Positions 1-61,036 of a stretch of DNA of 61,036 nucleotides are shown here, piece by piece. Source of the DNA: Planctomycetaceae bacterium. Lineage in GTDB: Bacteria > Planctomycetota > Planctomycetia > Pirellulales > Pirellulaceae. The notes below the pieces were generated by a model. It saw only the letters and a program-made list of their open reading frames with translations, had not been told where the DNA came from and did no database searches. Positions within the stretch are counted from its first letter, which is position 1, and each line of letters opens with the position of its first letter. The stretch is from NCBI GenBank assembly GCA_947463915.1, contig CANHVO010000007.1, forward strand, positions 1-61,036, written 5' to 3'. Position numbers and translations under genes: made by a program.

Positions 1-99
1 ATGCAGCTGCCTCAGAGGACTTATGCTTAGCACTCGTTGCAGGTGGGAAGCGTACTCTGTGTTAGTCTCGGTGATCGCTGTTATCTAAAATGCATCTTC
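1..99 (-). pseudogene. 3' fragment of a second GxxExxY gene
   Basis: This stretch is nearly identical (about 94 percent by eye) to 244-342, which encodes residues 214-246 of the intact GxxExxY gene next door. Read in the same minus-strand frame it has an in-frame amber codon where the intact gene has a Gln codon (TTT TAG against TTT CAG), so it cannot encode the domain. The window edge cuts it on the left. It lies just past a hairpin repeat, suggesting a tandem array of GxxExxY units of which only the 3' part of this one survives here. Confidence 0.7.
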
Positions 100-130
100 T
101 CTCCTCTGGGGCCGATTCCAAAACAGATTA

Positions 131-239
131 GGCAGAAAGATCGAACGCAGAAAGATGAGTCGCATTTACTTTTCTGCGTTCGATGTTTCTGCCTGATTTC
201 GTATCGTAACGAACTGAACTTGATGTCGAGCGACGTTTA
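131..239. repeat. 109-bp hairpin repeat, copy 1
   Basis: Direct repeat of 1005-1113 with one visible mismatch (C at 169, T at 1043). Its first 63 bases form a hairpin: arms 131-153 and 171-193 are 23 nt each with one mismatch, and the loop is 154-170. The rest (194-239) is an unpaired tail ending GACGTTTA. The stop codon of the GxxExxY gene lies in the hairpin loop, so its last 11 or so residues are repeat-encoded. The two copies bracket the GxxExxY gene. Confidence 0.9.
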
Positions 240-981
240 CCCAATGCAGCTGCCTCAGAGGACTTATGCTTAGCACTCGTTGCAGGTGGGAAGCGTACCC
301 TGTGTTAGGCTTAGTGATCGCTGTTATCTGAAATGCATCTTCCGGCGAAACGAGCAGAAATCGTTGAGAGGCAAGCTCAATTCCGGCACGCTTCGTTGGA
401 AGCATGACTTCCACTTTCTCCGAACCTCCAAGCAACGCAGTCACGGCTTCGACGTAGAGGTTTACACTTAAGGACGTACCCCAGTCTCGAATTAGCTCTA
501 CAATCAAGTTGACAAAAAATTCGGGACCACGATAACCCTCGCGATGAACCGTGAACGATCTTCTTTCGACGAAAGGTATTGCTGCATTGACGAACTCAGC
601 TTCGACCTTTTGGAAGGCAAAGTTGACAAGTTTCCCTCGTTCCAAGTTCAGGAGATTCAGGTATGTTAGGAGTTGGCCTCGGTGCGCATCGGATATCGCC
701 TTCACTACCTTCAGTTCATATACTGCTCTGTGATCAATGACATGATCCAAGTAGAGAGACTTTTGAAATGATTTATGGGATACAGAAATCTCGACCTCAC
801 GATCAACGTGGAAGCCGGTATGAATTAGCCGTGCTGCGAAGTCTGCCTGATAAACTCGTTCGTCAGCTAGACTGCCGATTGAATTTTGGCAGTCGAACGC
901 ATGCTGCATGACCTTGTAATCAAGGGTACTGAATTCATCCTGGGACATGGACCGGATAGGTACGCTGCATTGAATGGGCAT
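166..981 (-). CDS. GxxExxY protein, PD-(D/E)XK nuclease-like
   Basis: A 271-residue member of the GxxExxY family (PDDEXK_3-type), which is multicopy in planctomycetes and of unknown function. The fold is that of a PD-(D/E)XK nuclease. The N-terminal third carries the family block around IGSLADERVYQ (residues 34-45), where G, E and Y of the name align as G36, E41 and Y44. The acidic-Lys core follows: D80/D83 and YELK (88-91). The C-terminal part (about 145-261, FTVHREGYRGPEFF to PLRQLHWVNV) matches full-length relatives, so the gene is not truncated. The tail RNQAETSNAEK comes from the hairpin repeat that supplies the stop codon. The start at 981 fits the usual MPI opening of the family. Its position between two copies of the same hairpin suggests gene and repeat spread together. 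Confidence 0.85.
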   Translation of the reverse strand: MPIQCSVPIRSMSQDEFSTLDYKVMQHAFDCQNSIGSLADERVYQADFAARLIHTGFHVDREVEISVSHKSFQKSLYLDHVIDHRAVYELKVVKAISDAHRGQLLTYLNLLNLERGKLVNFAFQKVEAEFVNAAIPFVERRSFTVHREGYRGPEFFVNLIVELIRDWGTSLSVNLYVEAVTALLGGSEKVEVMLPTKRAGIELASQRFLLVSPEDAFQITAITKPNTGYASHLQRVLSISPLRQLHWVNVARHQVQFVTIRNQAETSNAEK

Positions 982-1004
982 GGTGGATTCAACACCTGTT
1001 TTTG

Positions 1005-1113
1005 GGCAGAAAGATCGAACGCAGAAAGATGAGTCGCATTTATTTTTCTGCGTTCGATGTTTCTGCCTGATTTCGTATCGTAACGAACTGAACTTGATGT
1101 CGAGCGACGTTTA
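1005..1113. repeat. 109-bp hairpin repeat, copy 2
   Basis: Second copy of the 131-239 element: arms 1005-1027 and 1045-1067, tail to 1113. The last three bases (TTA on plus) are the TAA stop codon of the CRTAC1 gene at 1111-3396. Because the same TTA ends copy 1, the stop codon probably belongs to the repeat, so the element appears to have inserted at the very end of that gene. It may also act as a terminator for it; no U tract follows. Confidence 0.9.
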
Positions 1114-3396
1114 GTACTTTAGAGATCGCCAGCTATCGCTCCCTTCTGTAATTTCAATAAACTGATTTGCTGGGATGTCTTTTAGAATTTGGCTCTTGCC
1201 GGTCTTTGGCCAGAAAACCTCCAATTCCTCGATCGATTCATTGCTGCCTAGTCCCAAGTGGATACGAAGTGGATTGGCTCCGAAGCTTCCTCCGGAGTCC
1301 ATCCAGCGATATACGTTTCGTTTGGTTTCGTCGCTGTTCTTCAGTGTTGCTCGGACTCGGCAACCGACACCGAATCGGTTTGATTCGGTTCCGACTAAAC
1401 GAATGTAGAGCCAGTGATTGTCCGTACCAGGATTGACGAATGCGGCCCTTGCAAATGCGTCACCTGAAAACCAACCACCCATGACCGCAAAGATATCAAC
1501 GTCACCATCACGATCGAAATCGGCTAAGGCAACACCGTGTCCTTTTTGCAAGTGTCCGACCCGAGCTGAAAAGGTAATGTCGACCAATTTCTTCCCTTGC
1601 TGGTTGTGGAACATAAGATTAGGAATCAATCCTTCGTAATCCACATAACCAGTTCCAAGGTACATGTCTAGAAAACCATCGTTGTCGATGTCCCCAGTGT
1701 TGATTCCCATGGGTTGAGTCACACGGCTAAAGCCCAACGACTCTCGTCGTTCCTCAAATTTTCTATCGGGAGTACCAAAGTAGAATGCGTCTGGTTCGTT
1801 TTCGTCCGCTTGACCGAGGTAGTCACGAACGACATGTTCCACTCCTGGCTTGTAACTCGAAACGTACAGATCCAACAAGCCATCGTTGTTCGCATCCCAA
1901 AACCAGATTGGGAAACTATAGAAGGGACCGTCGACTTTTAGCTCGGTCGCCATATCCACAAATGTTCCGTCGTGCTGGTTGCGATAGAGTGAGTTTCGGC
2001 CACCCAAGTTGGACACGTAAATGTCGGGCCAGCTATCTCCGTCATAGTCACCCCAAGCTACCCCTTTGGTCGGCAGGCCATTCACAACGCCAGCTGCAGG
2101 TGCGATATCCTTGAATCTTCCAGCATCGTTTTGAAACAACTGGCTCGGGAAGCCTTCATGTCCGACATACAAATCCAAATCGCCGTCATGATCAAAATCC
2201 GCCCAGGAAGCAGTCTGAGTTGGATACATCTCGTTGCCCAATCCAACCGCATAGGTGACATCCAAAAAATGGCCCTTGCCATCATTGCGAAGCAGCGACT
2301 TGGGATGTCGGCCGTGATTTTCTAGCCAAGCTCCTCTCAAAACGAGAATATCGATGTCGCCATCATTGTCGTAATCCGCTTGGACCAAGTTAAGACCACC
2401 CAGGATACCGCTCAAGTTGGCTTGCTCTGTTTCGTCGCGAAAGGTGTTGTCGCCATTGTTCACAAGATAACGCAGCGAACCGTTGGTTTCCCACGTGGAG
2501 AAGACAACATCCAAGTCCAGATCGCCATCAAAATCATCGACAATGACTCCGCCAGCGCAGCCCTTGATGTTGACATTCAGTTCCTTTGCTTTGTTAGTGA
2601 ACTCTCCAACAGGCGATTGCCCTCCTGAAAATTTGGCGGGATCAATGAGATATTGCTCTGGCACTTTGCTCGGATGCTCGCCAATGGTCATGTAAGCCAC
2701 ATTAAGCAGCCAGCGGGCCTTGAGGTCGCCCGGGACAAGCTCGAGCGCTTTTTCGAAGTACCGAATCGCGCCCATGCTGCTCGATTTGTCCTCATGCACA
2801 CCTTCTCCGCTAACAGGAAACAAGCAACGTTCTCCATTGATGCAGTGAACGCAGTTGACGGTTTCTGCGTCGCGGAGATAAGCGACCCCCAGAAGATAGT
2901 AGATCTGTTGCTTAACATCGAGCTTGATGGAATCACCCAGGCTATCGACCAAGTCGGTCGACGTTTGCATTTGCACGAGAGCTTCCTTGGTCCTCCCTGC
3001 TCGCAACAATTGCTGGCCGTAGAGGCCATGCATGACACTTTTGTCCCAAGCGGAGGCGCTCGGGCCGCTCGTCTTTAATGCGAGCTCAGCCATTTTGAGC
3101 GGCCGGACGCCCAGGAAGGGGTGATCTAGTTGCGATTGCTTATCGACTGCCTTTAGGGTGGCCAGCATGCGTTCATGACTTTGTTGAAATTCGTCCAACG
3201 GTACTGGCTCTGATTTGGGCTGCGGAGCCGGTACTGTCGCGCTTTTTGGTGGTTTCGTTTGGTTTTCTTTTGAAATGGTGCTCGATGCCAAATCGGATGG
3301 TTTCGGGTTGCAGCCTCCCAACGCCAAACAAATCGCTGCACCTAACCATCCGTAACGTCTTTTCTTTTTCCGATCAGATTGAATCACTTGAGACAC
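1111..3396 (-). CDS. CRTAC1-type lipoprotein, TPR plus FG-GAP plus ASPIC/UnbV
   Basis: A 761-residue secreted protein. Basic residues 9-14 and a hydrophobic stretch lead to lipobox LGGC (Cys29), so it should be lipid-anchored. Residues 70-245 are helical and TPR-like. They contain the Cys cluster NCVHC (181-185) with Cys191, a pattern often seen before FG-GAP repeats in this family. About 280-640 hold six or seven FG-GAP/VCBS units with calcium-loop motifs such as DFDGDLDLD, DYDNDGDID, DFDHDGDLD and DIDNDGFLD. The C-terminus (about 655-750) is an ASPIC/UnbV domain with HLGLGSNESI and VFWP. The start overlaps the Amt-like gene end by 23 nt, so the two are probably co-transcribed. Role unknown; family members are thought to be extracellular binding or adhesion proteins. 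Confidence 0.9.
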   Translation of the reverse strand: MSQVIQSDRKKKRRYGWLGAAICLALGGCNPKPSDLASSTISKENQTKPPKSATVPAPQPKSEPVPLDEFQQSHERMLATLKAVDKQSQLDHPFLGVRPLKMAELALKTSGPSASAWDKSVMHGLYGQQLLRAGRTKEALVQMQTSTDLVDSLGDSIKLDVKQQIYYLLGVAYLRDAETVNCVHCINGERCLFPVSGEGVHEDKSSSMGAIRYFEKALELVPGDLKARWLLNVAYMTIGEHPSKVPEQYLIDPAKFSGGQSPVGEFTNKAKELNVNIKGCAGGVIVDDFDGDLDLDVVFSTWETNGSLRYLVNNGDNTFRDETEQANLSGILGGLNLVQADYDNDGDIDILVLRGAWLENHGRHPKSLLRNDGKGHFLDVTYAVGLGNEMYPTQTASWADFDHDGDLDLYVGHEGFPSQLFQNDAGRFKDIAPAAGVVNGLPTKGVAWGDYDGDSWPDIYVSNLGGRNSLYRNQHDGTFVDMATELKVDGPFYSFPIWFWDANNDGLLDLYVSSYKPGVEHVVRDYLGQADENEPDAFYFGTPDRKFEERRESLGFSRVTQPMGINTGDIDNDGFLDMYLGTGYVDYEGLIPNLMFHNQQGKKLVDITFSARVGHLQKGHGVALADFDRDGDVDIFAVMGGWFSGDAFARAAFVNPGTDNHWLYIRLVGTESNRFGVGCRVRATLKNSDETKRNVYRWMDSGGSFGANPLRIHLGLGSNESIEELEVFWPKTGKSQILKDIPANQFIEITEGSDSWRSLKY

Positions 3397-4906
3397 CTAC
3401 AATCGAATGCTTAAAGAATCGCTTCAAAATCGACCCAAAAAAACGAGCTAACGGCATTATAAGAATGCCACCAATGAACGCCACGATCCCCGAAACCGCG
3501 CCGGTCAGCAATTGGACCCGCAGCAACTCAACGTTTCCATTGAACAGCCCAACAATGGGTCTGCCAGCGATATCGTTCCCCGCTACTTCCGCACTTGCAA
3601 ATACGCCCGTTAGAATCAGTCCCGCTAAGGCACTTACGCCATGGACCGCAAACACGAGCCACAGCAGGCTGACTGGTTCGTTCTTCTTGATGAGCAGTGT
3701 CAGTCTGGCCGCTAAGGACCCCAAAAAACCAATCACGATTGCAAACTCTGGAGAGACGCTCGCACTACCCGACGACACGGCTACCATTCCCGTTATCGGG
3801 CCAAACAGCCAGAGCAAACTACCTCGGTTGCCAGACGCCTTGAATTGCAAACCGGCCCATGTCAAATGGCCCATGCAGCCAGCTAGAAAGAAATTGGGCA
3901 AGTCAGGTGTCCAGCCAGGGGCCATTAGCGTTCGACAACCTCCCAGTACGAGCAGCCCCGCAATCCACAGTAGCCATCCAGTAACTAACCCGGTCGGATG
4001 AGAAGCTTTTTCGACGAGCGTATTCGATGGCGTTTTGATCCACCAAAGCCCTAGCGCAGTGAAACCTATGGCTAAATGTACCGGAATTGCGCTGCTCGCA
4101 TCGACACACTCCGCGAGCCATCCGCCACCCTGTGTCCAATAGCACAGAGGTACATAGACGCAGACACTCCAAAGCAGCCAAAATGGAATCGCAGGCCATT
4201 CTCCGATCCCTTTGCTGGCAATGATGCACAGAGGCACGATCGCTTGCAAATAGATCATCATTTGAAAGGTCATAAATAAGATGTGTGGAACTCGATCACC
4301 TACGCGTCTCAGAGGATGTTGCACGATGCCCGCGCCCCACGACGAACCGAGGCCGCCAAAGGCTGAGTGAGTCAACTCGCCAATGAAGACGTTGCCGGGC
4401 GCTATTTTGCGATCCATAACATCGACTTCCCTTTCTAGGACCCCATAAGTGTGGGCATTTCGAGAAAAGGCAAGCGAATAAAACAATAAAACCCATGCCA
4501 TCGCCAGAATACACAACAGACTAACGCTTTTACTGAGGCTCTCCAAATTCAACGACGCACCTTGCAACGAAGAATAAAATACATACACACCTGGCGCCAT
4601 CAAACAAAGTGCAACACAGATGGCTACTACCACAGAAAGAATGTCGCCAGACCGAAAAACTTCGGACCGCCAAACGCGAAGCCCAGGTACTGGTCCATAC
4701 GGTTCTGAGGAAGGAACGTTGGCAAGAAATTTTGCAACCTGATCCTCTGTGCGATCGGTAATTGGAGGGGGAGCAGTTTCCTGAAACAACGGTGGGCCAG
4801 GCACAGGTTCCTGAGCAAAAAGAGTCGCTGCATTCGGAAACACTACCAGACTCAAGAAGCTGAAATGGATGCAAGTCGTCCAAAGGTTAAGCTGGAGCGT
4901 GCGCAT
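3374..4906 (-). CDS. Diverged ammonium transporter (Amt)-like membrane protein
   Basis: About 510 residues from the ATG at 4906, chosen because it gives a signal peptide (MRTLQLNLW to LFAQ) and sits 10 bp after the upstream stop; a longer reading to 4975 is possible. A Pro-rich linker is followed by about 11 membrane spans. Amt/Rh hallmarks are present: MAPGVYVFYSSL in the first helix, WVLLFYSLAF, FQMMIYLQAIVP, CYWTQGGGWLAECVD, then Asp269 in VDASSAIPVH with His277, and His422 in AVHGVSALAGLILTGVFA. The last two match the twin-His pore pair of AmtB, and Asp269 matches its conserved Asp. Loops differ strongly from housekeeping Amt. It lies between two CRTAC1 genes in one operon, with no GlnK gene. 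Ammonium conduction or sensing is inferred. Confidence 0.75.
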   Translation of the reverse strand: MRTLQLNLWTTCIHFSFLSLVVFPNAATLFAQEPVPGPPLFQETAPPPITDRTEDQVAKFLANVPSSEPYGPVPGLRVWRSEVFRSGDILSVVVAICVALCLMAPGVYVFYSSLQGASLNLESLSKSVSLLCILAMAWVLLFYSLAFSRNAHTYGVLEREVDVMDRKIAPGNVFIGELTHSAFGGLGSSWGAGIVQHPLRRVGDRVPHILFMTFQMMIYLQAIVPLCIIASKGIGEWPAIPFWLLWSVCVYVPLCYWTQGGGWLAECVDASSAIPVHLAIGFTALGLWWIKTPSNTLVEKASHPTGLVTGWLLWIAGLLVLGGCRTLMAPGWTPDLPNFFLAGCMGHLTWAGLQFKASGNRGSLLWLFGPITGMVAVSSGSASVSPEFAIVIGFLGSLAARLTLLIKKNEPVSLLWLVFAVHGVSALAGLILTGVFASAEVAGNDIAGRPIVGLFNGNVELLRVQLLTGAVSGIVAFIGGILIMPLARFFGSILKRFFKHSIVGVSSDSI

Positions 4907-4916
4907 GATCGCTGAT

Positions 4917-6779
4917 CTACGGGTTTGAGTTGGAAGCACTGGTTCCTTGGACCAGCGACACTCGCTGATCAACAAGCACGCCAGGGAAGGTTTCTAACAC
5001 ACCATCTGGCCAATTCACTTCGATCCGTTCGATCCGCTCGGCATCGCCGAGACCAAAGTGAATGCACGTTTCGTTACTCGACAAAAAGCTCGTCGATGGT
5101 GCGACTTGAGAGGTCCATGAGCCCTTGTTCGTTTGGATGCGCACGATTGCACCAATCGCGTCCCGCCCCGAGACCGGCAGCCGACAATCGACTTTCAGCC
5201 AATGTCCATGGCGTGGAAGTTCATTGCGGTACATTCTCGCCCGATCACCAATGGCCGTTGTGACTAAATCAATGTCACCATCTTGATCTACATCGCCAAA
5301 GATGAGACCACGTGTGGAGTTGGCTGAGCGAGTGAATTCACCGGCAAAGTTGCTTTGGTCTGAATAGGTTCCTTTTGCGTTACCTAACAAAAGCTGATTC
5401 TTGTCATGGTATCTGTTCAAAAAGCCCTTATCGTTAGCTACCTCGACAACTTTATTTTGAAATGTGTCCTCGCCATGAGGTGGAAACATCGAGCCATCCG
5501 GGACCACAAAGCCGTTTACCATTGGCAGATCAAGCGTGCCGTCAAGGTCAAGGTCAACCCAAGCTACGCCCCAACCTGTATGTCGCCTGGTGAGCCTAAA
5601 GAGATCCGCTGCCTGCGACTTGTCCACGAAAAACCCATTCCCCGCATTTTCATAGAGCGTCGCTCCCTCGGTTACCAAATTCGTCACCAAGAGATCGAAA
5701 TCCGAATCGCGGTCAAAGTCGGCGCAGGCAACTCCCATGCATCCTTGCTTCACGCCATCACCGTTCAACGCGACACCACGTTCCATCGCTTTCTCAAGAA
5801 ATGTTCCATTGCCTTGGTTCATCCATAGACGATTCTCTCCCATGTCGTTTGCGATAAACACATCCGGCCACTTATTGCCGTCGAAATCGCCAATGGCTAA
5901 GCCGAGCCCATACGAGGACTTCGCACCAAAGCCAGACGCCTCGGTCACATCCGTAAACTTGGGTACTCCATCTTGGATCGATGCAGCTCCCTCATTTCTA
6001 TATAAGCGATCAATGGTGGTCTCGAATTTTTGAGGTCCGCAGTAGCTGATCGTATTTTTTGTAAATCCACAGGCGATAGAGTGATCATAGCGAGGGTCGG
6101 CGCAATAGTTGACGACGATCAAATCGAGCCAACCGTCGCGGTCGTAATCAAAAAATGCTGCAGCTGTTCCCCAATCGACGCAACCAAGTCCAGAGGCTGT
6201 TGTCACATCAACAAATTGGGTCCCTGCCTGATTGATATAGAATTGATCTGGACCGTAATTGGTAATGTAGATGTCAGGAAAGCCATCATTGTTGACGTCG
6301 CCAATGGCACAACCGTTTCCCAATTGTGTCTTACCTACACTACGACCGCTTTTGCTTAAACCGAATGATGTCGTCTCATCCGAAAAGACGCCGCTCGCCA
6401 GTTGTCGATAGAGTCTGTGTGAGAGGTTGACATCAGGTGGAATCTCGCGAGATGCTTTGGGGGATTGCCCTAAGTTAACCAGGAACAGATCGAGGTCGCC
6501 ATCTCGGTCGCAATCAAAAAGAGCACCGCCTGAGCCATTGATCTCTGGCATGAAATGCGTTCCAAAGGGCCCTACCGCTTGGACGAAATCCAAGTGGACT
6601 GCATCAGAAACATCAGTGAACCAAGACTCCTTGGAGTGTTCGGTAGTCGGGACAGAGAAAGGGGGTGGGACACTCTCTCGCAGTGCAACAGGCACACGTT
6701 CCTTTCCGGCCTGCCGTAACACTTCGAAAGCGAGTATGGATAAAGCAAGAGCTGCAACGACATACTTGATTCGTGTCAT
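4917..6779 (-). CDS. CRTAC1-type secreted protein, FG-GAP plus ASPIC/UnbV
   Basis: About 620 residues from ATG 6779. The longer in-frame start at 6851 is rejected because it lies beyond the terminator hairpin of the upstream gene (6800-6836). An N-terminal hydrophobic helix (YVVAALALSILAFEVL) is a signal anchor or uncleaved signal. FG-GAP units follow with DCDRDGDLD, DVNNDGFPD, DYDRDGWLD, DFDGNKWPD, DFDRDSDFD, DLDLDGTLD and DVDQDGDID. The region YCADPRYDHSIACG with NTISYCGP contains paired Cys typical of CRTAC1 homologues. The ASPIC/UnbV domain ends the protein (CIHFGLGDAERI, VNWPDG). The stop is 10 bp from the Amt-like start, indicating an operon. It resembles the plus-strand gene at 11764 more than the TPR-bearing ones. 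Function unknown; surface or periplasmic location inferred. Confidence 0.9.
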   Translation of the reverse strand: MTRIKYVVAALALSILAFEVLRQAGKERVPVALRESVPPPFSVPTTEHSKESWFTDVSDAVHLDFVQAVGPFGTHFMPEINGSGGALFDCDRDGDLDLFLVNLGQSPKASREIPPDVNLSHRLYRQLASGVFSDETTSFGLSKSGRSVGKTQLGNGCAIGDVNNDGFPDIYITNYGPDQFYINQAGTQFVDVTTASGLGCVDWGTAAAFFDYDRDGWLDLIVVNYCADPRYDHSIACGFTKNTISYCGPQKFETTIDRLYRNEGAASIQDGVPKFTDVTEASGFGAKSSYGLGLAIGDFDGNKWPDVFIANDMGENRLWMNQGNGTFLEKAMERGVALNGDGVKQGCMGVACADFDRDSDFDLLVTNLVTEGATLYENAGNGFFVDKSQAADLFRLTRRHTGWGVAWVDLDLDGTLDLPMVNGFVVPDGSMFPPHGEDTFQNKVVEVANDKGFLNRYHDKNQLLLGNAKGTYSDQSNFAGEFTRSANSTRGLIFGDVDQDGDIDLVTTAIGDRARMYRNELPRHGHWLKVDCRLPVSGRDAIGAIVRIQTNKGSWTSQVAPSTSFLSSNETCIHFGLGDAERIERIEVNWPDGVLETFPGVLVDQRVSLVQGTSASNSNP

Positions 6780-6799
6780 GGAGGTATTCCCGAAGGTAC

Positions 6800-6836
6800 A
6801 AAAAAAAAGCAATCCGAGATACGATCTCGGATTGCT
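6800..6836 (-). terminator. Rho-independent terminator of the DUF1559/lipoprotein unit
   Basis: Read on the minus strand, a perfect 13-bp stem (AGCAATCCGAGAT, plus coordinates 6808-6820, with 6824-6836) and 3-nt loop are followed at once by a run of eight or nine T. It lies about 30 bp after the lipoprotein stop and separates that unit from the CRTAC1 operon downstream. Confidence 0.93.
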
Positions 6837-6863
6837 TTGAGTTCGAGGCAAGAATTGCCAAAA

Positions 6864-7043
6864 CTACTTACCACCACCAGGTTTCTTGGTGACGTTGCCC
6901 ATCATGCTCTTCATGTCGGCGTCCATTGCTGCGTTCATTTCCTTGATCTTTTCCTCGGATGGAGGAGTCGGCTTGGAAGGACCGCAACCTGTGACTAAAA
7001 ACAATCCAAAACAAACCAAGCCCAATTGGCAAAACTTCTGCAT
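6864..7043 (-). CDS. Small lipoprotein paired with DUF1559
   Basis: A 59-residue protein read directly from the sequence. It opens MQKFCQLGLVCFGLF, carries lipobox LVTGC (Cys20), then a Pro/Lys/Glu-rich segment GPSKPTPPSEEKIKEM, several Met residues and a Gly-rich end (KKPGGGK). The Shine-Dalgarno TAGGAG lies 7 nt before ATG 7043. It follows the DUF1559 stop by 31 bp and is closed by the terminator at 6800-6836, giving a two-gene unit. Such tiny lipoproteins commonly accompany DUF1559 genes in planctomycetes; the shared function is unknown. An outer or inner membrane lipid anchor is inferred from the lipobox. Confidence 0.85.
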   Translation of the reverse strand: MQKFCQLGLVCFGLFLVTGCGPSKPTPPSEEKIKEMNAAMDADMKSMMGNVTKKPGGGK

Positions 7044-7074
7044 TCTTAACTCCTAAGTTTCTAGTGTGTATCAA

Positions 7075-8172
7075 CTATTCAGGGACTTGTACAACTTCAC
7101 CACCTGTAACTGTATTGATCGCTCCCCAAACTCCGGCACCTCGAGCGTAACCATTGGTTTGCTCACCGGGATAGTCCATCGAGTCGGATAGGAAGTGAAC
7201 GGAGCCGTCTGCGTACACAGCTTGTGCACCGCCTGTGTGTCGGCTGCTAGCACCAGGCCAGTTGTTGTTGATACCGAAGCAGTGCAAGAACGTTGGCTGC
7301 ATCGTGTAAGGAGCACCTCCCCACCAAAAACCGCCAAGATTACCATCAGGTCTTGGCAGATTCCAAGCACCGGATACGTCTCCGGCAGTATTCGCGGACA
7401 CTAGCAGTGTGCGGAACACAGCATTATCCGATCCGCCGCCACGTGGTTGTCCACCACCATTTCTTTGGTGACCACCGATGCCAGGTTTTGGCTCGAAAGC
7501 TTGAGTGGATGCCTCGACAACAGCAAGTGTGTTGGATGTTCCGTCAGTGATTGTTGAAATCGTGGTGTAGGTGTTCAAGTTAAAGAAGCCGCTAAGCGGG
7601 TGATTGGCGCGTTTCCACCAATCGTAGCCTTCAGAACCTGCGTAGTTGTTCCAAGCCATGTTGTACCGGTTGGCAGGAGCACCGAAGCCAGGGTCCGATG
7701 GGCACAAGAACATCGGGATTTTCTTTGAAATAATTGGCGTTCCATCTGGCAACATTTGGTAGCCCTGTGGATTTGCCAAAGTTGCCGAATTCGAGTCTGG
7801 ATTTGGACCAGCCAACGGCAAATTGAAATTGATCGCACTAAAGAGTGCTTGTTGTTCGCAGTACGGAAGAATACCGCAAACCCATGAAAAGTTTCGCTGT
7901 TGACCAGCGGTTGGTGCAGCAGTGCTATCCATTCTTCCGCTCTTCCAAACCGCGGCTGCAGGAAAGGACCTGGAAGCACTCTCGTAGTTCAACAACCCTA
8001 AGCCGATTTGCTTGAGATTATTCGAACAGGACATTCGGCGTGCAGCTTCGCGTGCAGCCTGGACCGCTGGCAATAACAAGCCAACGAGGATACCAATGAT
8101 TGCAATGACCACCAGCAGTTCGACGAGGGTAAAACCTCGACGAAAGGGCTTCCTAATACAAGAAATCGACAT
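7075..8172 (-). CDS. DUF1559 prepilin-type secreted protein
   Basis: About 365 residues from ATG 8172, preceded by GGAGA on the minus strand; the TTG at 8202 is less likely. The type IV prepilin-like N-terminus has a basic leader ending RRG, then [18 protein letters not shown] with the conserved Glu at +5. The segment [19 protein letters not shown] is the DUF1559 signature. The C-terminal part carries the H-x9-DG-like motif ([19 protein letters not shown]). Leader cleavage by a prepilin peptidase and assembly by type II or IV pilus-like machinery is expected for the family. DUF1559 proteins occur in tens to hundreds of copies in planctomycete genomes, with suspected roles in surface fibres and macromolecule uptake. 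It heads a unit with the small lipoprotein. Confidence 0.95.
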
Positions 8173-8646
8173 TTCTAGTCTCCGAAAAAAAGGATGGATC
8201 AAAAAAGATGGCTAACGGCGAATGAGGTCCGCTAACGGTGATTGTCGTCCCGTAAGACAGAGCTTAACAAACATTTCGTCTGCTTTGTTAGCAGAAAAAA
8301 TTATTTCCAGCATTTTTTTCAAGTTTTTATTGGGATTCACACCCCCTTATTGGTGTTTTTGGGGGAGGATTTCGCATTAGAGTTGTTGATCGAAGGATGG
8401 CGCTAGTCGATTTTCTGGGTTTACCCAGCTTTTTTCACTTTGATGCTTGGTTCTGCGAGGCGATCAATGAGCAAAAGATTATGAAAGATTTGGTCATTTT
8501 TTGATTGCACGAGAGGGTGCGGCTGCTGCTCAAAGATGCCTAGCACGAGTGCATTGAGAAATGTAGCTGAATTCGTAAGAATCAAGACGCTTTGCAATCA
8601 AGACGCGGCCAGAATTCAGACGCGGCCAGAATTCTCACGAATTCTG
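8173..8646. other. Intergenic region upstream of DUF1559
   Basis: A 474-bp stretch without a supportable gene. It is AT-rich near 8280-8340 (runs of T and A), with a near-palindrome around 8338-8369 (ACACCCCC to GGGGGAGG), and ends in the 17-bp tandem repeat at 8601-8634. It must hold the minus-strand promoter of the DUF1559 unit and the 3' region of the 8647 gene, but I cannot point to a convincing -35/-10 pair. Confidence 0.5.
8601..8634. repeat. 17-bp tandem repeat, two exact copies
   Basis: AGACGCGGCCAGAATTC occurs at 8601-8617 and again at 8618-8634 without spacer, with a further GAATTC 6 bp on. It sits just past the 3' end of the 8647 CRTAC1 gene. It may be a slippage product; no function is evident. 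Confidence 0.9.
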
Positions 8647-11580
8647 CTACTTGGCGCCGGCTTGGTTGCCGTCGGGCTCCACCACCGTAAGTATCGATTC
8701 CCCATCAAAAGAAATCGATTGCGTAACACCCGACGGCCAAGCTATCTGCAACTGGCCTTTCGACCTTGCGCCAAGTCCGAAACACATCGTTTGTTCGTTA
8801 GTGCAGTAGAAACCATCGCCGCCGTTCAAATCCATCCTCCTGCGAATTCCTCCCGACTCGACTACCACGTGCGCTCCTGTTGCGCTTCGGTTCGACCTCT
8901 TACCGATCAGTCGAATCGAAAGACTTCGATAGGTAGTGTCGGTTTGGTTTTCAAGCAAAGCCACTTGGCGATCTTGGTGAACCACGATGAAGTCGCGACG
9001 TCCATCGCGATTCCAATCAAGGCTGGCAACGCCACGGCCTAGCTGCTTCTCCTGAAAATAGTCGCCCGATAATTGGCTCGATTCTTGAAAGCGTCCGCTA
9101 CCTTGATTGTGAAACAGTTGAGTTGGCATCTTCCATGGCTCGCCCTTCCAACGGACATCATCGATATGACCATTTGCGACGATCAAATCCAAATTTCCGT
9201 CTAAGTCCAAGTCCGCTGCTTGTGCTCCGAACCCTAGCATGAACTTGGACGGACGACTTAGGCCAGCGGCCTGCGCGTTGTCGGAGAAGTTCATTGAGCC
9301 AAGGTTGGTGTACAAGTTGTTGGACTCATTGTAAAAGTTCGTCACCAACAAATCCGTCTTAAGGTCGCCATTGTAGTCGGCTGCACAAATTCCCATCCCC
9401 GCTTGCGCATGCCCCTCAGGGCTCAAGGCTGTGCCAGATTCGAACGAGATATCCTGAAAGCGTAGTCCACCCAGGTTTTTGAAAAGTTGATTCGGTGTTG
9501 TGTCATTGGCTACATAAAGATCGACCAAGCCGTCATCGTCTAAGTCGGTCGCAACGACACCAAGCCCCTTGGCATCGATCGCTTCAAGTCCACTACCAAT
9601 GGTTGCATCCACAAACACACCATCACCCGCGTTGCGAAAAAGGCGATCTTGCACACCCGTGAAATTCTGTGGATTGCACGTGGCGATGTTGCCATTCGCA
9701 TCGCGGCAAACCCGAATCCCATCGACGTAATTGGTAACATACAAATCGAGGTTTCCATCATTGTCAAAGTCGGCAAGTGCAACACTCGAACTCATTTCCG
9801 ATTCTGTCCAACCACATTGATCCGTCGCGTCCCGAAAAGTCCCATCACCCTGATTCATAAAGAGCCGATTTTTGCCAAAATTGGCGACGACGATGTCAGG
9901 GAATCCGTCGTTGTTAATGTCGCCTGTTGCCGCCCCTTGTGAATAGCCGTTTTCAAGAACTCCAGAACTTTGGGTTACGTTGACAAAACGCTCACCATTC
10001 ACGTTTCGATACAGTTGATCTATCTGACCAAAGTCCGAAGGATTGCTAGGCAAACTGCTTCCTTGCGGGAAGTAGCAGTCAGGCCAGCCGTCACCGTCAA
10101 AATCCAATACACTTACCCCACCTCCCATGGCTTCGATAAGGTACTTTTTGCCTGTGTTTCCATTGAAGTATTGATAGTCCAATCCGACTCGTTCATGAAC
10201 GTCTTCCATGTGCAATCGATTGCCGGGGGGGCTATCGGCCGTTGCAACCGTTGGGTTCGAATCAGCGACGGAAGCAGCCAGCCATTGCTGTATCTCTTTT
10301 TGAACCAAAAGAGGACTTCTTGAGATCGAACTGCCAGCAAATGGAGAGGGGCGACTTGCTCTTGCAACTGCTTTGCTGGCGAAATCGTTTTCTGGATCAA
10401 TTTGGAGAGCTAGGTTCCTCCATCGCTTTGAATCTTCTCCCTGGTTTAACTCGTCGCAAATCGAGGCGATGCGAAACATGGTGTTACCCAATTCGCGATT
10501 GGGCATTCCGACCATCCGGGTGATTACTCCAGTGAGCTGATGCAGTTTGTCGATACTAGCAGCAGCGTCTAGCTGAGGAAGTGCTAATTGAGAGGCAGCG
10601 TTCGATTCGTGCGCAATCCCCAATCGATAACGCGCGTAGCCTGATTCAGGCTGCAGATCAACCGCTTGGCGATAACTGTCGCTTGCGATCTGAAATTGCT
10701 TTTTCGCTTCTGCTAAATTCCCAGCAGCTAGCCACCACCAGTAATCAGGAGGAGAGTCCGCACTCGCAATACTCAGGGTTGAGGTCGCTTCATCCAGCAA
10801 AGATGTTTGCAATTGACCAACCGCTTTGAGCCCAATGAAATGACTTTTCGATGCTATGGTACTCGGCATCACCGAAACCAATTCCTTAGCTTCGTCGGAA
10901 CGCTCAGCCACAATGTAGTACCGCAGCAGCGCGCTCCAGCTCCCCTCATCTTGACGATCACCCGCAACAAATTGAGTCAGGCTAGCGATGGCGTCTTTTT
11001 CATCGATGATAGGCAATCCTGCATCGATTCGCAAAACCATTTCTTCCAATAGAAGTGGTCGACGTTTTTCAATTTGGTCAAGGATGTTCAAGACATCCTT
11101 TCGTCGCAATTGCAGTGTGTACAATCGCAAAACGTGTTCCAATGGTTGAAGACTATCGGTGTTCCGTTTCCAAGCTTCTAAGAAACACGTCTCAGCTTCG
11201 CGTGCCCGATGTAGCTCCAAATGAAGAGTACCTTCCAAGTAACAAGCGTCGCTGCAGAGTTTGTTCAACTGGACAGATAATCGCGCTTTTCGAATGTTCT
11301 GCAGATCCGAAACGGCGTTTTCCCGTTCCCCCATCCGAAGCCAAAGTTTGCTGCGTTCAAATAGAGCTTCGGCATTGTCAGGTTCGGCCTGCAAGATTTG
11401 GTCGAGAACTACACCAGCCTTTGGCACTTGCCCCTGCTCGATCAAACTCCTCGATTCCGACAGCATTGCTGAGGTGTCCAATTTGTTCGTGGGCAAAAAA
11501 AACTGAATTGCAATGACTAAGAAAAGGGATGCAAAAATCGCAATCGACAATAATCTTCGAAGACGGAGGGATTGGAACAT
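8647..11580 (-). CDS. TPR plus CRTAC1-type membrane-anchored protein
   Basis: About 977 residues from ATG 11580; the TTG at 11607 is a weaker candidate. An N-terminal signal anchor (LLSIAIFASLFLVIAIQFF) is followed by about 380 residues of TPR-like helices, starting at LIEQGQVPKAGVVLDQIL with EPDNAEALFERSKLW. FG-GAP units come next, with DFDGDGWPD, DINNDGFPD, DFDNDGNLD, DLDDDGLVD, DYNGDLKTD and DLDLDGNLD. A C-terminal ASPIC/UnbV domain has MCFGLGARSKG and IAWPSG. It combines in one chain the TPR and CRTAC1 modules that are separate genes in the divergent 11764/13503 pair. The 183-bp gap to that pair must hold both promoters. Family function is unknown; an extracytoplasmic binding role is inferred. 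Confidence 0.9.
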   Translation of the reverse strand: MFQSLRLRRLLSIAIFASLFLVIAIQFFLPTNKLDTSAMLSESRSLIEQGQVPKAGVVLDQILQAEPDNAEALFERSKLWLRMGERENAVSDLQNIRKARLSVQLNKLCSDACYLEGTLHLELHRAREAETCFLEAWKRNTDSLQPLEHVLRLYTLQLRRKDVLNILDQIEKRRPLLLEEMVLRIDAGLPIIDEKDAIASLTQFVAGDRQDEGSWSALLRYYIVAERSDEAKELVSVMPSTIASKSHFIGLKAVGQLQTSLLDEATSTLSIASADSPPDYWWWLAAGNLAEAKKQFQIASDSYRQAVDLQPESGYARYRLGIAHESNAASQLALPQLDAAASIDKLHQLTGVITRMVGMPNRELGNTMFRIASICDELNQGEDSKRWRNLALQIDPENDFASKAVARASRPSPFAGSSISRSPLLVQKEIQQWLAASVADSNPTVATADSPPGNRLHMEDVHERVGLDYQYFNGNTGKKYLIEAMGGGVSVLDFDGDGWPDCYFPQGSSLPSNPSDFGQIDQLYRNVNGERFVNVTQSSGVLENGYSQGAATGDINNDGFPDIVVANFGKNRLFMNQGDGTFRDATDQCGWTESEMSSSVALADFDNDGNLDLYVTNYVDGIRVCRDANGNIATCNPQNFTGVQDRLFRNAGDGVFVDATIGSGLEAIDAKGLGVVATDLDDDGLVDLYVANDTTPNQLFKNLGGLRFQDISFESGTALSPEGHAQAGMGICAADYNGDLKTDLLVTNFYNESNNLYTNLGSMNFSDNAQAAGLSRPSKFMLGFGAQAADLDLDGNLDLIVANGHIDDVRWKGEPWKMPTQLFHNQGSGRFQESSQLSGDYFQEKQLGRGVASLDWNRDGRRDFIVVHQDRQVALLENQTDTTYRSLSIRLIGKRSNRSATGAHVVVESGGIRRRMDLNGGDGFYCTNEQTMCFGLGARSKGQLQIAWPSGVTQSISFDGESILTVVEPDGNQAGAK

Positions 11581-11763
11581 GCGATGACCTACTGATTTCG
11601 TCAGCAACTTGTTTTCGGATGGGATTCGCAGAAATCAGCCAGTACGATTCCTGGATTCTCGCTAAAATCTAAATGCAATGAGCTGCCATTCATGCACACG
11701 TTAACCTGGATTTGCTACAAAGCCTAGTAGCACCGCAGCTTATCTCCCTCCCTGAGTTCCCAA

Positions 11764-13506
11764 ATGCATCGACTTCGTTACCTGATCTTGTTTCTTGTGC
11801 TGGCTGGCTGCTCCTCAAAACTTCCTCCGGGCGATCCAACAAAATCAACGGGCACGGACCCCTACCAACAACCCTGTTTGGTCGATATCACCCAATTGTC
11901 GTCGCTCGACTTTGTGCACGACCCAGGGGACTTGGACGGTTTTTCGATGCCGCAAATCATGGGCTCTGGTGCGGCTTTCTTTGACATCGACGGCGATCAA
12001 GATCTCGACTTGCTTTTGATCGGCGGGAAACAACCGGGAGCCAAGGAACGCGCCGGGGGGGATCGACTTTATCGACAAGAGGCAGGCGGGAAATTTGCTG
12101 ACATCACGGAATGGGCTGGAATCGCAACAGGAGGCTACGGAATGGGAGTGGCTGTGGGCGATATCGACAACGACGGTGACCTCGATTTTTTTCTCACCCG
12201 CTACGGTGCTGACCGGCTATTCCAAAATAGAGGCGACGGGAGGTTTGACGACATCACGGAAAAGGCTGGAATCACAAATCTCCAATGGGGGACAGCTGCC
12301 AGCTTTTTTGATTGTGATCGCGATGGCTGGCTCGATTTGTTCATCGCAAATTATGTCGACTTCTACCCGGGAAGCGTATGCGAGGATGGGTCGGGACGCC
12401 GTGACTTTTGCGGCCCAGAATCGCTGGCAGGCACCGTCGGTCGACTCTATCGGAACCTTGGAAAGCCAGCCAACGATTCGGTGCATTCCAAATTTGAGGA
12501 CATTACCGTCCCTTCCGGTATCGCTCGTCGCGTTGGCAAGGGACTTGGCGTGCTCTGCAAGGACTTCAATGGCGATGGAGTAATGGATATCTTCGTCGCT
12601 AACGATGGCGAAGAAAACTTTCTTTGGGTTCAGTACGAAAATCAAATGTTCAGTAACGAAGCTATCCTTCGCGGGGTCGCATTGAATCGGTTCGGCGAGG
12701 CGCAAGCGAACATGGGGGTAGTGTCGGAGGACTTCAACAATGACGGTTTGAATGACCTCTTTGTGACTCACTTGGCCGGAGAATACAACACGCTTTTTCA
12801 AGCGTCCCAGGTCGGACAATTTAGCGACAGGACGGTTGCCGCTGGGCTATCACTAAGCAGTTTGCCGTTTACCGGTTTTGGTGTTGCCGCCGCCGACTTT
12901 GATCACGATGGCGATGTCGATCTGGCGATCGCAAACGGCGGAGTGAAACGCGGACGTCGCGCCGAAACTAAAGACGTCAACGCGTTTTGGAGCGAGTACG
13001 CTCAACGCAATGAATTTTACATTAACGACGGCAAAGGTGGCTTCGAATCTCAGCGACGACTCGGTGGCAGCGACTTCACCGAGCGCACCGAAGTCTCCCG
13101 AAGTCTTATCCATGGCGACGTTGACAATGATGGCGATGTCGACTTCCTCGTCACCAACTGCGCTGGTCCAGCCAGACTCTATCGAAACGATTTTCCAAAG
13201 CTTGGGAATTGGCTAAGCATTTCCGCAATCGATCCACTATTGAAACGGTCTGCCATCGGCGCTGAAATTCAAATCCAAATCGGAAAGCGCGTCATCACTC
13301 GCGACTTGAATCCATCGTCAGGTTACCTAGGCTGCAATGATATGCGAGTTCACGTAGGACTTGGCAAAGCGGCACGTTACGACGCGATTCGAGTTTATTG
13401 GCCCAACGGTGGCATGGAGATCGAGGAGTTCCCTGGCGGAGATAGCAACCAAGCCATCACCGTAAAAAGGGGCAGTGGCCGTATCCTGGCGGGAGATGCA
13501 CGATGA
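11764..13506 (+). CDS. CRTAC1-type lipoprotein
   Basis: 580 residues. Signal peptide and lipobox are MHRLRYLILFLVLAGC (Cys16). FG-GAP units begin near residue 60 (FFDIDGDQDLDLLLIGG) and continue with DIDNDGDLD, DCDRDGWLD, DFNGDGVMD, DFNNDGLND, DFDHDGDVD and DVDNDGDVD. The ASPIC/UnbV domain closes the protein (VHVGLGKAARY, VYWPNGG). A Cys-bearing insert (SVCEDGSGRRDFCGPES) is shared with the 4917 gene. Its stop overlaps the next ATG in an ATGA, so it is translationally coupled to the TPR protein. It is transcribed away from the 8647 gene, suggesting shared control. Likely a lipid-anchored extracytoplasmic protein; ligand unknown. Confidence 0.92.
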   Translation: MHRLRYLILFLVLAGCSSKLPPGDPTKSTGTDPYQQPCLVDITQLSSLDFVHDPGDLDGFSMPQIMGSGAAFFDIDGDQDLDLLLIGGKQPGAKERAGGDRLYRQEAGGKFADITEWAGIATGGYGMGVAVGDIDNDGDLDFFLTRYGADRLFQNRGDGRFDDITEKAGITNLQWGTAASFFDCDRDGWLDLFIANYVDFYPGSVCEDGSGRRDFCGPESLAGTVGRLYRNLGKPANDSVHSKFEDITVPSGIARRVGKGLGVLCKDFNGDGVMDIFVANDGEENFLWVQYENQMFSNEAILRGVALNRFGEAQANMGVVSEDFNNDGLNDLFVTHLAGEYNTLFQASQVGQFSDRTVAAGLSLSSLPFTGFGVAAADFDHDGDVDLAIANGGVKRGRRAETKDVNAFWSEYAQRNEFYINDGKGGFESQRRLGGSDFTERTEVSRSLIHGDVDNDGDVDFLVTNCAGPARLYRNDFPKLGNWLSISAIDPLLKRSAIGAEIQIQIGKRVITRDLNPSSGYLGCNDMRVHVGLGKAARYDAIRVYWPNGGMEIEEFPGGDSNQAITVKRGSGRILAGDAR

Positions 13507-14897
13507 GTAACGAAAAATTTGAAAAAGAAAAACAAATAGATTCACCGGAGCCTACTTCATCCAGTCCTGTTGTGCCGAAAAAGACCGGGAGGCTTTTGCC
13601 TTTATTGTGTTTGCTGTTTGCAGTCGGCGTACTCACTGCCATTTGGTGGATAAGCCAAAACCTCAGTTCAATGGCCAATGTTCCCAAGCCCGATTTTACA
13701 ACCGCCAATAGCAACGTTGCTCTCGCCACGGCCCAACTGCTCAAAGCAGTCGAAGACAAACCAAACTCCGCCGACGCATGGGGAGAGTACGGCGAAATTT
13801 TGATGGCGCACGAATGGAATTCGGAAGCACTGATTTGCTTTGACCAAGCCGCTAAACTCAATCCTAAGGAAATGCGTTGGCCGTACCTGGCTGCTATTTT
13901 GCTTGACCGACAGGAGCCGATTCTCGCTCTCGCTAAGTACGATATCGCAAAGGAGTTGGCTTCAGGATATGCTCCCTTGTGGATGCGCCGGGGCAATACA
14001 CTGCTCGGCCTAAATCGAACCGACGAAGCGGAGTCGTCGTTCAAAAAGGCCTTCGAAGCCGACAAAAACCAGCCGTTCCCGCTCATCGCTTTGGCTCGAA
14101 TTGCCGGTATCCGAGAAGATTGGAAGAATGCAACCGAACTGCTCGAGCAAGCAAAAAACATTGCGCCCAAAAATCGAGAAGTACTCGTCGAATTGACGAG
14201 ATCGCGCATGTTGCTCGGCGTCAATCCGATGCTGGGTCAAGCGGAGCAGTCTGCTATTTTGTCCGGCCAACGCTATGAGACCATTCCTGACGAGATCTAC
14301 AGCGCGATCAACGAGCGCGAGGTGGCGGCTCGCTTTGCTGCCATGCAGGCAGACTCCGCTGCCGCAAAAGGCGATCTGCAGGCCGCAGCCGAGGGCTACG
14401 TTGAGCTGATCAAGCAACGGCCAGAGATGGTGCGGCCGAGACTCAATCTGGCATCGGTGTTTTTGCAATCGGGGCAAGCGCCTCTCGCATTGACTACATT
14501 GAAAGAGGCCGTGCAACTCTTTCCCGAAGATGCACGAGCGCACTACGCGTACAGTTATGCATTAGAAGGTTCACAACAACTCGAAGCAGCCCGACGGGAA
14601 CGCGAAGAAGCCGTTCGATTGAAGCCGGACTTCGCAGAAGCACACTTTGCCCTTGCGATCTCAGCAGAACGCGATGGAGATATAGATCAGGCCATCCAAT
14701 CCTACAGGCTTGCCATCCAAAGCGACGCAAGATTGGCACGGGCCCACTTGGGACTCGGCTTGGCATTGCAAAAGCAAGGCAAACTGGAGCAAGCGGTCGC
14801 AGCCATGGACGCAGCTGTTAGACTGTCTCCGGGAGACCCTGTCCCAAAAGGATACCTCGACAAGGCCAAAGCGCTTTTAGAAAAAAATCGACCCTAA
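13503..14897 (+). CDS. Membrane-anchored TPR protein
   Basis: 464 residues. A charged N-terminus is followed by one membrane span (LLPLLCLLFAVGVLTAIWWI, about 31-50), so most of the chain is extracytoplasmic. About nine TPR units follow (for example AWGEYGEILMAHEWNSEALI, PLWMRRGNTLLGLNRTDEAE and AHLGLGLALQKQGKLEQAV). The start overlaps the CRTAC1 lipoprotein stop by 4 nt. Together the pair mirrors the fused TPR-CRTAC1 architecture of the divergent 8647 gene, which argues that TPR and CRTAC1 parts work in one complex. Function otherwise unknown. Confidence 0.9.
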   Translation: MSNEKFEKEKQIDSPEPTSSSPVVPKKTGRLLPLLCLLFAVGVLTAIWWISQNLSSMANVPKPDFTTANSNVALATAQLLKAVEDKPNSADAWGEYGEILMAHEWNSEALICFDQAAKLNPKEMRWPYLAAILLDRQEPILALAKYDIAKELASGYAPLWMRRGNTLLGLNRTDEAESSFKKAFEADKNQPFPLIALARIAGIREDWKNATELLEQAKNIAPKNREVLVELTRSRMLLGVNPMLGQAEQSAILSGQRYETIPDEIYSAINEREVAARFAAMQADSAAAKGDLQAAAEGYVELIKQRPEMVRPRLNLASVFLQSGQAPLALTTLKEAVQLFPEDARAHYAYSYALEGSQQLEAARREREEAVRLKPDFAEAHFALAISAERDGDIDQAIQSYRLAIQSDARLARAHLGLGLALQKQGKLEQAVAAMDAAVRLSPGDPVPKGYLDKAKALLEKNRP

Positions 14898-15223
14898 TGT
14901 TCTGCCTAAACTTGGGGCTTGTTGATTCGATCCATTTTTCAAATGTATTTCGTTTAACAGTCAGCCGTAGGCGTACTGTCGACGCCGCAAAGTACGCCTT
15001 CGGCTGACTGTTAAACGACTACATCAACAAGCCCCTAGCTCGATTTGGCTTTCTATTTGGCACGCAGCTCAAATCGCTAGATGAACTTGTCTCTACGAAG
15101 TTCGTCGTTACCCTCTACTGCAGCCGAACCTAAACGATTGGTACGGGGTCATTGCTTGCGATGGGCCAGCAACCGCAAAAAGATACATGATAATCGCAAA
15201 CTACCAACAAGATCAAACATTCC
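14898..15223. other. Intergenic region with nested palindromes
   Basis: No gene is supportable. An outer inverted repeat (14914-14926 with 15023-15035, 13 bp) encloses a large palindrome (14951-15017). The remaining 190 bp precede the EamA gene and show no further structure I can support. Confidence 0.6.
14951..15017. repeat. Dispersed palindrome family A, copy 1
   Basis: 27-nt arms (14951-14977 and 14991-15017) with one mismatch and a 13-nt loop; the arm begins CGTTTAACAGTCAGCCG. A second copy lies at 60907-60974, 46 kb away, so this is a dispersed repeat and not a local terminator. A further 13-bp inverted repeat (GGGGCTTGTTGAT) encloses this copy. Confidence 0.92.
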
Positions 15224-16090
15224 ATGAGCTTAAGATTCCTCTTGCAATTGCTGCTCCTGGGGGCAATTTGGGGTGCTTCCTTCCTGTTCATGCGAGTTGC
15301 CGTTGCGGAGTTTACTCCGCTGGCCCTCATCGAAGTCCGTGTGGCCATCGGAGCGATTTTTTTGACCTCCATCTTGGCAATGCAAGGCAAGCTCTCTAGT
15401 TTGCGAGGACGCACCAAGCAATTCTTGATCCTGGGGGCACTCAACTCGGCAATCCCGTTTTCTCTGTTTGCATTCGCTGTAAAACATCAGACCGCAGGCT
15501 TATCTTCGGTTCTCAATTCGACAGCTCCTCTTTTCGGTGCCATCGTGGCTTTCTTGTGGCTGGGAGAACGCCTAAGAGTTATGCAAGTCGTAGGCTTGAT
15601 CTTGGGTTTCTGTGGCGTTGTGATTCTGGCCATGAGCAAGAATACACTTGATGGCAAACTGATTGCTGTTGCTGCCGGATTGCTCGCGGCCATGCTCTAT
15701 GGGGTCGCAGCTCACTATAGCAAACGCAGCTTTCAAGGCTGTCCACCTCTAGCCGTATCAAGCGGTGGCTTAATCGGCGCAACCGTCTTTTTGCTGCCAG
15801 CGATGCCATGGTCCTTGTCTGACCAAGTTCCTAGCTTAAAGGCATGGGCCTGTGCCCTCGCGCTGGGCATTGTGTGCACCGGCGTTGCCTATATCCTTTA
15901 CTTTCGAATGATCGAGCTATATGGAGCCTCGCGAACCATGGTCGTCGCGTATCTCATTCCCATTTTTGGCGTACTCTGGGGGTTTTGGTTTCTAGAAGAA
16001 TCGATCAACACAAGCATGCTCGTTGGTGGCTCCATTGTGCTAGCGGGAACAGTCCTGGTTTCACGCTCGAAAGCAAAAGCGGCTAGCTGA
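15224..16090 (+). CDS. EamA-family (DMT) transporter
   Basis: 288 residues with ten predicted membrane helices in two EamA halves (about 5-135 and 145-280). The first helix carries LLLGAIWGASFLFMRVA. Typical family features are TAGLSSVLNSTAPLFGAIVA in the first half and the second-half counterpart MVVAYLIPIFGVLWGFWFLEE. Family members export metabolites or act as permeases; the substrate cannot be told from sequence. It stands alone between a repeat region and a convergent gene. The reading includes a short signal-like N-terminus and I see no better start. Confidence 0.9.
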   Translation: MSLRFLLQLLLLGAIWGASFLFMRVAVAEFTPLALIEVRVAIGAIFLTSILAMQGKLSSLRGRTKQFLILGALNSAIPFSLFAFAVKHQTAGLSSVLNSTAPLFGAIVAFLWLGERLRVMQVVGLILGFCGVVILAMSKNTLDGKLIAVAAGLLAAMLYGVAAHYSKRSFQGCPPLAVSSGGLIGATVFLLPAMPWSLSDQVPSLKAWACALALGIVCTGVAYILYFRMIELYGASRTMVVAYLIPIFGVLWGFWFLEESINTSMLVGGSIVLAGTVLVSRSKAKAAS

Positions 16091-16171
16091 GCTTAAGAAC
16101 AAATCGGTAATGACAAGGCTAATGCCCAACGGCGAACTGACCGGCAAAACACATGACGACTGGCTTGTTGT

Positions 16172-18376
16172 TTACTTCGACTTTTTTTCTGCGTCCTTCT
16201 TACCAGAGCTTGCTCGGTCATTGAGTAGCCGATTGCCAGACTTTGGTTGTCGGTCCACTTTCGCCGGCGGTTCAGAGCGCGTTGCAGGAGGATTTTCTTG
16301 CCGCCTCGTCTGCGGGAGAACGGGAGGCTTGAAACTGGAAGTTGAGCCAGCAGGAGGCGTAAATGGCGACTTCCGCGTTTCACCTTGAGTATTCGTTCTG
16401 TTGCGAATCTCGGTCAACGGCTGACGATTGCCAAGCGGTGGTTGCGGATTCGGGATTTGAATTTTCGGCGGCTCTGTGCGTCGAGGTTGTTCCGTGTTTC
16501 GGTTTTGATCCAATCGATTGTTTTCTAAACGGTTCGGCTCACCGTTTCTTGCCCCATCAAGCCTTCGAGGAGAATCGAATGTACGCGGTTGATTTGGGAG
16601 CTGTTTTGGGAGTTGATTTGGGAGTTGATTTGGAGGCTGATTCGGGAGTTGATTAAGGGGTTGATTCGGAGTGAAGATGCGGCCCAACGGTGGCGTCCCT
16701 TCGTTGGGCTGCGCGGCCCTCTTGTCGCGATTGCCTTCGCGTTTTGGATCGACGTTTCTCGGAATGGATTCCATGCGGCGAGTCACTTCTGGTGCGATTC
16801 TGCCAGGCTGAAGCGGGGACGAGTTATCCGATCTTAACGGTGGATTGAATCGTTTCGGATCATTCCCCTTCGGGTCAAGATTTCCCGGAAGTTGAATTCC
16901 CAATGGTCTCGCATTTTTGTTGTTGCGAGGATCAATAAGGCCGGCATTCGGCGGCGTGAAGCGAGGCTTTTCAGGCAGCTTGCCAAGCCTGTTGATTAAA
17001 TCGTCACTCCGTTGAGTGAAATCCGACTTAGGCAATGCAAGCGTCGCTATTCCAGGAGTCCCGGTGTTTCGTTCGGTTCGTTCGGATAGTTCACGATCTC
17101 GCGCAAGTTGTTTGTGTGCGCCATCCCGCTTCAAATTGTCCCTTCGATAGTTTTCCGATATCGGTAAGACTCGAAGCCCGCTGCCAATTTTATTGACTTG
17201 ATCGAGCGAGTGAGCCAGTTGGAAAGTTTGGTTGACTAACGAATTCGTTCCAGGCTGACCATTCGCAATAGCCGGTGACCAATTTTGAGCAGGCCGCTTC
17301 TCCGGATGACGATTTAGATCCGTGTAATGGTTTCCATACCAGCGAATCATGTCCTGACCCTGCCTCGCGTTGTAGGCAGAGTAAAATGAAATCAAGGGAT
17401 CGCAAGAGCCTCGTCGCTGATGGTAAGCATACGCAGGGAGGACGTTTCGATTTCCGGCAGACAATCCATAGTAATCGCCAAAAAGATAATGGTTGTATCC
17501 GGGTTGCACGAATAGGTTCTGCAAAACCAGTTGCGAATTCAAGACCACGTTGGGCCGCAAGGACCAACCTGGTCGACTGTACGTCACGCGGGAAACGGAA
17601 ACGGGCGCGAAACAAAGACCTCTCAATGGCAAGCGTTGATCCCAATAGCCAGCGACATAGACGCAACCTCGAGGTGTCCAAACCGTGTGCGATGGCACCC
17701 AAACCAGATCGTCTTGCATAGGATGCCAATAACCCGCACTCCAAGCAAAACCGTTTGACGACTGTGACCAGTTACCAGGAATGTAAAAGTAGTCGGCGCC
17801 CGGTGACGGGCTACTTGGACCATTCTCAAGCGTAGCCGGCGGAGGTGGGAGATAAGCTATGGACTCTGCAATAGCCTCGACCCAAAAGCCTTGAACCCAC
17901 TGCCAACCATCGACGATTTGATGCCAGTAACCTGGGACCCACTGGTGCCCAATCGGTGGGATGCGATAGACGCCACTGATCCAAATAAAGTCATCACGCT
18001 GCTCGTCCCATCCCCAATAGCCCGCGATCCAAATCGCGTCATCGCCATCAGGTCGAAACTCAGGCATTAACTCATTGATAGGAGGTGGCGGCTCAACGGC
18101 AATGACAAGACCAGGCACGGGATCAGCGACGATCGGTTCCGCAAAGGCTTCGTGCAACGGTCCTCGCGTCAACGTTTCGAATTCCCCGTCATCGACCAAT
18201 CTCTCAGTACCTTGCGGGGCCACGGCAATGTCTGCTGCAATCACTTCCAGTCCGGCTTCGTTTTCAACCGGAATCGGCAACTCAATAGGCTCCTGGGAAA
18301 AAACGCTTTGTGTCATCAAGCATGCGAGGCCACAAAGAGTCGTTCGCAAAAAATCACACAAAACAAATTTGAACAT
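16172..18376 (-). CDS. YXWGXW-repeat secreted protein with Pro/Asn-rich tail
   Basis: About 734 residues from ATG 18376, chosen because GGGGA precedes it and it opens a signal peptide (MFKFVLCDFLRTTLCGLACL to VFSQ); the longer reading from 18514 adds 46 residues without a signal. Residues about 80-280 hold repeated Trp/Tyr/Gly motifs of the YXWGXW type (WIAGYWGWDEQ, WVPGYWHQIVDGW, YIPGNWSQSSNGF, WSAGYWHPMQDD, YVAGYWDQRL). The second half is low-complexity, rich in Pro, Asn, Arg and Gln, with a tandem NQLP-type repeat, and ends in Lys-rich sequence. It is probably envelope-associated; the family has no assigned biochemical role. It converges on the EamA gene. Confidence 0.85.
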   Translation of the reverse strand: MFKFVLCDFLRTTLCGLACLMTQSVFSQEPIELPIPVENEAGLEVIAADIAVAPQGTERLVDDGEFETLTRGPLHEAFAEPIVADPVPGLVIAVEPPPPINELMPEFRPDGDDAIWIAGYWGWDEQRDDFIWISGVYRIPPIGHQWVPGYWHQIVDGWQWVQGFWVEAIAESIAYLPPPPATLENGPSSPSPGADYFYIPGNWSQSSNGFAWSAGYWHPMQDDLVWVPSHTVWTPRGCVYVAGYWDQRLPLRGLCFAPVSVSRVTYSRPGWSLRPNVVLNSQLVLQNLFVQPGYNHYLFGDYYGLSAGNRNVLPAYAYHQRRGSCDPLISFYSAYNARQGQDMIRWYGNHYTDLNRHPEKRPAQNWSPAIANGQPGTNSLVNQTFQLAHSLDQVNKIGSGLRVLPISENYRRDNLKRDGAHKQLARDRELSERTERNTGTPGIATLALPKSDFTQRSDDLINRLGKLPEKPRFTPPNAGLIDPRNNKNARPLGIQLPGNLDPKGNDPKRFNPPLRSDNSSPLQPGRIAPEVTRRMESIPRNVDPKREGNRDKRAAQPNEGTPPLGRIFTPNQPLNQLPNQPPNQLPNQLPKQLPNQPRTFDSPRRLDGARNGEPNRLENNRLDQNRNTEQPRRTEPPKIQIPNPQPPLGNRQPLTEIRNRTNTQGETRKSPFTPPAGSTSSFKPPVLPQTRRQENPPATRSEPPAKVDRQPKSGNRLLNDRASSGKKDAEKKSK
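16589..16675. repeat. 12-bp tandem repeat inside the YXWGXW gene
   Basis: About seven copies of a TTGGGAGTTGAT-like unit, degenerate at the edges, read on the minus strand as QLPNQ/PPNQ repeats. Since 12 bp keeps frame, copy-number change would alter length without breaking the gene. Confidence 0.85.
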
Positions 18377-19005
18377 TCGCAAGTCCCCAACCAAAACCTT
18401 AGCCAATAAACCATCAAATTGAGTGCACGTGTCATCGGAATGCATCATCGATCGGCAGATGACTAACCAGCACCTCGTTCCCGAAAACTTCGTGAACACG
18501 GGAGATCGCGTCATCTACGCATTCTAAGCTACGAACATAACTCCGTTTCGCATTCAAACGCAAGTTTCATGCCAACCGGGCGCCTATCGTGCAGCAAAAG
18601 CCCGGAGGGCGACATATCTCTGCCGGCGGCGTGAGCCGCCGGAACACAGTCTTGCGAACTGCAAAGCCCGGAGGGCGACACATTGAAAGCGATATTCGCG
18701 TAGTCGTTTGGAGCTTACTCAACAGAATGATCAGCAAGCACCTTTTGATACTCATCTAGAAAATTTGCTTCAAGTGGTGCTCACTCCGGCTGTCTATGTG
18801 TCGCCCTCCGGGCTTAGAAACAACAAAATCAGAATCCGGCGGCTCACGCTGGCTCACGCCGCCGGCAGAGATGTTTCGCACTCCGGGCTGAGTAATCACA
18901 GCCAACCACACACCGTTTTTATACGCTGGCGAGTCGAATAGGCCCAAACCTTTAGCGGGTCTTGGCATTGCAAAGATCTTTTGAGCGGGACGATAAAAAA
19001 TCGCT
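18377..19005. other. Intergenic region with composite repeats
   Basis: 629 bp with no supportable gene. The part next to 18376 holds the YXWGXW gene leader. The middle (18600-18888) is a mosaic of GCCCGGAGGGCGACA repeats in both orientations and a GC-rich hairpin. Confidence 0.6.
18600..18888. repeat. GCCCGGAGGGCGACA repeat cluster
   Basis: The 15-mer GCCCGGAGGGCGACA occurs directly at 18600-18614 and 18666-18680, inverted at 18799-18813, and in degenerate inverted form near 18872-18888. Between the first two is an 8-bp GC hairpin (CCGGCGGC 18623-18630 with GCCGCCGG 18635-18642); its sequence reappears inverted near 18838-18864. The whole forms a large imperfect inverted repeat about 290 bp long. 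Confidence 0.85.
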
Positions 19006-22000
19006 CTACTCTTTTTTCACCGAATGAATCGTATTATGAATGATTCCCTCAGTGGGCGTTCCCGAGATTGTTTGAAAGGCGAACTTCACTTCCATACACC
19101 ATGTTGGCATTAGTTCTTCCACGGCAATGCGAACCGTTTTGCCGTCTTCCAAAACGACTGCCGAGCTAACCTTAAGCATCTTTTCGTTGAGATGGTCGGA
19201 GCCATACTTCTTCGACCTCTTTAGCGACCAGGACTTGATCGATATGTTCATCGGCTTGACTGAATCTGGGGCAATGGGTTCCGCGAAGGTCAAATGCAAT
19301 CCGGATTCCTTGACGTGCATGGCCACCGGTAAGACCATCGGTTGATCCGTCGCTCGCAATCGATAGAGTCCACCAGGGCTGGTTGCGTTCCCTGCCCAAG
19401 CGAACATCCCGCAAAGATACAACTGTTGGTCTTGAGACCGAAAACGTCCTCGCATGACTCCAGTCGGAAACGCAGGAATCGGCAACTCAATCATGCCGCC
19501 TTGTCGCTTGCCATCTACTTGCTCATGCAAAACAGAAAACACCTTTCCATAGCCATAGGACAAGTTGAGCAAACTGCCGTTGAGCGACTTCCATCGAGGG
19601 CTATCAACCCAAAGCAACTCCGCCGGCGAACGATCAAACGCATTGGTTATCCAGCACAAGGGAGGCTCCATCGCGGAATCGGATTCGTCGGTTACGTCGT
19701 GGTAGCCAAACATGTTGCCATAAAAATTGGGTTTGCCTGATGGGTTAAGCGTTACCCAATTGATTCGGTTCTTTGGATTCCAGAAGCCCTCTTGGTCGGT
19801 TACGACAAACGAACCATCTGGATTTAGGCAGACACCGTTAGCGGCGCGAAAGCCCGTTGCAATAATGTCGGTGCGCGATCCGTCTGGTGGTACGCGAAGC
19901 AACGTTCCATGTTGAGGAACCACGGCGACCAAAGCATGACGACCTGACTTGGCGTAATAAAAATTACCAGCCTCGTCGACTTGCAACCCCATCGCAAACT
20001 CATGAAAGTGCTCCGTGACTTGGTGGTCATTGTTAAAGCATTGGTAAAAGTCGGTTTCGCCATCGCCATTCAAATCATGCAATATCGCTAGTTGGTCTCT
20101 GCAGGTCAGATAAATCTTTTCTCGAATGATCTTTAAGCCAAGCGGCTGGTAGAGACCCGATGCGATGCGGTGCCATTTTAGGACTCCATCGTCCGCAAAC
20201 CGCACGTGCCAAACATCTCCGTCCCAAGTGCAAATGGCCATGCTGCCATCGGCAAAGAAATCGAGTCCAGAGAAACGCAATTGCGCTAGCCATGGGTTCG
20301 ACTCAGGGGCCGTTAAGGCGTCGACCGCAAATGGGCCCTTGTCAAACGACGTAACAACCTTGGTCTCCAATATTTGAGGCCAACTGGCTGGTCCGCCATG
20401 CGTCAACGCAGAGAGGTCCAGCGGTGCATCGGCAAGTTCCGCTGCGAGCAACTTTACGAGGGAGTGGAAACTGGTTTTCGTATCCGGTTCGAACTCCGTT
20501 ACCCAAAGCGAAAATTGGATCGCTTCCCGGCCAGCTGGGATCGTTACCTTCAAGCGGTGATCTTCATTTGCCCAAGAGACTTTCTGAGTTCCCGGTGAAA
20601 CGCCTGCCGCCAATGTCGAGGTGAGCACTGCCACTGCCGTTGCTTTTTCGCCAATGGTTTCCTTGAAACCGTTTTCCGCCGTCTCGGCAAGTTGCAGGAC
20701 GAGATCGCGATCGCGTGGGCCGATATTGAACGTTCGCAAAAAGGCCACGTTTCGCTTGCTGTCGGCAGAAGCAAGTGAGCCTGGCGATTCAAGCAATTCC
20801 GTATTTCCGATCGAATACGCAAACACAACTTTGGCGCCGTGGTGATATTGGCCATGGTATTTGCCCCATTGCTTTGGCAGAGGTCCATAGCGGCGTTTAT
20901 CGCGTCCCTCAACGCGTTGATCATCAATAAACGATCCTGACTCTGGTTCTGCCCAGCCTGGACCATTTCCGTTGGCCAACACCACATGTCCGCTAACCTT
21001 TGGATGGATCTGATGCTCGCCATTGAGCTGGATGTCTCGCCAATCGATAAACCGCGAACCTTTGTCCCCTTCCTCGGCATGCCAAGCTGTTGAAACTCGA
21101 AGCGTATCGGTATCGAAAATCATCCACTGATCACCGCGAGAGACACCACCTGCCCCTGAGTTGAGTCGGACCGCAGTCCCTTTGTAAGCGATGTTGAGCG
21201 AACCGCCTGGCGTTTCGTAGCAGTGAGTTAAGCTCGAACCGTAGTCCATTGCGCTCCATGCTTCGATCTTGCTCGGTTCTGGTCCTCGCGTGTCTCCTTT
21301 GGGCAACGCAGCGAGATAGGCTGAATCTATCGGCGCGAGCTGGGAAGGATTATGAGGTCGTAGATAGGTTTCTCGAAGATAATGGATCACGTCGTATTTT
21401 TGCGATGGCACCATCCAAGTTTGCGCTGGCATGAAACCGAATCCTCGCGTCAAAGTGCGATACATGGACAAAGGATCGCTACCGTTCTTGAACTTGCCTT
21501 CTGCAAATCGCATGGCGGTTGGGAGCGAACCAGCTTGCTCTTTGGTACCGTGACAGTTACCACAGACTCGTTGATAGATGGCTTCTCCACGTTTCAGGGA
21601 CTTGTCGTCCAGATCTCGAATGAAGCCTGCATGGTCGATATGGTCTTCGTATTCAGGCAGCTTCAATGTGATGAGCGCCTCGGATGGTTGCAATTCTTTG
21701 GCGCGTTGGATGCCGCCATCTCGAATCTCAATTAAGTAACGAATCAGATCGAAGAATTGCTGGCGACTGCCAAGCTGATTGATTTGTCCTGCAGGCATGA
21801 TCGATTGCGTTTGATTGACAAAGCTCTCAATATCGTTCTTGAGGACGGTAACCAGTTGATTGTTGCCATCGCGCAAGATAACTTTGGATTCGCTTCGTTC
21901 GACTAGCAAACCGGTAATGGTTTCGCCGTCCGCCGTTAAGACACTGGCGGATTCGAATCCTTTTCGGATGGACTTGGAGGGATCGAGAACGGCTTCGACG

Positions 22001-22290
22001 ATGCCTTCGTTTGAGAGCGGTTCTTTGGCATTGGCGAGATTTGGCCCCAGGCTGATTTGCAAACCATCGCCGACGGAGTGGCATTTGGAGCACGACATGG
22101 AGGGTTGAAAAAACGTGATGGCACCGCGTGCCGCATCGCCATCGCGTTTTGCCATTTCCGCAAGTTCTTTAATCGAAAAACGCTTTAGGTCCTGTTCGAG
22201 CGATTGCGCAAAGGCTGTTTGTCGAAAACAGATCAATGCGACGAAGAAAACAAAGCAAAAGTTCACGAGGTTGGATTTGCGTAAGTTCAT
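19006..22290 (-). CDS. Diheme cytochrome c / DUF6797-like secreted protein
   Basis: About 1094 residues from ATG 22290, which opens a signal peptide (MNLRKSNLV to TAFAQ); an upstream ATG at 22317 is possible, and the reading to 22641 runs through palindromic repeats and is rejected. Two heme-binding sites are visible: CSKCH (Cys67, Cys70, His71) with possible axial Met in IMPAGQ, and CGNCH (Cys243, Cys246, His247). The middle is beta-rich and DUF6797-like. The C-terminal 450 residues look like a six-bladed propeller similar to PVC sugar-dehydrogenase-type domains (DGSMAICTWDGDVWHVRF, LNGDGETDFYQCFNND, TGFRAANGVCLNPDGSFVVTD). Probably a periplasmic redox protein, perhaps in glycan breakdown; the substrate is unknown. 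Confidence 0.85.
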   Translation of the reverse strand: MNLRKSNLVNFCFVFFVALICFRQTAFAQSLEQDLKRFSIKELAEMAKRDGDAARGAITFFQPSMSCSKCHSVGDGLQISLGPNLANAKEPLSNEGIVEAVLDPSKSIRKGFESASVLTADGETITGLLVERSESKVILRDGNNQLVTVLKNDIESFVNQTQSIMPAGQINQLGSRQQFFDLIRYLIEIRDGGIQRAKELQPSEALITLKLPEYEDHIDHAGFIRDLDDKSLKRGEAIYQRVCGNCHGTKEQAGSLPTAMRFAEGKFKNGSDPLSMYRTLTRGFGFMPAQTWMVPSQKYDVIHYLRETYLRPHNPSQLAPIDSAYLAALPKGDTRGPEPSKIEAWSAMDYGSSLTHCYETPGGSLNIAYKGTAVRLNSGAGGVSRGDQWMIFDTDTLRVSTAWHAEEGDKGSRFIDWRDIQLNGEHQIHPKVSGHVVLANGNGPGWAEPESGSFIDDQRVEGRDKRRYGPLPKQWGKYHGQYHHGAKVVFAYSIGNTELLESPGSLASADSKRNVAFLRTFNIGPRDRDLVLQLAETAENGFKETIGEKATAVAVLTSTLAAGVSPGTQKVSWANEDHRLKVTIPAGREAIQFSLWVTEFEPDTKTSFHSLVKLLAAELADAPLDLSALTHGGPASWPQILETKVVTSFDKGPFAVDALTAPESNPWLAQLRFSGLDFFADGSMAICTWDGDVWHVRFADDGVLKWHRIASGLYQPLGLKIIREKIYLTCRDQLAILHDLNGDGETDFYQCFNNDHQVTEHFHEFAMGLQVDEAGNFYYAKSGRHALVAVVPQHGTLLRVPPDGSRTDIIATGFRAANGVCLNPDGSFVVTDQEGFWNPKNRINWVTLNPSGKPNFYGNMFGYHDVTDESDSAMEPPLCWITNAFDRSPAELLWVDSPRWKSLNGSLLNLSYGYGKVFSVLHEQVDGKRQGGMIELPIPAFPTGVMRGRFRSQDQQLYLCGMFAWAGNATSPGGLYRLRATDQPMVLPVAMHVKESGLHLTFAEPIAPDSVKPMNISIKSWSLKRSKKYGSDHLNEKMLKVSSAVVLEDGKTVRIAVEELMPTWCMEVKFAFQTISGTPTEGIIHNTIHSVKKE

Positions 22291-22483
22291 AGAAACGATG
22301 ATTGAGAAGGGAAGCATTCGTCGGCTTTGTTGATGGGAAGGCCTGATGGGAAAGTATACTCTACCCACCCTCGGAGATCGTAAGGTCTTGGAGATCATCA
22401 GGTTGAGAAACCATCCCCCTGGGAGGGTCGAACGGGTCGAGCGAAGCGATGGGAGGGTGAAGAGACCGTAGGGGCATAATGAT

Positions 22484-22504
22484 CGCCGCATTGCGGCGTT
22501 TTTT
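22484..22504 (+). terminator. Terminator-like hairpin in a repeat
   Basis: CGCCGC-att-GCGGCG followed by six T on the plus strand has the form of a Rho-independent terminator, but no plus-strand gene ends here. A partial copy of the same block occurs at about 22787-22818, so it is more likely part of a repeat that happens to be terminator-shaped. Confidence 0.4.
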
Positions 22505-22602
22505 GAAATGTGCCAACGGCACACACGCCGATACCCCAGGGCATAGCCCTGGGTTCGCTTTTGATATTTGTCGCTTTGTCCGGCTCGTCCCGACCGGACA
22601 CC

Positions 22603-22724
22603 GCTTTGGTGTTCTAATTGGCCGAGTGATGAAAATGACACCTCCGGATTCGTCGCACCGCCAAAGCCGGTGCGACGAATCCGGAGGTGCGAGGTAGGGC
22701 GGCGTGAATCTAGAACACCAAAGC
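22603..22724. repeat. Nested palindrome
   Basis: The inner stem is a perfect 22-bp pair (22639-22660 with 22668-22689) with a 7-nt loop; its arm begins CACCTCCGGATTCGTCGCAC. The outer inverted repeat GCTTTGGTGTTCTA (22603-22616) matches 22711-22724 exactly. Box-within-box architecture resembles the 14914-15035 element, with a different sequence. Confidence 0.92.
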
Positions 22725-22902
22725 TGCGGACGGAGGGGCAAGCCCCAGCCGTCCTTAAATACTTTACAGCGTTGCCCTAACGGGGGCATTATGATAGCCG
22801 CATTGCGCATTTTTTTCCGGAGGCCGAGGGCGCCCGCCCAGGTTTGCTTTGGGGGCTAGCAGTTGACGGACTTGCTTGAACCTACTAAACTTTTCGAGAC
22901 AT

Positions 22903-22977
22903 GGTGGTAGTAGCTCAGTTGGTTAGAGCGGCGGATTGTGGTTCCGCAGGTCGGGGGTTCGAGCCCCCTCTATCACC
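22903..22977 (+). tRNA. tRNA-His (GTG)
   Basis: The acceptor stem GTGGTAG (22904-22910) pairs with CTATCAC (22970-22976). The extra G at 22903 opposite C22977 is the G-1 typical of tRNA-His. The anticodon arm is GCGGA-TTGTGGT-TCCGC with anticodon GTG. The T arm is GGGGG-TTCGAGC-CCCC-like. CCA is not encoded. The 3' half is the integration site of the downstream island and remains intact. Confidence 0.97.
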
Positions 22978-22979
22978 CT
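22936..22979 (+). other. attL of the island (tRNA-His 3' half)
   Basis: 44 bp identical to 48570-48613, running from the anticodon loop (TTGTGGTTCCGCAGG) through the tRNA 3' end and two flanking bases. Flanking bases differ at both sides, which fixes the repeat limits. Confidence 0.93.
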
Positions 22980-23052
22980 GAAACTTGAGCAGGCGAATCA
23001 TTGGGAAAAAGATGATTCCGTGAGACGTTCTCACGAGCGCCGACGTTGGATG

Positions 23053-23074
23053 AAAAACGGTAATTACCGTTTTT
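23053..23074. terminator. Palindrome between tRNA-His and integrase
   Basis: A perfect 22-bp palindrome centred on ACGGTAATTACCGT, flanked by A5 and T5/T6. It could end tRNA-His transcription (stem plus U run) in either direction, or serve as a recombinase arm or operator site. A related sequence, CGGTATTTACCGTTTT, lies near the other end of the island at about 48422-48437. Confidence 0.55.
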
Positions 23075-23105
23075 TGTCCCATGATCGCGATTCGTGAGGA
23101 TGAAA

Positions 23106-24401
23106 ATGATACCAAAATACCGCAAGCATCTATCTAGCGGGCGAGCTGTGGTGACTCTTAGTGGCCGAGATTGCTATCTCGGGGTTTATGGTTCTGAAGA
23201 GTCCAAGCAGAACTATCGGCGACTGATCGCCGAATACTTAGCATCTGATGGGCTTTTCCTGTCAAAAGCCGATAAAGAAACCCTTTCGATTTCTAGTCTT
23301 GCGGAGGCCTATCTGCGACATGCGAAAAAGGAATTCGGGGGGGATAGACTCTCTCGCAAAGAACTGCTCCGGACGGCCTTTGGTGACGCACTGCTGGGCT
23401 GCCGAGCTCTTACTTCTGTGTATGGCCCAACCCTGGCGAACGATTTTGGACCGCAGTCGCTAAAGGCCATTCGAGAGGACTTATTGATTCACCATAAGAA
23501 CGGACTACGAAAGGATGGCCAGCCAAATCGCCGGTTAACACGCCCCGTAGTCAATCGAAGAATCCGGGCGATCGTGCGTATCTTCAAGTGGGCCGTGGCT
23601 GAATCGCTTGTCAGGGCTGAAGTTTGGCATTCTTTGCAGGCAGTCGAGTCGCTCAAGCTTGGAAAATGCAAAGCACCTGAACCGGCCCCAATAAAACCCA
23701 TCGAGAACCATGTCGTCGACCAAACACTTTTGCATCTGCCGCCGGTTGTTGCTGACATGGTTCGATTTCAACTTCTTGTTGGCTGCCGGCCAGGCGAGGT
23801 ATGTGGACTTAGGCCGGAAATGATCGACCAAACTGGCGAGGTATGGGAGGCAAACTTGGACAAGCACAAGACCGCCTGGCGCGGCAAGAAGCGAATCCTC
23901 TACATCGGTCCGCAAGCTCAATTGATTATCAAGAAGTATCTGAACCGGCCTGCCGACTCGTATTGCTTCTCACCCATTGAGGCCATGGATCAGCGAATCG
24001 AGAAGCGAGCGAATGCGAGACTGACTCCAAAAAACCAAGGAAACCGAGTTGGCTACACAAAACAGACCCGAATAGCAAAGAAAGCTCGGAAGCGACACAC
24101 TCGACTCAAGAATGTTTCCGATTGCTACGTCACAACAAGCTACGGTAGAGCGATTCTCTATGGTTGCCGACTTGCGTTTCCAGCACCGAGCGGGCTGTCA
24201 GAAAAGCAAATTAAAGAATGGCATCGTCAGCACAAGTGGAGCCCAAATCAATTGAGGCATTCGGCTGCAACGCGAATTCGAAAGGCGCATGGACTCGAAG
24301 CCGCGAGCGTGATTCTTGGTCACAGCGAGCTTGGAGTCACTCAAGTCTATGCCGAAGCAGATCGAGACAAGGCGATCGCAATTTCGAAATCTGACGGATG
24401 A
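23106..24401 (+). CDS. Tyrosine recombinase (island integrase)
   Basis: About 431 residues. ATG 23106 is chosen over GTG 23094 because AGGA precedes it and relatives begin near PKYRKH. The N-terminal arm and core-binding domains are followed by the catalytic domain: Arg I in LVGCRPGEVCGL, the Lys strand near HKTAWRGKKRILYI, box II as SPNQLRHSAAT, then LGHSELG and Tyr in VTQVYAEAD. The first His of the HxxR motif is replaced by Asn (NQLR), as I recall for other planctomycete integrases. It should integrate and excise the island at tRNA-His, cutting within the 44-bp att core. It lies next to attL and reads inward. Confidence 0.95.
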   Translation: MIPKYRKHLSSGRAVVTLSGRDCYLGVYGSEESKQNYRRLIAEYLASDGLFLSKADKETLSISSLAEAYLRHAKKEFGGDRLSRKELLRTAFGDALLGCRALTSVYGPTLANDFGPQSLKAIREDLLIHHKNGLRKDGQPNRRLTRPVVNRRIRAIVRIFKWAVAESLVRAEVWHSLQAVESLKLGKCKAPEPAPIKPIENHVVDQTLLHLPPVVADMVRFQLLVGCRPGEVCGLRPEMIDQTGEVWEANLDKHKTAWRGKKRILYIGPQAQLIIKKYLNRPADSYCFSPIEAMDQRIEKRANARLTPKNQGNRVGYTKQTRIAKKARKRHTRLKNVSDCYVTTSYGRAILYGCRLAFPAPSGLSEKQIKEWHRQHKWSPNQLRHSAATRIRKAHGLEAASVILGHSELGVTQVYAEADRDKAIAISKSDG

Positions 24402-24731
24402 TTAAGACCAACGCGTAAGGATTTTTTTGAATTTCTTAAAACTACTGTGCGCCAATGCTTAAGGGAATGCTTAAGGGTGTTACAAAAAGAAAATGTTTTG
24501 AGATCTTCGTAAAAGATGTTACACAGTTTTAGCGGAACTGCACCCAGTTCCGTTTGCGTCCAGTTCGAATAGCCATCGAACTGGACCGCGCGTTCCAGCG
24601 CGCTGCCAAATAACACTGGTCGCATGGTACCAACCAATCACATCCGCACGATCCGGCGGATGGGGCGCGGCAGGATCCCGTTGGGAGTCGGTGACTCGTA
24701 TGGGATTTCGTTTTTTTTGGCAGAGATTTTT
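24402..24731. promoter_or_regulatory. Hairpin cluster and 12-bp tandem repeat after integrase
   Basis: 330 bp without a gene. AATGCTTAAGGG is repeated exactly in tandem (24454-24465, 24466-24477), followed by two TGTTACA-type direct repeats. Three hairpins come next: GGAACTG/CAGTTCC (24534-24551), TCCAGTTCGA/TCGAACTGGA (24559-24585, perfect 10 bp) and CGCGC/GCGCG (about 24587-24602). Between the integrase and replication genes, this could be an origin or regulatory region; that is inference. Confidence 0.5.
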
Positions 24732-25070
24732 ATGAGTAGTATTTCCTGTTCGACTTTTTCAAGTCCGTCGAGTTTTTCAGAACCTGGGAGATTGTATCCA
24801 GTCGCCAAAGTAATCGAGATGGTTACTGGCGTTCGTCCAAGCCCGATGCAATTGCATCGCTACACAACCGGCAAAGGTACTTCAGGGATAGTGTTACCGA
24901 CAGTATTCTTGGGCGGTCGCAAAATGACTTGCGTTTCCGACGTTCAGCAGTGGATCGCTGACGTTACGGCCAAGCGGCAATCAATGACGCGCACGATTGT
25001 GACTAAGCCGTCCGAAGTCGCCAAAAGGCATGCCAAGTCTGAAGCGTTTCTCCGAAGCGAAGGTGTCTAG
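24732..25070 (+). CDS. DUF1580-like helix-turn-helix protein
   Basis: About 112 residues from ATG 24732; the longer reading from 24624 passes through hairpins and is less likely. The core has the layout of planctomycete DUF1580 and MerR-like DNA-binding proteins: a helix-turn-helix around RPSPMQLHRYTTGKG, a beta-turn IVLPTVFLGGRKM, then SDVQQWIADVT. Such proteins are common next to integrases in planctomycete islands and probably regulate excision or replication. The next gene starts 2 nt after its stop. Confidence 0.65.
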   Translation: MSSISCSTFSSPSSFSEPGRLYPVAKVIEMVTGVRPSPMQLHRYTTGKGTSGIVLPTVFLGGRKMTCVSDVQQWIADVTAKRQSMTRTIVTKPSEVAKRHAKSEAFLRSEGV

Positions 25071-25072
25071 CG

Positions 25073-25327
25073 ATGTCGAACGACAACGGAGGTCAGCTCG
25101 ACATTAAGATCGCACGTTTTTTGCATAATCGCACGGAGCTAGGCGCGACACGCGATGAAATCGCAGAAGCACTTGGGACATTAATTCAAAGCGTATGCCC
25201 GTCCATTGCTCGCTTACGAAAGCGATTCCCCGCAATCGTGATCGAAACAAAGGCAATGCGACCGACACGAAGTGGTCGCAATGCACGTGTGCTAGTACAT
25301 ACACGGCATGCAAACACCCCGCCCTGA
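25073..25327 (+). CDS. Small winged-helix-like protein
   Basis: 84 residues, start two bases after the previous stop. Residues 10-50 (KIARFLHNRTELGATRDEIA with EALGTLIQSVCPSIARLRKR) fit a helix-turn-helix or winged-helix DNA-binding fold that recognises a direct target. The tail is basic. It forms an operon with the DUF1580-like gene and ends in a GC-rich hairpin. A regulatory role in the island is inferred. I do not recognise a named family. Confidence 0.6.
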   Translation: MSNDNGGQLDIKIARFLHNRTELGATRDEIAEALGTLIQSVCPSIARLRKRFPAIVIETKAMRPTRSGRNARVLVHTRHANTPP

Positions 25328-25345
25328 TGCGTTTGGGCGGGGTGT
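25314..25345 (+). terminator. GC-rich hairpin at the end of the small HTH gene
   Basis: A perfect 11-bp stem, ACACCCCGCCC (25314-25324) with GGGCGGGGTGT (25335-25345), overlaps the stop codon. No U tract follows, so termination is uncertain. A second palindrome (CCGACATG/CATGTCGG, 25364-25386) lies just beyond and could be an operator for the next gene. Confidence 0.45.
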
Positions 25346-25494
25346 ATCAGAGAAAATCTATAACCGACATGTTTGCGACATGTCGGAACGCCACGGAGTA
25401 TTGGAAACTCAGAGGCAACGCTTTGATGAATCGTGCGACAGGCAGCAGAACCTCACTCACGATCAAAAAAGAATAAGCACGCAAGGGGTCTTAC

Positions 25495-27027
25495 GTGACC
25501 AAAGTTAGTATACCTTCAAACTTCAAAACCAACAACAAAACAGTAGTCATGATAGGAGACGATGAGTCTGATACCGCAGAGCAGGTAATTGGCAGTCTAG
25601 CAAAGCTGAGAGGTCGTGACGCGATCTATTCACGAGGTGGACAACTAGTTCACGTCGTTGCGCAAGACGAATCACGAGTCGCTGGAATGGAAGTTTCAGG
25701 CGAGCGTATTCGCCCGTTCCCAAAGCCATTGATACGCGAGAGAGTCACGCAATGTTGTCAACTCAAAAAGCAAAAGCAGAAAGGCGGCACCTACATTGCC
25801 AAGCCGGAAGCGTGGCTCGTGGATTCCATCTACCATCGAGGTTCTTGGGATTACATCAGGCCTCTTACGGGCATTACCGATTGCCCAAGAATGCGGAACG
25901 ATGGGTCCATTTTGCAGCAGATCGGCTATGACGAGTCAACAGGGCTCCTTTTTTCTCCGACAATTACTTTTCAAGAGATTGGCAATCATCCAACTCGCGA
26001 AGATGCAATTGAATCGGCGAACCGATTGCTTACGGTTGTTGCGGATTTCCCGTTCGAAACGATCTCGGATCGGCTAGGTTGGCTTTGCTTAGTGCTGACG
26101 TACTTATGTCGTCCAGCGATTCATGGGCCATGTCCCATGTTCGCTGTGTCCGCAAACGTTGCAGGTTCAGGTAAAAGCATGCTCATTGACATAGCGTCCT
26201 TGATTGCAACCGGTAAGGTCTCAGCAAGAAAGCCTTACCTGAACGATGGCGAACTTGGCAAATCGATCACGGCGATAGCAATCGAGGCAATCCCAAGCGT
26301 CATGCTCGACAATGTTGATGGATCGCTTGGCGGTGCAAACCTAGATATGGTTCTCACCTCTATGGTTTGGACCGATCGAGTTTTAGGAATCTCCGCTACG
26401 ACTGGCGAATTGCCTATACGCACTGTCTGGAGCTGTACAGGCAATAACGTACGATTTGCTGGTGATACACGTCGACGGGTACTTCCCATTCGCATCGATT
26501 CAAGACTCGAAAAACCAGAGGAACGTAAGGGTTTTAAGATCGACCCGTTACTTCCATGGGTACTCGAAAATCGTGCGAGCCTAGTCCGTGATGCACTTAC
26601 CATCGCCAGAGCGTTCGTTATCGCTGGACGCATCGATCAGGGGCTACGGTGGGGTTCGTTCGAGGCATGGACTGCACTTATCCCATCAGCGATAGCATGG
26701 TTAGGGTTGGGCTCGCCAATCGAAACGAGGGCAACGCTTGACGCAACAGACGATTCCCTTGAACTCGCGAGAGCGTTTATCCTGGGCATTGAGGAATCGA
26801 CGCAAAGGAGAGGTAAGCCAGTGACGGCCTCTGAGATAATAGATGATGCAGTTGGTTGGCTCGGTGAGATACGACAGGCAGTGCTACTTGTTGATGATCA
26901 ACTGAAGTCGCCGGTAAAAGTCGGCCTCACACTCAAGAAACTCAATCGAAGAGTCGTCGATGGCAAAATGATCGTCGCTCAAAAAGATCGCAAATCGATC
27001 AGCCGGTACTCTGTAGAGTTGGCATGA
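25495..27027 (+). CDS. D5/SF3-like helicase ATPase
   Basis: 510 residues from a GTG start. Residues 200-340 look like the ATPase core of phage and plasmid replicative helicases: a P-loop-like AGSGKS (223-228, lacking the canonical first Gly), an acidic Walker B region VMLDNVD (about 269-275), sensor Asn in CTGNNV (314-319), and Arg residues in GDTRRRVLPIRID (323-335) that could be arginine fingers. The C-terminal part contains a helical region that may bind DNA (GKPVTASEIIDDAVGWLG). With the primase 174 bp downstream it forms a replication module, implying the island copies itself after excision. Alternative: a DNA-dependent ATPase with another role. Confidence 0.7.
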   Translation: MTKVSIPSNFKTNNKTVVMIGDDESDTAEQVIGSLAKLRGRDAIYSRGGQLVHVVAQDESRVAGMEVSGERIRPFPKPLIRERVTQCCQLKKQKQKGGTYIAKPEAWLVDSIYHRGSWDYIRPLTGITDCPRMRNDGSILQQIGYDESTGLLFSPTITFQEIGNHPTREDAIESANRLLTVVADFPFETISDRLGWLCLVLTYLCRPAIHGPCPMFAVSANVAGSGKSMLIDIASLIATGKVSARKPYLNDGELGKSITAIAIEAIPSVMLDNVDGSLGGANLDMVLTSMVWTDRVLGISATTGELPIRTVWSCTGNNVRFAGDTRRRVLPIRIDSRLEKPEERKGFKIDPLLPWVLENRASLVRDALTIARAFVIAGRIDQGLRWGSFEAWTALIPSAIAWLGLGSPIETRATLDATDDSLELARAFILGIEESTQRRGKPVTASEIIDDAVGWLGEIRQAVLLVDDQLKSPVKVGLTLKKLNRRVVDGKMIVAQKDRKSISRYSVELA

Positions 27028-27201
27028 TGCCGGGGTTGCTGAGGTTGCCGGGGTTGTTTTCGATCACATCTGAAATCAATTCTTTTTCCATTTCAGCTCA
27101 GGATTGATTTACCCTCGGCAACCCCCAACCCCCGGCGTATTAACTCCGATTACAAACGTTCACTTACACCTAACAATCAACGCCAAAAATCAAAAATAGC
27201 T
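27028..27201. repeat. Direct and inverted repeats between helicase and primase
   Basis: TGCCGGGGTTG occurs at 27028-27038 and 27046-27056, and an inverted counterpart CAACCCCCGGC lies at 27126-27136. This could form a stem-loop or be iteron-like; it lies in the replication module. Confidence 0.6.
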
Positions 27202-28545
27202 ATGAGCACTTTAGTTTCTTCCACTTGTGTCGATGTTGCAACGTTTTTGCGCCTTCTCCATAGCGAAAGTTCGACGTTCGAGATTCGAATCCCGAATGTT
27301 CAAGGCAGTACCTATGCAGGTTTTTTCGACGATGTGGAGAAAGCCACTAGGGCAGTCTTGGAGTTCGAAAGGAAATACAGCCCGCCTGCCATCTACGTCA
27401 GCCTTAACCCTGTCGTCGATAGTGCGAGATCGACAGGAAACACAAAGTTCAAGGCCACCAGCGAAATCAAGGTTGCAAAAAACTGCATGAAGGACCCTGA
27501 CGTCCTTTATCGTCGATGGCTCTTTGTCGACATTGATCCCGTTCGGCAAACGAAGCCAAAATCCAATTCAACCGATTACCAAATGGAAGCCTCGATCGCA
27601 CTCGCAGAGCAAATCAGGAACGACATGATAGCGAAGGGATGGCCAGTACCACTGATAGCCGGCAGTGGCAATGGTGCCTACTTATTATGGAGAATCGACG
27701 AAGCCAATAACGACGAATCCGCCGATCTCTACCATAACTGCCTTGCTGCGTTTTCTGCTAAATACACACCTAAAGCACTGGACCACAAGAAAGCCATAAA
27801 AGAGCATTTCAATGAGGCAGATAACGCGATTAGCGATGCCATGGACATCGACATGTCGGTCCATAACGCCGCGAGGATTTGTAAAGTGATTGGGACTTGG
27901 GCTAGAAAAGGCGAGAACACGTCAATGCGACCACATCGCCGGTCATTTTTCCAGCCTGTTGATCGCATTGAGATAGTGCCAAATCATCTTCTCAAAGAAT
28001 TGTCTTTGACTTGTCCGGCGAGACAAAAGAAGGAGAGGACGCAAAGTCGAGGGTTTGCAATACCTTCAACGCCGCGATGCGTTGAAGTTGTATTGGATGC
28101 CAATGATGTCGTCATGAAGGAGGTGATTGCCGAATGCAAAATGTATCTTAGAAAGATCAACCCGGATCGGGCATGCGAGCGTGAAGACTGGCTGGACGTT
28201 GGCCGCGCTCTACACTACGTCCATCCGAGTTTGCTCGCCGAATGGATCCGATTTTCAAAACAATCTCCAAAATTCGAGCTAGGTGAATGCGAAGAGTTTT
28301 GGCAGAGCTTTGATCGAGGCAAAGAAGTAACCTACGGAACACTTATGTACTTCGCGATCTATGACGATCATCGCAAAAAAATGAGAAAGTTTCGAGACAA
28401 TTGGCTTTTGGAATTGGACCCCGACTCGCAAACCGACTTAGAGTTCTTGGCGACGAAGTGTCGAGCAAAGAACGAAGAGATTGGGGAAAAGTACAGGCTT
28501 TCGGAAATGGAAATGAAAGCTCTTTTGGAACCGATAACGGAATGA
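27202..28545 (+). CDS. AEP-type primase with PriCT-2-like tail
   Basis: 447 residues. The N-terminal half fits an archaeo-eukaryotic primase-polymerase: FVDIDP (about 108-113) gives the catalytic Asp pair, followed by SGNGAYLLWRID in place of the usual SGxGxH block, then HNAARICKVIGTWARKG. The C-terminal part has the PriCT-2-like helical module (YLRKINPDRACEREDWLDVG, LHYVHPSLLAEWIRFSKQSP). It probably makes primers for island replication together with the helicase-like gene upstream. It converges on the HTH gene at 28579. The usual His of the second motif is replaced by Tyr, so activity is uncertain. Confidence 0.75.
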   Translation: MSTLVSSTCVDVATFLRLLHSESSTFEIRIPNVQGSTYAGFFDDVEKATRAVLEFERKYSPPAIYVSLNPVVDSARSTGNTKFKATSEIKVAKNCMKDPDVLYRRWLFVDIDPVRQTKPKSNSTDYQMEASIALAEQIRNDMIAKGWPVPLIAGSGNGAYLLWRIDEANNDESADLYHNCLAAFSAKYTPKALDHKKAIKEHFNEADNAISDAMDIDMSVHNAARICKVIGTWARKGENTSMRPHRRSFFQPVDRIEIVPNHLLKELSLTCPARQKKERTQSRGFAIPSTPRCVEVVLDANDVVMKEVIAECKMYLRKINPDRACEREDWLDVGRALHYVHPSLLAEWIRFSKQSPKFELGECEEFWQSFDRGKEVTYGTLMYFAIYDDHRKKMRKFRDNWLLELDPDSQTDLEFLATKCRAKNEEIGEKYRLSEMEMKALLEPITE

Positions 28546-28578
28546 ATAACGAAGTGTTTTTCAAACACACGCCACAAC

Positions 28579-28887
28579 TCAATCGCTCACCGATCCGATT
28601 TTAGAACGCAAGGGTTTCGGCTTGGGTAGCTTCTTGCAAATTTTTTTCTTTCTTGACAACCCTTGCGGCTTCGCGACAGGATCGAGCTTCTTCGCGTCAG
28701 GCAGCGTCGCAGACTGAATGTATTCTTCGAGCCATTCAACCAAGACTCTGTAATGCTTGCGAGTCTTTGAGTTTGAAATCGTGAATGCCTTCAGTCGCCG
28801 CTGCACGATCAGCGACCATACCGCAAATCGGGAAACATTTAGCCGAAGAGCTACTTGCTCTATCGTCATCGCTGGTTCATTGCTCAT
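28579..28887 (-). CDS. Excisionase-family HTH protein
   Basis: 102 residues with AGGGGG before ATG 28887. The N-terminal 55 residues are a MerR/excisionase-type winged helix (MTIEQVALRLNVSRFAVWSL, IVQRRLKAFTISNSKTRKHY). The C-terminal tail is very basic (SRKKKICKKLPKPKPLRSK), as in DNA-bending recombination directionality factors. It is the only minus-strand gene in the left two-thirds of the island and is divergent from hsdM. It could be the excisionase, or a regulator of hsdM and its own promoter. Confidence 0.75.
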   Translation of the reverse strand: MSNEPAMTIEQVALRLNVSRFAVWSLIVQRRLKAFTISNSKTRKHYRVLVEWLEEYIQSATLPDAKKLDPVAKPQGLSRKKKICKKLPKPKPLRSKIGSVSD

Positions 28888-29266
28888 CGTTTGGCCCCCT
28901 GAAAAAACCCTATCGTTCGGCGACTCACTCCCTTAGCGACTTTCGTTGATGCAAGGGCGCGGCAGTTTACTGCCTTTCGCGATGGTTGGTTTGGCCCCGT
29001 TCTAACCTCACGACAGTCGCATATGATGTCCACTTGGGCCAACTTCTTTATCTGGCACATTGGGCGACGGCGCTAACTAAGTCGCGGAAAATAAGCCAAA
29101 ACGAGTGATCAGGCAGGCTAAATCTCTATTCCTGTTGAGTTTCTAAGCTATTCCTCTATCCTATGTTGGCGATCGCATGTTTGTCTGTAACTAACTGTGC
29201 AACCGCGAGTGCAAGTAAAAGGAACGCCTTGCAGATACCTCTGATCCACCTCAACTGAAACGCCTG
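28888..29266. other. Divergent intergenic region, HTH gene and hsdM
   Basis: 379 bp without a supportable gene between divergent genes. It must contain both promoters. I see no strong repeat; a regulatory role of the adjacent HTH protein here is inference only. Confidence 0.5.
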
Positions 29267-30853
29267 ATGGCAAAAAAGAAATCCGACTCCGCCAAAAGTA
29301 GCTCCGCCAACCTTGGATTCGAGGCCAAGCTTTGGCTTACCGCCGACAAGCTTCGAAACAACATGGACGCGGCGGAATACAAGCATGTCGTCCTTGGCTT
29401 GATCTTCCTGAAGTACATCTCCGACACGTTTGAAGAACATCGAACAAAACTGGAAGCGGGCAAAGGTGACTACGCTGGCGCGAATCCAGAAGACCCAGAC
29501 GAATACAAAGCCGAGAATGTCTTCTGGGTTCCCAAAGAGGGGCGCTGGTCTCATCTCCAGTCAAATGCCAAGCAACCGACCATCGGCAAGATCGTCGATG
29601 ACTCCATGGTCGCCATTGAGCGAGACAACCCGCGTCTTAAAGGAGTCCTTCCTAAGGACTACGCCCGTCCAGGACTCGACAAGCAGCGACTTGGCGAGCT
29701 CATCGACGTCATCGCTACCATTGAACTTACTGCCGCAAGCGAAGGAGAAAAGACACATCGCTCCGTCGATCTGCTAGGTCGGGTCTACGAGTATTTCCTG
29801 ACTCGCTTCGCTAGCGCTGAGGGCAAAAACGGTGGTCAGTTCTACACCCCTTCTTGTGTTGTACGTTGTCTTGTTGAAATGCTTGGCCCATACAAAGGTC
29901 GCATTTATGATCCATGCTGTGGCTCGGGTGGGATGTTTGTTCAGTCAGAGAAATTCGTCGAGTCCCACGGCGGCAAGCTTGGCGACATCAGTATCTACGG
30001 CCAAGAGAGCAACGCGACTACCCGCCGGCTCGCAGTAATGAATCTCGCACTTCGTGGCATCGAAGCGGACTTCGGCCAAGAGCACGCGGACACCTTCCGC
30101 CGCGATCTGCATCCAGACCTTCGAGCGGACTACGTTCTGGCTAATCCACCCTTCAACGACAGCGACTGGTTCCGCAAAGATGACGATGTGCGTTGGCAAT
30201 TTGGTGTCCCGCCAAAAGGCAATGCGAATTTCGCTTGGGTCCAGCATTTCGTTCATCACTTGTCGCCAACTGGGTTAGCGGGTTTTGTTCTTGCGAACGG
30301 TAGCATGAGTTCCAACCAATCGGGCGAAGGAGAAATTCGCAAATCGCTCATCGAAGCCGATCTAGTGGACTGCATGGTTGCAATGCCTGGCCAGCTGTTT
30401 TACAGCACGCAGATACCGGTATGTCTTTGGTTCCTAACGAAGAGCAAAAAAGCTGATTCCAAACGCGGATTCCGTGAACGTCGCAAGCAAACCCTTTTTA
30501 TCGATGCACGTAAACTCGGCACCCTCATTGATCGCGTCCATCGCGAGTTAACAGACGTTGATCTTGAGAAAATCACAACGACTTATCATGCATGGCGTGG
30601 AGGTAAAGGGGCTGGTAAGTACGAAGACATCGCCGGCTTCTGCAAATCTGCCTCAACGGAAGAAATTGCTTCGCACGGCTACGTCCTCACTCCAGGTCGA
30701 TACGTCGGGGCCGAGGAAGTCGAAGACGACGGCGACCCTTTCGAGGAAAAGATGCCACGCCTCGTCGCCGAACTGCATTCCCAGTTCGCCGAGTCTGCGA
30801 AGCTAGAGCAGGTTATCAAAGCAAATCTGAGGGGGCTGGGTTATGGCGGGTGA
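29267..30853 (+). CDS. hsdM: Type I R-M methyltransferase subunit HsdM
   Basis: 528 residues, normal length. It starts with the HsdM N-terminal helical domain ([20 protein letters not shown]). The N6-adenine methyltransferase motifs are intact: motif I DPCCGSGG (about 215-222) and motif IV NPPF (about 292-295). It transfers methyl groups from SAM to adenine at the site chosen by HsdS, in an M2S complex. Its end overlaps hsdS by 11 nt, so the two are coupled. hsdR lies 4.7 kb downstream, after four extra genes. Confidence 0.97.
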
Positions 30854-32093
30854 AAACTGGCCGCTCGTTCCTCTCGGCGAACTTACCGAGAATCTAGACG
30901 GGCGTCGGGTTCCAGTGAAGGAGAACGAGCGCAAGCCGGGACCATATCCGTATTACGGTGCCTCTGGAATCGTGGACCAAGTCGATGGCTACCTCTTCGA
31001 CGGCGAGTATCTGCTCATTGGCGAAGACGGCGAAAACCTGCGCACTCGCCAAACGCCGATTGCATTCATGGCGACGGGAAAGTTTTGGGTAAACAACCAC
31101 GCGCACATCGTTCGTGGAAATCATCGAGCAGACACTCGCTTTCTAAGCTATGTGCTTTCTCAGACAGAAATCAGCGGCTACCTCACTGGCTCAACGATGC
31201 CCAAGCTCACGCAGGGCAATTTGAATCGCCTGCCGGTGATCGCGCCGCCCCTCGCCGAGCAAAAAGCCATCGCAGCGGTGCTTGGGGCGCTGGACGACAA
31301 GATCGAGTTGAACCGACGGATGAACGCGACTCTGGAGGCGATGGCGAGAGCGCTGTTCCAGAGCTGGTTCGTGGATTTCGAACCTGTCCGCGCCAAACTC
31401 GACGGCCGTACTCCCGCCGCCCTCGACCCTGCCACCGCCGCTCTATTCCCCGACGCTTTCCAAGAAACATTGCAAGGTCACATTCCAATGGGATGGCGGC
31501 TTTCAAGGATTACTGATTGTTGCGAGCGAATCCATAGTGGTGGTACACCCCGACGGGACGAGCCAGAATACTGGAATGACGCGACGATCCCCTGGCTTAC
31601 ATCCGGTGAAGTACGACAGCCGATGATCACAGCAACAGAGAATTTTATCTCAGGGTTGGGGCTTAAAGATTCGTCAGCAAAGTGGGTTCCGGCAAATTCA
31701 ACCGTGGTTGCGTTGTACGGCGCGACAGCTGGTCAAGTTTCGTTCCTTGGTTCGAGAGCAACAACAAATCAAGCAGTCTGTTCACTAATACCAAAACCCC
31801 AATTCGAGTACTTCAATTACTTCATGATGCGTAGTGCCACCGCTGAGATGGAGAAAAAAGCTGTCGGATCTGCGCAACAAAACATCAGTAAAGGAATTAT
31901 CGAAGAAACTTCTGTGGTTTTGCCTTCGACTGAAGTTCTCGCACGATTTAATCTTGCGGTTGGACCACTTTTCGAAAATTGGATTTCGAGCATCAAGCAA
32001 TCCGGCACCCTCGCCACTATCCGCGACACGCTGTTACCGAAACTTCTGAGCGGGGAGTTGAGCTTGAACGCAGCTATCAAGGGTGCATCGTGA
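30843..32093 (+). CDS. hsdS: Type I R-M specificity subunit HsdS
   Basis: 416 residues with two target-recognition domains, each followed by a conserved helical spacer. TRD1 begins [17 protein letters not shown]; the first spacer is [20 protein letters not shown] to [21 protein letters not shown]2 is near [20 protein letters not shown] and the C-terminal spacer-like segment is shorter, ending [15 protein letters not shown]. It determines the bipartite target site. It is translated from inside the hsdM end. No recombination repeats that would indicate phase-variable switching are visible, and no second hsdS is present. Confidence 0.95.
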
Positions 32094-32231
32094 CGACTTC
32101 GCCCGCTCAAAGCAGACCCGGAACAAACGTCATTGCGTTACAGTCATTACTCTAAACAAAATCTATCATCCAATACGAAGCCCAAATGGGCCAGCCTATA
32201 CGGCTGCACACCACTTACCAAGGGTTAATTC

Positions 32232-33224
32232 ATGACAATTGCAAATGAGTTGGGCAGACTTGAGAAAGTTGAGCTTCGCGATGTTTGGGCAAGCGAATCG
32301 AGTGACTTTACGCCCTGGCTTGCACAAGAAACAAACATTGAACTACTGGCCGACACGCTTGGACTCGATATGGAGGTTGAGGCTCAAGAAATGGGCGTTG
32401 GTCCATATCGAGCCGACATTGTTTGCAAGGATGTTTCCGATGGTTCGCTTGTACTCATTGAGAACCAACTCGAAAAAACCGATCATTCGCACTTAGGCCA
32501 GCTCTTAACCTACGCGGCTGGACTAGATGCAGTCACCATTGTTTGGATCGCCGAGCGCTTTACAGATGAGCATCGGGCGGCAATGGACTGGCTAAACGAA
32601 AATACGGGTGAAAGCGTTAGCTTCTTCGGTCTTGAGATCCAGTTATGGCGAATCGGCGAATCGCCAATAGCACCAAAGTTCAACGTGGTGAGCAAGCCCA
32701 ACGATTGGATCAAAGGTGGTAGCGGGGGAGCGAAGAATACAAGCCTTGAAAACATCTCGCCAACGAAATTACTCCAACGCGATTATTGGATTGCCTTTCG
32801 CGAAGTTCTTGCTGCCCGTAGTAGTAACTTAAAAGTACACAAAGCTAACCCTCAGCACTGGCTAACGGTTTCGATAGGGCGAGCAAACTTCAACATGTCT
32901 GCGACGGTAAACACCAATCAAAATCGTATTGCGGTGGAGGTTTACATGAACGGGCCACTTGCAAAGCAACACTTTCATCGGCTTAAAGAACAGCAGGTTG
33001 AGATAGAAACGGAAATTGGAATTGGATTGGATTGGCGTGAACTGCCAGAAAAGGACACATCTCGAATCCTCATCGTTCGAAACAATTCAAGCATCAAGGA
33101 AAGCGAGTGTTGGGCTCAACAACATCAATGGTTAGCGGACACGCTGGAGAAATTCAATAAGGTGTTTCGGCCTAGGATTTCACAGCTACCAGTCTCGTAT
33201 GAGTCCGAAGTGGAAGAAGCATGA
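32232..33224 (+). CDS. DUF4268 PD-(D/E)XK nuclease-like protein
   Basis: 330 residues; AAGGG precedes the ATG. The N-terminal 100 residues have the PD-(D/E)XK-like core: Asp62 in RADIVC, Glu77 in LIENQ with Gln79 replacing the usual Lys, and Gln90 in HLGQLLTYAAG. The C-terminal half (about 185-320, LLQRDYWIAFREVL to DTLEKFNKVFRP) fits the DUF4268 domain. Relatives often lie beside restriction systems. The stop overlaps the next start in ATGA, coupling it to the DCD-like gene. A DNA cleavage role is inferred; the missing Lys leaves activity unproven. Confidence 0.8.
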   Translation: MTIANELGRLEKVELRDVWASESSDFTPWLAQETNIELLADTLGLDMEVEAQEMGVGPYRADIVCKDVSDGSLVLIENQLEKTDHSHLGQLLTYAAGLDAVTIVWIAERFTDEHRAAMDWLNENTGESVSFFGLEIQLWRIGESPIAPKFNVVSKPNDWIKGGSGGAKNTSLENISPTKLLQRDYWIAFREVLAARSSNLKVHKANPQHWLTVSIGRANFNMSATVNTNQNRIAVEVYMNGPLAKQHFHRLKEQQVEIETEIGIGLDWRELPEKDTSRILIVRNNSSIKESECWAQQHQWLADTLEKFNKVFRPRISQLPVSYESEVEEA

Positions 33225-33613
33225 ACTTCAAAGCCTACGTCTTCGAATGTAACAGCGATACCTATTTAGATTGCATGGGAAAGAGTCTATTCGGTTCGAA
33301 TAAGCCCTGGCCCCTTGAGATCAACGAAGGCGATTTTTGTTTGCTTCACCACTACGAGATCGGCGGACTGCTCGGGTTGTGGCAAGCGACTTCCAATGGG
33401 GCCAGGAATATTGTGCCAAAGATATGGGGCGGTAAGTTCCCATTCCAAGTACGTGTCAAGCTAGTTGTCCCCAAAGTCACCGATGTTCCCAGATCTCTGC
33501 TAATCGAACTGGGTGCTGACCCATCGATAGGACGCTTCGATAACTGCTTGGACGAAAACTTGGGAGCAACGATTTTGGGTTTTTTCCATATTGAAAAGAC
33601 TAAACCCGTGTAG
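33221..33613 (+). CDS. DCD/EVE-like (PUA superfamily) putative modified-base reader
   Basis: 130 residues, translationally coupled to the DUF4268 gene. The layout matches the DCD domain: AYVFECNSDTYLDCMGKSLFG (5-25) equals the plant FMCNSxTxxEC...VFG block, INEGDFCLLHHYEIGGLLG (34-52), LWQATSNGARNI (53-64) and KFPFQVRV (72-79) equal the closing KFPAQVRF block. DCD is a PUA-like fold related to EVE and YTH domains, several of which bind modified bases. With a nuclease-like partner in a restriction locus, recognition of modified DNA is an attractive inference, not shown. A search against DCD, EVE and ASCH profiles would decide. Confidence 0.65.
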   Translation: MNFKAYVFECNSDTYLDCMGKSLFGSNKPWPLEINEGDFCLLHHYEIGGLLGLWQATSNGARNIVPKIWGGKFPFQVRVKLVVPKVTDVPRSLLIELGADPSIGRFDNCLDENLGATILGFFHIEKTKPV

Positions 33614-33702
33614 CGTCCGGCCTCGTTATTCGTGAGTCTAGCATCGATTAGGAATGCAACGGCTGAACAGACGATTGAAAGCACTCTTTAAAGGAAACCT
33701 TA

Positions 33703-34851
33703 ATGCCCGCATCTATTTTTGTTTTGAACGGAGATTCTAAATTGACCGAGGTGAAGCAGTCGGAGTTTGATTACGAAAGCAAGTTCCAAGAGTTGATTGC
33801 AAACCACCCGGAACTACTTCCAGGCGAGTTGATCAACCCTGCAAAGCCCCGAAGATGGATCTTGGTAAAGCGTGAAATGGGAATCCCTGATGAGGAAGAA
33901 GGTGGCAATCGATGGAGCCTGGACCATTTGTTCCTGGACCAAGATGGAATTCCAACTTTGGTCGAAGTCAAAACAGTTGGGGATCCACGCGCTCGCCGCG
34001 AAGTGGTTGCGCAAATGCTCGACTACGCAGCCAATGCAGTTCTCAATTGGAAGGTCGATACAATTCGATTAGCCTTTGAACAACAATGTGAAGATTCGCG
34101 TACCGACTCCGTAGATGTCCTGGCCAATCTTATCGGTCCCAACAAATCGCCAGAGGAGTTTTGGGAATCCGTAAAGACCAACCTGGAAGCCCAAAAGATT
34201 CGTATGATCTTTCTTGCCGACAAGATTTCGGAGGAATTGAAGACGATCGTCTGTTTCCTCAATCGTCAAATGGAAGTAGCAGAAGTTCTTGCCGTTGAAT
34301 TGCAATACTTCACTAACGAAAACAAGACAATTCAGACGTTGGTCCCAACGCTTTACGGGGAAACAGCGGCACTAAAATCCAAGCGAAGTAGTACCTCCAT
34401 CTCGACCAGCGTACAGATCTCCAAGGAAGACTATTTACAGTCTATTGCTCAGCAGGACTCTCCCAATCGACTTGCGACGATACAGAGTGTCCTTGCCTGG
34501 GCAGAACAGAACTCGCACGGATTGAGTTTCAGTCGCGCTAACGAAGATACCGTATTCAGCCCAGCTTGCGTTGTCGACAAGAAGCGAGTGTATCCTATCA
34601 ATTGCAAACAACCAGGTAGACTTGTCTTGCGAATGAAGGAACTCGCAAGGTACTATCCTCCATTCGATGCGATAGAGACACAAAAGCAGCTTGAAACTAT
34701 GTTGTCTCAAATTCCAGGGTTTGTAATTCGTGGTGGAATGACCGGCTTGCCCTATGTCGATATGGATAAGTTAGAAACGGCACAGGATCGGGAGGCCCTA
34801 ATACAAGTCCTCGATTGGATCGTATACCAGCTTCGGAATCCGGGGAACTAA
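33703..34851 (+). CDS. PD-(D/E)XK nuclease-like protein
   Basis: 382 residues; AAAGGA precedes the ATG. The N-terminal half carries a clear PD-(D/E)XK signature: Asp74 in SLDHLFL, Glu88-Val-Lys90 in TLVEVK, and Gln104 in VVAQMLDYAANAV, giving D-x13-E-x-K and the Q motif of Mrr/RecB-like nucleases. The rest is mixed, with a C-terminal region (about 240-380) that could bind DNA or a partner. It is the second nuclease-like gene between hsdS and hsdR. Named family not recognised. A role in restriction of incoming DNA is inferred. Confidence 0.75.
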   Translation: MPASIFVLNGDSKLTEVKQSEFDYESKFQELIANHPELLPGELINPAKPRRWILVKREMGIPDEEEGGNRWSLDHLFLDQDGIPTLVEVKTVGDPRARREVVAQMLDYAANAVLNWKVDTIRLAFEQQCEDSRTDSVDVLANLIGPNKSPEEFWESVKTNLEAQKIRMIFLADKISEELKTIVCFLNRQMEVAEVLAVELQYFTNENKTIQTLVPTLYGETAALKSKRSSTSISTSVQISKEDYLQSIAQQDSPNRLATIQSVLAWAEQNSHGLSFSRANEDTVFSPACVVDKKRVYPINCKQPGRLVLRMKELARYYPPFDAIETQKQLETMLSQIPGFVIRGGMTGLPYVDMDKLETAQDREALIQVLDWIVYQLRNPGN

Positions 34852-34903
34852 CAGGCTTTTACTCTGATGTTTATCCCTACTTAATCTTAACGAAGCGATC
34901 GAA

Positions 34904-35518
34904 ATGTCAATCGAGTCACCGAGAATGTCAGAACCGATAACTCCTATTCGAAAGCACGGCAATGAACCAATCATAGGGCCATGCGGCGGTTCTGTTACAA
35001 CGCTGATTGAGTTCTGGCAATGGTCTGCTTCAAACATTTTGGATAATACGCTTCGAGGTGTGTTTGCGGAGTTCCTTGTTGCTTGCTCACTTGGCGTCCA
35101 TCATAAACACCGAGTGGAATGGGAGCCGTTTGATTTACTAAGCAATGAAGGCGTGCGAATCGAAGTGAAGTCTGCTGCTTACGTGCAGGCATGGGAACAG
35201 AATAAATTCTCCACAATCTCGTTTGATATTAGTCCAACATCTAGTTGGAACAAGCAGACGAAACGCTATTCCGAGACGAAACAACGTCGCTCAGATTTGT
35301 ACATTTTTTGCTTGTTGGGCAGTCCGGAATCTTGGGATGTCAATCCGCTTAATCTAAACCATTGGACATTTTTCACGCTCGAAACAACTCAGCTTGATGC
35401 GAAACTACCAACGCAAAAGCGGATTTCTTTGTCGAGGCTTGACAGCTTGGGAGCAAAGAAATGTAACTACTCGCAACTTGCAGATGCGGTTTTGCCTGCA
35501 TCCGTCAAGCAAGACTAG
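34904..35518 (+). CDS. Small PD-(D/E)XK nuclease-like protein
   Basis: 204 residues (an ATG at 34925 is an alternative start). A compact single domain with Asp77 in PFDLLS, Glu87-Val-Lys89 in RIEVKS, and an upstream acidic residue in GVFAEFLVACSLG (52-64). This is the D-x9-E-x-K arrangement of restriction-endonuclease-like folds. Later residues (QRRSDLYIFCLLG) resemble the last beta strand and helix of such folds. It is the last of the four genes inserted before hsdR. I do not recognise a named family. Confidence 0.7.
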   Translation: MSIESPRMSEPITPIRKHGNEPIIGPCGGSVTTLIEFWQWSASNILDNTLRGVFAEFLVACSLGVHHKHRVEWEPFDLLSNEGVRIEVKSAAYVQAWEQNKFSTISFDISPTSSWNKQTKRYSETKQRRSDLYIFCLLGSPESWDVNPLNLNHWTFFTLETTQLDAKLPTQKRISLSRLDSLGAKKCNYSQLADAVLPASVKQD

Positions 35519-35583
35519 GGAACTTGAGTTATTCTAGTTCTATCACTGAATTTGAGTAGCGAAATCAATCACCTCACGAATCC

Positions 35584-38500
35584 ATGCCCCTTAACGAATC
35601 CCATGTCGAAGACGCTGCCTTAAGTTGGTTCGAAGAGTTGGGCTATTCTGTCGGCCATGGCCCGCATTTAGCGCCCGGAGAACAAGCATCCGAGCGTGAG
35701 TCGTTTAGCGATGTCGTTCTTGTTGGCAGACTACGCCATGCGATCGAGCGACTGAATCCAGCGATACCAGCCGAGGCACAAGAAGAAGCTCTGCGCAAAG
35801 TACTTCGCATTGGGACTCCATCGCTGATTCAAACCAACCGTGCGTTTCACAATCTGTTGCGCAATGGTGTCGACGTCGAATACCAACGTCCAGACGGATC
35901 GATAAAAGGTGACAAGGTATGGTTGTTTGATTTTGACGATGTTTCGGCCAACGATTGGTTCGTAGTAAATCAGTTCACCGTGATCGAGGGGCATAACAAT
36001 CGACGTCCAGACATCTTGGTCTATGTCAATGGTTTGCCCGTCGGACTCATCGAACTCAAGAACGCGATCGATGAGGGAGCTACTATTTGGACGGCATACT
36101 CGCAGGTGCAGACTTACAAGGCAGAAATCCCTTCGTTGATGCAGTACAATGCCGCGATCGTCGTAAGCGACGGACTTGAGGCTCGAATCGGCTCACTCAC
36201 TGCGAATCAAGAATGGTTTAAAGTCTGGCGAACGATCGAGGGTGAAAGCGATGCTCCAAGAGCATCGCTCGAACTTGAGGTCATGGTTCGAGGTGTTTTC
36301 GATCGCCGGCGGTTCCTCGATTTGCTTCAACACTTCATTCTGTTCGATGTCGATCCCGATAGTGGCTCAATACACAAAATCATCGCCGGCTACCATCAGT
36401 TCCATGCTGTCAACGCGGCTCTCGACGAGACAGTTCGAGCTAGCGGTATGTTGAAGCCTGTTGGCATTGGAGAACCTCAGGGAACGTACTGGGCAGGTCC
36501 AATGCATGGCGGAAAACCCGGTGATCGCCGAGCTGGTGTCGTGTGGCATACTCAGGGAAGCGGCAAAAGTTTCTCAATGCTCTTCTATGCGGCCCGAATC
36601 GTTCGCTTCAAGCCGATGCAGAACCCGACACTGGTCGTGCTTACAGATCGCAATGACCTCGATGAGCAGTTGTTTGGACAATTCCAACGATGCCATGACA
36701 TGCTTGGTCAAACTCCACAACAGGCAGAGGGACGCGAACACTTGCGACAACTGCTCAATCGTGCGAGCGGCGGCGTAGTATTCACGACGGTTCACAAGTT
36801 CATGCCCGAATCGGGCGAAAAGATGCCTGAACTAAGCAACCGACAGAACATCGTCGTGATCGCTGACGAAGCACATCGTAGCCAGTACGGTTTTGCGGGT
36901 AAGGTGAATGAGAAGACCGGCGAGATTTCGTATGGGTTTGCTAGTAACCTACGAACCGCACTACCGAATGCGTCCTTCATCGGATTTACTGGCACTCCGA
37001 TCGAAATGAGAGATGCCAACACTCGATCGGTTTTTGGAGACTACATCAGTATCTACGACATTCAGCGAGCTGTCGCGGATCGGGCCACTGTTCCGATTTA
37101 CTACGAAAGCCGAATAGCAAAGCTCGGACTAAATGCCGCCGAATTGCCAAAGATTGATCAAGATTTTGATGAGATAACTGAAGGTGAGGAACTATCAAAA
37201 AAGGAAAAGATCAAATCAAAATGGGCAGCGCTCGAAGCGTTGGTCGGCCATCCCAAACGAATCGCTCTCATCGCAAGTGATCTTGTCAATCACTTTTCAA
37301 AACGCATCGAAGCGATGGAAGGCAAGGCAATGATCGTCTGCATGAGTCGTCGGATTTGCGTCGAGCTTTATGATGCGATCATCAAGCTGCGTCCTGAGTG
37401 GGCAAGTGACGAAAACGACGATTCCGAAAAAGAATCGGGTAAGCAATGCATCGCCAAAGTCATTATGACCGGCAGTGCCGAAGATGGACCAGCTTGGCAA
37501 CCGCACATTCGAAACAAAGACAAACGTCGAACACTGGCGAATCGATTTAAAGACAGCAAAGACCCATTTCGCATCGTGATCGTTCGAGACATGTGGCTTA
37601 CCGGATTCGACGCTCCTTGCCTACATACTATGTACGCAGACAAACCAATGCAGGGACACGGATTGATGCAAGCGATTGCTCGCGTGAACCGAGTCTTCAA
37701 AGACAAGCCAGGCGGATTGATCGTAGACTATCTAGGGCTAGCGGATCAGCTCAAGCAGGCTCTCGCAACTTACACAGAGAGCGGCGGCAAAGGCAACCCA
37801 ACGTTCGACGCAGTCCAAGCTATCGCCGTCTTGAAGGAGAAATTCGGCGTTGCCAAGGACATGATGCACGGGTTCAATTGGTCGAAATGGGTAAATGGAA
37901 AGCCAGCAGAGCGATTGGCATTGATACCTGCCGGCCAAGAGCACATTTTAGAACAAGACGACGGCAAGAAGCGATTCGTCAAAATCGTATCGGAGTTGTC
38001 TCAAGCCTTTGCTCTTAGTGCTGCAAGCGACGAAGCGACGGCAATACGCGACGACGTCTCGTTCTTTCAAGCAATTCAGGCGGCACTTAACAAGCAAACA
38101 ACGAATACTCGCAAGACGCCCGAACAGATCGACGCGGCTGTCCGCCAACTCGTTTCGAGTGCGATTACGACCGAAGGACAGGTTATCGACGTCTTCACGG
38201 CGGCAGGACTTGCGAGACCGGACATTGGCATCCTTTCGGCGGAGTTCTTGGCCGAAGTTCGCGGACTAAAGCATAAGAACGTTGCGGCAGAACTGCTTGC
38301 TAAGTTACTGAAGGATGAAATCAAGGGTCGGACGCGACGAAACTTAGTTCAGTCTCAGTTGTTCAGCGACAAGTTGCGAAAGACTCTTAACGCTTACCAC
38401 AACCGGGCGATTGCAACGCAAGAGATTGTCGAAGAATTGATCAAGCTTGCAAACGAAATGGCGGAAGCTCGAAAGCGAAGTGAACAGCTCGGACTTACCG

Positions 38501-38784
38501 ACGACGAAATCGCCTTCTATGATGCTTTGGCGACGAACGAATCTGCAATCGTTGCGATGGGCGACGATAAGCTCAAAGTCATTGCCGCAGAGTTGATAAG
38601 CAGTGTCCGAAAAAGCGTGACCATCGATTGGACGCTGCGTGAAAGCGCTCGCGCCAAGATCAAAGTGCTCGTGAAACGCATTTTAAACCGCTACGGCTAC
38701 CCGCCCGACCTTCAGGAAGAAGCGGTCAAAACGGTTTTGCAGCAAGCAGAGCTCATGTGCGTCGATTGGGCCATCGAGGCTTGA
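35584..38784 (+). CDS. hsdR: Type I R-M restriction subunit HsdR
   Basis: 1066 residues, full length. The N-terminal nuclease is [19 protein letters not shown] (about 139-157), giving D...E-x-K. The SF2 motor follows: Walker A TQGSGKS (about 321-327), the DEAH box (DEAHRSQYG, about 427), motif III FTGTPI, and later [13 protein letters not shown] and [11 protein letters not shown] (motifs V-VI). The C-terminal part is helical and binds the MTase core. It translocates DNA and cuts it when HsdS finds unmethylated sites. It is separated from hsdS by 3.5 kb of nuclease-like genes, which is unusual; most loci have hsdM, hsdS and hsdR adjacent. Confidence 0.97.
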
Positions 38785-39012
38785 GCGAATCCTAAGCCAG
38801 AAAGGCACATCTTTGAGCCTTTGAGCTAGGCCCTGTCTTTTGGCAATGCTTTCTGCTGCAAAGCAAACGCTCGAATGAAGCGTTTCCCTTCCGAATAACG
38901 TGTAAAAAACATAGCTTTTTGCACACGATCTACCCGTTTTGATTTATCCCGAGTCTCGCGTAAAGTGCTTGGCAAGTGGCACATTCATACCAAGCAAAAA
39001 AGGGAAAAGCGG

Positions 39013-39315
39013 ATGGCAGAAAACAGTTTGAAAAAAGCTCGAACCAAAATTGAGGCAGAACTTATCCGCCTGATTTCGGGAAGTGGACGGTCGTGTTATT
39101 CGATCGCGAAACTGTCTGGAGTTGAGCAATCCATCATCTCGCGATTCGTTTCGAGAAAAAGATCGATTTCTGTGTCGAGCTTCGTAAACCTTGCCCATGG
39201 ATTGGGCCACAGCTTAGAACTCAAGCTAATTGATGGAACATGCCGCCCTCGAAGTACAAAAACTCGCCCTGGGACCCGTATCGCGAAGTCCAAGACCTGC
39301 CAATCAGTTTGCTGA
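39013..39315 (+). CDS. XRE-type HTH regulator
   Basis: About 100 residues from ATG 39013. The HTH of the Cro/C1 type is clear: CYSIAKLSGVEQSIISRFVS followed by RKRSISVSSFVNLAHGLG. The last about 25 residues are basic and lie in the 76-nt overlap with the next reading frame, so the real end may be earlier or one of the two genes may be frameshifted. It resembles the HTH at 45165 in the order of its elements. Probable regulator of the downstream operon. Confidence 0.7.
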   Translation: MAENSLKKARTKIEAELIRLISGSGRSCYSIAKLSGVEQSIISRFVSRKRSISVSSFVNLAHGLGHSLELKLIDGTCRPRSTKTRPGTRIAKSKTCQSVC

Positions 39316-39554
39316 CCGACTCTGAGGTTGCAGCTATGGACAAGATTATCAACGCAGAAAAAGAGAAGATTCAGGCGAAGTGGAGTCCTGCAAGAGAAGC
39401 CCAAGCACGCGGAGAGCTTCTGTCGATTGGAAAGCAAAGCGGTAAGTCGGTTCCGTACTTTACGGCAACAGATGGCAGGCGTTTCCGATGCGTCAATTCG
39501 GAAAAAGTAGAGATAACAAACCAACTAGCAACGAAATGGATTGAAAGCCAATGA
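39240..39554 (+). CDS. Small hypothetical protein
   Basis: 104 residues; its start overlaps the HTH end by 76 nt. It opens MPPSKYKNSPWDPYREVQ and has a charged amphipathic helix (VAAMDKIINAEKEKIQAKWS) and a short beta segment (VPYFTATDGRRFRCVNSE). No family recognised. The stop overlaps the next start in ATGA, so it belongs to one operon with 39551 and 40231. Confidence 0.6.
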   Translation: MPPSKYKNSPWDPYREVQDLPISLLTDSEVAAMDKIINAEKEKIQAKWSPAREAQARGELLSIGKQSGKSVPYFTATDGRRFRCVNSEKVEITNQLATKWIESQ

Positions 39555-40234
39555 GAACCAAAACGAAGAGATTCAAGACGCGAAGACGCAAAACGCCCCA
39601 ACCGCAAGCCAGCTTTGAAAGTCAAATGGCGGAGATCAGTGCAATCGCGAGCGTTCGTGAATCGGATGAAGCCAGTAGTTTGCCCTTGTCCCGACGGCAT
39701 CCAATTGCGGGAGGTTATGCGATTGAGACCGCCATCGTCAACGCTGTTGCCGCATCTCGCGCCGCATTCGCCGCATCACACGGCACGCGGCTACCGGATC
39801 CCGACTGTTCGCGGGATAGTCTTTGGTCTTTTCATTTGCATGCACTCGCTTACTGGCGCTTTAGCGTGTCTTCGCTCGATGCATCTATCGTCTACCTGGA
39901 GTTCTTTAAAAGCAGCTCGGGCTCCTTAGAGGCCGTTCGATCTGTCGCTGCAAAGTCCGAAATCAAATGCGATGGCTTCGCGAGTTTCTTCGACGCTGCA
40001 TTCGCTCGTGTCGTTGCAATGAGGGACCTACTTGAAAAATTGATCAAACAGTCCGAGAATCGTGAGACGTTCGACTACGACCGGATTTGGCAGGACGGCA
40101 ACGTCGCACTGGAGGCGTTCAGCACTTGGGAATCGTCTCATACCGTGAGTGACTACGACTTGATCGAGGGCCTGCGATGGGAGCTCTCTAACCTCTATCT
40201 GCTCGAAACGAATCTTCGAGGGCTGTTTAGATGA
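39551..40234 (+). CDS. Hypothetical protein in the tape-measure operon
   Basis: 227 residues. The N-terminus is very basic (MRTKTKRFKTRRRKTPQPQ). The rest is mostly helical with no motif I recognise. It is coupled by ATGA overlaps to the small gene before it and to the tape-measure-like gene after it. This position is that of an assembly chaperone or connector in phage tail operons, but sequence does not support naming it. Confidence 0.6.
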   Translation: MRTKTKRFKTRRRKTPQPQASFESQMAEISAIASVRESDEASSLPLSRRHPIAGGYAIETAIVNAVAASRAAFAASHGTRLPDPDCSRDSLWSFHLHALAYWRFSVSSLDASIVYLEFFKSSSGSLEAVRSVAAKSEIKCDGFASFFDAAFARVVAMRDLLEKLIKQSENRETFDYDRIWQDGNVALEAFSTWESSHTVSDYDLIEGLRWELSNLYLLETNLRGLFR

Positions 40235-42645
40235 CAAGCAAGTTCAACGTCTCATTTGATCTTGGGTTGGACAAAGTTGTGAAAGATCTCGGCAAGATGT
40301 CTGCCGACATTGCAAAATCAGTCCGAAAAGTTAGTGTTGAGGGGGCAAAGACCTTCGGCGACATGGCCAAAGAGTCGTCGAAGGCAATTGGTGGAATAGC
40401 AAGGGAGTCTTCCAAGACGACATCGGCTGTGGCTCGCGACTTCAGTAAAATGTCGACGGGCATAAGCGCCGACTTTTCTAAGTCGATGTCTCGCATGTCG
40501 ACCGACATGGTCAAAATGCAAGGAAATCTAGGCAAGGGTATCTCTAACCTTCTGAGTGGGTTCAGCGGAGGAAATAGCGGAAGGAGTGGAGGGAGCTCCA
40601 TCGGCCAAGGAATTCTTCAAGGCGTTGGGCAGGGACTAACGGGTGCGATCGGGTCAGCAATGGCACTTCCCGGCGAGATGATTGGCAAGTCCCTCACGGA
40701 CTCAATGGAGTTCACCGCAGTGAACCGCAAGTTCGACATTGTGTTCGGAAATTTGAGAGGCAAAGCGGCTGAGTTCAGCAAAGAGTTTTCGGCATCTATT
40801 AACGGAAGCACGACCGACACGAAAGCGATGATGGCTCGCTTTCAGGATACGCTCGTTCCGATGGGATTCAGTCGGCGACAGTCGTTCGAAAAGTCAAAGA
40901 CGATGACAACGCTAGCAACTGATTTGTCGGCAAGCGAACCTGGGATGACAACAGGCGACGCGGCGCAAAGATTACAGTCGGCCATGGTCGGAAACCACGA
41001 GGCTGTTCGGATCTTTGGTATCTCGCTTTCCGAAGCAAGCTTGAAGCAAGAGTTGCTCAACATGAAAATCAAAGGCGGTTATGCCGCTGCGACCGAACTA
41101 GAAAAAGCAACCGCTCGACTCAACATCATCATGGCCTCAAGCAAAGATGCAACCGGATCGGCTGCGCGAGCATCAGGCGACTTGCGTCAGCAGTTGGGTG
41201 GTTTCAATGCAGTGTTCACTGAAACATCCGCCCGAATGGGGACCGTCTTGGCGCCTGCATTGGCGGAGGTTGTCGGATTCTTTAAAGAACTAGGCGTTGA
41301 AATCAACAGGTCTCTAGCTCCTTCAGAGACATGGGGCAAGACACTTGCTGAAGGAACAAAGAATGTTCTCGCGACGATGGGCGATGTCAGGACGGTCGTT
41401 GCTGACGTTGCGGCTGGATTCGCGTCGTTTACTGGCTCGATGTCCAATGGGTTGCTCAAGGCGACTAGCGACTGGAGTACTTTTTCTGACTCGATCGGAA
41501 AAGTGTTTGATCAGGCCATTGTGATGCTGAATCCATTCATCCTTCGAATCCAAGACGGATTTCAGCGAGGAATGGCTGGAATCGCCGGCGGATTGATGGG
41601 AGTTTTTGGAGTTGCTGAATCTTCAATCAAAGCCGTTATCGATTCGATTCTGAACTCGATGGCTTCGCTCTCTATTTCAATTGAAGCCGCGATCCAGACA
41701 GCAGGGAATCTCAATCAGATTGCGAATCCGGCTGAGATGGCACGTCAGGTCGGTGCGAACTCAGAGCATGTGGCAAACGATAACGAACTACGATCTCGTA
41801 CAAGGATGGCAACAGCAAAACACAAGAATAGGCTAATCAATGAGTCCGATCCCGAAAAGAAAAAAAAGATTCAGGAGAATGTCGCGATGGGATTCAGCAT
41901 CGACTATCAGGCCGAGATTGCCGGAAAAGGTGAAGCGGAAAGAGCTCACGGCGATAGAAAGGATGCCATCAACGAAAAGTACGGTCGTGATGAGTTCGGC
42001 CATGCTGCTAGGAAGAATACGTCCTTTTCTGATGCGATTAAAAAAGCACAATTGGAACTGAAGTCACCATCAACCCCAGGCGAAGGGATCGCCGACATGA
42101 TGAAGAAAGCATGGGCAGGTGGCAACGCAGGCAGGGATGCATACAACGCAGCCAATCCACTGGGCGACAGGATCGCAGCTGCGGACGCGGCAAAGGTGAA
42201 AGCTGGCGAGATCAAACCGAAAGAGCGTGGCGTGATTGGCTGGATAGATGTCTTACTGACGAAAGGGAATGCAGTAAGTAGGTCGATCCAAGAAACAGCA
42301 TCTGCAATTGAAAGTAAGAGAGCCGAGCAAGAACGGATCAAAGGCAGCTTGGCCGATGAGATCGCAAAGGCAAAAGATACTAGCGGTGGCATCGACTTGA
42401 AGCGAGATGTTCGCGCTTACGCTCAGTATTTAGAAAAGCAAGTCAACCGAGGCGTCGAGTACTCTTCGTCCGAGGATCTGAGCAAGCGAATGCAAGCGGC
42501 ATTTGATGATCAAGACGGCGCGAAACTTCAACTCAAAGCTCAGCAAGCAATCGAAAAGGCGACAAGGGAGTCGAACGAGAAGATCAAAACCTTGGCCAAA
42601 GACATGGGCTCAGAGTTGAAGGATTTACTGGGCTGGGGTGCTTGA
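40231..42645 (+). CDS. Phage tape-measure-like protein
   Basis: 804 residues. The N-terminal 105 residues are repetitive amphipathic sequence in Ser, Lys and Met (ADIAKSVRKVSVEGAKTFGD, SKAIGGIARESSKTTSAVAR, DFSKMSTGISADFSKSMSRM). A Gly-rich hydrophobic stretch follows (GQGILQGVGQGLTGAIGSAM, about 128-147), then a block typical of tail tape-measure cores: MGFSRRQSFEKSKTMTTLAT, QRLQSAMVGNHEAVRIFGIS. The C-terminal third is coiled and charged. Tail tape-measure proteins set tail length in siphophages. No other tail, capsid or portal gene is visible, so its role here is unclear. An injection or contractile-like particle component is one option. Confidence 0.7.
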   Translation: MTSKFNVSFDLGLDKVVKDLGKMSADIAKSVRKVSVEGAKTFGDMAKESSKAIGGIARESSKTTSAVARDFSKMSTGISADFSKSMSRMSTDMVKMQGNLGKGISNLLSGFSGGNSGRSGGSSIGQGILQGVGQGLTGAIGSAMALPGEMIGKSLTDSMEFTAVNRKFDIVFGNLRGKAAEFSKEFSASINGSTTDTKAMMARFQDTLVPMGFSRRQSFEKSKTMTTLATDLSASEPGMTTGDAAQRLQSAMVGNHEAVRIFGISLSEASLKQELLNMKIKGGYAAATELEKATARLNIIMASSKDATGSAARASGDLRQQLGGFNAVFTETSARMGTVLAPALAEVVGFFKELGVEINRSLAPSETWGKTLAEGTKNVLATMGDVRTVVADVAAGFASFTGSMSNGLLKATSDWSTFSDSIGKVFDQAIVMLNPFILRIQDGFQRGMAGIAGGLMGVFGVAESSIKAVIDSILNSMASLSISIEAAIQTAGNLNQIANPAEMARQVGANSEHVANDNELRSRTRMATAKHKNRLINESDPEKKKKIQENVAMGFSIDYQAEIAGKGEAERAHGDRKDAINEKYGRDEFGHAARKNTSFSDAIKKAQLELKSPSTPGEGIADMMKKAWAGGNAGRDAYNAANPLGDRIAAADAAKVKAGEIKPKERGVIGWIDVLLTKGNAVSRSIQETASAIESKRAEQERIKGSLADEIAKAKDTSGGIDLKRDVRAYAQYLEKQVNRGVEYSSSEDLSKRMQAAFDDQDGAKLQLKAQQAIEKATRESNEKIKTLAKDMGSELKDLLGWGA

Positions 42646-42816
42646 TTTGGCTTGGATTGTGAGACTAACGGGCTCAGATCAGTTTTTCCGTCAGTTGGGG
42701 GGGAGTTTTTCGATTTTTACGAAGAATTGAACTTGCTGTGTCCAAAGGTGTCTCGATAGGGATTACATTTGATTGTTGGCCCAAAAAAATTGCAGCCTCT
42801 CCTCCGAGTTTGAACC

Positions 42817-43398
42817 ATGTCGACCCATCGCCCCCAGATTACCAATTTCCCATTTGAATTAGCTAAAGCAGTTCAGTCATTTGGAGTGCTTTTTTCTTCC
42901 GAAAACGACCCAAAGGTTGCGTACTACAGGCTTCTAAAGCTTCTCTACATAGCGGACCGAGAGTACTTGAAGGAAACTGGCAGGCCAATTGTTGGCGGAA
43001 CCGATGTCGCCATGCGGAGAGGGCCGCTGAACAGCCAAGCTTATGATCTGATCAAGGGGGAACACCAGGATTCTAGTTTTTTCCTACGGCATTTTTGCAA
43101 GGACGGGAAGCGACTTCTAGTTATGTTGGTTGATCCAGGTCGCGATGATTTGTCGCGGAGGGAAGTTCGAAAGCTGATGGAAGTGTCAGAGAAGTATCGC
43201 GACCTAGATGATGATGAACTTGGCGAACTTACCCATGAATTTCCAGAGTACACCGAAAATTACGTCGAGAATTCCTCTAGGCCGATTAGTTTGCAAAGCA
43301 AACTTCAAGCATTGGAAATGACCAAATCAAAGGACTCCATCGAAACGGACATCGAGGCGATCGTAGCGTGGAAGCAACTGATAGGATCGGCCAAATAA
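42817..43398 (+). CDS. Panacea-domain (SocA-like) antitoxin
   Basis: 193 residues. The N-terminal 115 residues have the Panacea/DUF4065 pattern: KVAYYRLLKLLYIADREYLK, PIVGGTDVAMRRGPLNSQAYD and later LTHEFPEYTENY. Panacea is known as a promiscuous antitoxin domain paired with many unrelated toxins. The partner starts with a GTG immediately after this stop. Expected to neutralise that partner, perhaps by direct contact, and may also regulate the operon. Confidence 0.8.
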   Translation: MSTHRPQITNFPFELAKAVQSFGVLFSSENDPKVAYYRLLKLLYIADREYLKETGRPIVGGTDVAMRRGPLNSQAYDLIKGEHQDSSFFLRHFCKDGKRLLVMLVDPGRDDLSRREVRKLMEVSEKYRDLDDDELGELTHEFPEYTENYVENSSRPISLQSKLQALEMTKSKDSIETDIEAIVAWKQLIGSAK

Positions 43399-43779
43399 GT
43401 GGAGATTGGCGATGTTTACCTTCCGACCAATAAGGCGATTGACGTCCATCCGCGAATTGTGATCTCCGATCCAGAACTAAACCCAAACCAAGTCGTATTA
43501 GTGAACTTCACTGGCTTTGAGGGGGAGTTTCGGGATCATTCTTGTGTTCTGGAAGTCGGCGAATACGGTTGGCTCACGAAAAAGACTTGCATTTCATACA
43601 AGGATGCATCCGTCGTTAACCAACAAGAATTTGACACGCTTTATGAACGCGGAGCGTTGAAAAAGCTTGCACCTGTAGATGATAGTGTTCTCGCAAAGAT
43701 CCTGAACGGAGCTGAAGTTTCCGATGAACTCCCAAACAAGTGCCGTCGCATTCTCGCGGCACAAAATCTGATCGATTAG
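43399..43779 (+). CDS. Putative toxin partner of the Panacea antitoxin
   Basis: 126 residues from a GTG directly after the antitoxin stop (TAA-GTG). The N-terminal half is beta-rich and PemK/MazF-like in order: IGDVYLPTNKAIDVHPRIVI, then VVLVNFTGF and YGWLTKKTCISYKDASVV. The C-terminus is a helical KCRRILAAQNLID. An SH3-barrel ribonuclease fold is inferred by eye only. The gene order antitoxin-toxin and zero spacing fit a toxin-antitoxin pair that would stabilise the island. Confidence 0.6.
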   Translation: MEIGDVYLPTNKAIDVHPRIVISDPELNPNQVVLVNFTGFEGEFRDHSCVLEVGEYGWLTKKTCISYKDASVVNQQEFDTLYERGALKKLAPVDDSVLAKILNGAEVSDELPNKCRRILAAQNLID

Positions 43780-43954
43780 CCATCAACTAAACCTTCTAAG
43801 GCAATCGTTCTAAACACTTTCCGTAAACAACCGCTCGGTTATTTACACGTTCGCCCAAAATCCGGGCCCCAACTTCGCTTTAATGCTTGCCAAAAGGCAA
43901 GTACCGCCAACAATACTTGGCAAATAGAAAGCAACCATGGCAGGAGCGATCGGA

Positions 43955-44638
43955 ATGACCAAGACAGTAGCATACATTCGAGTGTCGACAGAGGATCAAG
44001 CAACCGATGGCGTCTCTTTGGCAGCTCAACGGGCTAAAATCGAGGCTTGGTGTGTTGTAAACGATAGCGAGTTGCTCGAAGTTCATTCCGATGCTGGAAT
44101 CAGTGGCGGCAGAGCTGACAATCGACCTGGATTGCAAGCAGCGATTGAAACAGCATGCAAGCAAAAGGCCGTACTGGTCGTCTATTCACTGAGTCGGCTT
44201 GCTCGATCGACCAAAGACACAATCCTAATAGGCGAAAAGCTAGATAAAGCGGGCGCTGACTTGGTTTCGCTGTCGGAAAAGATCGACACAACGAGCGCAG
44301 CGGGCAAAATGGTGTTCCGAATGTTGGCTGTTATGGCCGAATTTGAAAAAGACCAAATCAGCGAGCGAACAAAGTTCGCAATGGCTCACAAGAAATCGAA
44401 ATCCGAGCGTGTTGGGACGATACCCTACGGCTATGATTTGGCGATCGATGGCGTCGCGTTGATAAAGAACACGAATGAGCAATCAGCAATCGAGCTCGTG
44501 AACGAGCTAAACTCACGCGGAATGAGCCTTCGTGAGATCGCCGACGAGCTAACCGCGAGGGGCTATCTCACTAAGAAGGGCAAAGACCGTTGGAACCACA
44601 TGACAGTCAAGAACATCCTGAACCGCAAAGCATCTTAA
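43955..44638 (+). CDS. Serine recombinase (resolvase/invertase family)
   Basis: About 227 residues. ATG 43955 is preferred because AGGAG lies 8 nt before it; ATG 43937 adds six residues. The N-terminal domain has the nucleophile Ser in YIRVSTEDQ (Ser11), VVYSLSRLARSTKDTI, and EFEKDQISERTKFAM in the E helix. A C-terminal DNA-binding helix-turn-helix follows (SLREIADELTARGYLTKKGK). Probably acts on DNA inversion or resolution within the element; the tyrosine recombinase at the other end is the likelier integrase. Its target sites are not identified. Confidence 0.93.
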   Translation: MTKTVAYIRVSTEDQATDGVSLAAQRAKIEAWCVVNDSELLEVHSDAGISGGRADNRPGLQAAIETACKQKAVLVVYSLSRLARSTKDTILIGEKLDKAGADLVSLSEKIDTTSAAGKMVFRMLAVMAEFEKDQISERTKFAMAHKKSKSERVGTIPYGYDLAIDGVALIKNTNEQSAIELVNELNSRGMSLREIADELTARGYLTKKGKDRWNHMTVKNILNRKAS

Positions 44639-44787
44639 GCGAGCTATCGACCGAAGAACTTCTTGAAAGACTCGGTCGAGCATGTACGCCTGATGGCGAA
44701 CCAAACTTGCCAATTAGTAAACAAACACTAGAAGACTATCTGCGAGCTCCGAAAGACTTGAATGAAATTTCATCGCCTAGCCAATAA
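44590..44787 (+). CDS. Possible small protein
   Basis: 65 residues from a TTG, overlapping the recombinase end by 49 nt and the next gene by 26 nt. The part after 44638 (LSTEELLERLGRACTPDGEP, LPISKQTLEDYLRAPKDLNE) looks protein-like and fills the gap. There is no good start. Low confidence. Confidence 0.4.
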   Translation: MEPHDSQEHPEPQSILSELSTEELLERLGRACTPDGEPNLPISKQTLEDYLRAPKDLNEISSPSQ

Positions 44788-45187
44788 CGCAAAAATCGCT
44801 GGTCTAGTTGCAAGTGGCGTTTCGCGTTACGCCGCCAAGTCGGGGCAACCGCTGGAACCCACTCGCGAGCCATGGGAATCGCCGGCATTGCCTTTTCAAT
44901 CGCTCGATGCATCGATCGTAAGAAACGTCGTAAGTGACATTATCGCGAATCTCGCGCACTATGCGACAATACATGGCGTCGCTGCATCGGAAGTAATAAC
45001 GGACGCGATACGGAGCTTTGCCGAGGAGATTTCCGGCGATGAAAGTCACGAGAGTTGCGGCAAACTTGATGCGAATCTTGGTCGACTAAGATCTCTGCTT
45101 GAAGAGATCGTTTTTGTCGCAACAATTGGGACCGTTTCTGACAAGCCAACAGACGAAGCCGAGAATGACGCCAAAGAACAAACTTGA
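44762..45187 (+). CDS. Hypothetical protein
   Basis: 141 residues, ATG overlapping the preceding frame by 26 nt and the next HTH gene by 23 nt. Mostly helical (SDIIANLAHYATIHGVAASE, AIRSFAEEISGDESHESCGK) with an acidic tail (PTDEAENDAKEQT). No family recognised. Context is a compact operon of small genes after the recombinase. Confidence 0.55.
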   Translation: MKFHRLANNAKIAGLVASGVSRYAAKSGQPLEPTREPWESPALPFQSLDASIVRNVVSDIIANLAHYATIHGVAASEVITDAIRSFAEEISGDESHESCGKLDANLGRLRSLLEEIVFVATIGTVSDKPTDEAENDAKEQT

Positions 45188-45389
45188 GGCAACGCTTCGA
45201 AAGGCGATAGAGCGAAGTGAGGCGTCACGGTATGCAATCAGCCAAGCAACTGGCATCCCTCAGTCCGCACTATCGAGATTCGTATCTGGCGAGCGTTCAA
45301 TCAGTCTCGACTATGCCGACAAGCTCGCAAACTACTTCGGACTTGAGTTGAAACCGAAGATTAGTCAGCAAGACTTGCCTCCGGGTTAA
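45165..45389 (+). CDS. XRE-type HTH regulator
   Basis: About 74 residues from ATG 45165. A Cro/C1-type HTH: YAISQATGIPQSALSRFVSG, then RSISLDYADKLANYFGLEL. The last third is copied as a decayed fragment at 47385-47431, on the other side of the minus-strand operon. It resembles the HTH at 39013. It could regulate the convergent NTase operon or the recombinase operon. Confidence 0.8.
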   Translation: MTPKNKLEATLRKAIERSEASRYAISQATGIPQSALSRFVSGERSISLDYADKLANYFGLELKPKISQQDLPPG

Positions 45390-45427
45390 GGTCATCAACT
45401 TGATTGTCAATTACGACGAACCAATCA

Positions 45428-45757
45428 TCAAACAATCAGCTTCGCCCGGTATGTTATCAAAGCATCTTCCAGGTCTTTTTGGACGACTGCGAAGTCGCTC
45501 ATTATGCCAACGTAAGCTGCGGAAAGTTGTTCTTGACTTTTCGACGACAGGAACTGCAATCGTTTAGCCGCTAAGAGAAGAATCCGCAAAACGTCACTTT
45601 GGTGATCGAGATTGTTGACACCAACCCACCGATCTATTGCATCTAAACTGATTCCAGCTAGTTCTTCTGTCCACGTGCCTGCACCATTAACAATTTGAAG
45701 CAATTTCCGTTGCGCTGCCATCCGATTGTTGAATTCAGGTTGTCCCAAATGCGTCAT
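45428..45757 (-). CDS. Small helical protein, NTase operon
   Basis: 109 residues, predicted all-helical (LDAIDRWVGVNNLDHQSDVL, ILLLAAKRLQFLSSKSQEQL). Its start overlaps the NTase end by 23 nt. No family is recognised; small helical proteins next to MNT-like nucleotidyltransferases are often HEPN-type partners, but no Rx4-6H motif is visible here. It is the last gene of a three-gene minus-strand operon. Confidence 0.6.
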   Translation of the reverse strand: MTHLGQPEFNNRMAAQRKLLQIVNGAGTWTEELAGISLDAIDRWVGVNNLDHQSDVLRILLLAAKRLQFLSSKSQEQLSAAYVGIMSDFAVVQKDLEDALITYRAKLIV

Positions 45758-46370
45758 TTCTTAACCTCTTCATCCATTCGTCTACGAGCGGTAAAGTTTC
45801 CAATTGGCCTAGAATTTCGTCCGACGTGATGTAGTCTCCTAGCCCCCGTGTCGCGACTAACCGCGACCTAACGAGCAGATCATAAGTAGATTTTGGGATT
45901 GGAACACTGTCTTCCTCCATCTGAATTGCAGAATCACGAGAAAAATTGCACCTGCGTTGAACGCCGAGCATGTAGCAAGTTGCAAAGTTTCGAACAGCAA
46001 GGAACATCGCGGATAGATCAAAAATTCGACTGGCGTTTGAACTCGTGATGGAACTAAGTGCATCTAGAAATAGGAGATGAAATTTTTGGCAGTCCCATTC
46101 CGCATTGAGGTATGCCTGGGGGGCGCCGAACTTACTCAACGTGTCCATCCCGTCAGAAGCGTACAGAAGTTTCGATTCCATTGCGAGATGCCAAGCGAAT
46201 GGATTTCCCTCAGCCCAAAGTTCGCGAAGCCTTTGCTTCGAATAGATAGAATAAGTATGGGGATCAAATCGCGAGTCAAATCCGTCAACAATCGCCAATA
46301 AGTCAATGTCAGACTGCGGCGTAACTTCGCCTCTGCAAATCGATCCAAAGGCGTAGATATGGTAGGTCAT
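45735..46370 (-). CDS. MNT-like nucleotidyltransferase
   Basis: 211 residues. The N-terminus has the polymerase-beta-type NTase motif: GS at 9-10 and the Asp pair D21/D23 in FGSICRGEVTPQSDIDLLAI. The third catalytic Asp is not obvious. The C-terminal 120 residues are helical (DLSAMFLAVRNFATCYMLGV). Such proteins occur as MNT antitoxins, as Abi toxins that add nucleotides to tRNA, or as second-messenger synthases; here the class is open. Its start overlaps the pentapeptide gene by 4 nt and its end overlaps the small helical gene, so the three are coupled. Confidence 0.75.
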   Translation of the reverse strand: MTYHIYAFGSICRGEVTPQSDIDLLAIVDGFDSRFDPHTYSIYSKQRLRELWAEGNPFAWHLAMESKLLYASDGMDTLSKFGAPQAYLNAEWDCQKFHLLFLDALSSITSSNASRIFDLSAMFLAVRNFATCYMLGVQRRCNFSRDSAIQMEEDSVPIPKSTYDLLVRSRLVATRGLGDYITSDEILGQLETLPLVDEWMKRLRNDAFGTT

Positions 46371-47185
46371 CGGCGATTAAACCTCTTAATGATGACGGAA
46401 AGAAATAGCGCCATCGCCACGAGCCGAAAGAAAACAAGGAATGCGAGATAGCCTTTTGAGTAGTCCGTTGAGTTTGTTGAGTCTGCAGTTCCAAGTAGAA
46501 GTTGAGGAGCACAACAAAATGCATCAGAATAGCTGCTTAACCGCATGGGGTCACGCATGTGCCAAACGTCAATTAACGAAACAACCCCCACTAGAAGGAA
46601 TGCGCTTCGGATCAACTTTGCAGTGCTTTCTCCATTTCCCCAAAGAACATCCAAGAATCTGAACTTAAGCCATCGAAAATAAGCCCCCACGCGAGCCATG
46701 CCTTTGTACTTACGTCGATAGTACTGTTCATTGCATGCCCACGATTTATGCAAATGTGTCTGAATTGCCTGCAACTCAAACTGAATTGCTTTATTGACTG
46801 ATTCTGAATCGCCGATCTGCTGAAAGTTCATACGAAGTGTTCTAGCAAAGCGGAGTTTCAGATTTTCAAAGGCCGGTGCGTTGTTGTCTAGCACGTCAAT
46901 ATCAACAAGAGTTCGCTCAAAAGTTGCATAGTCAAACTTACAGCCGCTAAAACTAGAGCCTTGAAGCATGCAGCTTACGAAACGACAACCTGTGAAGTCG
47001 CACGAATCGAATACACAATCACGAAGGTACGACGCATCAAATGTGCAGTATCTAAAATCGACACGTTCAAATCGCTTTCCCTTTGCAACCAATCGCGTAA
47101 AGAGTCGATTGGCATACTCTTGCTCGGTGACATCGGTATCGAATTTCTTGTCTTTTTCCTCTTTTTTCCCACTTTTGCCAAGCAT
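46367..47185 (-). CDS. Pentapeptide-repeat protein with two membrane helices
   Basis: 272 residues. The N-terminus is charged; residues about 39-92 form pentapeptide repeats (RFERVDFRYCTFDASYLRDC, VFDSCDFTGCRFVSCMLQGS). A helical middle is followed by two hydrophobic helices near the C-terminus (LIRSAFLLVGVVSLIDVW; GYLAFLVFFRLVAMALFLSV). The segment between them (FCCAPQLLLGTAD) has a loose likeness to the pore of two-helix ion channels, with the selectivity signature decayed. First gene of the NTase operon. A membrane effector is a plausible reading; not shown. Confidence 0.7.
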   Translation of the reverse strand: MLGKSGKKEEKDKKFDTDVTEQEYANRLFTRLVAKGKRFERVDFRYCTFDASYLRDCVFDSCDFTGCRFVSCMLQGSSFSGCKFDYATFERTLVDIDVLDNNAPAFENLKLRFARTLRMNFQQIGDSESVNKAIQFELQAIQTHLHKSWACNEQYYRRKYKGMARVGAYFRWLKFRFLDVLWGNGESTAKLIRSAFLLVGVVSLIDVWHMRDPMRLSSYSDAFCCAPQLLLGTADSTNSTDYSKGYLAFLVFFRLVAMALFLSVIIKRFNRR

Positions 47186-47384
47186 TTACGCCTCACGCCT
47201 AAGTTTGCAAACACTGAAAACGACGGGACCCTGTACGAAGCCAAGGAGAGCGACGATTGTAGCACCCTAAGCGGGGGCTGGTTGCATTCGGCGACCTGCG
47301 ATGACAGCAGTATTCGGATTTGATAGACCGATTTGGACAAAGCATTGCATCCAATGACTGAGCTCTACCTATGCGGATCGACTT

Positions 47385-47431
47385 GTCTCGACTATGCCGA
47401 CAAGTTTGCACAATACTTCGGACTTGAATAG
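47385..47431 (+). pseudogene. Decayed HTH 3' end
   Basis: Fifty-two bases (47385-47436) match 45304-45355 of the XRE gene with six differences. In the same frame it reads LDYADKFAQYFGLE followed by TAG where the intact gene has Leu. No upstream HTH remains. With the intact gene it flanks the minus-strand NTase operon as direct repeats. Confidence 0.75.
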
Positions 47432-47450
47432 AAACCCTAGGTTCTTGACT

Positions 47451-48263
47451 CTACCAGTGGTTTTTTTCACACCACGCTAAATCACTTTTAGAGACATTTT
47501 TCCTAGGAATTAATTCAGTTGAGAAATCAGATTTCACCAGAGTAAGCGTTGATTCGTTGGAGTCAATTATCTCCGCTTCGATTGACTCGCCGTCAATAGT
47601 CCACTTCTTGAAAAATGGATTGACGGGTTTCTTTTTACCTTCTCCCTGGCTTTGACAGAATCGAATCAATTCGCGTTCTTCTTTAGGCGTTAGGGCAACG
47701 GCCTTTAGAACGGTGTGAGCTCCAACTTTAGCATTCCCGGTGATGCAGAAAAGATTCGGAAGTGTGTATTCGCCTCCTTCAGCCATCTTTGACGCATCGA
47801 TGTTTTCAAGTTTTAGAAAAGGTAAGTCTCCGAATCGAACAACAGCATTTTTCGAATCGATCAAGTGAACTACTTTGATTGAATCCTGTAAAATCTCAGT
47901 TCCACGAAATTGGTTAACGTCACGGACGTCCTGGCGTTTTTCGCCGAGCACGCCGACCAATCCCACTTCCTTGTTGTCTTGGTGAATGTATGGGGTAACC
48001 CATCCGGTAGCTAATTGGAGCTTGCAACATCGATTGATTCGGATCGCATCCTTAATTTTGGCTTCGTCGAATGCTCTTCTGTTTTTCAGTACGCTCTCCG
48101 ACTTAATTAGATTCTCTTTCAAAGCACCTTGCAGTTCCGAAAAAATCTTGCGACCTTGAGTCAATGCAGCGTTCTTGAATTCGTCGCTTACTTGAGCGAT
48201 CGCAGTCGAGCCAAAGGAGGCTATCAAACCGAACAGGCATAAAACAAAACTCAAATTCCTCAT
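47451..48263 (-). CDS. Secreted SHD1-like protein
   Basis: About 270 residues from ATG 48263, the start that gives a signal peptide (MRNLSFVLCLFGLIASFGST to IAQ); the longer start at 48293 is less likely. The C-terminus, KWTIDGESIEAEIIDSNEST to NVSKSDLAWCEKNHW, has the layout of the SLA1-homology-like SHD1 domain common in planctomycete secreted proteins. The middle (GWVTPYIHQDNKEVGLVGVL) is not recognised. It is the last gene before attR, so it is probably cargo, although its type is host-like. Function unknown. Confidence 0.75.
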   Translation of the reverse strand: MRNLSFVLCLFGLIASFGSTAIAQVSDEFKNAALTQGRKIFSELQGALKENLIKSESVLKNRRAFDEAKIKDAIRINRCCKLQLATGWVTPYIHQDNKEVGLVGVLGEKRQDVRDVNQFRGTEILQDSIKVVHLIDSKNAVVRFGDLPFLKLENIDASKMAEGGEYTLPNLFCITGNAKVGAHTVLKAVALTPKEERELIRFCQSQGEGKKKPVNPFFKKWTIDGESIEAEIIDSNESTLTLVKSDFSTELIPRKNVSKSDLAWCEKNHW

Positions 48264-48569
48264 CGCGGCATCCCAAATAGAGTGATAAGCCAACCAACCA
48301 CAGGAATTCGTCGATGATTCGTGAACCTACCGGGCTGGAGTCCAATTGATTTGGTTAGTTTAACGACACGCAATCAGTTCGAACACGAACGAACAATCAA
48401 AAAGACCGAATCGCAGCCGCCCGGTATTTACCGTTTTCTCGATCCGGCACTTACTGAATACCCTTGTAAATGACTGTTATTGTCTGTTATGCTTTTACCG
48501 GGATTGAGATTGCTGAAAAGCATGGATTTCCCAGGAAAAACGTCGGTTTTTTGCGGTTTTTCGTCCTGT
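48264..48569. other. Right end of island
   Basis: 306 bp without a supportable gene. CGGTATTTACCGTTTT near 48422 resembles the palindrome next to attL (23053-23074). Two T-rich GGTTTTT segments precede attR. These may be recombinase arm sites, by position only. Confidence 0.5.
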
Positions 48570-48613
48570 TTGTGGTTCCGCAGGTCGGGGGTTCGAGCCC
48601 CCTCTATCACCCT
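48570..48613 (+). other. attR of the island
   Basis: 44 bp identical to 22936-22979: the tRNA-His 3' half, without the 5' half, so it is a cut-off copy and not a tRNA gene. It marks the right boundary of the island. Confidence 0.93.
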
Positions 48614-48918
48614 TAGTGAATTTCAATGTTTTTCCAGGTTGGAACGCGTTCTTTGCGTATCTTTGCCAGGATCCGCCAAAGCATCGCTTCCTGCCGGATT
48701 TAGTGTGCACTTCTGTTGGTAGACCTGCCGAATTTCTGTTTCTAAGCACATCCGCATGTGTCGTCGAGTGAAACAAACCAATAGCCGTTGGGCGCTAGCC
48801 CCGGTTTTCGACGAATGTCGAGCAATTGGAAAACCGGGGCTAGCGCCCAACGGCTAATTTGTCCGAAAAACTCATGCCGAAATGCTTATATGCGCTCATC
48901 CAACGAATCAGCTACAGC
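48614..48918. other. Intergenic region right of attR
   Basis: 305 bp without a supportable gene. It contains a large palindrome (48782-48856), which may also end transcription of the TIGR03032 gene on the minus strand, although no U tract follows. Confidence 0.6.
48782..48856. repeat. Dispersed palindrome family B, copy 1
   Basis: 28-nt arms pair perfectly (48782-48809 with 48829-48856); the loop holds CGACGAATGTCGAG. The arm begins TAGCCGTTGGGCGCTAGCCC. Diverged relatives lie at 58247-58320, about 54185-54240 and about 57868-57915, sharing the loop motif CGACATTCGTCGAG in either orientation. Confidence 0.92.
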
Positions 48919-49965
48919 TTAAACTGACCAGATCTCGCGGTCTTTTCCGTTTTGCTGGCTGCCGGAATAGAGAGGGTTTGAGAAGCCGCTCAGGACTTCG
49001 ACGGCAAAGATTTCATCCACGCCCGAATTGAACTTGAGAACCGCCACCGTGCGTCCCGTGGTCAAGTCGATGATTCCCACACCGCAGCGCATCGACTCTG
49101 GATTCTCGGTAACGGGTAGCCCACCAAAGAGATTGGATTCGCGGCCTCGCGACAATCCAATAAACGCAAACTCTCGCGAAAACGATAGCCCTCGCAGAAA
49201 GCCGGGCAAGTACTCGACCGGTACAAACCGCGACTTGTCCAAGTCGACAAAGCCGAACTCGCCGGTCCCCGAGTTGAGCGCCCAAAGGCGATCGCCATAC
49301 CAGCGAGGAGAATGAGGCATCGTTAGCCTAGAACACACGGATGTGTTCGTGACGACATCGTAAACGCATCCGCCGTCACGTTTATGGTTTCTCCAGCCTG
49401 CGGGTTCCGCCGTCGACGCGATCATCGTTGCATAAGCTGGACTGCCGCTACGCATTGCCAATCCATTCAAATGGCAACTGTCATGCTCGCCGATCTGCTC
49501 AATAAAGTCGGGCTGCCATCGAGGCTCGAAACACACATCTTGGCGCAAAGTACACAAACATGAGAAAAGCGTATTGACCATCCAGAGACCATCGTGTCCC
49601 CAGCCAAGCTCATGACTATGAACGTTCCCCGTATAAACGCTCGAGCGGGAGATGAACGCTCCGTCAAATGAACTACCTTGCCATTGGTCCTGCAATGCTT
49701 GATGCATGGGGTAGAGGAAATGAACCTGCCTCCCGGCGCCAATGGCGATGCATGTCTCGCTGACGGCTATTCCCATAGCCGATGGGAAATCGAGATAAGA
49801 GACCTGCAATTCCCCATCGTGAACACCGATGGAAATCACCTTGCCAGCCTGATAAGTCGAAACCAAGAGCGAGCAATTCTGCTGCTGAAGGATGGTCGGG
49901 AACAGCGAGGTATGTTCGAGTTCAATATCGATCTTGTTTGGCTGGTTCATGGCAATCTTCGTCAC
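48919..49965 (-). CDS. TIGR03032-type protein
   Basis: About 343-348 residues: a GTG at 49965 lies in a GTGA overlap with the kinase stop, and an ATG at 49950 is the alternative. Recognisable segments are QQNCSLLVSTYQAGKVISIG, VHSHELGWGHDGLWMVNTLF, WQPDFIEQIGEHDSCHLNGL and MPHSPRWYGDRLWALNSGTG, which are hallmarks of TIGR03032. The family is a six-bladed-propeller-like group of unknown function. It is translationally coupled to the Ser/Thr kinase, so it may be in the same signalling output; unusual for this family to be coupled to a kinase, as far as I know. Confidence 0.85.
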   Translation of the reverse strand: MTKIAMNQPNKIDIELEHTSLFPTILQQQNCSLLVSTYQAGKVISIGVHDGELQVSYLDFPSAMGIAVSETCIAIGAGRQVHFLYPMHQALQDQWQGSSFDGAFISRSSVYTGNVHSHELGWGHDGLWMVNTLFSCLCTLRQDVCFEPRWQPDFIEQIGEHDSCHLNGLAMRSGSPAYATMIASTAEPAGWRNHKRDGGCVYDVVTNTSVCSRLTMPHSPRWYGDRLWALNSGTGEFGFVDLDKSRFVPVEYLPGFLRGLSFSREFAFIGLSRGRESNLFGGLPVTENPESMRCGVGIIDLTTGRTVAVLKFNSGVDEIFAVEVLSGFSNPLYSGSQQNGKDREIWSV

Positions 49966-52900
49966 TTCCCGTTGATCAACGAATTTGCTTCGTCGAACAA
50001 GGCCTGCGTCGATTCGCTAACCCGTTCAGGTTCAGGTAGCTTGACTGACTTTAATGTTTCTGCAGCAGCCTCTGCCTGGCCTAGTTGGAATTGGCATATG
50101 GACAAAAATAGTTGCCCGATAAATTCATCTCTCTTTATTTTTAAGTTCGATTTATGCAAATACTCCATCGCCTCGCCATATCTTCGAAGTCGGAAAAGTG
50201 CTGCACCGTGCATCAACAACGACGTGTTATCCCTCTGTTCAGTAGGAATAGCTAGAATCGCCGCCAATGCCCTTTCGTATTCCGTTGCCTCTAACCCCTT
50301 TCGCGAAACAATCTTCAGGCAGAAATTGTTAACGTAATATGCACCAACACCAAAATTCCATTGTCGAGCAAACTCCTTTGCATGATCAACATGCCTCTTA
50401 TGAATATCTGTTGGCTTCAGCTCGTTTAGCTTCAATAGTACCGATTCCTTTAGATAGCCGCAGTCTTCTTTGACGGAATCAAACAATTCCTGTCCCAGTG
50501 AATGATCGATCTGGATCGCTTCATCGAGCAACCTAGCAACTCCCCATTTTCTGCTTGCAGTCAAGCTTTTGTCGTTTAGGAGTGCAGGCAATAACTGGCT
50601 TGTCGAAAGGTCGCTCAACATCAACTCTTTCACGTATTGAGTGGACGGACCAAACTCATCGGCACAATCTTTCCAGTATGCCTGCTTTTCCTCTAAGGGG
50701 CGAAGGTCCCACGCAACCCGCGTTCCGTCTCTTAACGTTAGAAGGATGCATCGCCCGTCGATGGAGGATTGCAAATTGGTTACTACCTTTTCTTGCCGGA
50801 ACGAAGCTAATTCACGTAGCGATTTAGCGTCGAAGACACGTAGGTTGTTGCCATCCGCCACAAAAATGCGTTTTTCAGATTCGTTTGACACTGCGACAGG
50901 GTTTGGCACCGAGGTATCAATCGTGCCCACGCGATCCCCGTTTCTTTCTACAGTTATGACACCACCTGCTCGTATGCTAAACAACAGTTTAACGTCTGGT
51001 GAGTTAACATCGCGAACTTTCGGGTTGCAGGATTCTAGAAATGCATCGCTCTCTAAAGATGCAAAATCCAACTCCTTGAATTCAGGAGATTTTACCTCCG
51101 TATCGCTAAATGTTGAGATTCCATTGTCAAGCCTTTGTACGTCCAAGACGGCTCTATCCGCAATCGCGACACGGGCAGCACTAAGATGAGTTAATGAGGG
51201 TTGCGTTACTGAGGCACTTGCAACATGTGCCTGGCCGATACGAACGCCCGACTCTGACCACAACGAAACATCGCAAGAAGGTGCTCCATCCTTTGCCAGG
51301 TAGGGAAACTCTAGCTTTTTGTCAGCGGAACCTAACATCGGGAAGCAAATTGGGTCTAGAGTTACCGCGTCAACAATGCGAAAGTGACCAGAGTTGCAGT
51401 TGAAAATCAATGTTTTCTTATTCGCGCCAAAAGCGATTGATTCGCTTATGTAGTAACCTGGATAGAGAATTGGAACGGATTCTCTGAGTTTCCTTCCATC
51501 GCTGCTCCACAAAGAAATATTTGAAGTACTTTCGGAAAGGGTGCCCGTCGTTCGTACGACAATCTGTTGTCCCTCGACAAGGAATTTATATGAATATGAT
51601 TCCCAGTTACGATCCGAGAATTCTTGATGTGCCTTTTGTAGGCCGGTTGGCTGTGCTTTCCAAAACGTGGCGCGATATTTCGTTTTCGCTAGATCGCCGA
51701 GCGATTCGTAGGTCAATGCAAAGGATCCATCTGGACTAATCGCCAACAGTCCTTCTTCAAATGTCCCGACCAGTTTGCCTTGACGATCGTAAGCTTCGCA
51801 CACCGCGCCTTGTTTGAAACATACGAAATTTGCATCGGCTACGAACCTTGCGACTTTCGCTTTTGCTTGTACGATCAGCTTTCCATCGACGTCAAACCAG
51901 GAAATGTTCCCTTGGGACTGAGAGATGAGAAAGGAATCTCCTTTAGGGCTCAATTCCAAGCTTGGCAATTCTGACTTATCGAGCATTCCCGAGCGTCCGA
52001 CTTCATTACCTTGAAAATCCCAAATTCGGAATCGCTCCGGTTCGATGGAGATAAAGCGGTCTGGCTTCGAAAGTACAGCGAAACCACCCCACACTCCGAT
52101 GCGATCACTGCTCTTGCAGACGATTTTTGAATTTGCTTCTGCTGATTTGGTATTCCAAAGCCTAATTACATTGTCGTGGCAAGCGGTTACAACAGACAAA
52201 CCGTCATTGCTAAAATAGGCGTCGCGAACCTCCGATGGGTGCTCCATCGCTACGGATACCGGATTGCCTTGCAAGTCAAAGACTTGAATGGTCTTCTCGT
52301 CCAAGTGGACCAGGACCATGGTCTCGTCTGAACTGAAGATGTAGCTAAAGACACCCCCATCTGTATCACGGATTGCCGATTCTGGTAGCGTACCGATCAA
52401 GCAACTCACCTGTCGTTCCAAAAAATAAAACTCGAAGTCTCGCAGCGACTCGGGGCAAGCTAACAACCGTTTTTTTGCCGTTTTTAAATCATTGTTTGCT
52501 ATCGCTGATTGAATGAGGCTGATGTTGGCAATGTATGCTTCTAGTTCTGCCGCATTTCTTGCCGCGACCGCTTGATCGCGGGCGTCGACGGATTCTTGTT
52601 TGGCTTTTCGTTCTAGAGTCGCGACGTGTTGCGCACGCAAAAATCCGATTGTTGTTCCTACTAGCCCTAAGCCTAAGGCGCTCGTAACTGCCGATGCGGC
52701 CAAGACGATTCCGCGATTACGGCTCGCAAACTTTCTGAGCATGTAAGTTGTCGAGGGGGGACTCGCTTCGACAGCCTCTTGGTTCAAGAATCGAAAGATG
52801 TCTTCCGAGAATGCCATGGCTGAACTGTAGCGACGTTCTCGTTCCTTTGACAACGCCTTCATCACGATCCAATCGAGTTCTCCTTTGACAAAGCGACCCA

Positions 52901-53927
52901 GTCGAAGTGGTTCGACTTGACGCATGGCAGCGATGCTCGGCAAGGCTTCGCTGGCGCTCAAACGTAGACTAGGCTTGGGTGGCTCGTAGTCGCGAATCAG
53001 TTTCATCAACTCATCCACCCCCTTCTTATGCATCGTGTCTTTTGTCAGAGGGGTGGTGCCAGTGAGGAGTTCATACAGCAAAACGCCCAGCGAATAGACG
53101 TCGGCTCGGATGTCGATATCGATCGCGTTGAGTACCGCTTGTTCGGGAGCCATGTACATCGGTGTTCCGGCAATCGCACCGAGCGCGGTAAACAGGGTTT
53201 GCTCCGTCAATTGCGTACCACCAATGGCTTTCGCAAGTCCGAAATCGATGATCTTCAAGACAGGGCGATCGTCGTGACTTTCAACGAGAATGTTGCTGGG
53301 CTTGAGATCGCGATGAATGATCCCTTTTTGGTGAGCGTGATGGACGGCGCTGCACGATTGTCGAAATAGCTCAAGTCGCTCTTGGATCGGCAATCGCCTC
53401 TCGTCGCAAAAATTGGTAATCGGAATCCCTTTGACCAGTTCCATGACGAAGTACGGTCTGCCTGCTCCGACCCCTTGATCGTTTTCGCCAACGATCCCAG
53501 CTTCAAAGACTTTGGCGATATTGGGGTGATTCATGAGAGCGAGGGCTTGGCGCTCAGCGTCGAATCGAGCGAGAACGGCTCGTGAATCCATGCCTGGTTT
53601 GACAAGTTTGATCGCAACGCGGCGTCGGACCGGCTTTTCTTGATCGGCCATCCAAACTTCGCCCATGCCTCCTTCGCCAAGCCGTTGCAGCAACTTAAAA
53701 TTGCCGATGCGAGGCGAACGTTTGGGATCGATCGAGGTGAAGGCGTTGGTGGTGCCGTCCACCGCAAAATGTTTCTGATTAGACAAGAACTGACGGATCT
53801 CTTCTGCAAATTCGGGGTTGGCTTGGATGATCGTCTCAGGATCGGAATGATCGCCACGCGATTGAGACGCCAGGATCTCAGCCAGGATTTGGTCGAGCCG
53901 CTCGTCGGATGATTCTCGGTTTGGCAT
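49962..53927 (-). CDS. Ser/Thr protein kinase with propeller sensor
   Basis: About 1321 residues from ATG 53927; the longer reading to 54056 includes an unlikely leader. The kinase domain (about 72-340) has P-loop GEGGMGEVW, VAIKLV, HRDLKPSN, DFGLAK and APEQ. A membrane helix (AASAVTSALGLGLVGTTIGF) lies near 420-440. The rest is beta-rich and WD40/propeller-like (FSSDETMVLVHLDEKTIQVF, FSNDGLSVVTACHDNVIRLW, ISPDGSFALTYE), followed by a TPR-like end (MEYLHKSNLKIKRDEFIGQL). Probably a membrane kinase with an extracytoplasmic sensor. It is divergent from an ECF sigma factor, the usual planctomycete pairing. Confidence 0.93.
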   Translation of the reverse strand: MPNRESSDERLDQILAEILASQSRGDHSDPETIIQANPEFAEEIRQFLSNQKHFAVDGTTNAFTSIDPKRSPRIGNFKLLQRLGEGGMGEVWMADQEKPVRRRVAIKLVKPGMDSRAVLARFDAERQALALMNHPNIAKVFEAGIVGENDQGVGAGRPYFVMELVKGIPITNFCDERRLPIQERLELFRQSCSAVHHAHQKGIIHRDLKPSNILVESHDDRPVLKIIDFGLAKAIGGTQLTEQTLFTALGAIAGTPMYMAPEQAVLNAIDIDIRADVYSLGVLLYELLTGTTPLTKDTMHKKGVDELMKLIRDYEPPKPSLRLSASEALPSIAAMRQVEPLRLGRFVKGELDWIVMKALSKERERRYSSAMAFSEDIFRFLNQEAVEASPPSTTYMLRKFASRNRGIVLAASAVTSALGLGLVGTTIGFLRAQHVATLERKAKQESVDARDQAVAARNAAELEAYIANISLIQSAIANNDLKTAKKRLLACPESLRDFEFYFLERQVSCLIGTLPESAIRDTDGGVFSYIFSSDETMVLVHLDEKTIQVFDLQGNPVSVAMEHPSEVRDAYFSNDGLSVVTACHDNVIRLWNTKSAEANSKIVCKSSDRIGVWGGFAVLSKPDRFISIEPERFRIWDFQGNEVGRSGMLDKSELPSLELSPKGDSFLISQSQGNISWFDVDGKLIVQAKAKVARFVADANFVCFKQGAVCEAYDRQGKLVGTFEEGLLAISPDGSFALTYESLGDLAKTKYRATFWKAQPTGLQKAHQEFSDRNWESYSYKFLVEGQQIVVRTTGTLSESTSNISLWSSDGRKLRESVPILYPGYYISESIAFGANKKTLIFNCNSGHFRIVDAVTLDPICFPMLGSADKKLEFPYLAKDGAPSCDVSLWSESGVRIGQAHVASASVTQPSLTHLSAARVAIADRAVLDVQRLDNGISTFSDTEVKSPEFKELDFASLESDAFLESCNPKVRDVNSPDVKLLFSIRAGGVITVERNGDRVGTIDTSVPNPVAVSNESEKRIFVADGNNLRVFDAKSLRELASFRQEKVVTNLQSSIDGRCILLTLRDGTRVAWDLRPLEEKQAYWKDCADEFGPSTQYVKELMLSDLSTSQLLPALLNDKSLTASRKWGVARLLDEAIQIDHSLGQELFDSVKEDCGYLKESVLLKLNELKPTDIHKRHVDHAKEFARQWNFGVGAYYVNNFCLKIVSRKGLEATEYERALAAILAIPTEQRDNTSLLMHGAALFRLRRYGEAMEYLHKSNLKIKRDEFIGQLFLSICQFQLGQAEAAAETLKSVKLPEPERVSESTQALFDEANSLINGK

Positions 53928-54695
53928 GTTAAGTGACCAGCGCTCAAGTGTCGATTGTTGGTTGGATTGGCAGGGCCGCGTGCTTGTGACGCCATGGTCA
54001 CGTATTCTATTTTGAAACCCGCGTTCGTGGAGCGTTACTCGTGTTTTCTCGAGCATTTGAAGTCCCAGTGAAGGCCATTACTATATAAGACGACAATCTC
54101 CGACCAACGAACCGCTGACTCGGAAAGAAATTTCCGACTAGGCTCAGATTTGCGAGCCACAACCGCTAATTGTTTGCTTTCTATTAGCCGTTGGTCGCTA
54201 CTAGCCGCGGTTTCCGCTAGTACTCGACATTCGTCGAGAACTCAAAAACTTGTGTCGAGGAGCTTAGCCACGAAAATGCACAAGATACACAAAAGGTGAC
54301 TCCTGATTCCCTTGGTATTGAGCTAGGGGGTTAAGAGTCGTGGGGGGACGTTAGGTCTTGTGGAGCCATTTCTCCATGATTCTTCCGCTTCTATCCCGAT
54401 ACGGATTTCAGAAAGTAGCCGGGGGGCGATCGGAGCGCAATACACGAATCTTTTTCCCATGGTGTCGCTCCGCTCAACCACCGGCTAATGTCTGATATCC
54501 TTTCAGGATGTAAAGTTTCTCAAGCAGAGCGAAGAGAGGATTCAAGACAATTGACCTATTCGAGGCAGGGGTATTATTTGCATAGATTCTTTTGTGAGTT
54601 TTGTGCCCTTTCGTGGCTAGAAGCGGAGCCAGCCAATCAGTCGATAGTCATTTTGGCAAGCTCGATGCTGACCCTATGACGACAAGGAAATTACA
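53928..54695. other. Intergenic region between kinase and ECF gene
   Basis: 768 bp in a divergent arrangement without a supportable gene. It holds a degenerate family B palindrome (54185-54240). I see no convincing promoter, though ECF genes often self-activate. Confidence 0.5.
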
Positions 54696-55262
54696 GTGAG
54701 TATCGAGACTAATGATGCCAACGAGACAAACCAGCTTGAACCCTACCGAAACTATTTGCGAGCCCTAGCGGTCTCGCAATTGGCGACGCGGCTCCAACCC
54801 AAACTGGATGGGTCCGACATTGTTCAAGCGACGATGCTCAAGGCTCATTTGGCCTTGGAACGAGCTCCGTTGGATAACCCAAACGCGATGGCCGCCTGGC
54901 TTCGAGAGATCCTGGCCAACGAGATAGCTGATACCTTCAAACGATTTCGAACTGGAAAACGGGATATTGATTTGGAGCGATCGATCGCGGCGGATCTCGA
55001 CCGTTCGTCGTCTGGCATGGCTGCTTGGCTAGCCGGAGATGTGAGTACACCGAGCCACATCATCGAAAAGCGCGAGGCCCTCTCGAACTTGAGCGAAGCA
55101 TTGCTACAGCTACCAGACGACATGCGCGAGATCATCGTGCTCAAGCATCTACAAGGCCGTTCGTTGTCACAGGTCGTCGAAGAAACGGGTCGGTCCCCGG
55201 CCAGCGTTGCAGGATTGCTACGCCGAGGGTTAGCCAAACTAAGAGAATCGATGGGAGCCTAA
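54696..55262 (+). CDS. ECF-type RNA polymerase sigma factor
   Basis: 188 residues from a GTG. Region 2 is LDGSDIVQATMLKAHLALER with AAWLREILANEIADTFKRF (about 35-90); region 4 is LLQLPDDMREIIVLKHLQGR to RSPASVAGLLRRGLAKLRES (about 132-186). The longer linker between them and RFRTGKRDIDLERS after region 2 are typical of planctomycete ECF groups that are paired with a Ser/Thr kinase. Divergent from the kinase gene. Directs RNA polymerase to its own regulon; regulation by phosphorylation is inferred. Confidence 0.93.
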   Translation: MSIETNDANETNQLEPYRNYLRALAVSQLATRLQPKLDGSDIVQATMLKAHLALERAPLDNPNAMAAWLREILANEIADTFKRFRTGKRDIDLERSIAADLDRSSSGMAAWLAGDVSTPSHIIEKREALSNLSEALLQLPDDMREIIVLKHLQGRSLSQVVEETGRSPASVAGLLRRGLAKLRESMGA

Positions 55263-55312
55263 AAAAGGGAGGTTGGTCAATCGTACCTCTATGACTGGGC
55301 TCATTGCTAAAT

Positions 55313-55335
55313 AGCCTTAGACAGCATCTAAGGCT
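55313..55335. terminator. Possible bidirectional hairpin between convergent genes
   Basis: AGCCTTAGA (55313-55321) pairs with TCTAAGGCT (55327-55335) across a 5-nt loop, between the ECF gene and the convergent decarboxylase. No U tract is present, so termination is uncertain. Confidence 0.4.
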
Positions 55336-55371
55336 CCACGAAACCGGCCGCCAAAAGGCTATACTCCAACA

Positions 55372-57696
55372 TCAGACCTTGGTCGCGATCTTTTCTCGAT
55401 CCTTTTCCGACCTTTTGGAAACCGGCAATGGTTCGTCGATGCGAACGCAGTCGACGTAGTACCGACGCTTGCCACCTTCGAGTTCTTCTTCCACCAATCC
55501 GTGGATGTCTGTGTCAAAGCCTGGGAACTTTTCGTTGAACATGCTCGCAAACTGAAGATACTCGACAATCGTTTTGTTAAACCTCTCGCCCGGAATCAAG
55601 AGCGGGATCCCTGGTGGATATGGGGTCAACAAGACCGCAGTCGCTCGCCCCTCAAGGTCATCGATTTCCACTCGGTCGATTTCGTCGTGGGCCATCATTG
55701 CGAATGCATCCGACGGCTTCATGGCTGGTTGCATCGGCGACAAGTACATCTCGGTGGTCACTCGTGCCACGTCATGTTTCTTGTACGTTTCGTGAATCTG
55801 TCGGCACAATTCCTTGAGACCGATCTTTTCGTAGCGTGGATACTGCTGGCAGAACTCAGGCAAGATCTTCCACATCGGTTGGTTCTTGTCGTAGTCGTCC
55901 TTAAACTGCTGTAACGAACTGAGCAGCGTATTCCAACGTCCTTTGGTGATACCGATCGTGAACATAATAAAGAACGAGTATAGGCCGGTCTTTTCGACGA
56001 TAACACCATGCTCGACCAAGTACCTCGTCACGATCGAAGCAGGGATCCCTGTCTCCGCAAAATGACCAGAGACGTCGAGGCCAGGCGTGATGACCGTCGC
56101 CTTGATCGGATCGAGCATGTTGAAGCCAGATGCAAGATTGCCGAAGCCGTGCCAATTTTCGTCGGCTCTCAGCATCCAATCTTCGCGCTCACCGATTCCT
56201 TCTTCTGCCAACTGATCTGGTCCCCAGACCTTAAACCACCAATCGCTGCCCCATTCATCGTCAACCTTGCGCATGGCTCGGCGGAAATCAATCGCTTCCA
56301 TGATCGACTCCTCAACCAAAGCTGTTCCTCCGGGTGGTTCCATCATGGCGGCGGCCACGTCGCAGGAGGCAATGATCGCGTATTGCGGCGAAGTGGAAAC
56401 GTGCATTAGGTACGCTTCGTTGAACGTGTTGCGGTCAAGCTTCTTGTTGGTCGGCTCGCGCACCAAGATCTGCGACGCTTGCGAGATACCTGCCAATAGT
56501 TTGTGGGTCGAGTGGGTCGCAAAGATCATCGAATCCGAAGGAGCCGGTCGGTTTGGCCCGATCGCATGCATATCCTTGTAGAACTCATGGAAGGCAGCGT
56601 GAGGTAGCCATGCTTCGTCGAAATGAAGCGTGCCGATTTGGCCATCCAACAGCTTACGCAGCGTTTCTACGTTGTAGATGATTCCATCGTAGGTGCTTTG
56701 CGTGATCGTGAGGATGCGTGGCTTGCGGTCTGGATGCTTCGCTTGTGCTTCACGTGCAAACGGATTGGCCTCAATTTTCTTTTGGATATTCTCCAGCCGA
56801 AATTCATCGAGCGGAATCGGACCGATGATCCCCAAGTTGTTTCGCGTTGGGGTTAGGAACACGGGCACAGCACCCGTCATGATGATCGAGTGCAAAATCG
56901 ATTTGTGGCAGTTGCGGTCAACGACGACAATGTCACCGCTAGCAACGGTCGAGTGCCAAACAATCTTGTTGGACGTCGAGGTTCCGTTGGTCACAAAGAA
57001 GCAATGGTCTGCACCAAAAATTCGAGCCGCATTTCGCTCGGAGGCGGCAACTGGGCCGGTGTGGTCAAGCAGTTGTCCGAGTTCTTCGACCGCGTTGCAA
57101 ACGTCGGCTCGCAACATGTTCTCGCCGAAGAACTGGTGGAACATTTGCCCCACAGGGCTCTTGAGAAAAGCCACGCCGCCGGAGTGGCCAGGGCAGTGCC
57201 AAGAATACGATCCATCTTGAGCGTAATCCACCAAGGCTCGGAAGAAGGGAGGTGCCAACCCATCCGTGTACGCTTTGGCCTCGCGCAAGATGTGTCTTGC
57301 CACAAACTCAGGCGTATCCTCAAACATATGGATAAAACCATGGAGCTCACGAAGAATCGCGTTTGGGATGTGCCGCGAAGTCCGTGTTTCACCGTAAAGA
57401 AAGATTGGAATGTCCGAATTTTTGAACCGGATTTCCGCAATGAATTTGCGCAAGTTTTCCAACGCTGACTTCATCGTCTCGTCGGACGCGAATTCATCAT
57501 CGTCAATGGACAGGATGAAGGCCGAAGCCCGGCTTTGCTGCTGTGCAAATTGGGACAAATCTCCGTAGTTGGTCACACCAGCAACTTCAGTTCCCTCGCG
57601 TTCGATGGCTTCTGCCAACGCCCGGATTCCTAGTCCCGACGCATTGCCGGACCGGAAATCTTCGTCGATGATCACAATTGGGAACTTGAATTTCAT
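55372..57696 (-). CDS. Orn/Lys/Arg decarboxylase, PLP-dependent
   Basis: 774 residues; GAAAGAGA precedes ATG 57696. The N-terminal 130 residues are the flavodoxin-like wing domain (IVIIDEDFRSGNASGLGIRA). The PLP domain has PGHSGGVAFLKSPVG, FFVTNGTSTSNKIVW and HFDEAWLPHAAFHEFYKDMH, and the Schiff-base Lys in SMIFATHSTHKLLAGISQAS (about 393). The C-terminal domain closes it (TPYPPGIPLLIPGERF). It decarboxylates a basic amino acid (arginine, lysine or ornithine), consuming a proton; the substrate cannot be told. No antiporter is adjacent; the next gene is Kup. Confidence 0.95.
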   Translation of the reverse strand: MKFKFPIVIIDEDFRSGNASGLGIRALAEAIEREGTEVAGVTNYGDLSQFAQQQSRASAFILSIDDDEFASDETMKSALENLRKFIAEIRFKNSDIPIFLYGETRTSRHIPNAILRELHGFIHMFEDTPEFVARHILREAKAYTDGLAPPFFRALVDYAQDGSYSWHCPGHSGGVAFLKSPVGQMFHQFFGENMLRADVCNAVEELGQLLDHTGPVAASERNAARIFGADHCFFVTNGTSTSNKIVWHSTVASGDIVVVDRNCHKSILHSIIMTGAVPVFLTPTRNNLGIIGPIPLDEFRLENIQKKIEANPFAREAQAKHPDRKPRILTITQSTYDGIIYNVETLRKLLDGQIGTLHFDEAWLPHAAFHEFYKDMHAIGPNRPAPSDSMIFATHSTHKLLAGISQASQILVREPTNKKLDRNTFNEAYLMHVSTSPQYAIIASCDVAAAMMEPPGGTALVEESIMEAIDFRRAMRKVDDEWGSDWWFKVWGPDQLAEEGIGEREDWMLRADENWHGFGNLASGFNMLDPIKATVITPGLDVSGHFAETGIPASIVTRYLVEHGVIVEKTGLYSFFIMFTIGITKGRWNTLLSSLQQFKDDYDKNQPMWKILPEFCQQYPRYEKIGLKELCRQIHETYKKHDVARVTTEMYLSPMQPAMKPSDAFAMMAHDEIDRVEIDDLEGRATAVLLTPYPPGIPLLIPGERFNKTIVEYLQFASMFNEKFPGFDTDIHGLVEEELEGGKRRYYVDCVRIDEPLPVSKRSEKDREKIATKV

Positions 57697-58325
57697 AAAT
57701 CTCTTTCAGTCGTTGGTCGGCCTTACGAAACCGAGCATTCGGGAAATCATTTACTTTGCGAATTCTTCATGTAGGTCGGGATCGCCTTTTGCCCGGCCGC
57801 AATTGTCAGAGTAGCGGACCACCGCCAACCCGGAAAGCGGCAATTCCCATTTTTTGAGGATGAAATGCACGACAAACAACCCGATGGTCGTTGATCGCTC
57901 GACATTCGACGAGAACCGTGTCTAACGCTGTGCGGCTAGTGTGAATGGTCTTGAACTGCGGAGCAGTGGCATTCGATAGCCACGGATGCAATCCGTGGTG
58001 AGCGATAACCATTTAAAACTAGAGTCGCAAAGCGACGGCATTTCCACTTGGGTTGAGTGGCCAGTGACGATCAATAGTTGCAGTGGGTTTATGGGATGTG
58101 CGACGAATACCGCTCCTTCAGAGCTTGGAATGGTTTAGGCCGCGTTACCTGGGGTTTCGTTCGCGACGCGAACTTCACCCCAGGCTGAAAACTGCCATCG
58201 CTTTCGCGATTCCAATGCACATCGCAAAGTGTAATGCTGTTCAATTTGCCGTTGGGTGTTAGCCTCGGTTTTTCCATTGCTCGACATTCGTCGAGAACCG
58301 GGGCTAACGCCCATCGGCTAAATCA
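57697..58325. other. Intergenic region with composite repeats
   Basis: 629 bp without a supportable gene. It holds a degenerate family B element (about 57868-57915), hairpin CCACGGAT/ATCCGTGG (57980-57998), a CCTGGGGT/ACCCCAGG palindrome near 58149-58185 and family B copy 2 (58247-58320). The repeats are more dense here than in any other backbone gap. Confidence 0.6.
58247..58320. repeat. Dispersed palindrome family B, copy 2
   Basis: Imperfect relative of 48782-48856: outer arms GCCGTTGGGTGTTAGCC and GGGCTAACGCCCATCGGC with the CGACATTCGTCGAG loop motif. It lies directly after the Kup stop on the minus strand and might aid termination. Confidence 0.85.
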
Positions 58326-60611
58326 TCACGCTCGCGGTTTCAAGTCAGGTTCCGGATTCTGGTCCGACATTACCTCAAGCTCAGGCAGTCGGATCCGGAC
58401 TCCATTGCGTCCAAACACAATCGGAATCAACTCCTTCGAAACGCCCGCGTCGTAGGTTAGTCCGTAGTATTTGTGCGCTGGTGCTGACAATCGCAGCACC
58501 CAACGAAGCATTTCGATCCGTATGGCCTGGAGCAATGGCAGATCGGGTTGGCTGATGATTTCTTCTTCGCCCACTTCGACAATCCACCGTTCCGCGGCAA
58601 TATTGATTTTTCCTCGCCTCTGCAAATCCTTTAGGGCTCCTCGAATATCGGTCTGCTCCATGTAACCATAGGTCACATTGACAGCATAAATATCGTTACC
58701 AAGCTTAATGACTTCATAGCGATTTGCATTGTCATAAGTCGAACTTGAAATTTGATTGATGTGAAATAGTGTCACATGCGATGGGAGCACACCATACTTT
58801 TTGAGAAACACGCGCAGCGTAACTGGCGTGTAATCCTCGAGGGTCCGAATCGGTTGCGAACATAGGAAGACAGCCGCTCGATCGCTCTCAACCAATCGAC
58901 GTCTCCCTTGGATAAGCGTCCTGGCCAAAGGCAAGTTTTCATCGATTGCGATTTGAATTTCATCGACTTTGTCTCGAAGCATCACGAGCCAGTCGATCTT
59001 CTTGCCTTCGCGAAAACCAAAGTCATAAAACGCTTTCGCCATTTGCGAGCGTCCCCACTGCCATGTGACCATGATGACGACGAGCACCGTTGCGATTGCG
59101 ATTGGGAAATAGCCGCCGCTCGCAAACTTGGTCAAGTTGCTCACGAAAAAGAGCATATCGATCGTGAGAATCGGCAAGCATATCGCCAAGACTTGCCACA
59201 GTTTCCAGCTCCAACGATAGTAAGCTACATATCCGAACATAACCGTGGTGATCCACATCGTGCCAGTCACTGCGATGCCATATGCAGACGCAAGATTGCT
59301 AGCGGTTCGAAACGACAAGGTTGCGAAAACACAGCCGGCAAAGAGTGCCCAGTTGACAGAAGGGATGTATACCTGGCCTTCTGCTTCGTGACTTGTGTAC
59401 TTGACCAATTGACGCGGCGCAAAGCCTAACGCAATCGCTTGCTTGACAATGGAAAACATCCCTGTGATGAGGGCTTGCGAGGCGATGAACGCTGCACAGG
59501 CCGCAATGCACAAGTCGGCTACGTCGATGAGGTGGTTTGCTGCAGGAGCTCCCGCAATTTTGGGCGTCATGGCAAAGAATGTACTAGCCCTCGGCGGCAC
59601 TCCATTTGACAACAAATAGCCGACTTGCCCCGCATAATTGATCAACAGACAAGGCATCACAATATAGTACCAGGCGAGCATCACCGGTCTTCGCCCTGAA
59701 TCCTCAGGATCGATACTCATGCCGTCGCAGCATTGCTTCTTAGTGCGACGCATAAAATGCCCAATGTCCGCGTACTTGGCTTCCCCGCCTGTGATAGCCA
59801 AAACCACCACGCCAAAGATGGCCAACATTCCCATAGCCGGAAACTTCATCACGAAATTCCATGCGTACATTGGATTGACGGCACTGAACACTTGTGGAGT
59901 CGAAAGCACCCAAGGCAAACCTTTGGCTGCGATCCAAGGAAACCAAACGAGCAGCATGAACCAACCAAAGAGGCCACCGACCTTGCTCGTTCCACGCCAC
60001 TGCGACTTAAAGAGAACAAACAGACTTGCCAACGTCGCAATGATCGCCCACGGATCACCCAGTGGTTCATAGGCCCCAAGCATGCTCATGGCAGGGGTGA
60101 TAATGCCATCAGCGGCAAGAAGTCCTGCCGCAGAGGCGACCAAAAAACTCAACAAGGTCATCCCGAAAATTTTGCCTGTGTGACCACGCAACAAGCCCCA
60201 TAGCGCGAAGTCCCCACCTTCACCCCGATTGTCCGCCCTCATGATGAGCAGATCATATTTTACAGTCAGAAACACCAACGCCCAAAAGATCAAACTCAAA
60301 CTGCCAAGCGCTTCATCCGGCGCGATTAAATCGGGCCCGCCTTGAGCTACGATTGCATTGAATTGGTCCGTCGGCAAATGATGGTTCTTGAGGCGTATCG
60401 TCTCGCGAGTTAACTCCATCACTGTGTACAGAACCGAGGTTCCAATATCGCCATAAACCGTACCTGAAGCTTCACGGATTTTCGTGAACATACCCGAGGC
60501 ATGACAATCATCGCTGACTATCTGAGGAGATTCATTTTCGTTGTTTAGAGAGTGTGTTGATGGTTGGGGAGCATCCCCATGTGATCCAGGACTAACGTCC
60601 GATTCGCTCAC
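58326..60611 (-). CDS. kup: Kup-family potassium transporter
   Basis: 761 residues from a GTG preceded by GGAAAA. The family signature GTVYGDIGTSVLYTVMELT (about 50-68) is clear. About twelve membrane helices follow (for example VKYDLLIMRADNRGEGGDFA, LLSNGVPPRASTFFAMTPKI, GYVAYYRWSWKLWQVLAICL). The C-terminal cytoplasmic domain (after about 500) has the fold typical of KUP. It takes up K+ with protons across the inner membrane. About 50 extra Ser/Asn-rich residues precede the core. Stands alone; no Kdp or Trk gene nearby. Confidence 0.95.
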   Translation of the reverse strand: MSESDVSPGSHGDAPQPSTHSLNNENESPQIVSDDCHASGMFTKIREASGTVYGDIGTSVLYTVMELTRETIRLKNHHLPTDQFNAIVAQGGPDLIAPDEALGSLSLIFWALVFLTVKYDLLIMRADNRGEGGDFALWGLLRGHTGKIFGMTLLSFLVASAAGLLAADGIITPAMSMLGAYEPLGDPWAIIATLASLFVLFKSQWRGTSKVGGLFGWFMLLVWFPWIAAKGLPWVLSTPQVFSAVNPMYAWNFVMKFPAMGMLAIFGVVVLAITGGEAKYADIGHFMRRTKKQCCDGMSIDPEDSGRRPVMLAWYYIVMPCLLINYAGQVGYLLSNGVPPRASTFFAMTPKIAGAPAANHLIDVADLCIAACAAFIASQALITGMFSIVKQAIALGFAPRQLVKYTSHEAEGQVYIPSVNWALFAGCVFATLSFRTASNLASAYGIAVTGTMWITTVMFGYVAYYRWSWKLWQVLAICLPILTIDMLFFVSNLTKFASGGYFPIAIATVLVVIMVTWQWGRSQMAKAFYDFGFREGKKIDWLVMLRDKVDEIQIAIDENLPLARTLIQGRRRLVESDRAAVFLCSQPIRTLEDYTPVTLRVFLKKYGVLPSHVTLFHINQISSSTYDNANRYEVIKLGNDIYAVNVTYGYMEQTDIRGALKDLQRRGKINIAAERWIVEVGEEEIISQPDLPLLQAIRIEMLRWVLRLSAPAHKYYGLTYDAGVSKELIPIVFGRNGVRIRLPELEVMSDQNPEPDLKPRA

Positions 60612-60809
60612 GATGCAATTTTTCCAAGGGAAATGGGCGTGCAGATGATTCCGCTACCGGAACATCATTCTACTCCAGATGCCTTAACGCAATAGGCCAA
60701 CCCGCAAGAGGGGGCTTTTCCGGCCAGATTCCAGCATTTGCTTCCCGGGAGGGTGAGGCTACCACGGTAAACATGTTTTCAACGAGTTTACCTCAGCAAT
60801 TCATTGCTC

Positions 60810-60869
60810 GGGAGGGTGAGGCTCCTGCCGAACCTTGGCACGTCGGCTCGGCAGGAGCCTCGCCCTTCC
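60810..60869. repeat. Large palindrome near the right end
   Basis: Left arm GGGAGGGTGAGGCTCCTGCC (60810-60829) plus two bases matches the reverse complement of 60848-60869 with about two mismatches. A partial direct copy GGGAGGGTGAGGCT lies at about 60748-60763. Confidence 0.85.
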
Positions 60870-60906
60870 GTAGCGGCACGGCGCGAGCCGTCCGGTGAAG
60901 GGCCCT

Positions 60907-60974
60907 CGTTTAACAGTCAGCCGTAGGCGTACTACCAAAAGAATCGCAGTACGCCTGCGGCTAGCTGTTAAACG
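60907..60974. repeat. Dispersed palindrome family A, copy 2
   Basis: Begins CGTTTAACAGTCAGCCG and ends TTAAACG, the same arms as 14951-15017, with a diverged loop. It is 46 kb from copy 1. Confidence 0.92.
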
Positions 60975-61036
60975 ACTAAAGTCGGCAGTTGTTGATCGAC
61001 ATCTCAAGAATCGCCAAGGCTCCTAACGCCTCCAGC

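Follow-up and report, generated by a model that had tools for sequence, protein, structure and literature searches.

A standalone DCD gene and a DUF4268 nuclease-like gene between hsdS and hsdR of a planctomycete type I restriction-modification locus

Prokaryotic DCD domains have been described as EVE-like and associated with type I restriction systems, and as linked or fused to PD-(D/E)XK nucleases, with a predicted role in the restriction of modified DNA (Bell, Wolf, Koonin 2020, PMC7641849). According to the same source they are rare, occur mostly in archaea and hyperthermophilic bacteria and are often fused to methyltransferases, and the idea of modification-dependent restriction by these proteins is already in print there (PMC7641849). 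A comparable logic of reader and nuclease is reported for type IV endonucleases with PUA-like readers, among them VcaM4I with its EVE domain, YTH-McrB and the SRA enzymes (PMC12707154).

A second line of work concerns the interval between hsdS and hsdR, which is occupied in some type I loci by rlo (R-linked ORF) genes (PMC4619093, PMC5183652). Among the defence genes found near GmrSD, those of type I restriction-modification (R-M) systems are given as the commonest, and a GmrSD element located between hsdS and hsdR goes by the name RloF; DUF4268 has been recorded as an extra domain of GmrSD proteins in the same report (PMC4619093). The hsdS-hsdR site has further been described as a potential recombination hotspot for defence systems such as DarTG2 (PMC12255303), and PrrC, whose gene lies inside a type IC locus, as a guard of its type I locus (PMC12707154). 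The rlo genes (RloF/GmrSD), DarTG2 and PrrC, as portrayed in these sources, share the slot and the idea of embedded defence with the locus described here, but belong to other gene families.

The locus lies in what we call the window, the whole stretch of 61,036 nucleotides analysed from a Planctomycetaceae bacterium, and all of its genes are on the plus strand. The gene for a type I DNA methyltransferase, hsdM (29267-30853; PF02384, E 2.4e-106; PF12161, E 5e-25), overlaps by 11 bases with that for the specificity subunit, hsdS (30843-32093; PF01420, E 3.8e-42), and the restriction subunit is encoded by hsdR (35584-38784; PF11867, E 8.6e-126; PF04313, E 1.6e-49; TIGR00348, E 1.8e-174). The interval between hsdS and hsdR, the position typical of rlo cargo, holds four accessory genes. 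After a gap of 138 bases, hsdS is followed by a DUF4268 gene of 330 aa (32232-33224; gene 1) and a standalone DCD gene of 130 aa (33221-33613; gene 2), which encodes a putative modified-base reader; 89 bases later comes a second accessory gene, PDC-S11-like and probably a PD-(D/E)XK nuclease (33703-34851; PDLC04916, E 1.9e-12), and then a third (34904-35518). Coordinates and Pfam matches thus agree with the initial annotation that the first two genes are embedded in a type I R-M locus and that they overlap at an ATGA, the four bases being common to both ORFs. We read the whole as a type I R-M system in which additional defence genes would be carried in a cargo slot between hsdS and hsdR, with the DCD gene as a recurrent reader accessory and the DUF4268 gene as an independent nuclease, and we give this reading slightly better than an even chance.

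The DCD assignment rests on two approaches. In the profile search the gene 2 product matches Dev_Cell_Death (PF10539) with 41.1 bits, against a cut-off of 27.8 (E 1.9e-10), over profile positions 2-85 of 126, the last third of the profile being unmatched. For the AlphaFold2 model, the window protein was aligned with 21 relatives (alignment A2, from which the one broken relative, that of locus L038, was left out); the model is of moderate confidence (mean pLDDT 68.6, pTM 0.64), and its elements run E H E H E E H E H H. Foldseek places PH1033, which we take to be EVE-like, and MJECL36 at the top of the matches, with YTH domains after them, and VIA-align gives Z 11.8 for PH1033 (rmsd 2.8, 117 aligned), Z 11.3 for MJECL36 and Z of about 10-11 for YTH domains. 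The model thus has the mixed barrel of the EVE/YTH-like fold (DCD/PUA-like superfamily), and the PUA-like fold first suggested from the layout of gene 2 is borne out, at the confidence of the model, by resemblance to PH1033 and to the YTH m6A readers. PF10539 matches are absent from 14 control genomes; of 294 genomes sampled from the phylum, two have a match, and the window's own is one of the two. Because the profile is so rare in controls, and the fold independently matches YTH and PH1033, the call is unlikely to be a chance one. NCBIfam holds no family for gene 2, and sequence comparison of the DUF4268 and DCD proteins with those of solved structures gave no match, or matches at chance level only. 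A role as modified-base reader is plausible on the strength of the model, and fold and family make a modified DNA base its most likely ligand. If that base were m6A or another, gene 2 would encode a small bacterial protein, related to the YTH readers, that works in defence.

The DUF4268 protein divides into two parts. It is a full-length match to the PADLOC defence candidate (PDC; PMC12813430) PDC-S11, with residues 2-318 on model positions 2-314 of 318 (E 9.4e-126), and its PF14088 (DUF4268) match spans residues 181-315 (E 2.5e-29); it differs from PDC-S11 as such by the overlapping DCD gene. No NCBIfam family was matched. In a structure model built from 26 sequences (mean pLDDT 88.4, pTM 0.51), the N-terminal part, residues 17-155 approximately, matches EndoMS/NucS best (2vld_A and 5gke_A, both Z 10.5, with 103-105 residues aligned) and PaqCI at Z 8.4, and the PD-(D/E)XK core fold is recognisable by comparison with both. 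E53, D62, E77, N78 and Q79 are invariant in all 26 rows of the alignment; D62 and E77 would supply the acidic metal-binding pair of the site, and the position at which the catalytic Lys is expected is Gln79 throughout. E-x-Q variants of the PD-(D/E)XK active site exist, for example in BglII. The earlier description of gene 1 as PD-(D/E)XK-like accordingly holds at the level of a predicted nuclease domain in which Gln replaces Lys. EndoMS/NucS has the same nuclease-domain fold, but gene 1 differs from it by the E-x-Q of its active-site motif and by another second domain. This C-terminal part, residues 180-323 approximately, matches YbjN (6vu7, Z 8.2) and type III secretion chaperones (Z 8.1 and lower); the middling scores may reflect a common arrangement, and the secretion-chaperone-like domain may act in dimerisation or partner binding. 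DUF4268 proteins of this type thereby gain a testable domain split, an EndoMS-like nuclease joined to a chaperone-like fold. We infer that gene 1 encodes an independent, widely distributed nuclease effector of the PDC-S11 kind, which would cleave DNA and contribute to defence.

The two remaining accessory genes may extend the set of nucleases. The 33703-34851 protein has no Pfam family; D74 and E88-V-K90 are invariant in all three rows available (the window and two relatives), and both relatives adjoin a DCD gene, in loci L020 and L038. The 34904-35518 gene has no family above the cut-off in Pfam, PADLOC or NCBIfam, and an EVKS motif after FDLLSNEG, read by eye, suggests another PD-(D/E)XK fold.

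The initial annotation had joined gene 1 and gene 2 into a functional pair, a dedicated two-component enzyme of type IV character in which the DCD protein would read a modified base and deliver the DUF4268 nuclease, complementing the methylation-sensitive type I system. The overlap of the two genes and the prediction of both a reader and a nuclease fold speak for it, as do the reported DCD-PD-(D/E)XK fusions elsewhere (PMC7641849), and DUF4268 relatives do occur beside DCD genes in some other loci. Their number is small: a DUF4268 relative accompanies DCD in three of 22 loci with close DCD relatives, in the orders DCD, one gene, DUF4268, hsdR (L019) and DCD, DUF4268, hsdR (L031), and, in L025, with a separate DUF4268 gene before hsdR. 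In L025 a GmrSD type IV restriction gene (3-2267) overlaps DCD (2264-2650) by four bases, and its C-terminal stretch is DUF4268-like at 23.8 bits, under the cut-off of 27; this overlap is the closest parallel to the arrangement in the window. Four rows of the DCD tree carry DUF4268, and four changes are needed to explain them; this count is a rough guide, as few branches of the tree are firm (one of 19 is starred) and the context labels were set by hand.

Surveys that start from the other partner point the same way. The family was represented by 241 genomes, with that of the window among them: DUF4268 was found in 25 and DCD (PF10539) in seven, all seven of one genus. Both genes occur in the window's genome only, against 0.73 shared genomes expected by chance, a comparison of low power. 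PF10539 had no match in the other 24 family genomes with DUF4268, no DCD relative was present in the 20 DUF4268 neighbourhoods examined from 20 of these 24, and none was present in 30 DUF4268 loci on viral contigs. For 40 hsdR places, both genes are nearby in one, DCD only in two, DUF4268 only in four and neither in 33 (p 0.34); these places derive from 57 match rows, from which 12 rows at 34-42% identity were dropped, as were five that repeated a contig as its second piece. Some of the 40 are fragments, and pairs from one genome on different contigs may be one gene. What remains is a hint of enrichment: DUF4268 is found in four of 12 DCD-bearing type I loci with the start of hsdR in view, whereas among hsdR places that lack DCD the count is four of 37 (p 0.088), a rate that may be depressed by the cut contigs in that set. 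The 12 are the window and 11 of the 22 loci, each with a window-like hsdR of at least 56% identity, and two of them, L018 and L020, also belong to the family survey. We rejected a conserved DUF4268-DCD pair, on the counts of three in 22 loci, one in 241 genomes, none in 20 neighbourhoods and none in 30 viral-contig loci; such rarity of the two genes together is the outcome that the initial annotation had itself named as its refutation. Type IV reader endonucleases are presented as one protein or one system (PMC12707154), whereas reader and nuclease in the window are separate and lack conservation as a pair. A published DUF4268-DCD pair was not found in the literature searched, outside which most subscription journals fall. 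A dedicated enzyme is thus an unlikely explanation, and a facultative partnership is possible, given L025 and L031.

The steadier association of the DCD gene is with the R-M locus itself. Relatives were collected by a scan of genome contigs with alignment A1 and two short peptide patterns, which reaches close relatives only; it returned the 22 loci, all of them Planctomycetota by record title, many on cut contigs and seven of them (L018, L020 and L033-L037) corresponding to the contigs of L009-L015. An hsd relative is present on the contig in 20 of the 22, or in 21 if L037 is counted through an hsdM fragment in its longer copy, L011; the exception is L038, which is included in the 22 and excluded from the tree, its DCD gene being broken. 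Some of these hsd relatives are distant (hsdM of 23-35% identity in L026-L028, L030 and L036), and in L028 the sole hsd relative lies on the opposite strand from DCD. The other neighbours vary, and include SLFN_AlbA_2, HipA-like, HIRAN, GmrSD, reverse transcriptase, DUF3037 and Fic genes, several of these names resting on one Pfam-searched member per BLAST cluster. This pattern suggests that DCD has the R-M locus, and no single nuclease, as its constant partner, and it adds a bacterial clade, the Planctomycetota, in which standalone DCD genes recur in type I R-M loci. The DCD domains of PMC7641849 resemble that of the window in their EVE-like character, type I context, linkage to PD-(D/E)XK nucleases and proposed function, and, unlike them as described there, the window DCD is a protein of 130 aa encoded on its own, within the cargo slot of a planctomycete type I locus.

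The same pattern bears on a different role for the reader. It would recognise the methyl mark made by the HsdM of its locus, much as m6A is recognised by YTH domains, and serve HsdR and the embedded effectors as a sensor, either regulatory or for telling self from non-self, instead of giving specificity to a type IV enzyme. The hsd genes are the steady neighbours while the effectors change, hsdM itself lies directly downstream of DCD in five loci (L033-L037), YTH domains are among the best structural matches of the model, and DCD-methyltransferase fusions have been reported (PMC7641849). A fold in common, however, says nothing of the ligand, and PH1033 and MJECL36 score as high as YTH. That the window HsdM makes m6A is, moreover, an expectation drawn from its family, and we regard the sensor as rather improbable. 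A bolder version, in which the YTH/EVE-like DCD of Planctomycetota is an adaptor that reads HsdM-set methylation and plugs in exchangeable effectors (PD-(D/E)XK nucleases, HipA-like kinases, GmrSD, reverse transcriptase), seems very unlikely to us; if it were true, one methylation-status sensor would control a swappable arsenal.

On the preferred reading of a cargo slot with a recurrent reader and an independent nuclease, the DCD protein would bind a modified DNA base and then inform or target the nucleases of the locus, while the DUF4268 nuclease would act as an independent embedded effector. In the window the two may nonetheless cooperate, because the ATGA overlap suggests translational coupling, by which the genes are probably linked, though such cooperation would be no general rule in the loci surveyed. 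Base reading, DNA cleavage and anti-phage defence would then all be functions of the window genes, and the two genes together look like a particular assortment of known defence parts that can be exchanged for one another, and not like a dedicated new system.

The independence of the DUF4268 nuclease is seen in its distribution. Relatives of hsd genes are present in seven of the 20 DUF4268 neighbourhoods (one a remnant and one distant) and in three of the 30 viral-contig loci, leaving 13 and 27 with none in view, some of them on cut contigs. With tblastn, the DUF4268 protein matched 306 plasmid records, 66 of them over at least 80% of the protein, and four phage records, none of them over 80%. 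DCD relatives were not found in the plasmid or phage collections, nor in the viral contigs, where a scan that reaches close relatives only matched a pattern in 28 stretches, none of them confirmed. Nucleases that occur so often without hsd genes in view weigh against a further explanation, a PrrC-like guard, under which the R-M complex would silence the embedded genes and phage anti-restriction proteins would release them. The position between hsdS and hsdR is that of the rlo genes and DarTG2, and PrrC itself is embedded in a type IC locus (PMC12707154); abortive effectors might also be present in related loci, in the form of the HipA-like, Fic and reverse-transcriptase genes near DCD. No PrrC model, however, is among the Pfam or PADLOC matches of the embedded genes of the window, and a guard function is, in our judgement, very improbable.

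Several arrangements in and around these loci deserve mention in their own right. A HIRAN-type gene precedes hsdR in L017, L020, L021 and L029, and in the last three of these loci a HipA-like gene separates it from DCD (the HipA_C matches of L020 and L021 being below the cut-off). In L032 a reverse transcriptase gene (310-1869; PF00078, E 3.3e-12) lies directly upstream of DCD in a type I locus, and in L016, from a distant genome of the phylum, DCD is apparently fused to an AAA-type ATPase (430-1794, minus strand; read by eye). Upstream of the R-M locus of the window, at 23094-28887, are a tyrosine integrase gene (PF00589), a DUF1580 gene, a primase-like gene (PriCT_2) and an HTH_17 gene, and a serine resolvase gene is found beyond it (43937-44638); the R-M locus looks like cargo of an integrated mobile element. 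Finally, window positions 42817-43779 hold a SocA/Panacea antitoxin-like gene (PF13274, E 2.6e-18), directly followed by a gene of 126 aa without a Pfam family, and the two are a possible toxin-antitoxin pair.
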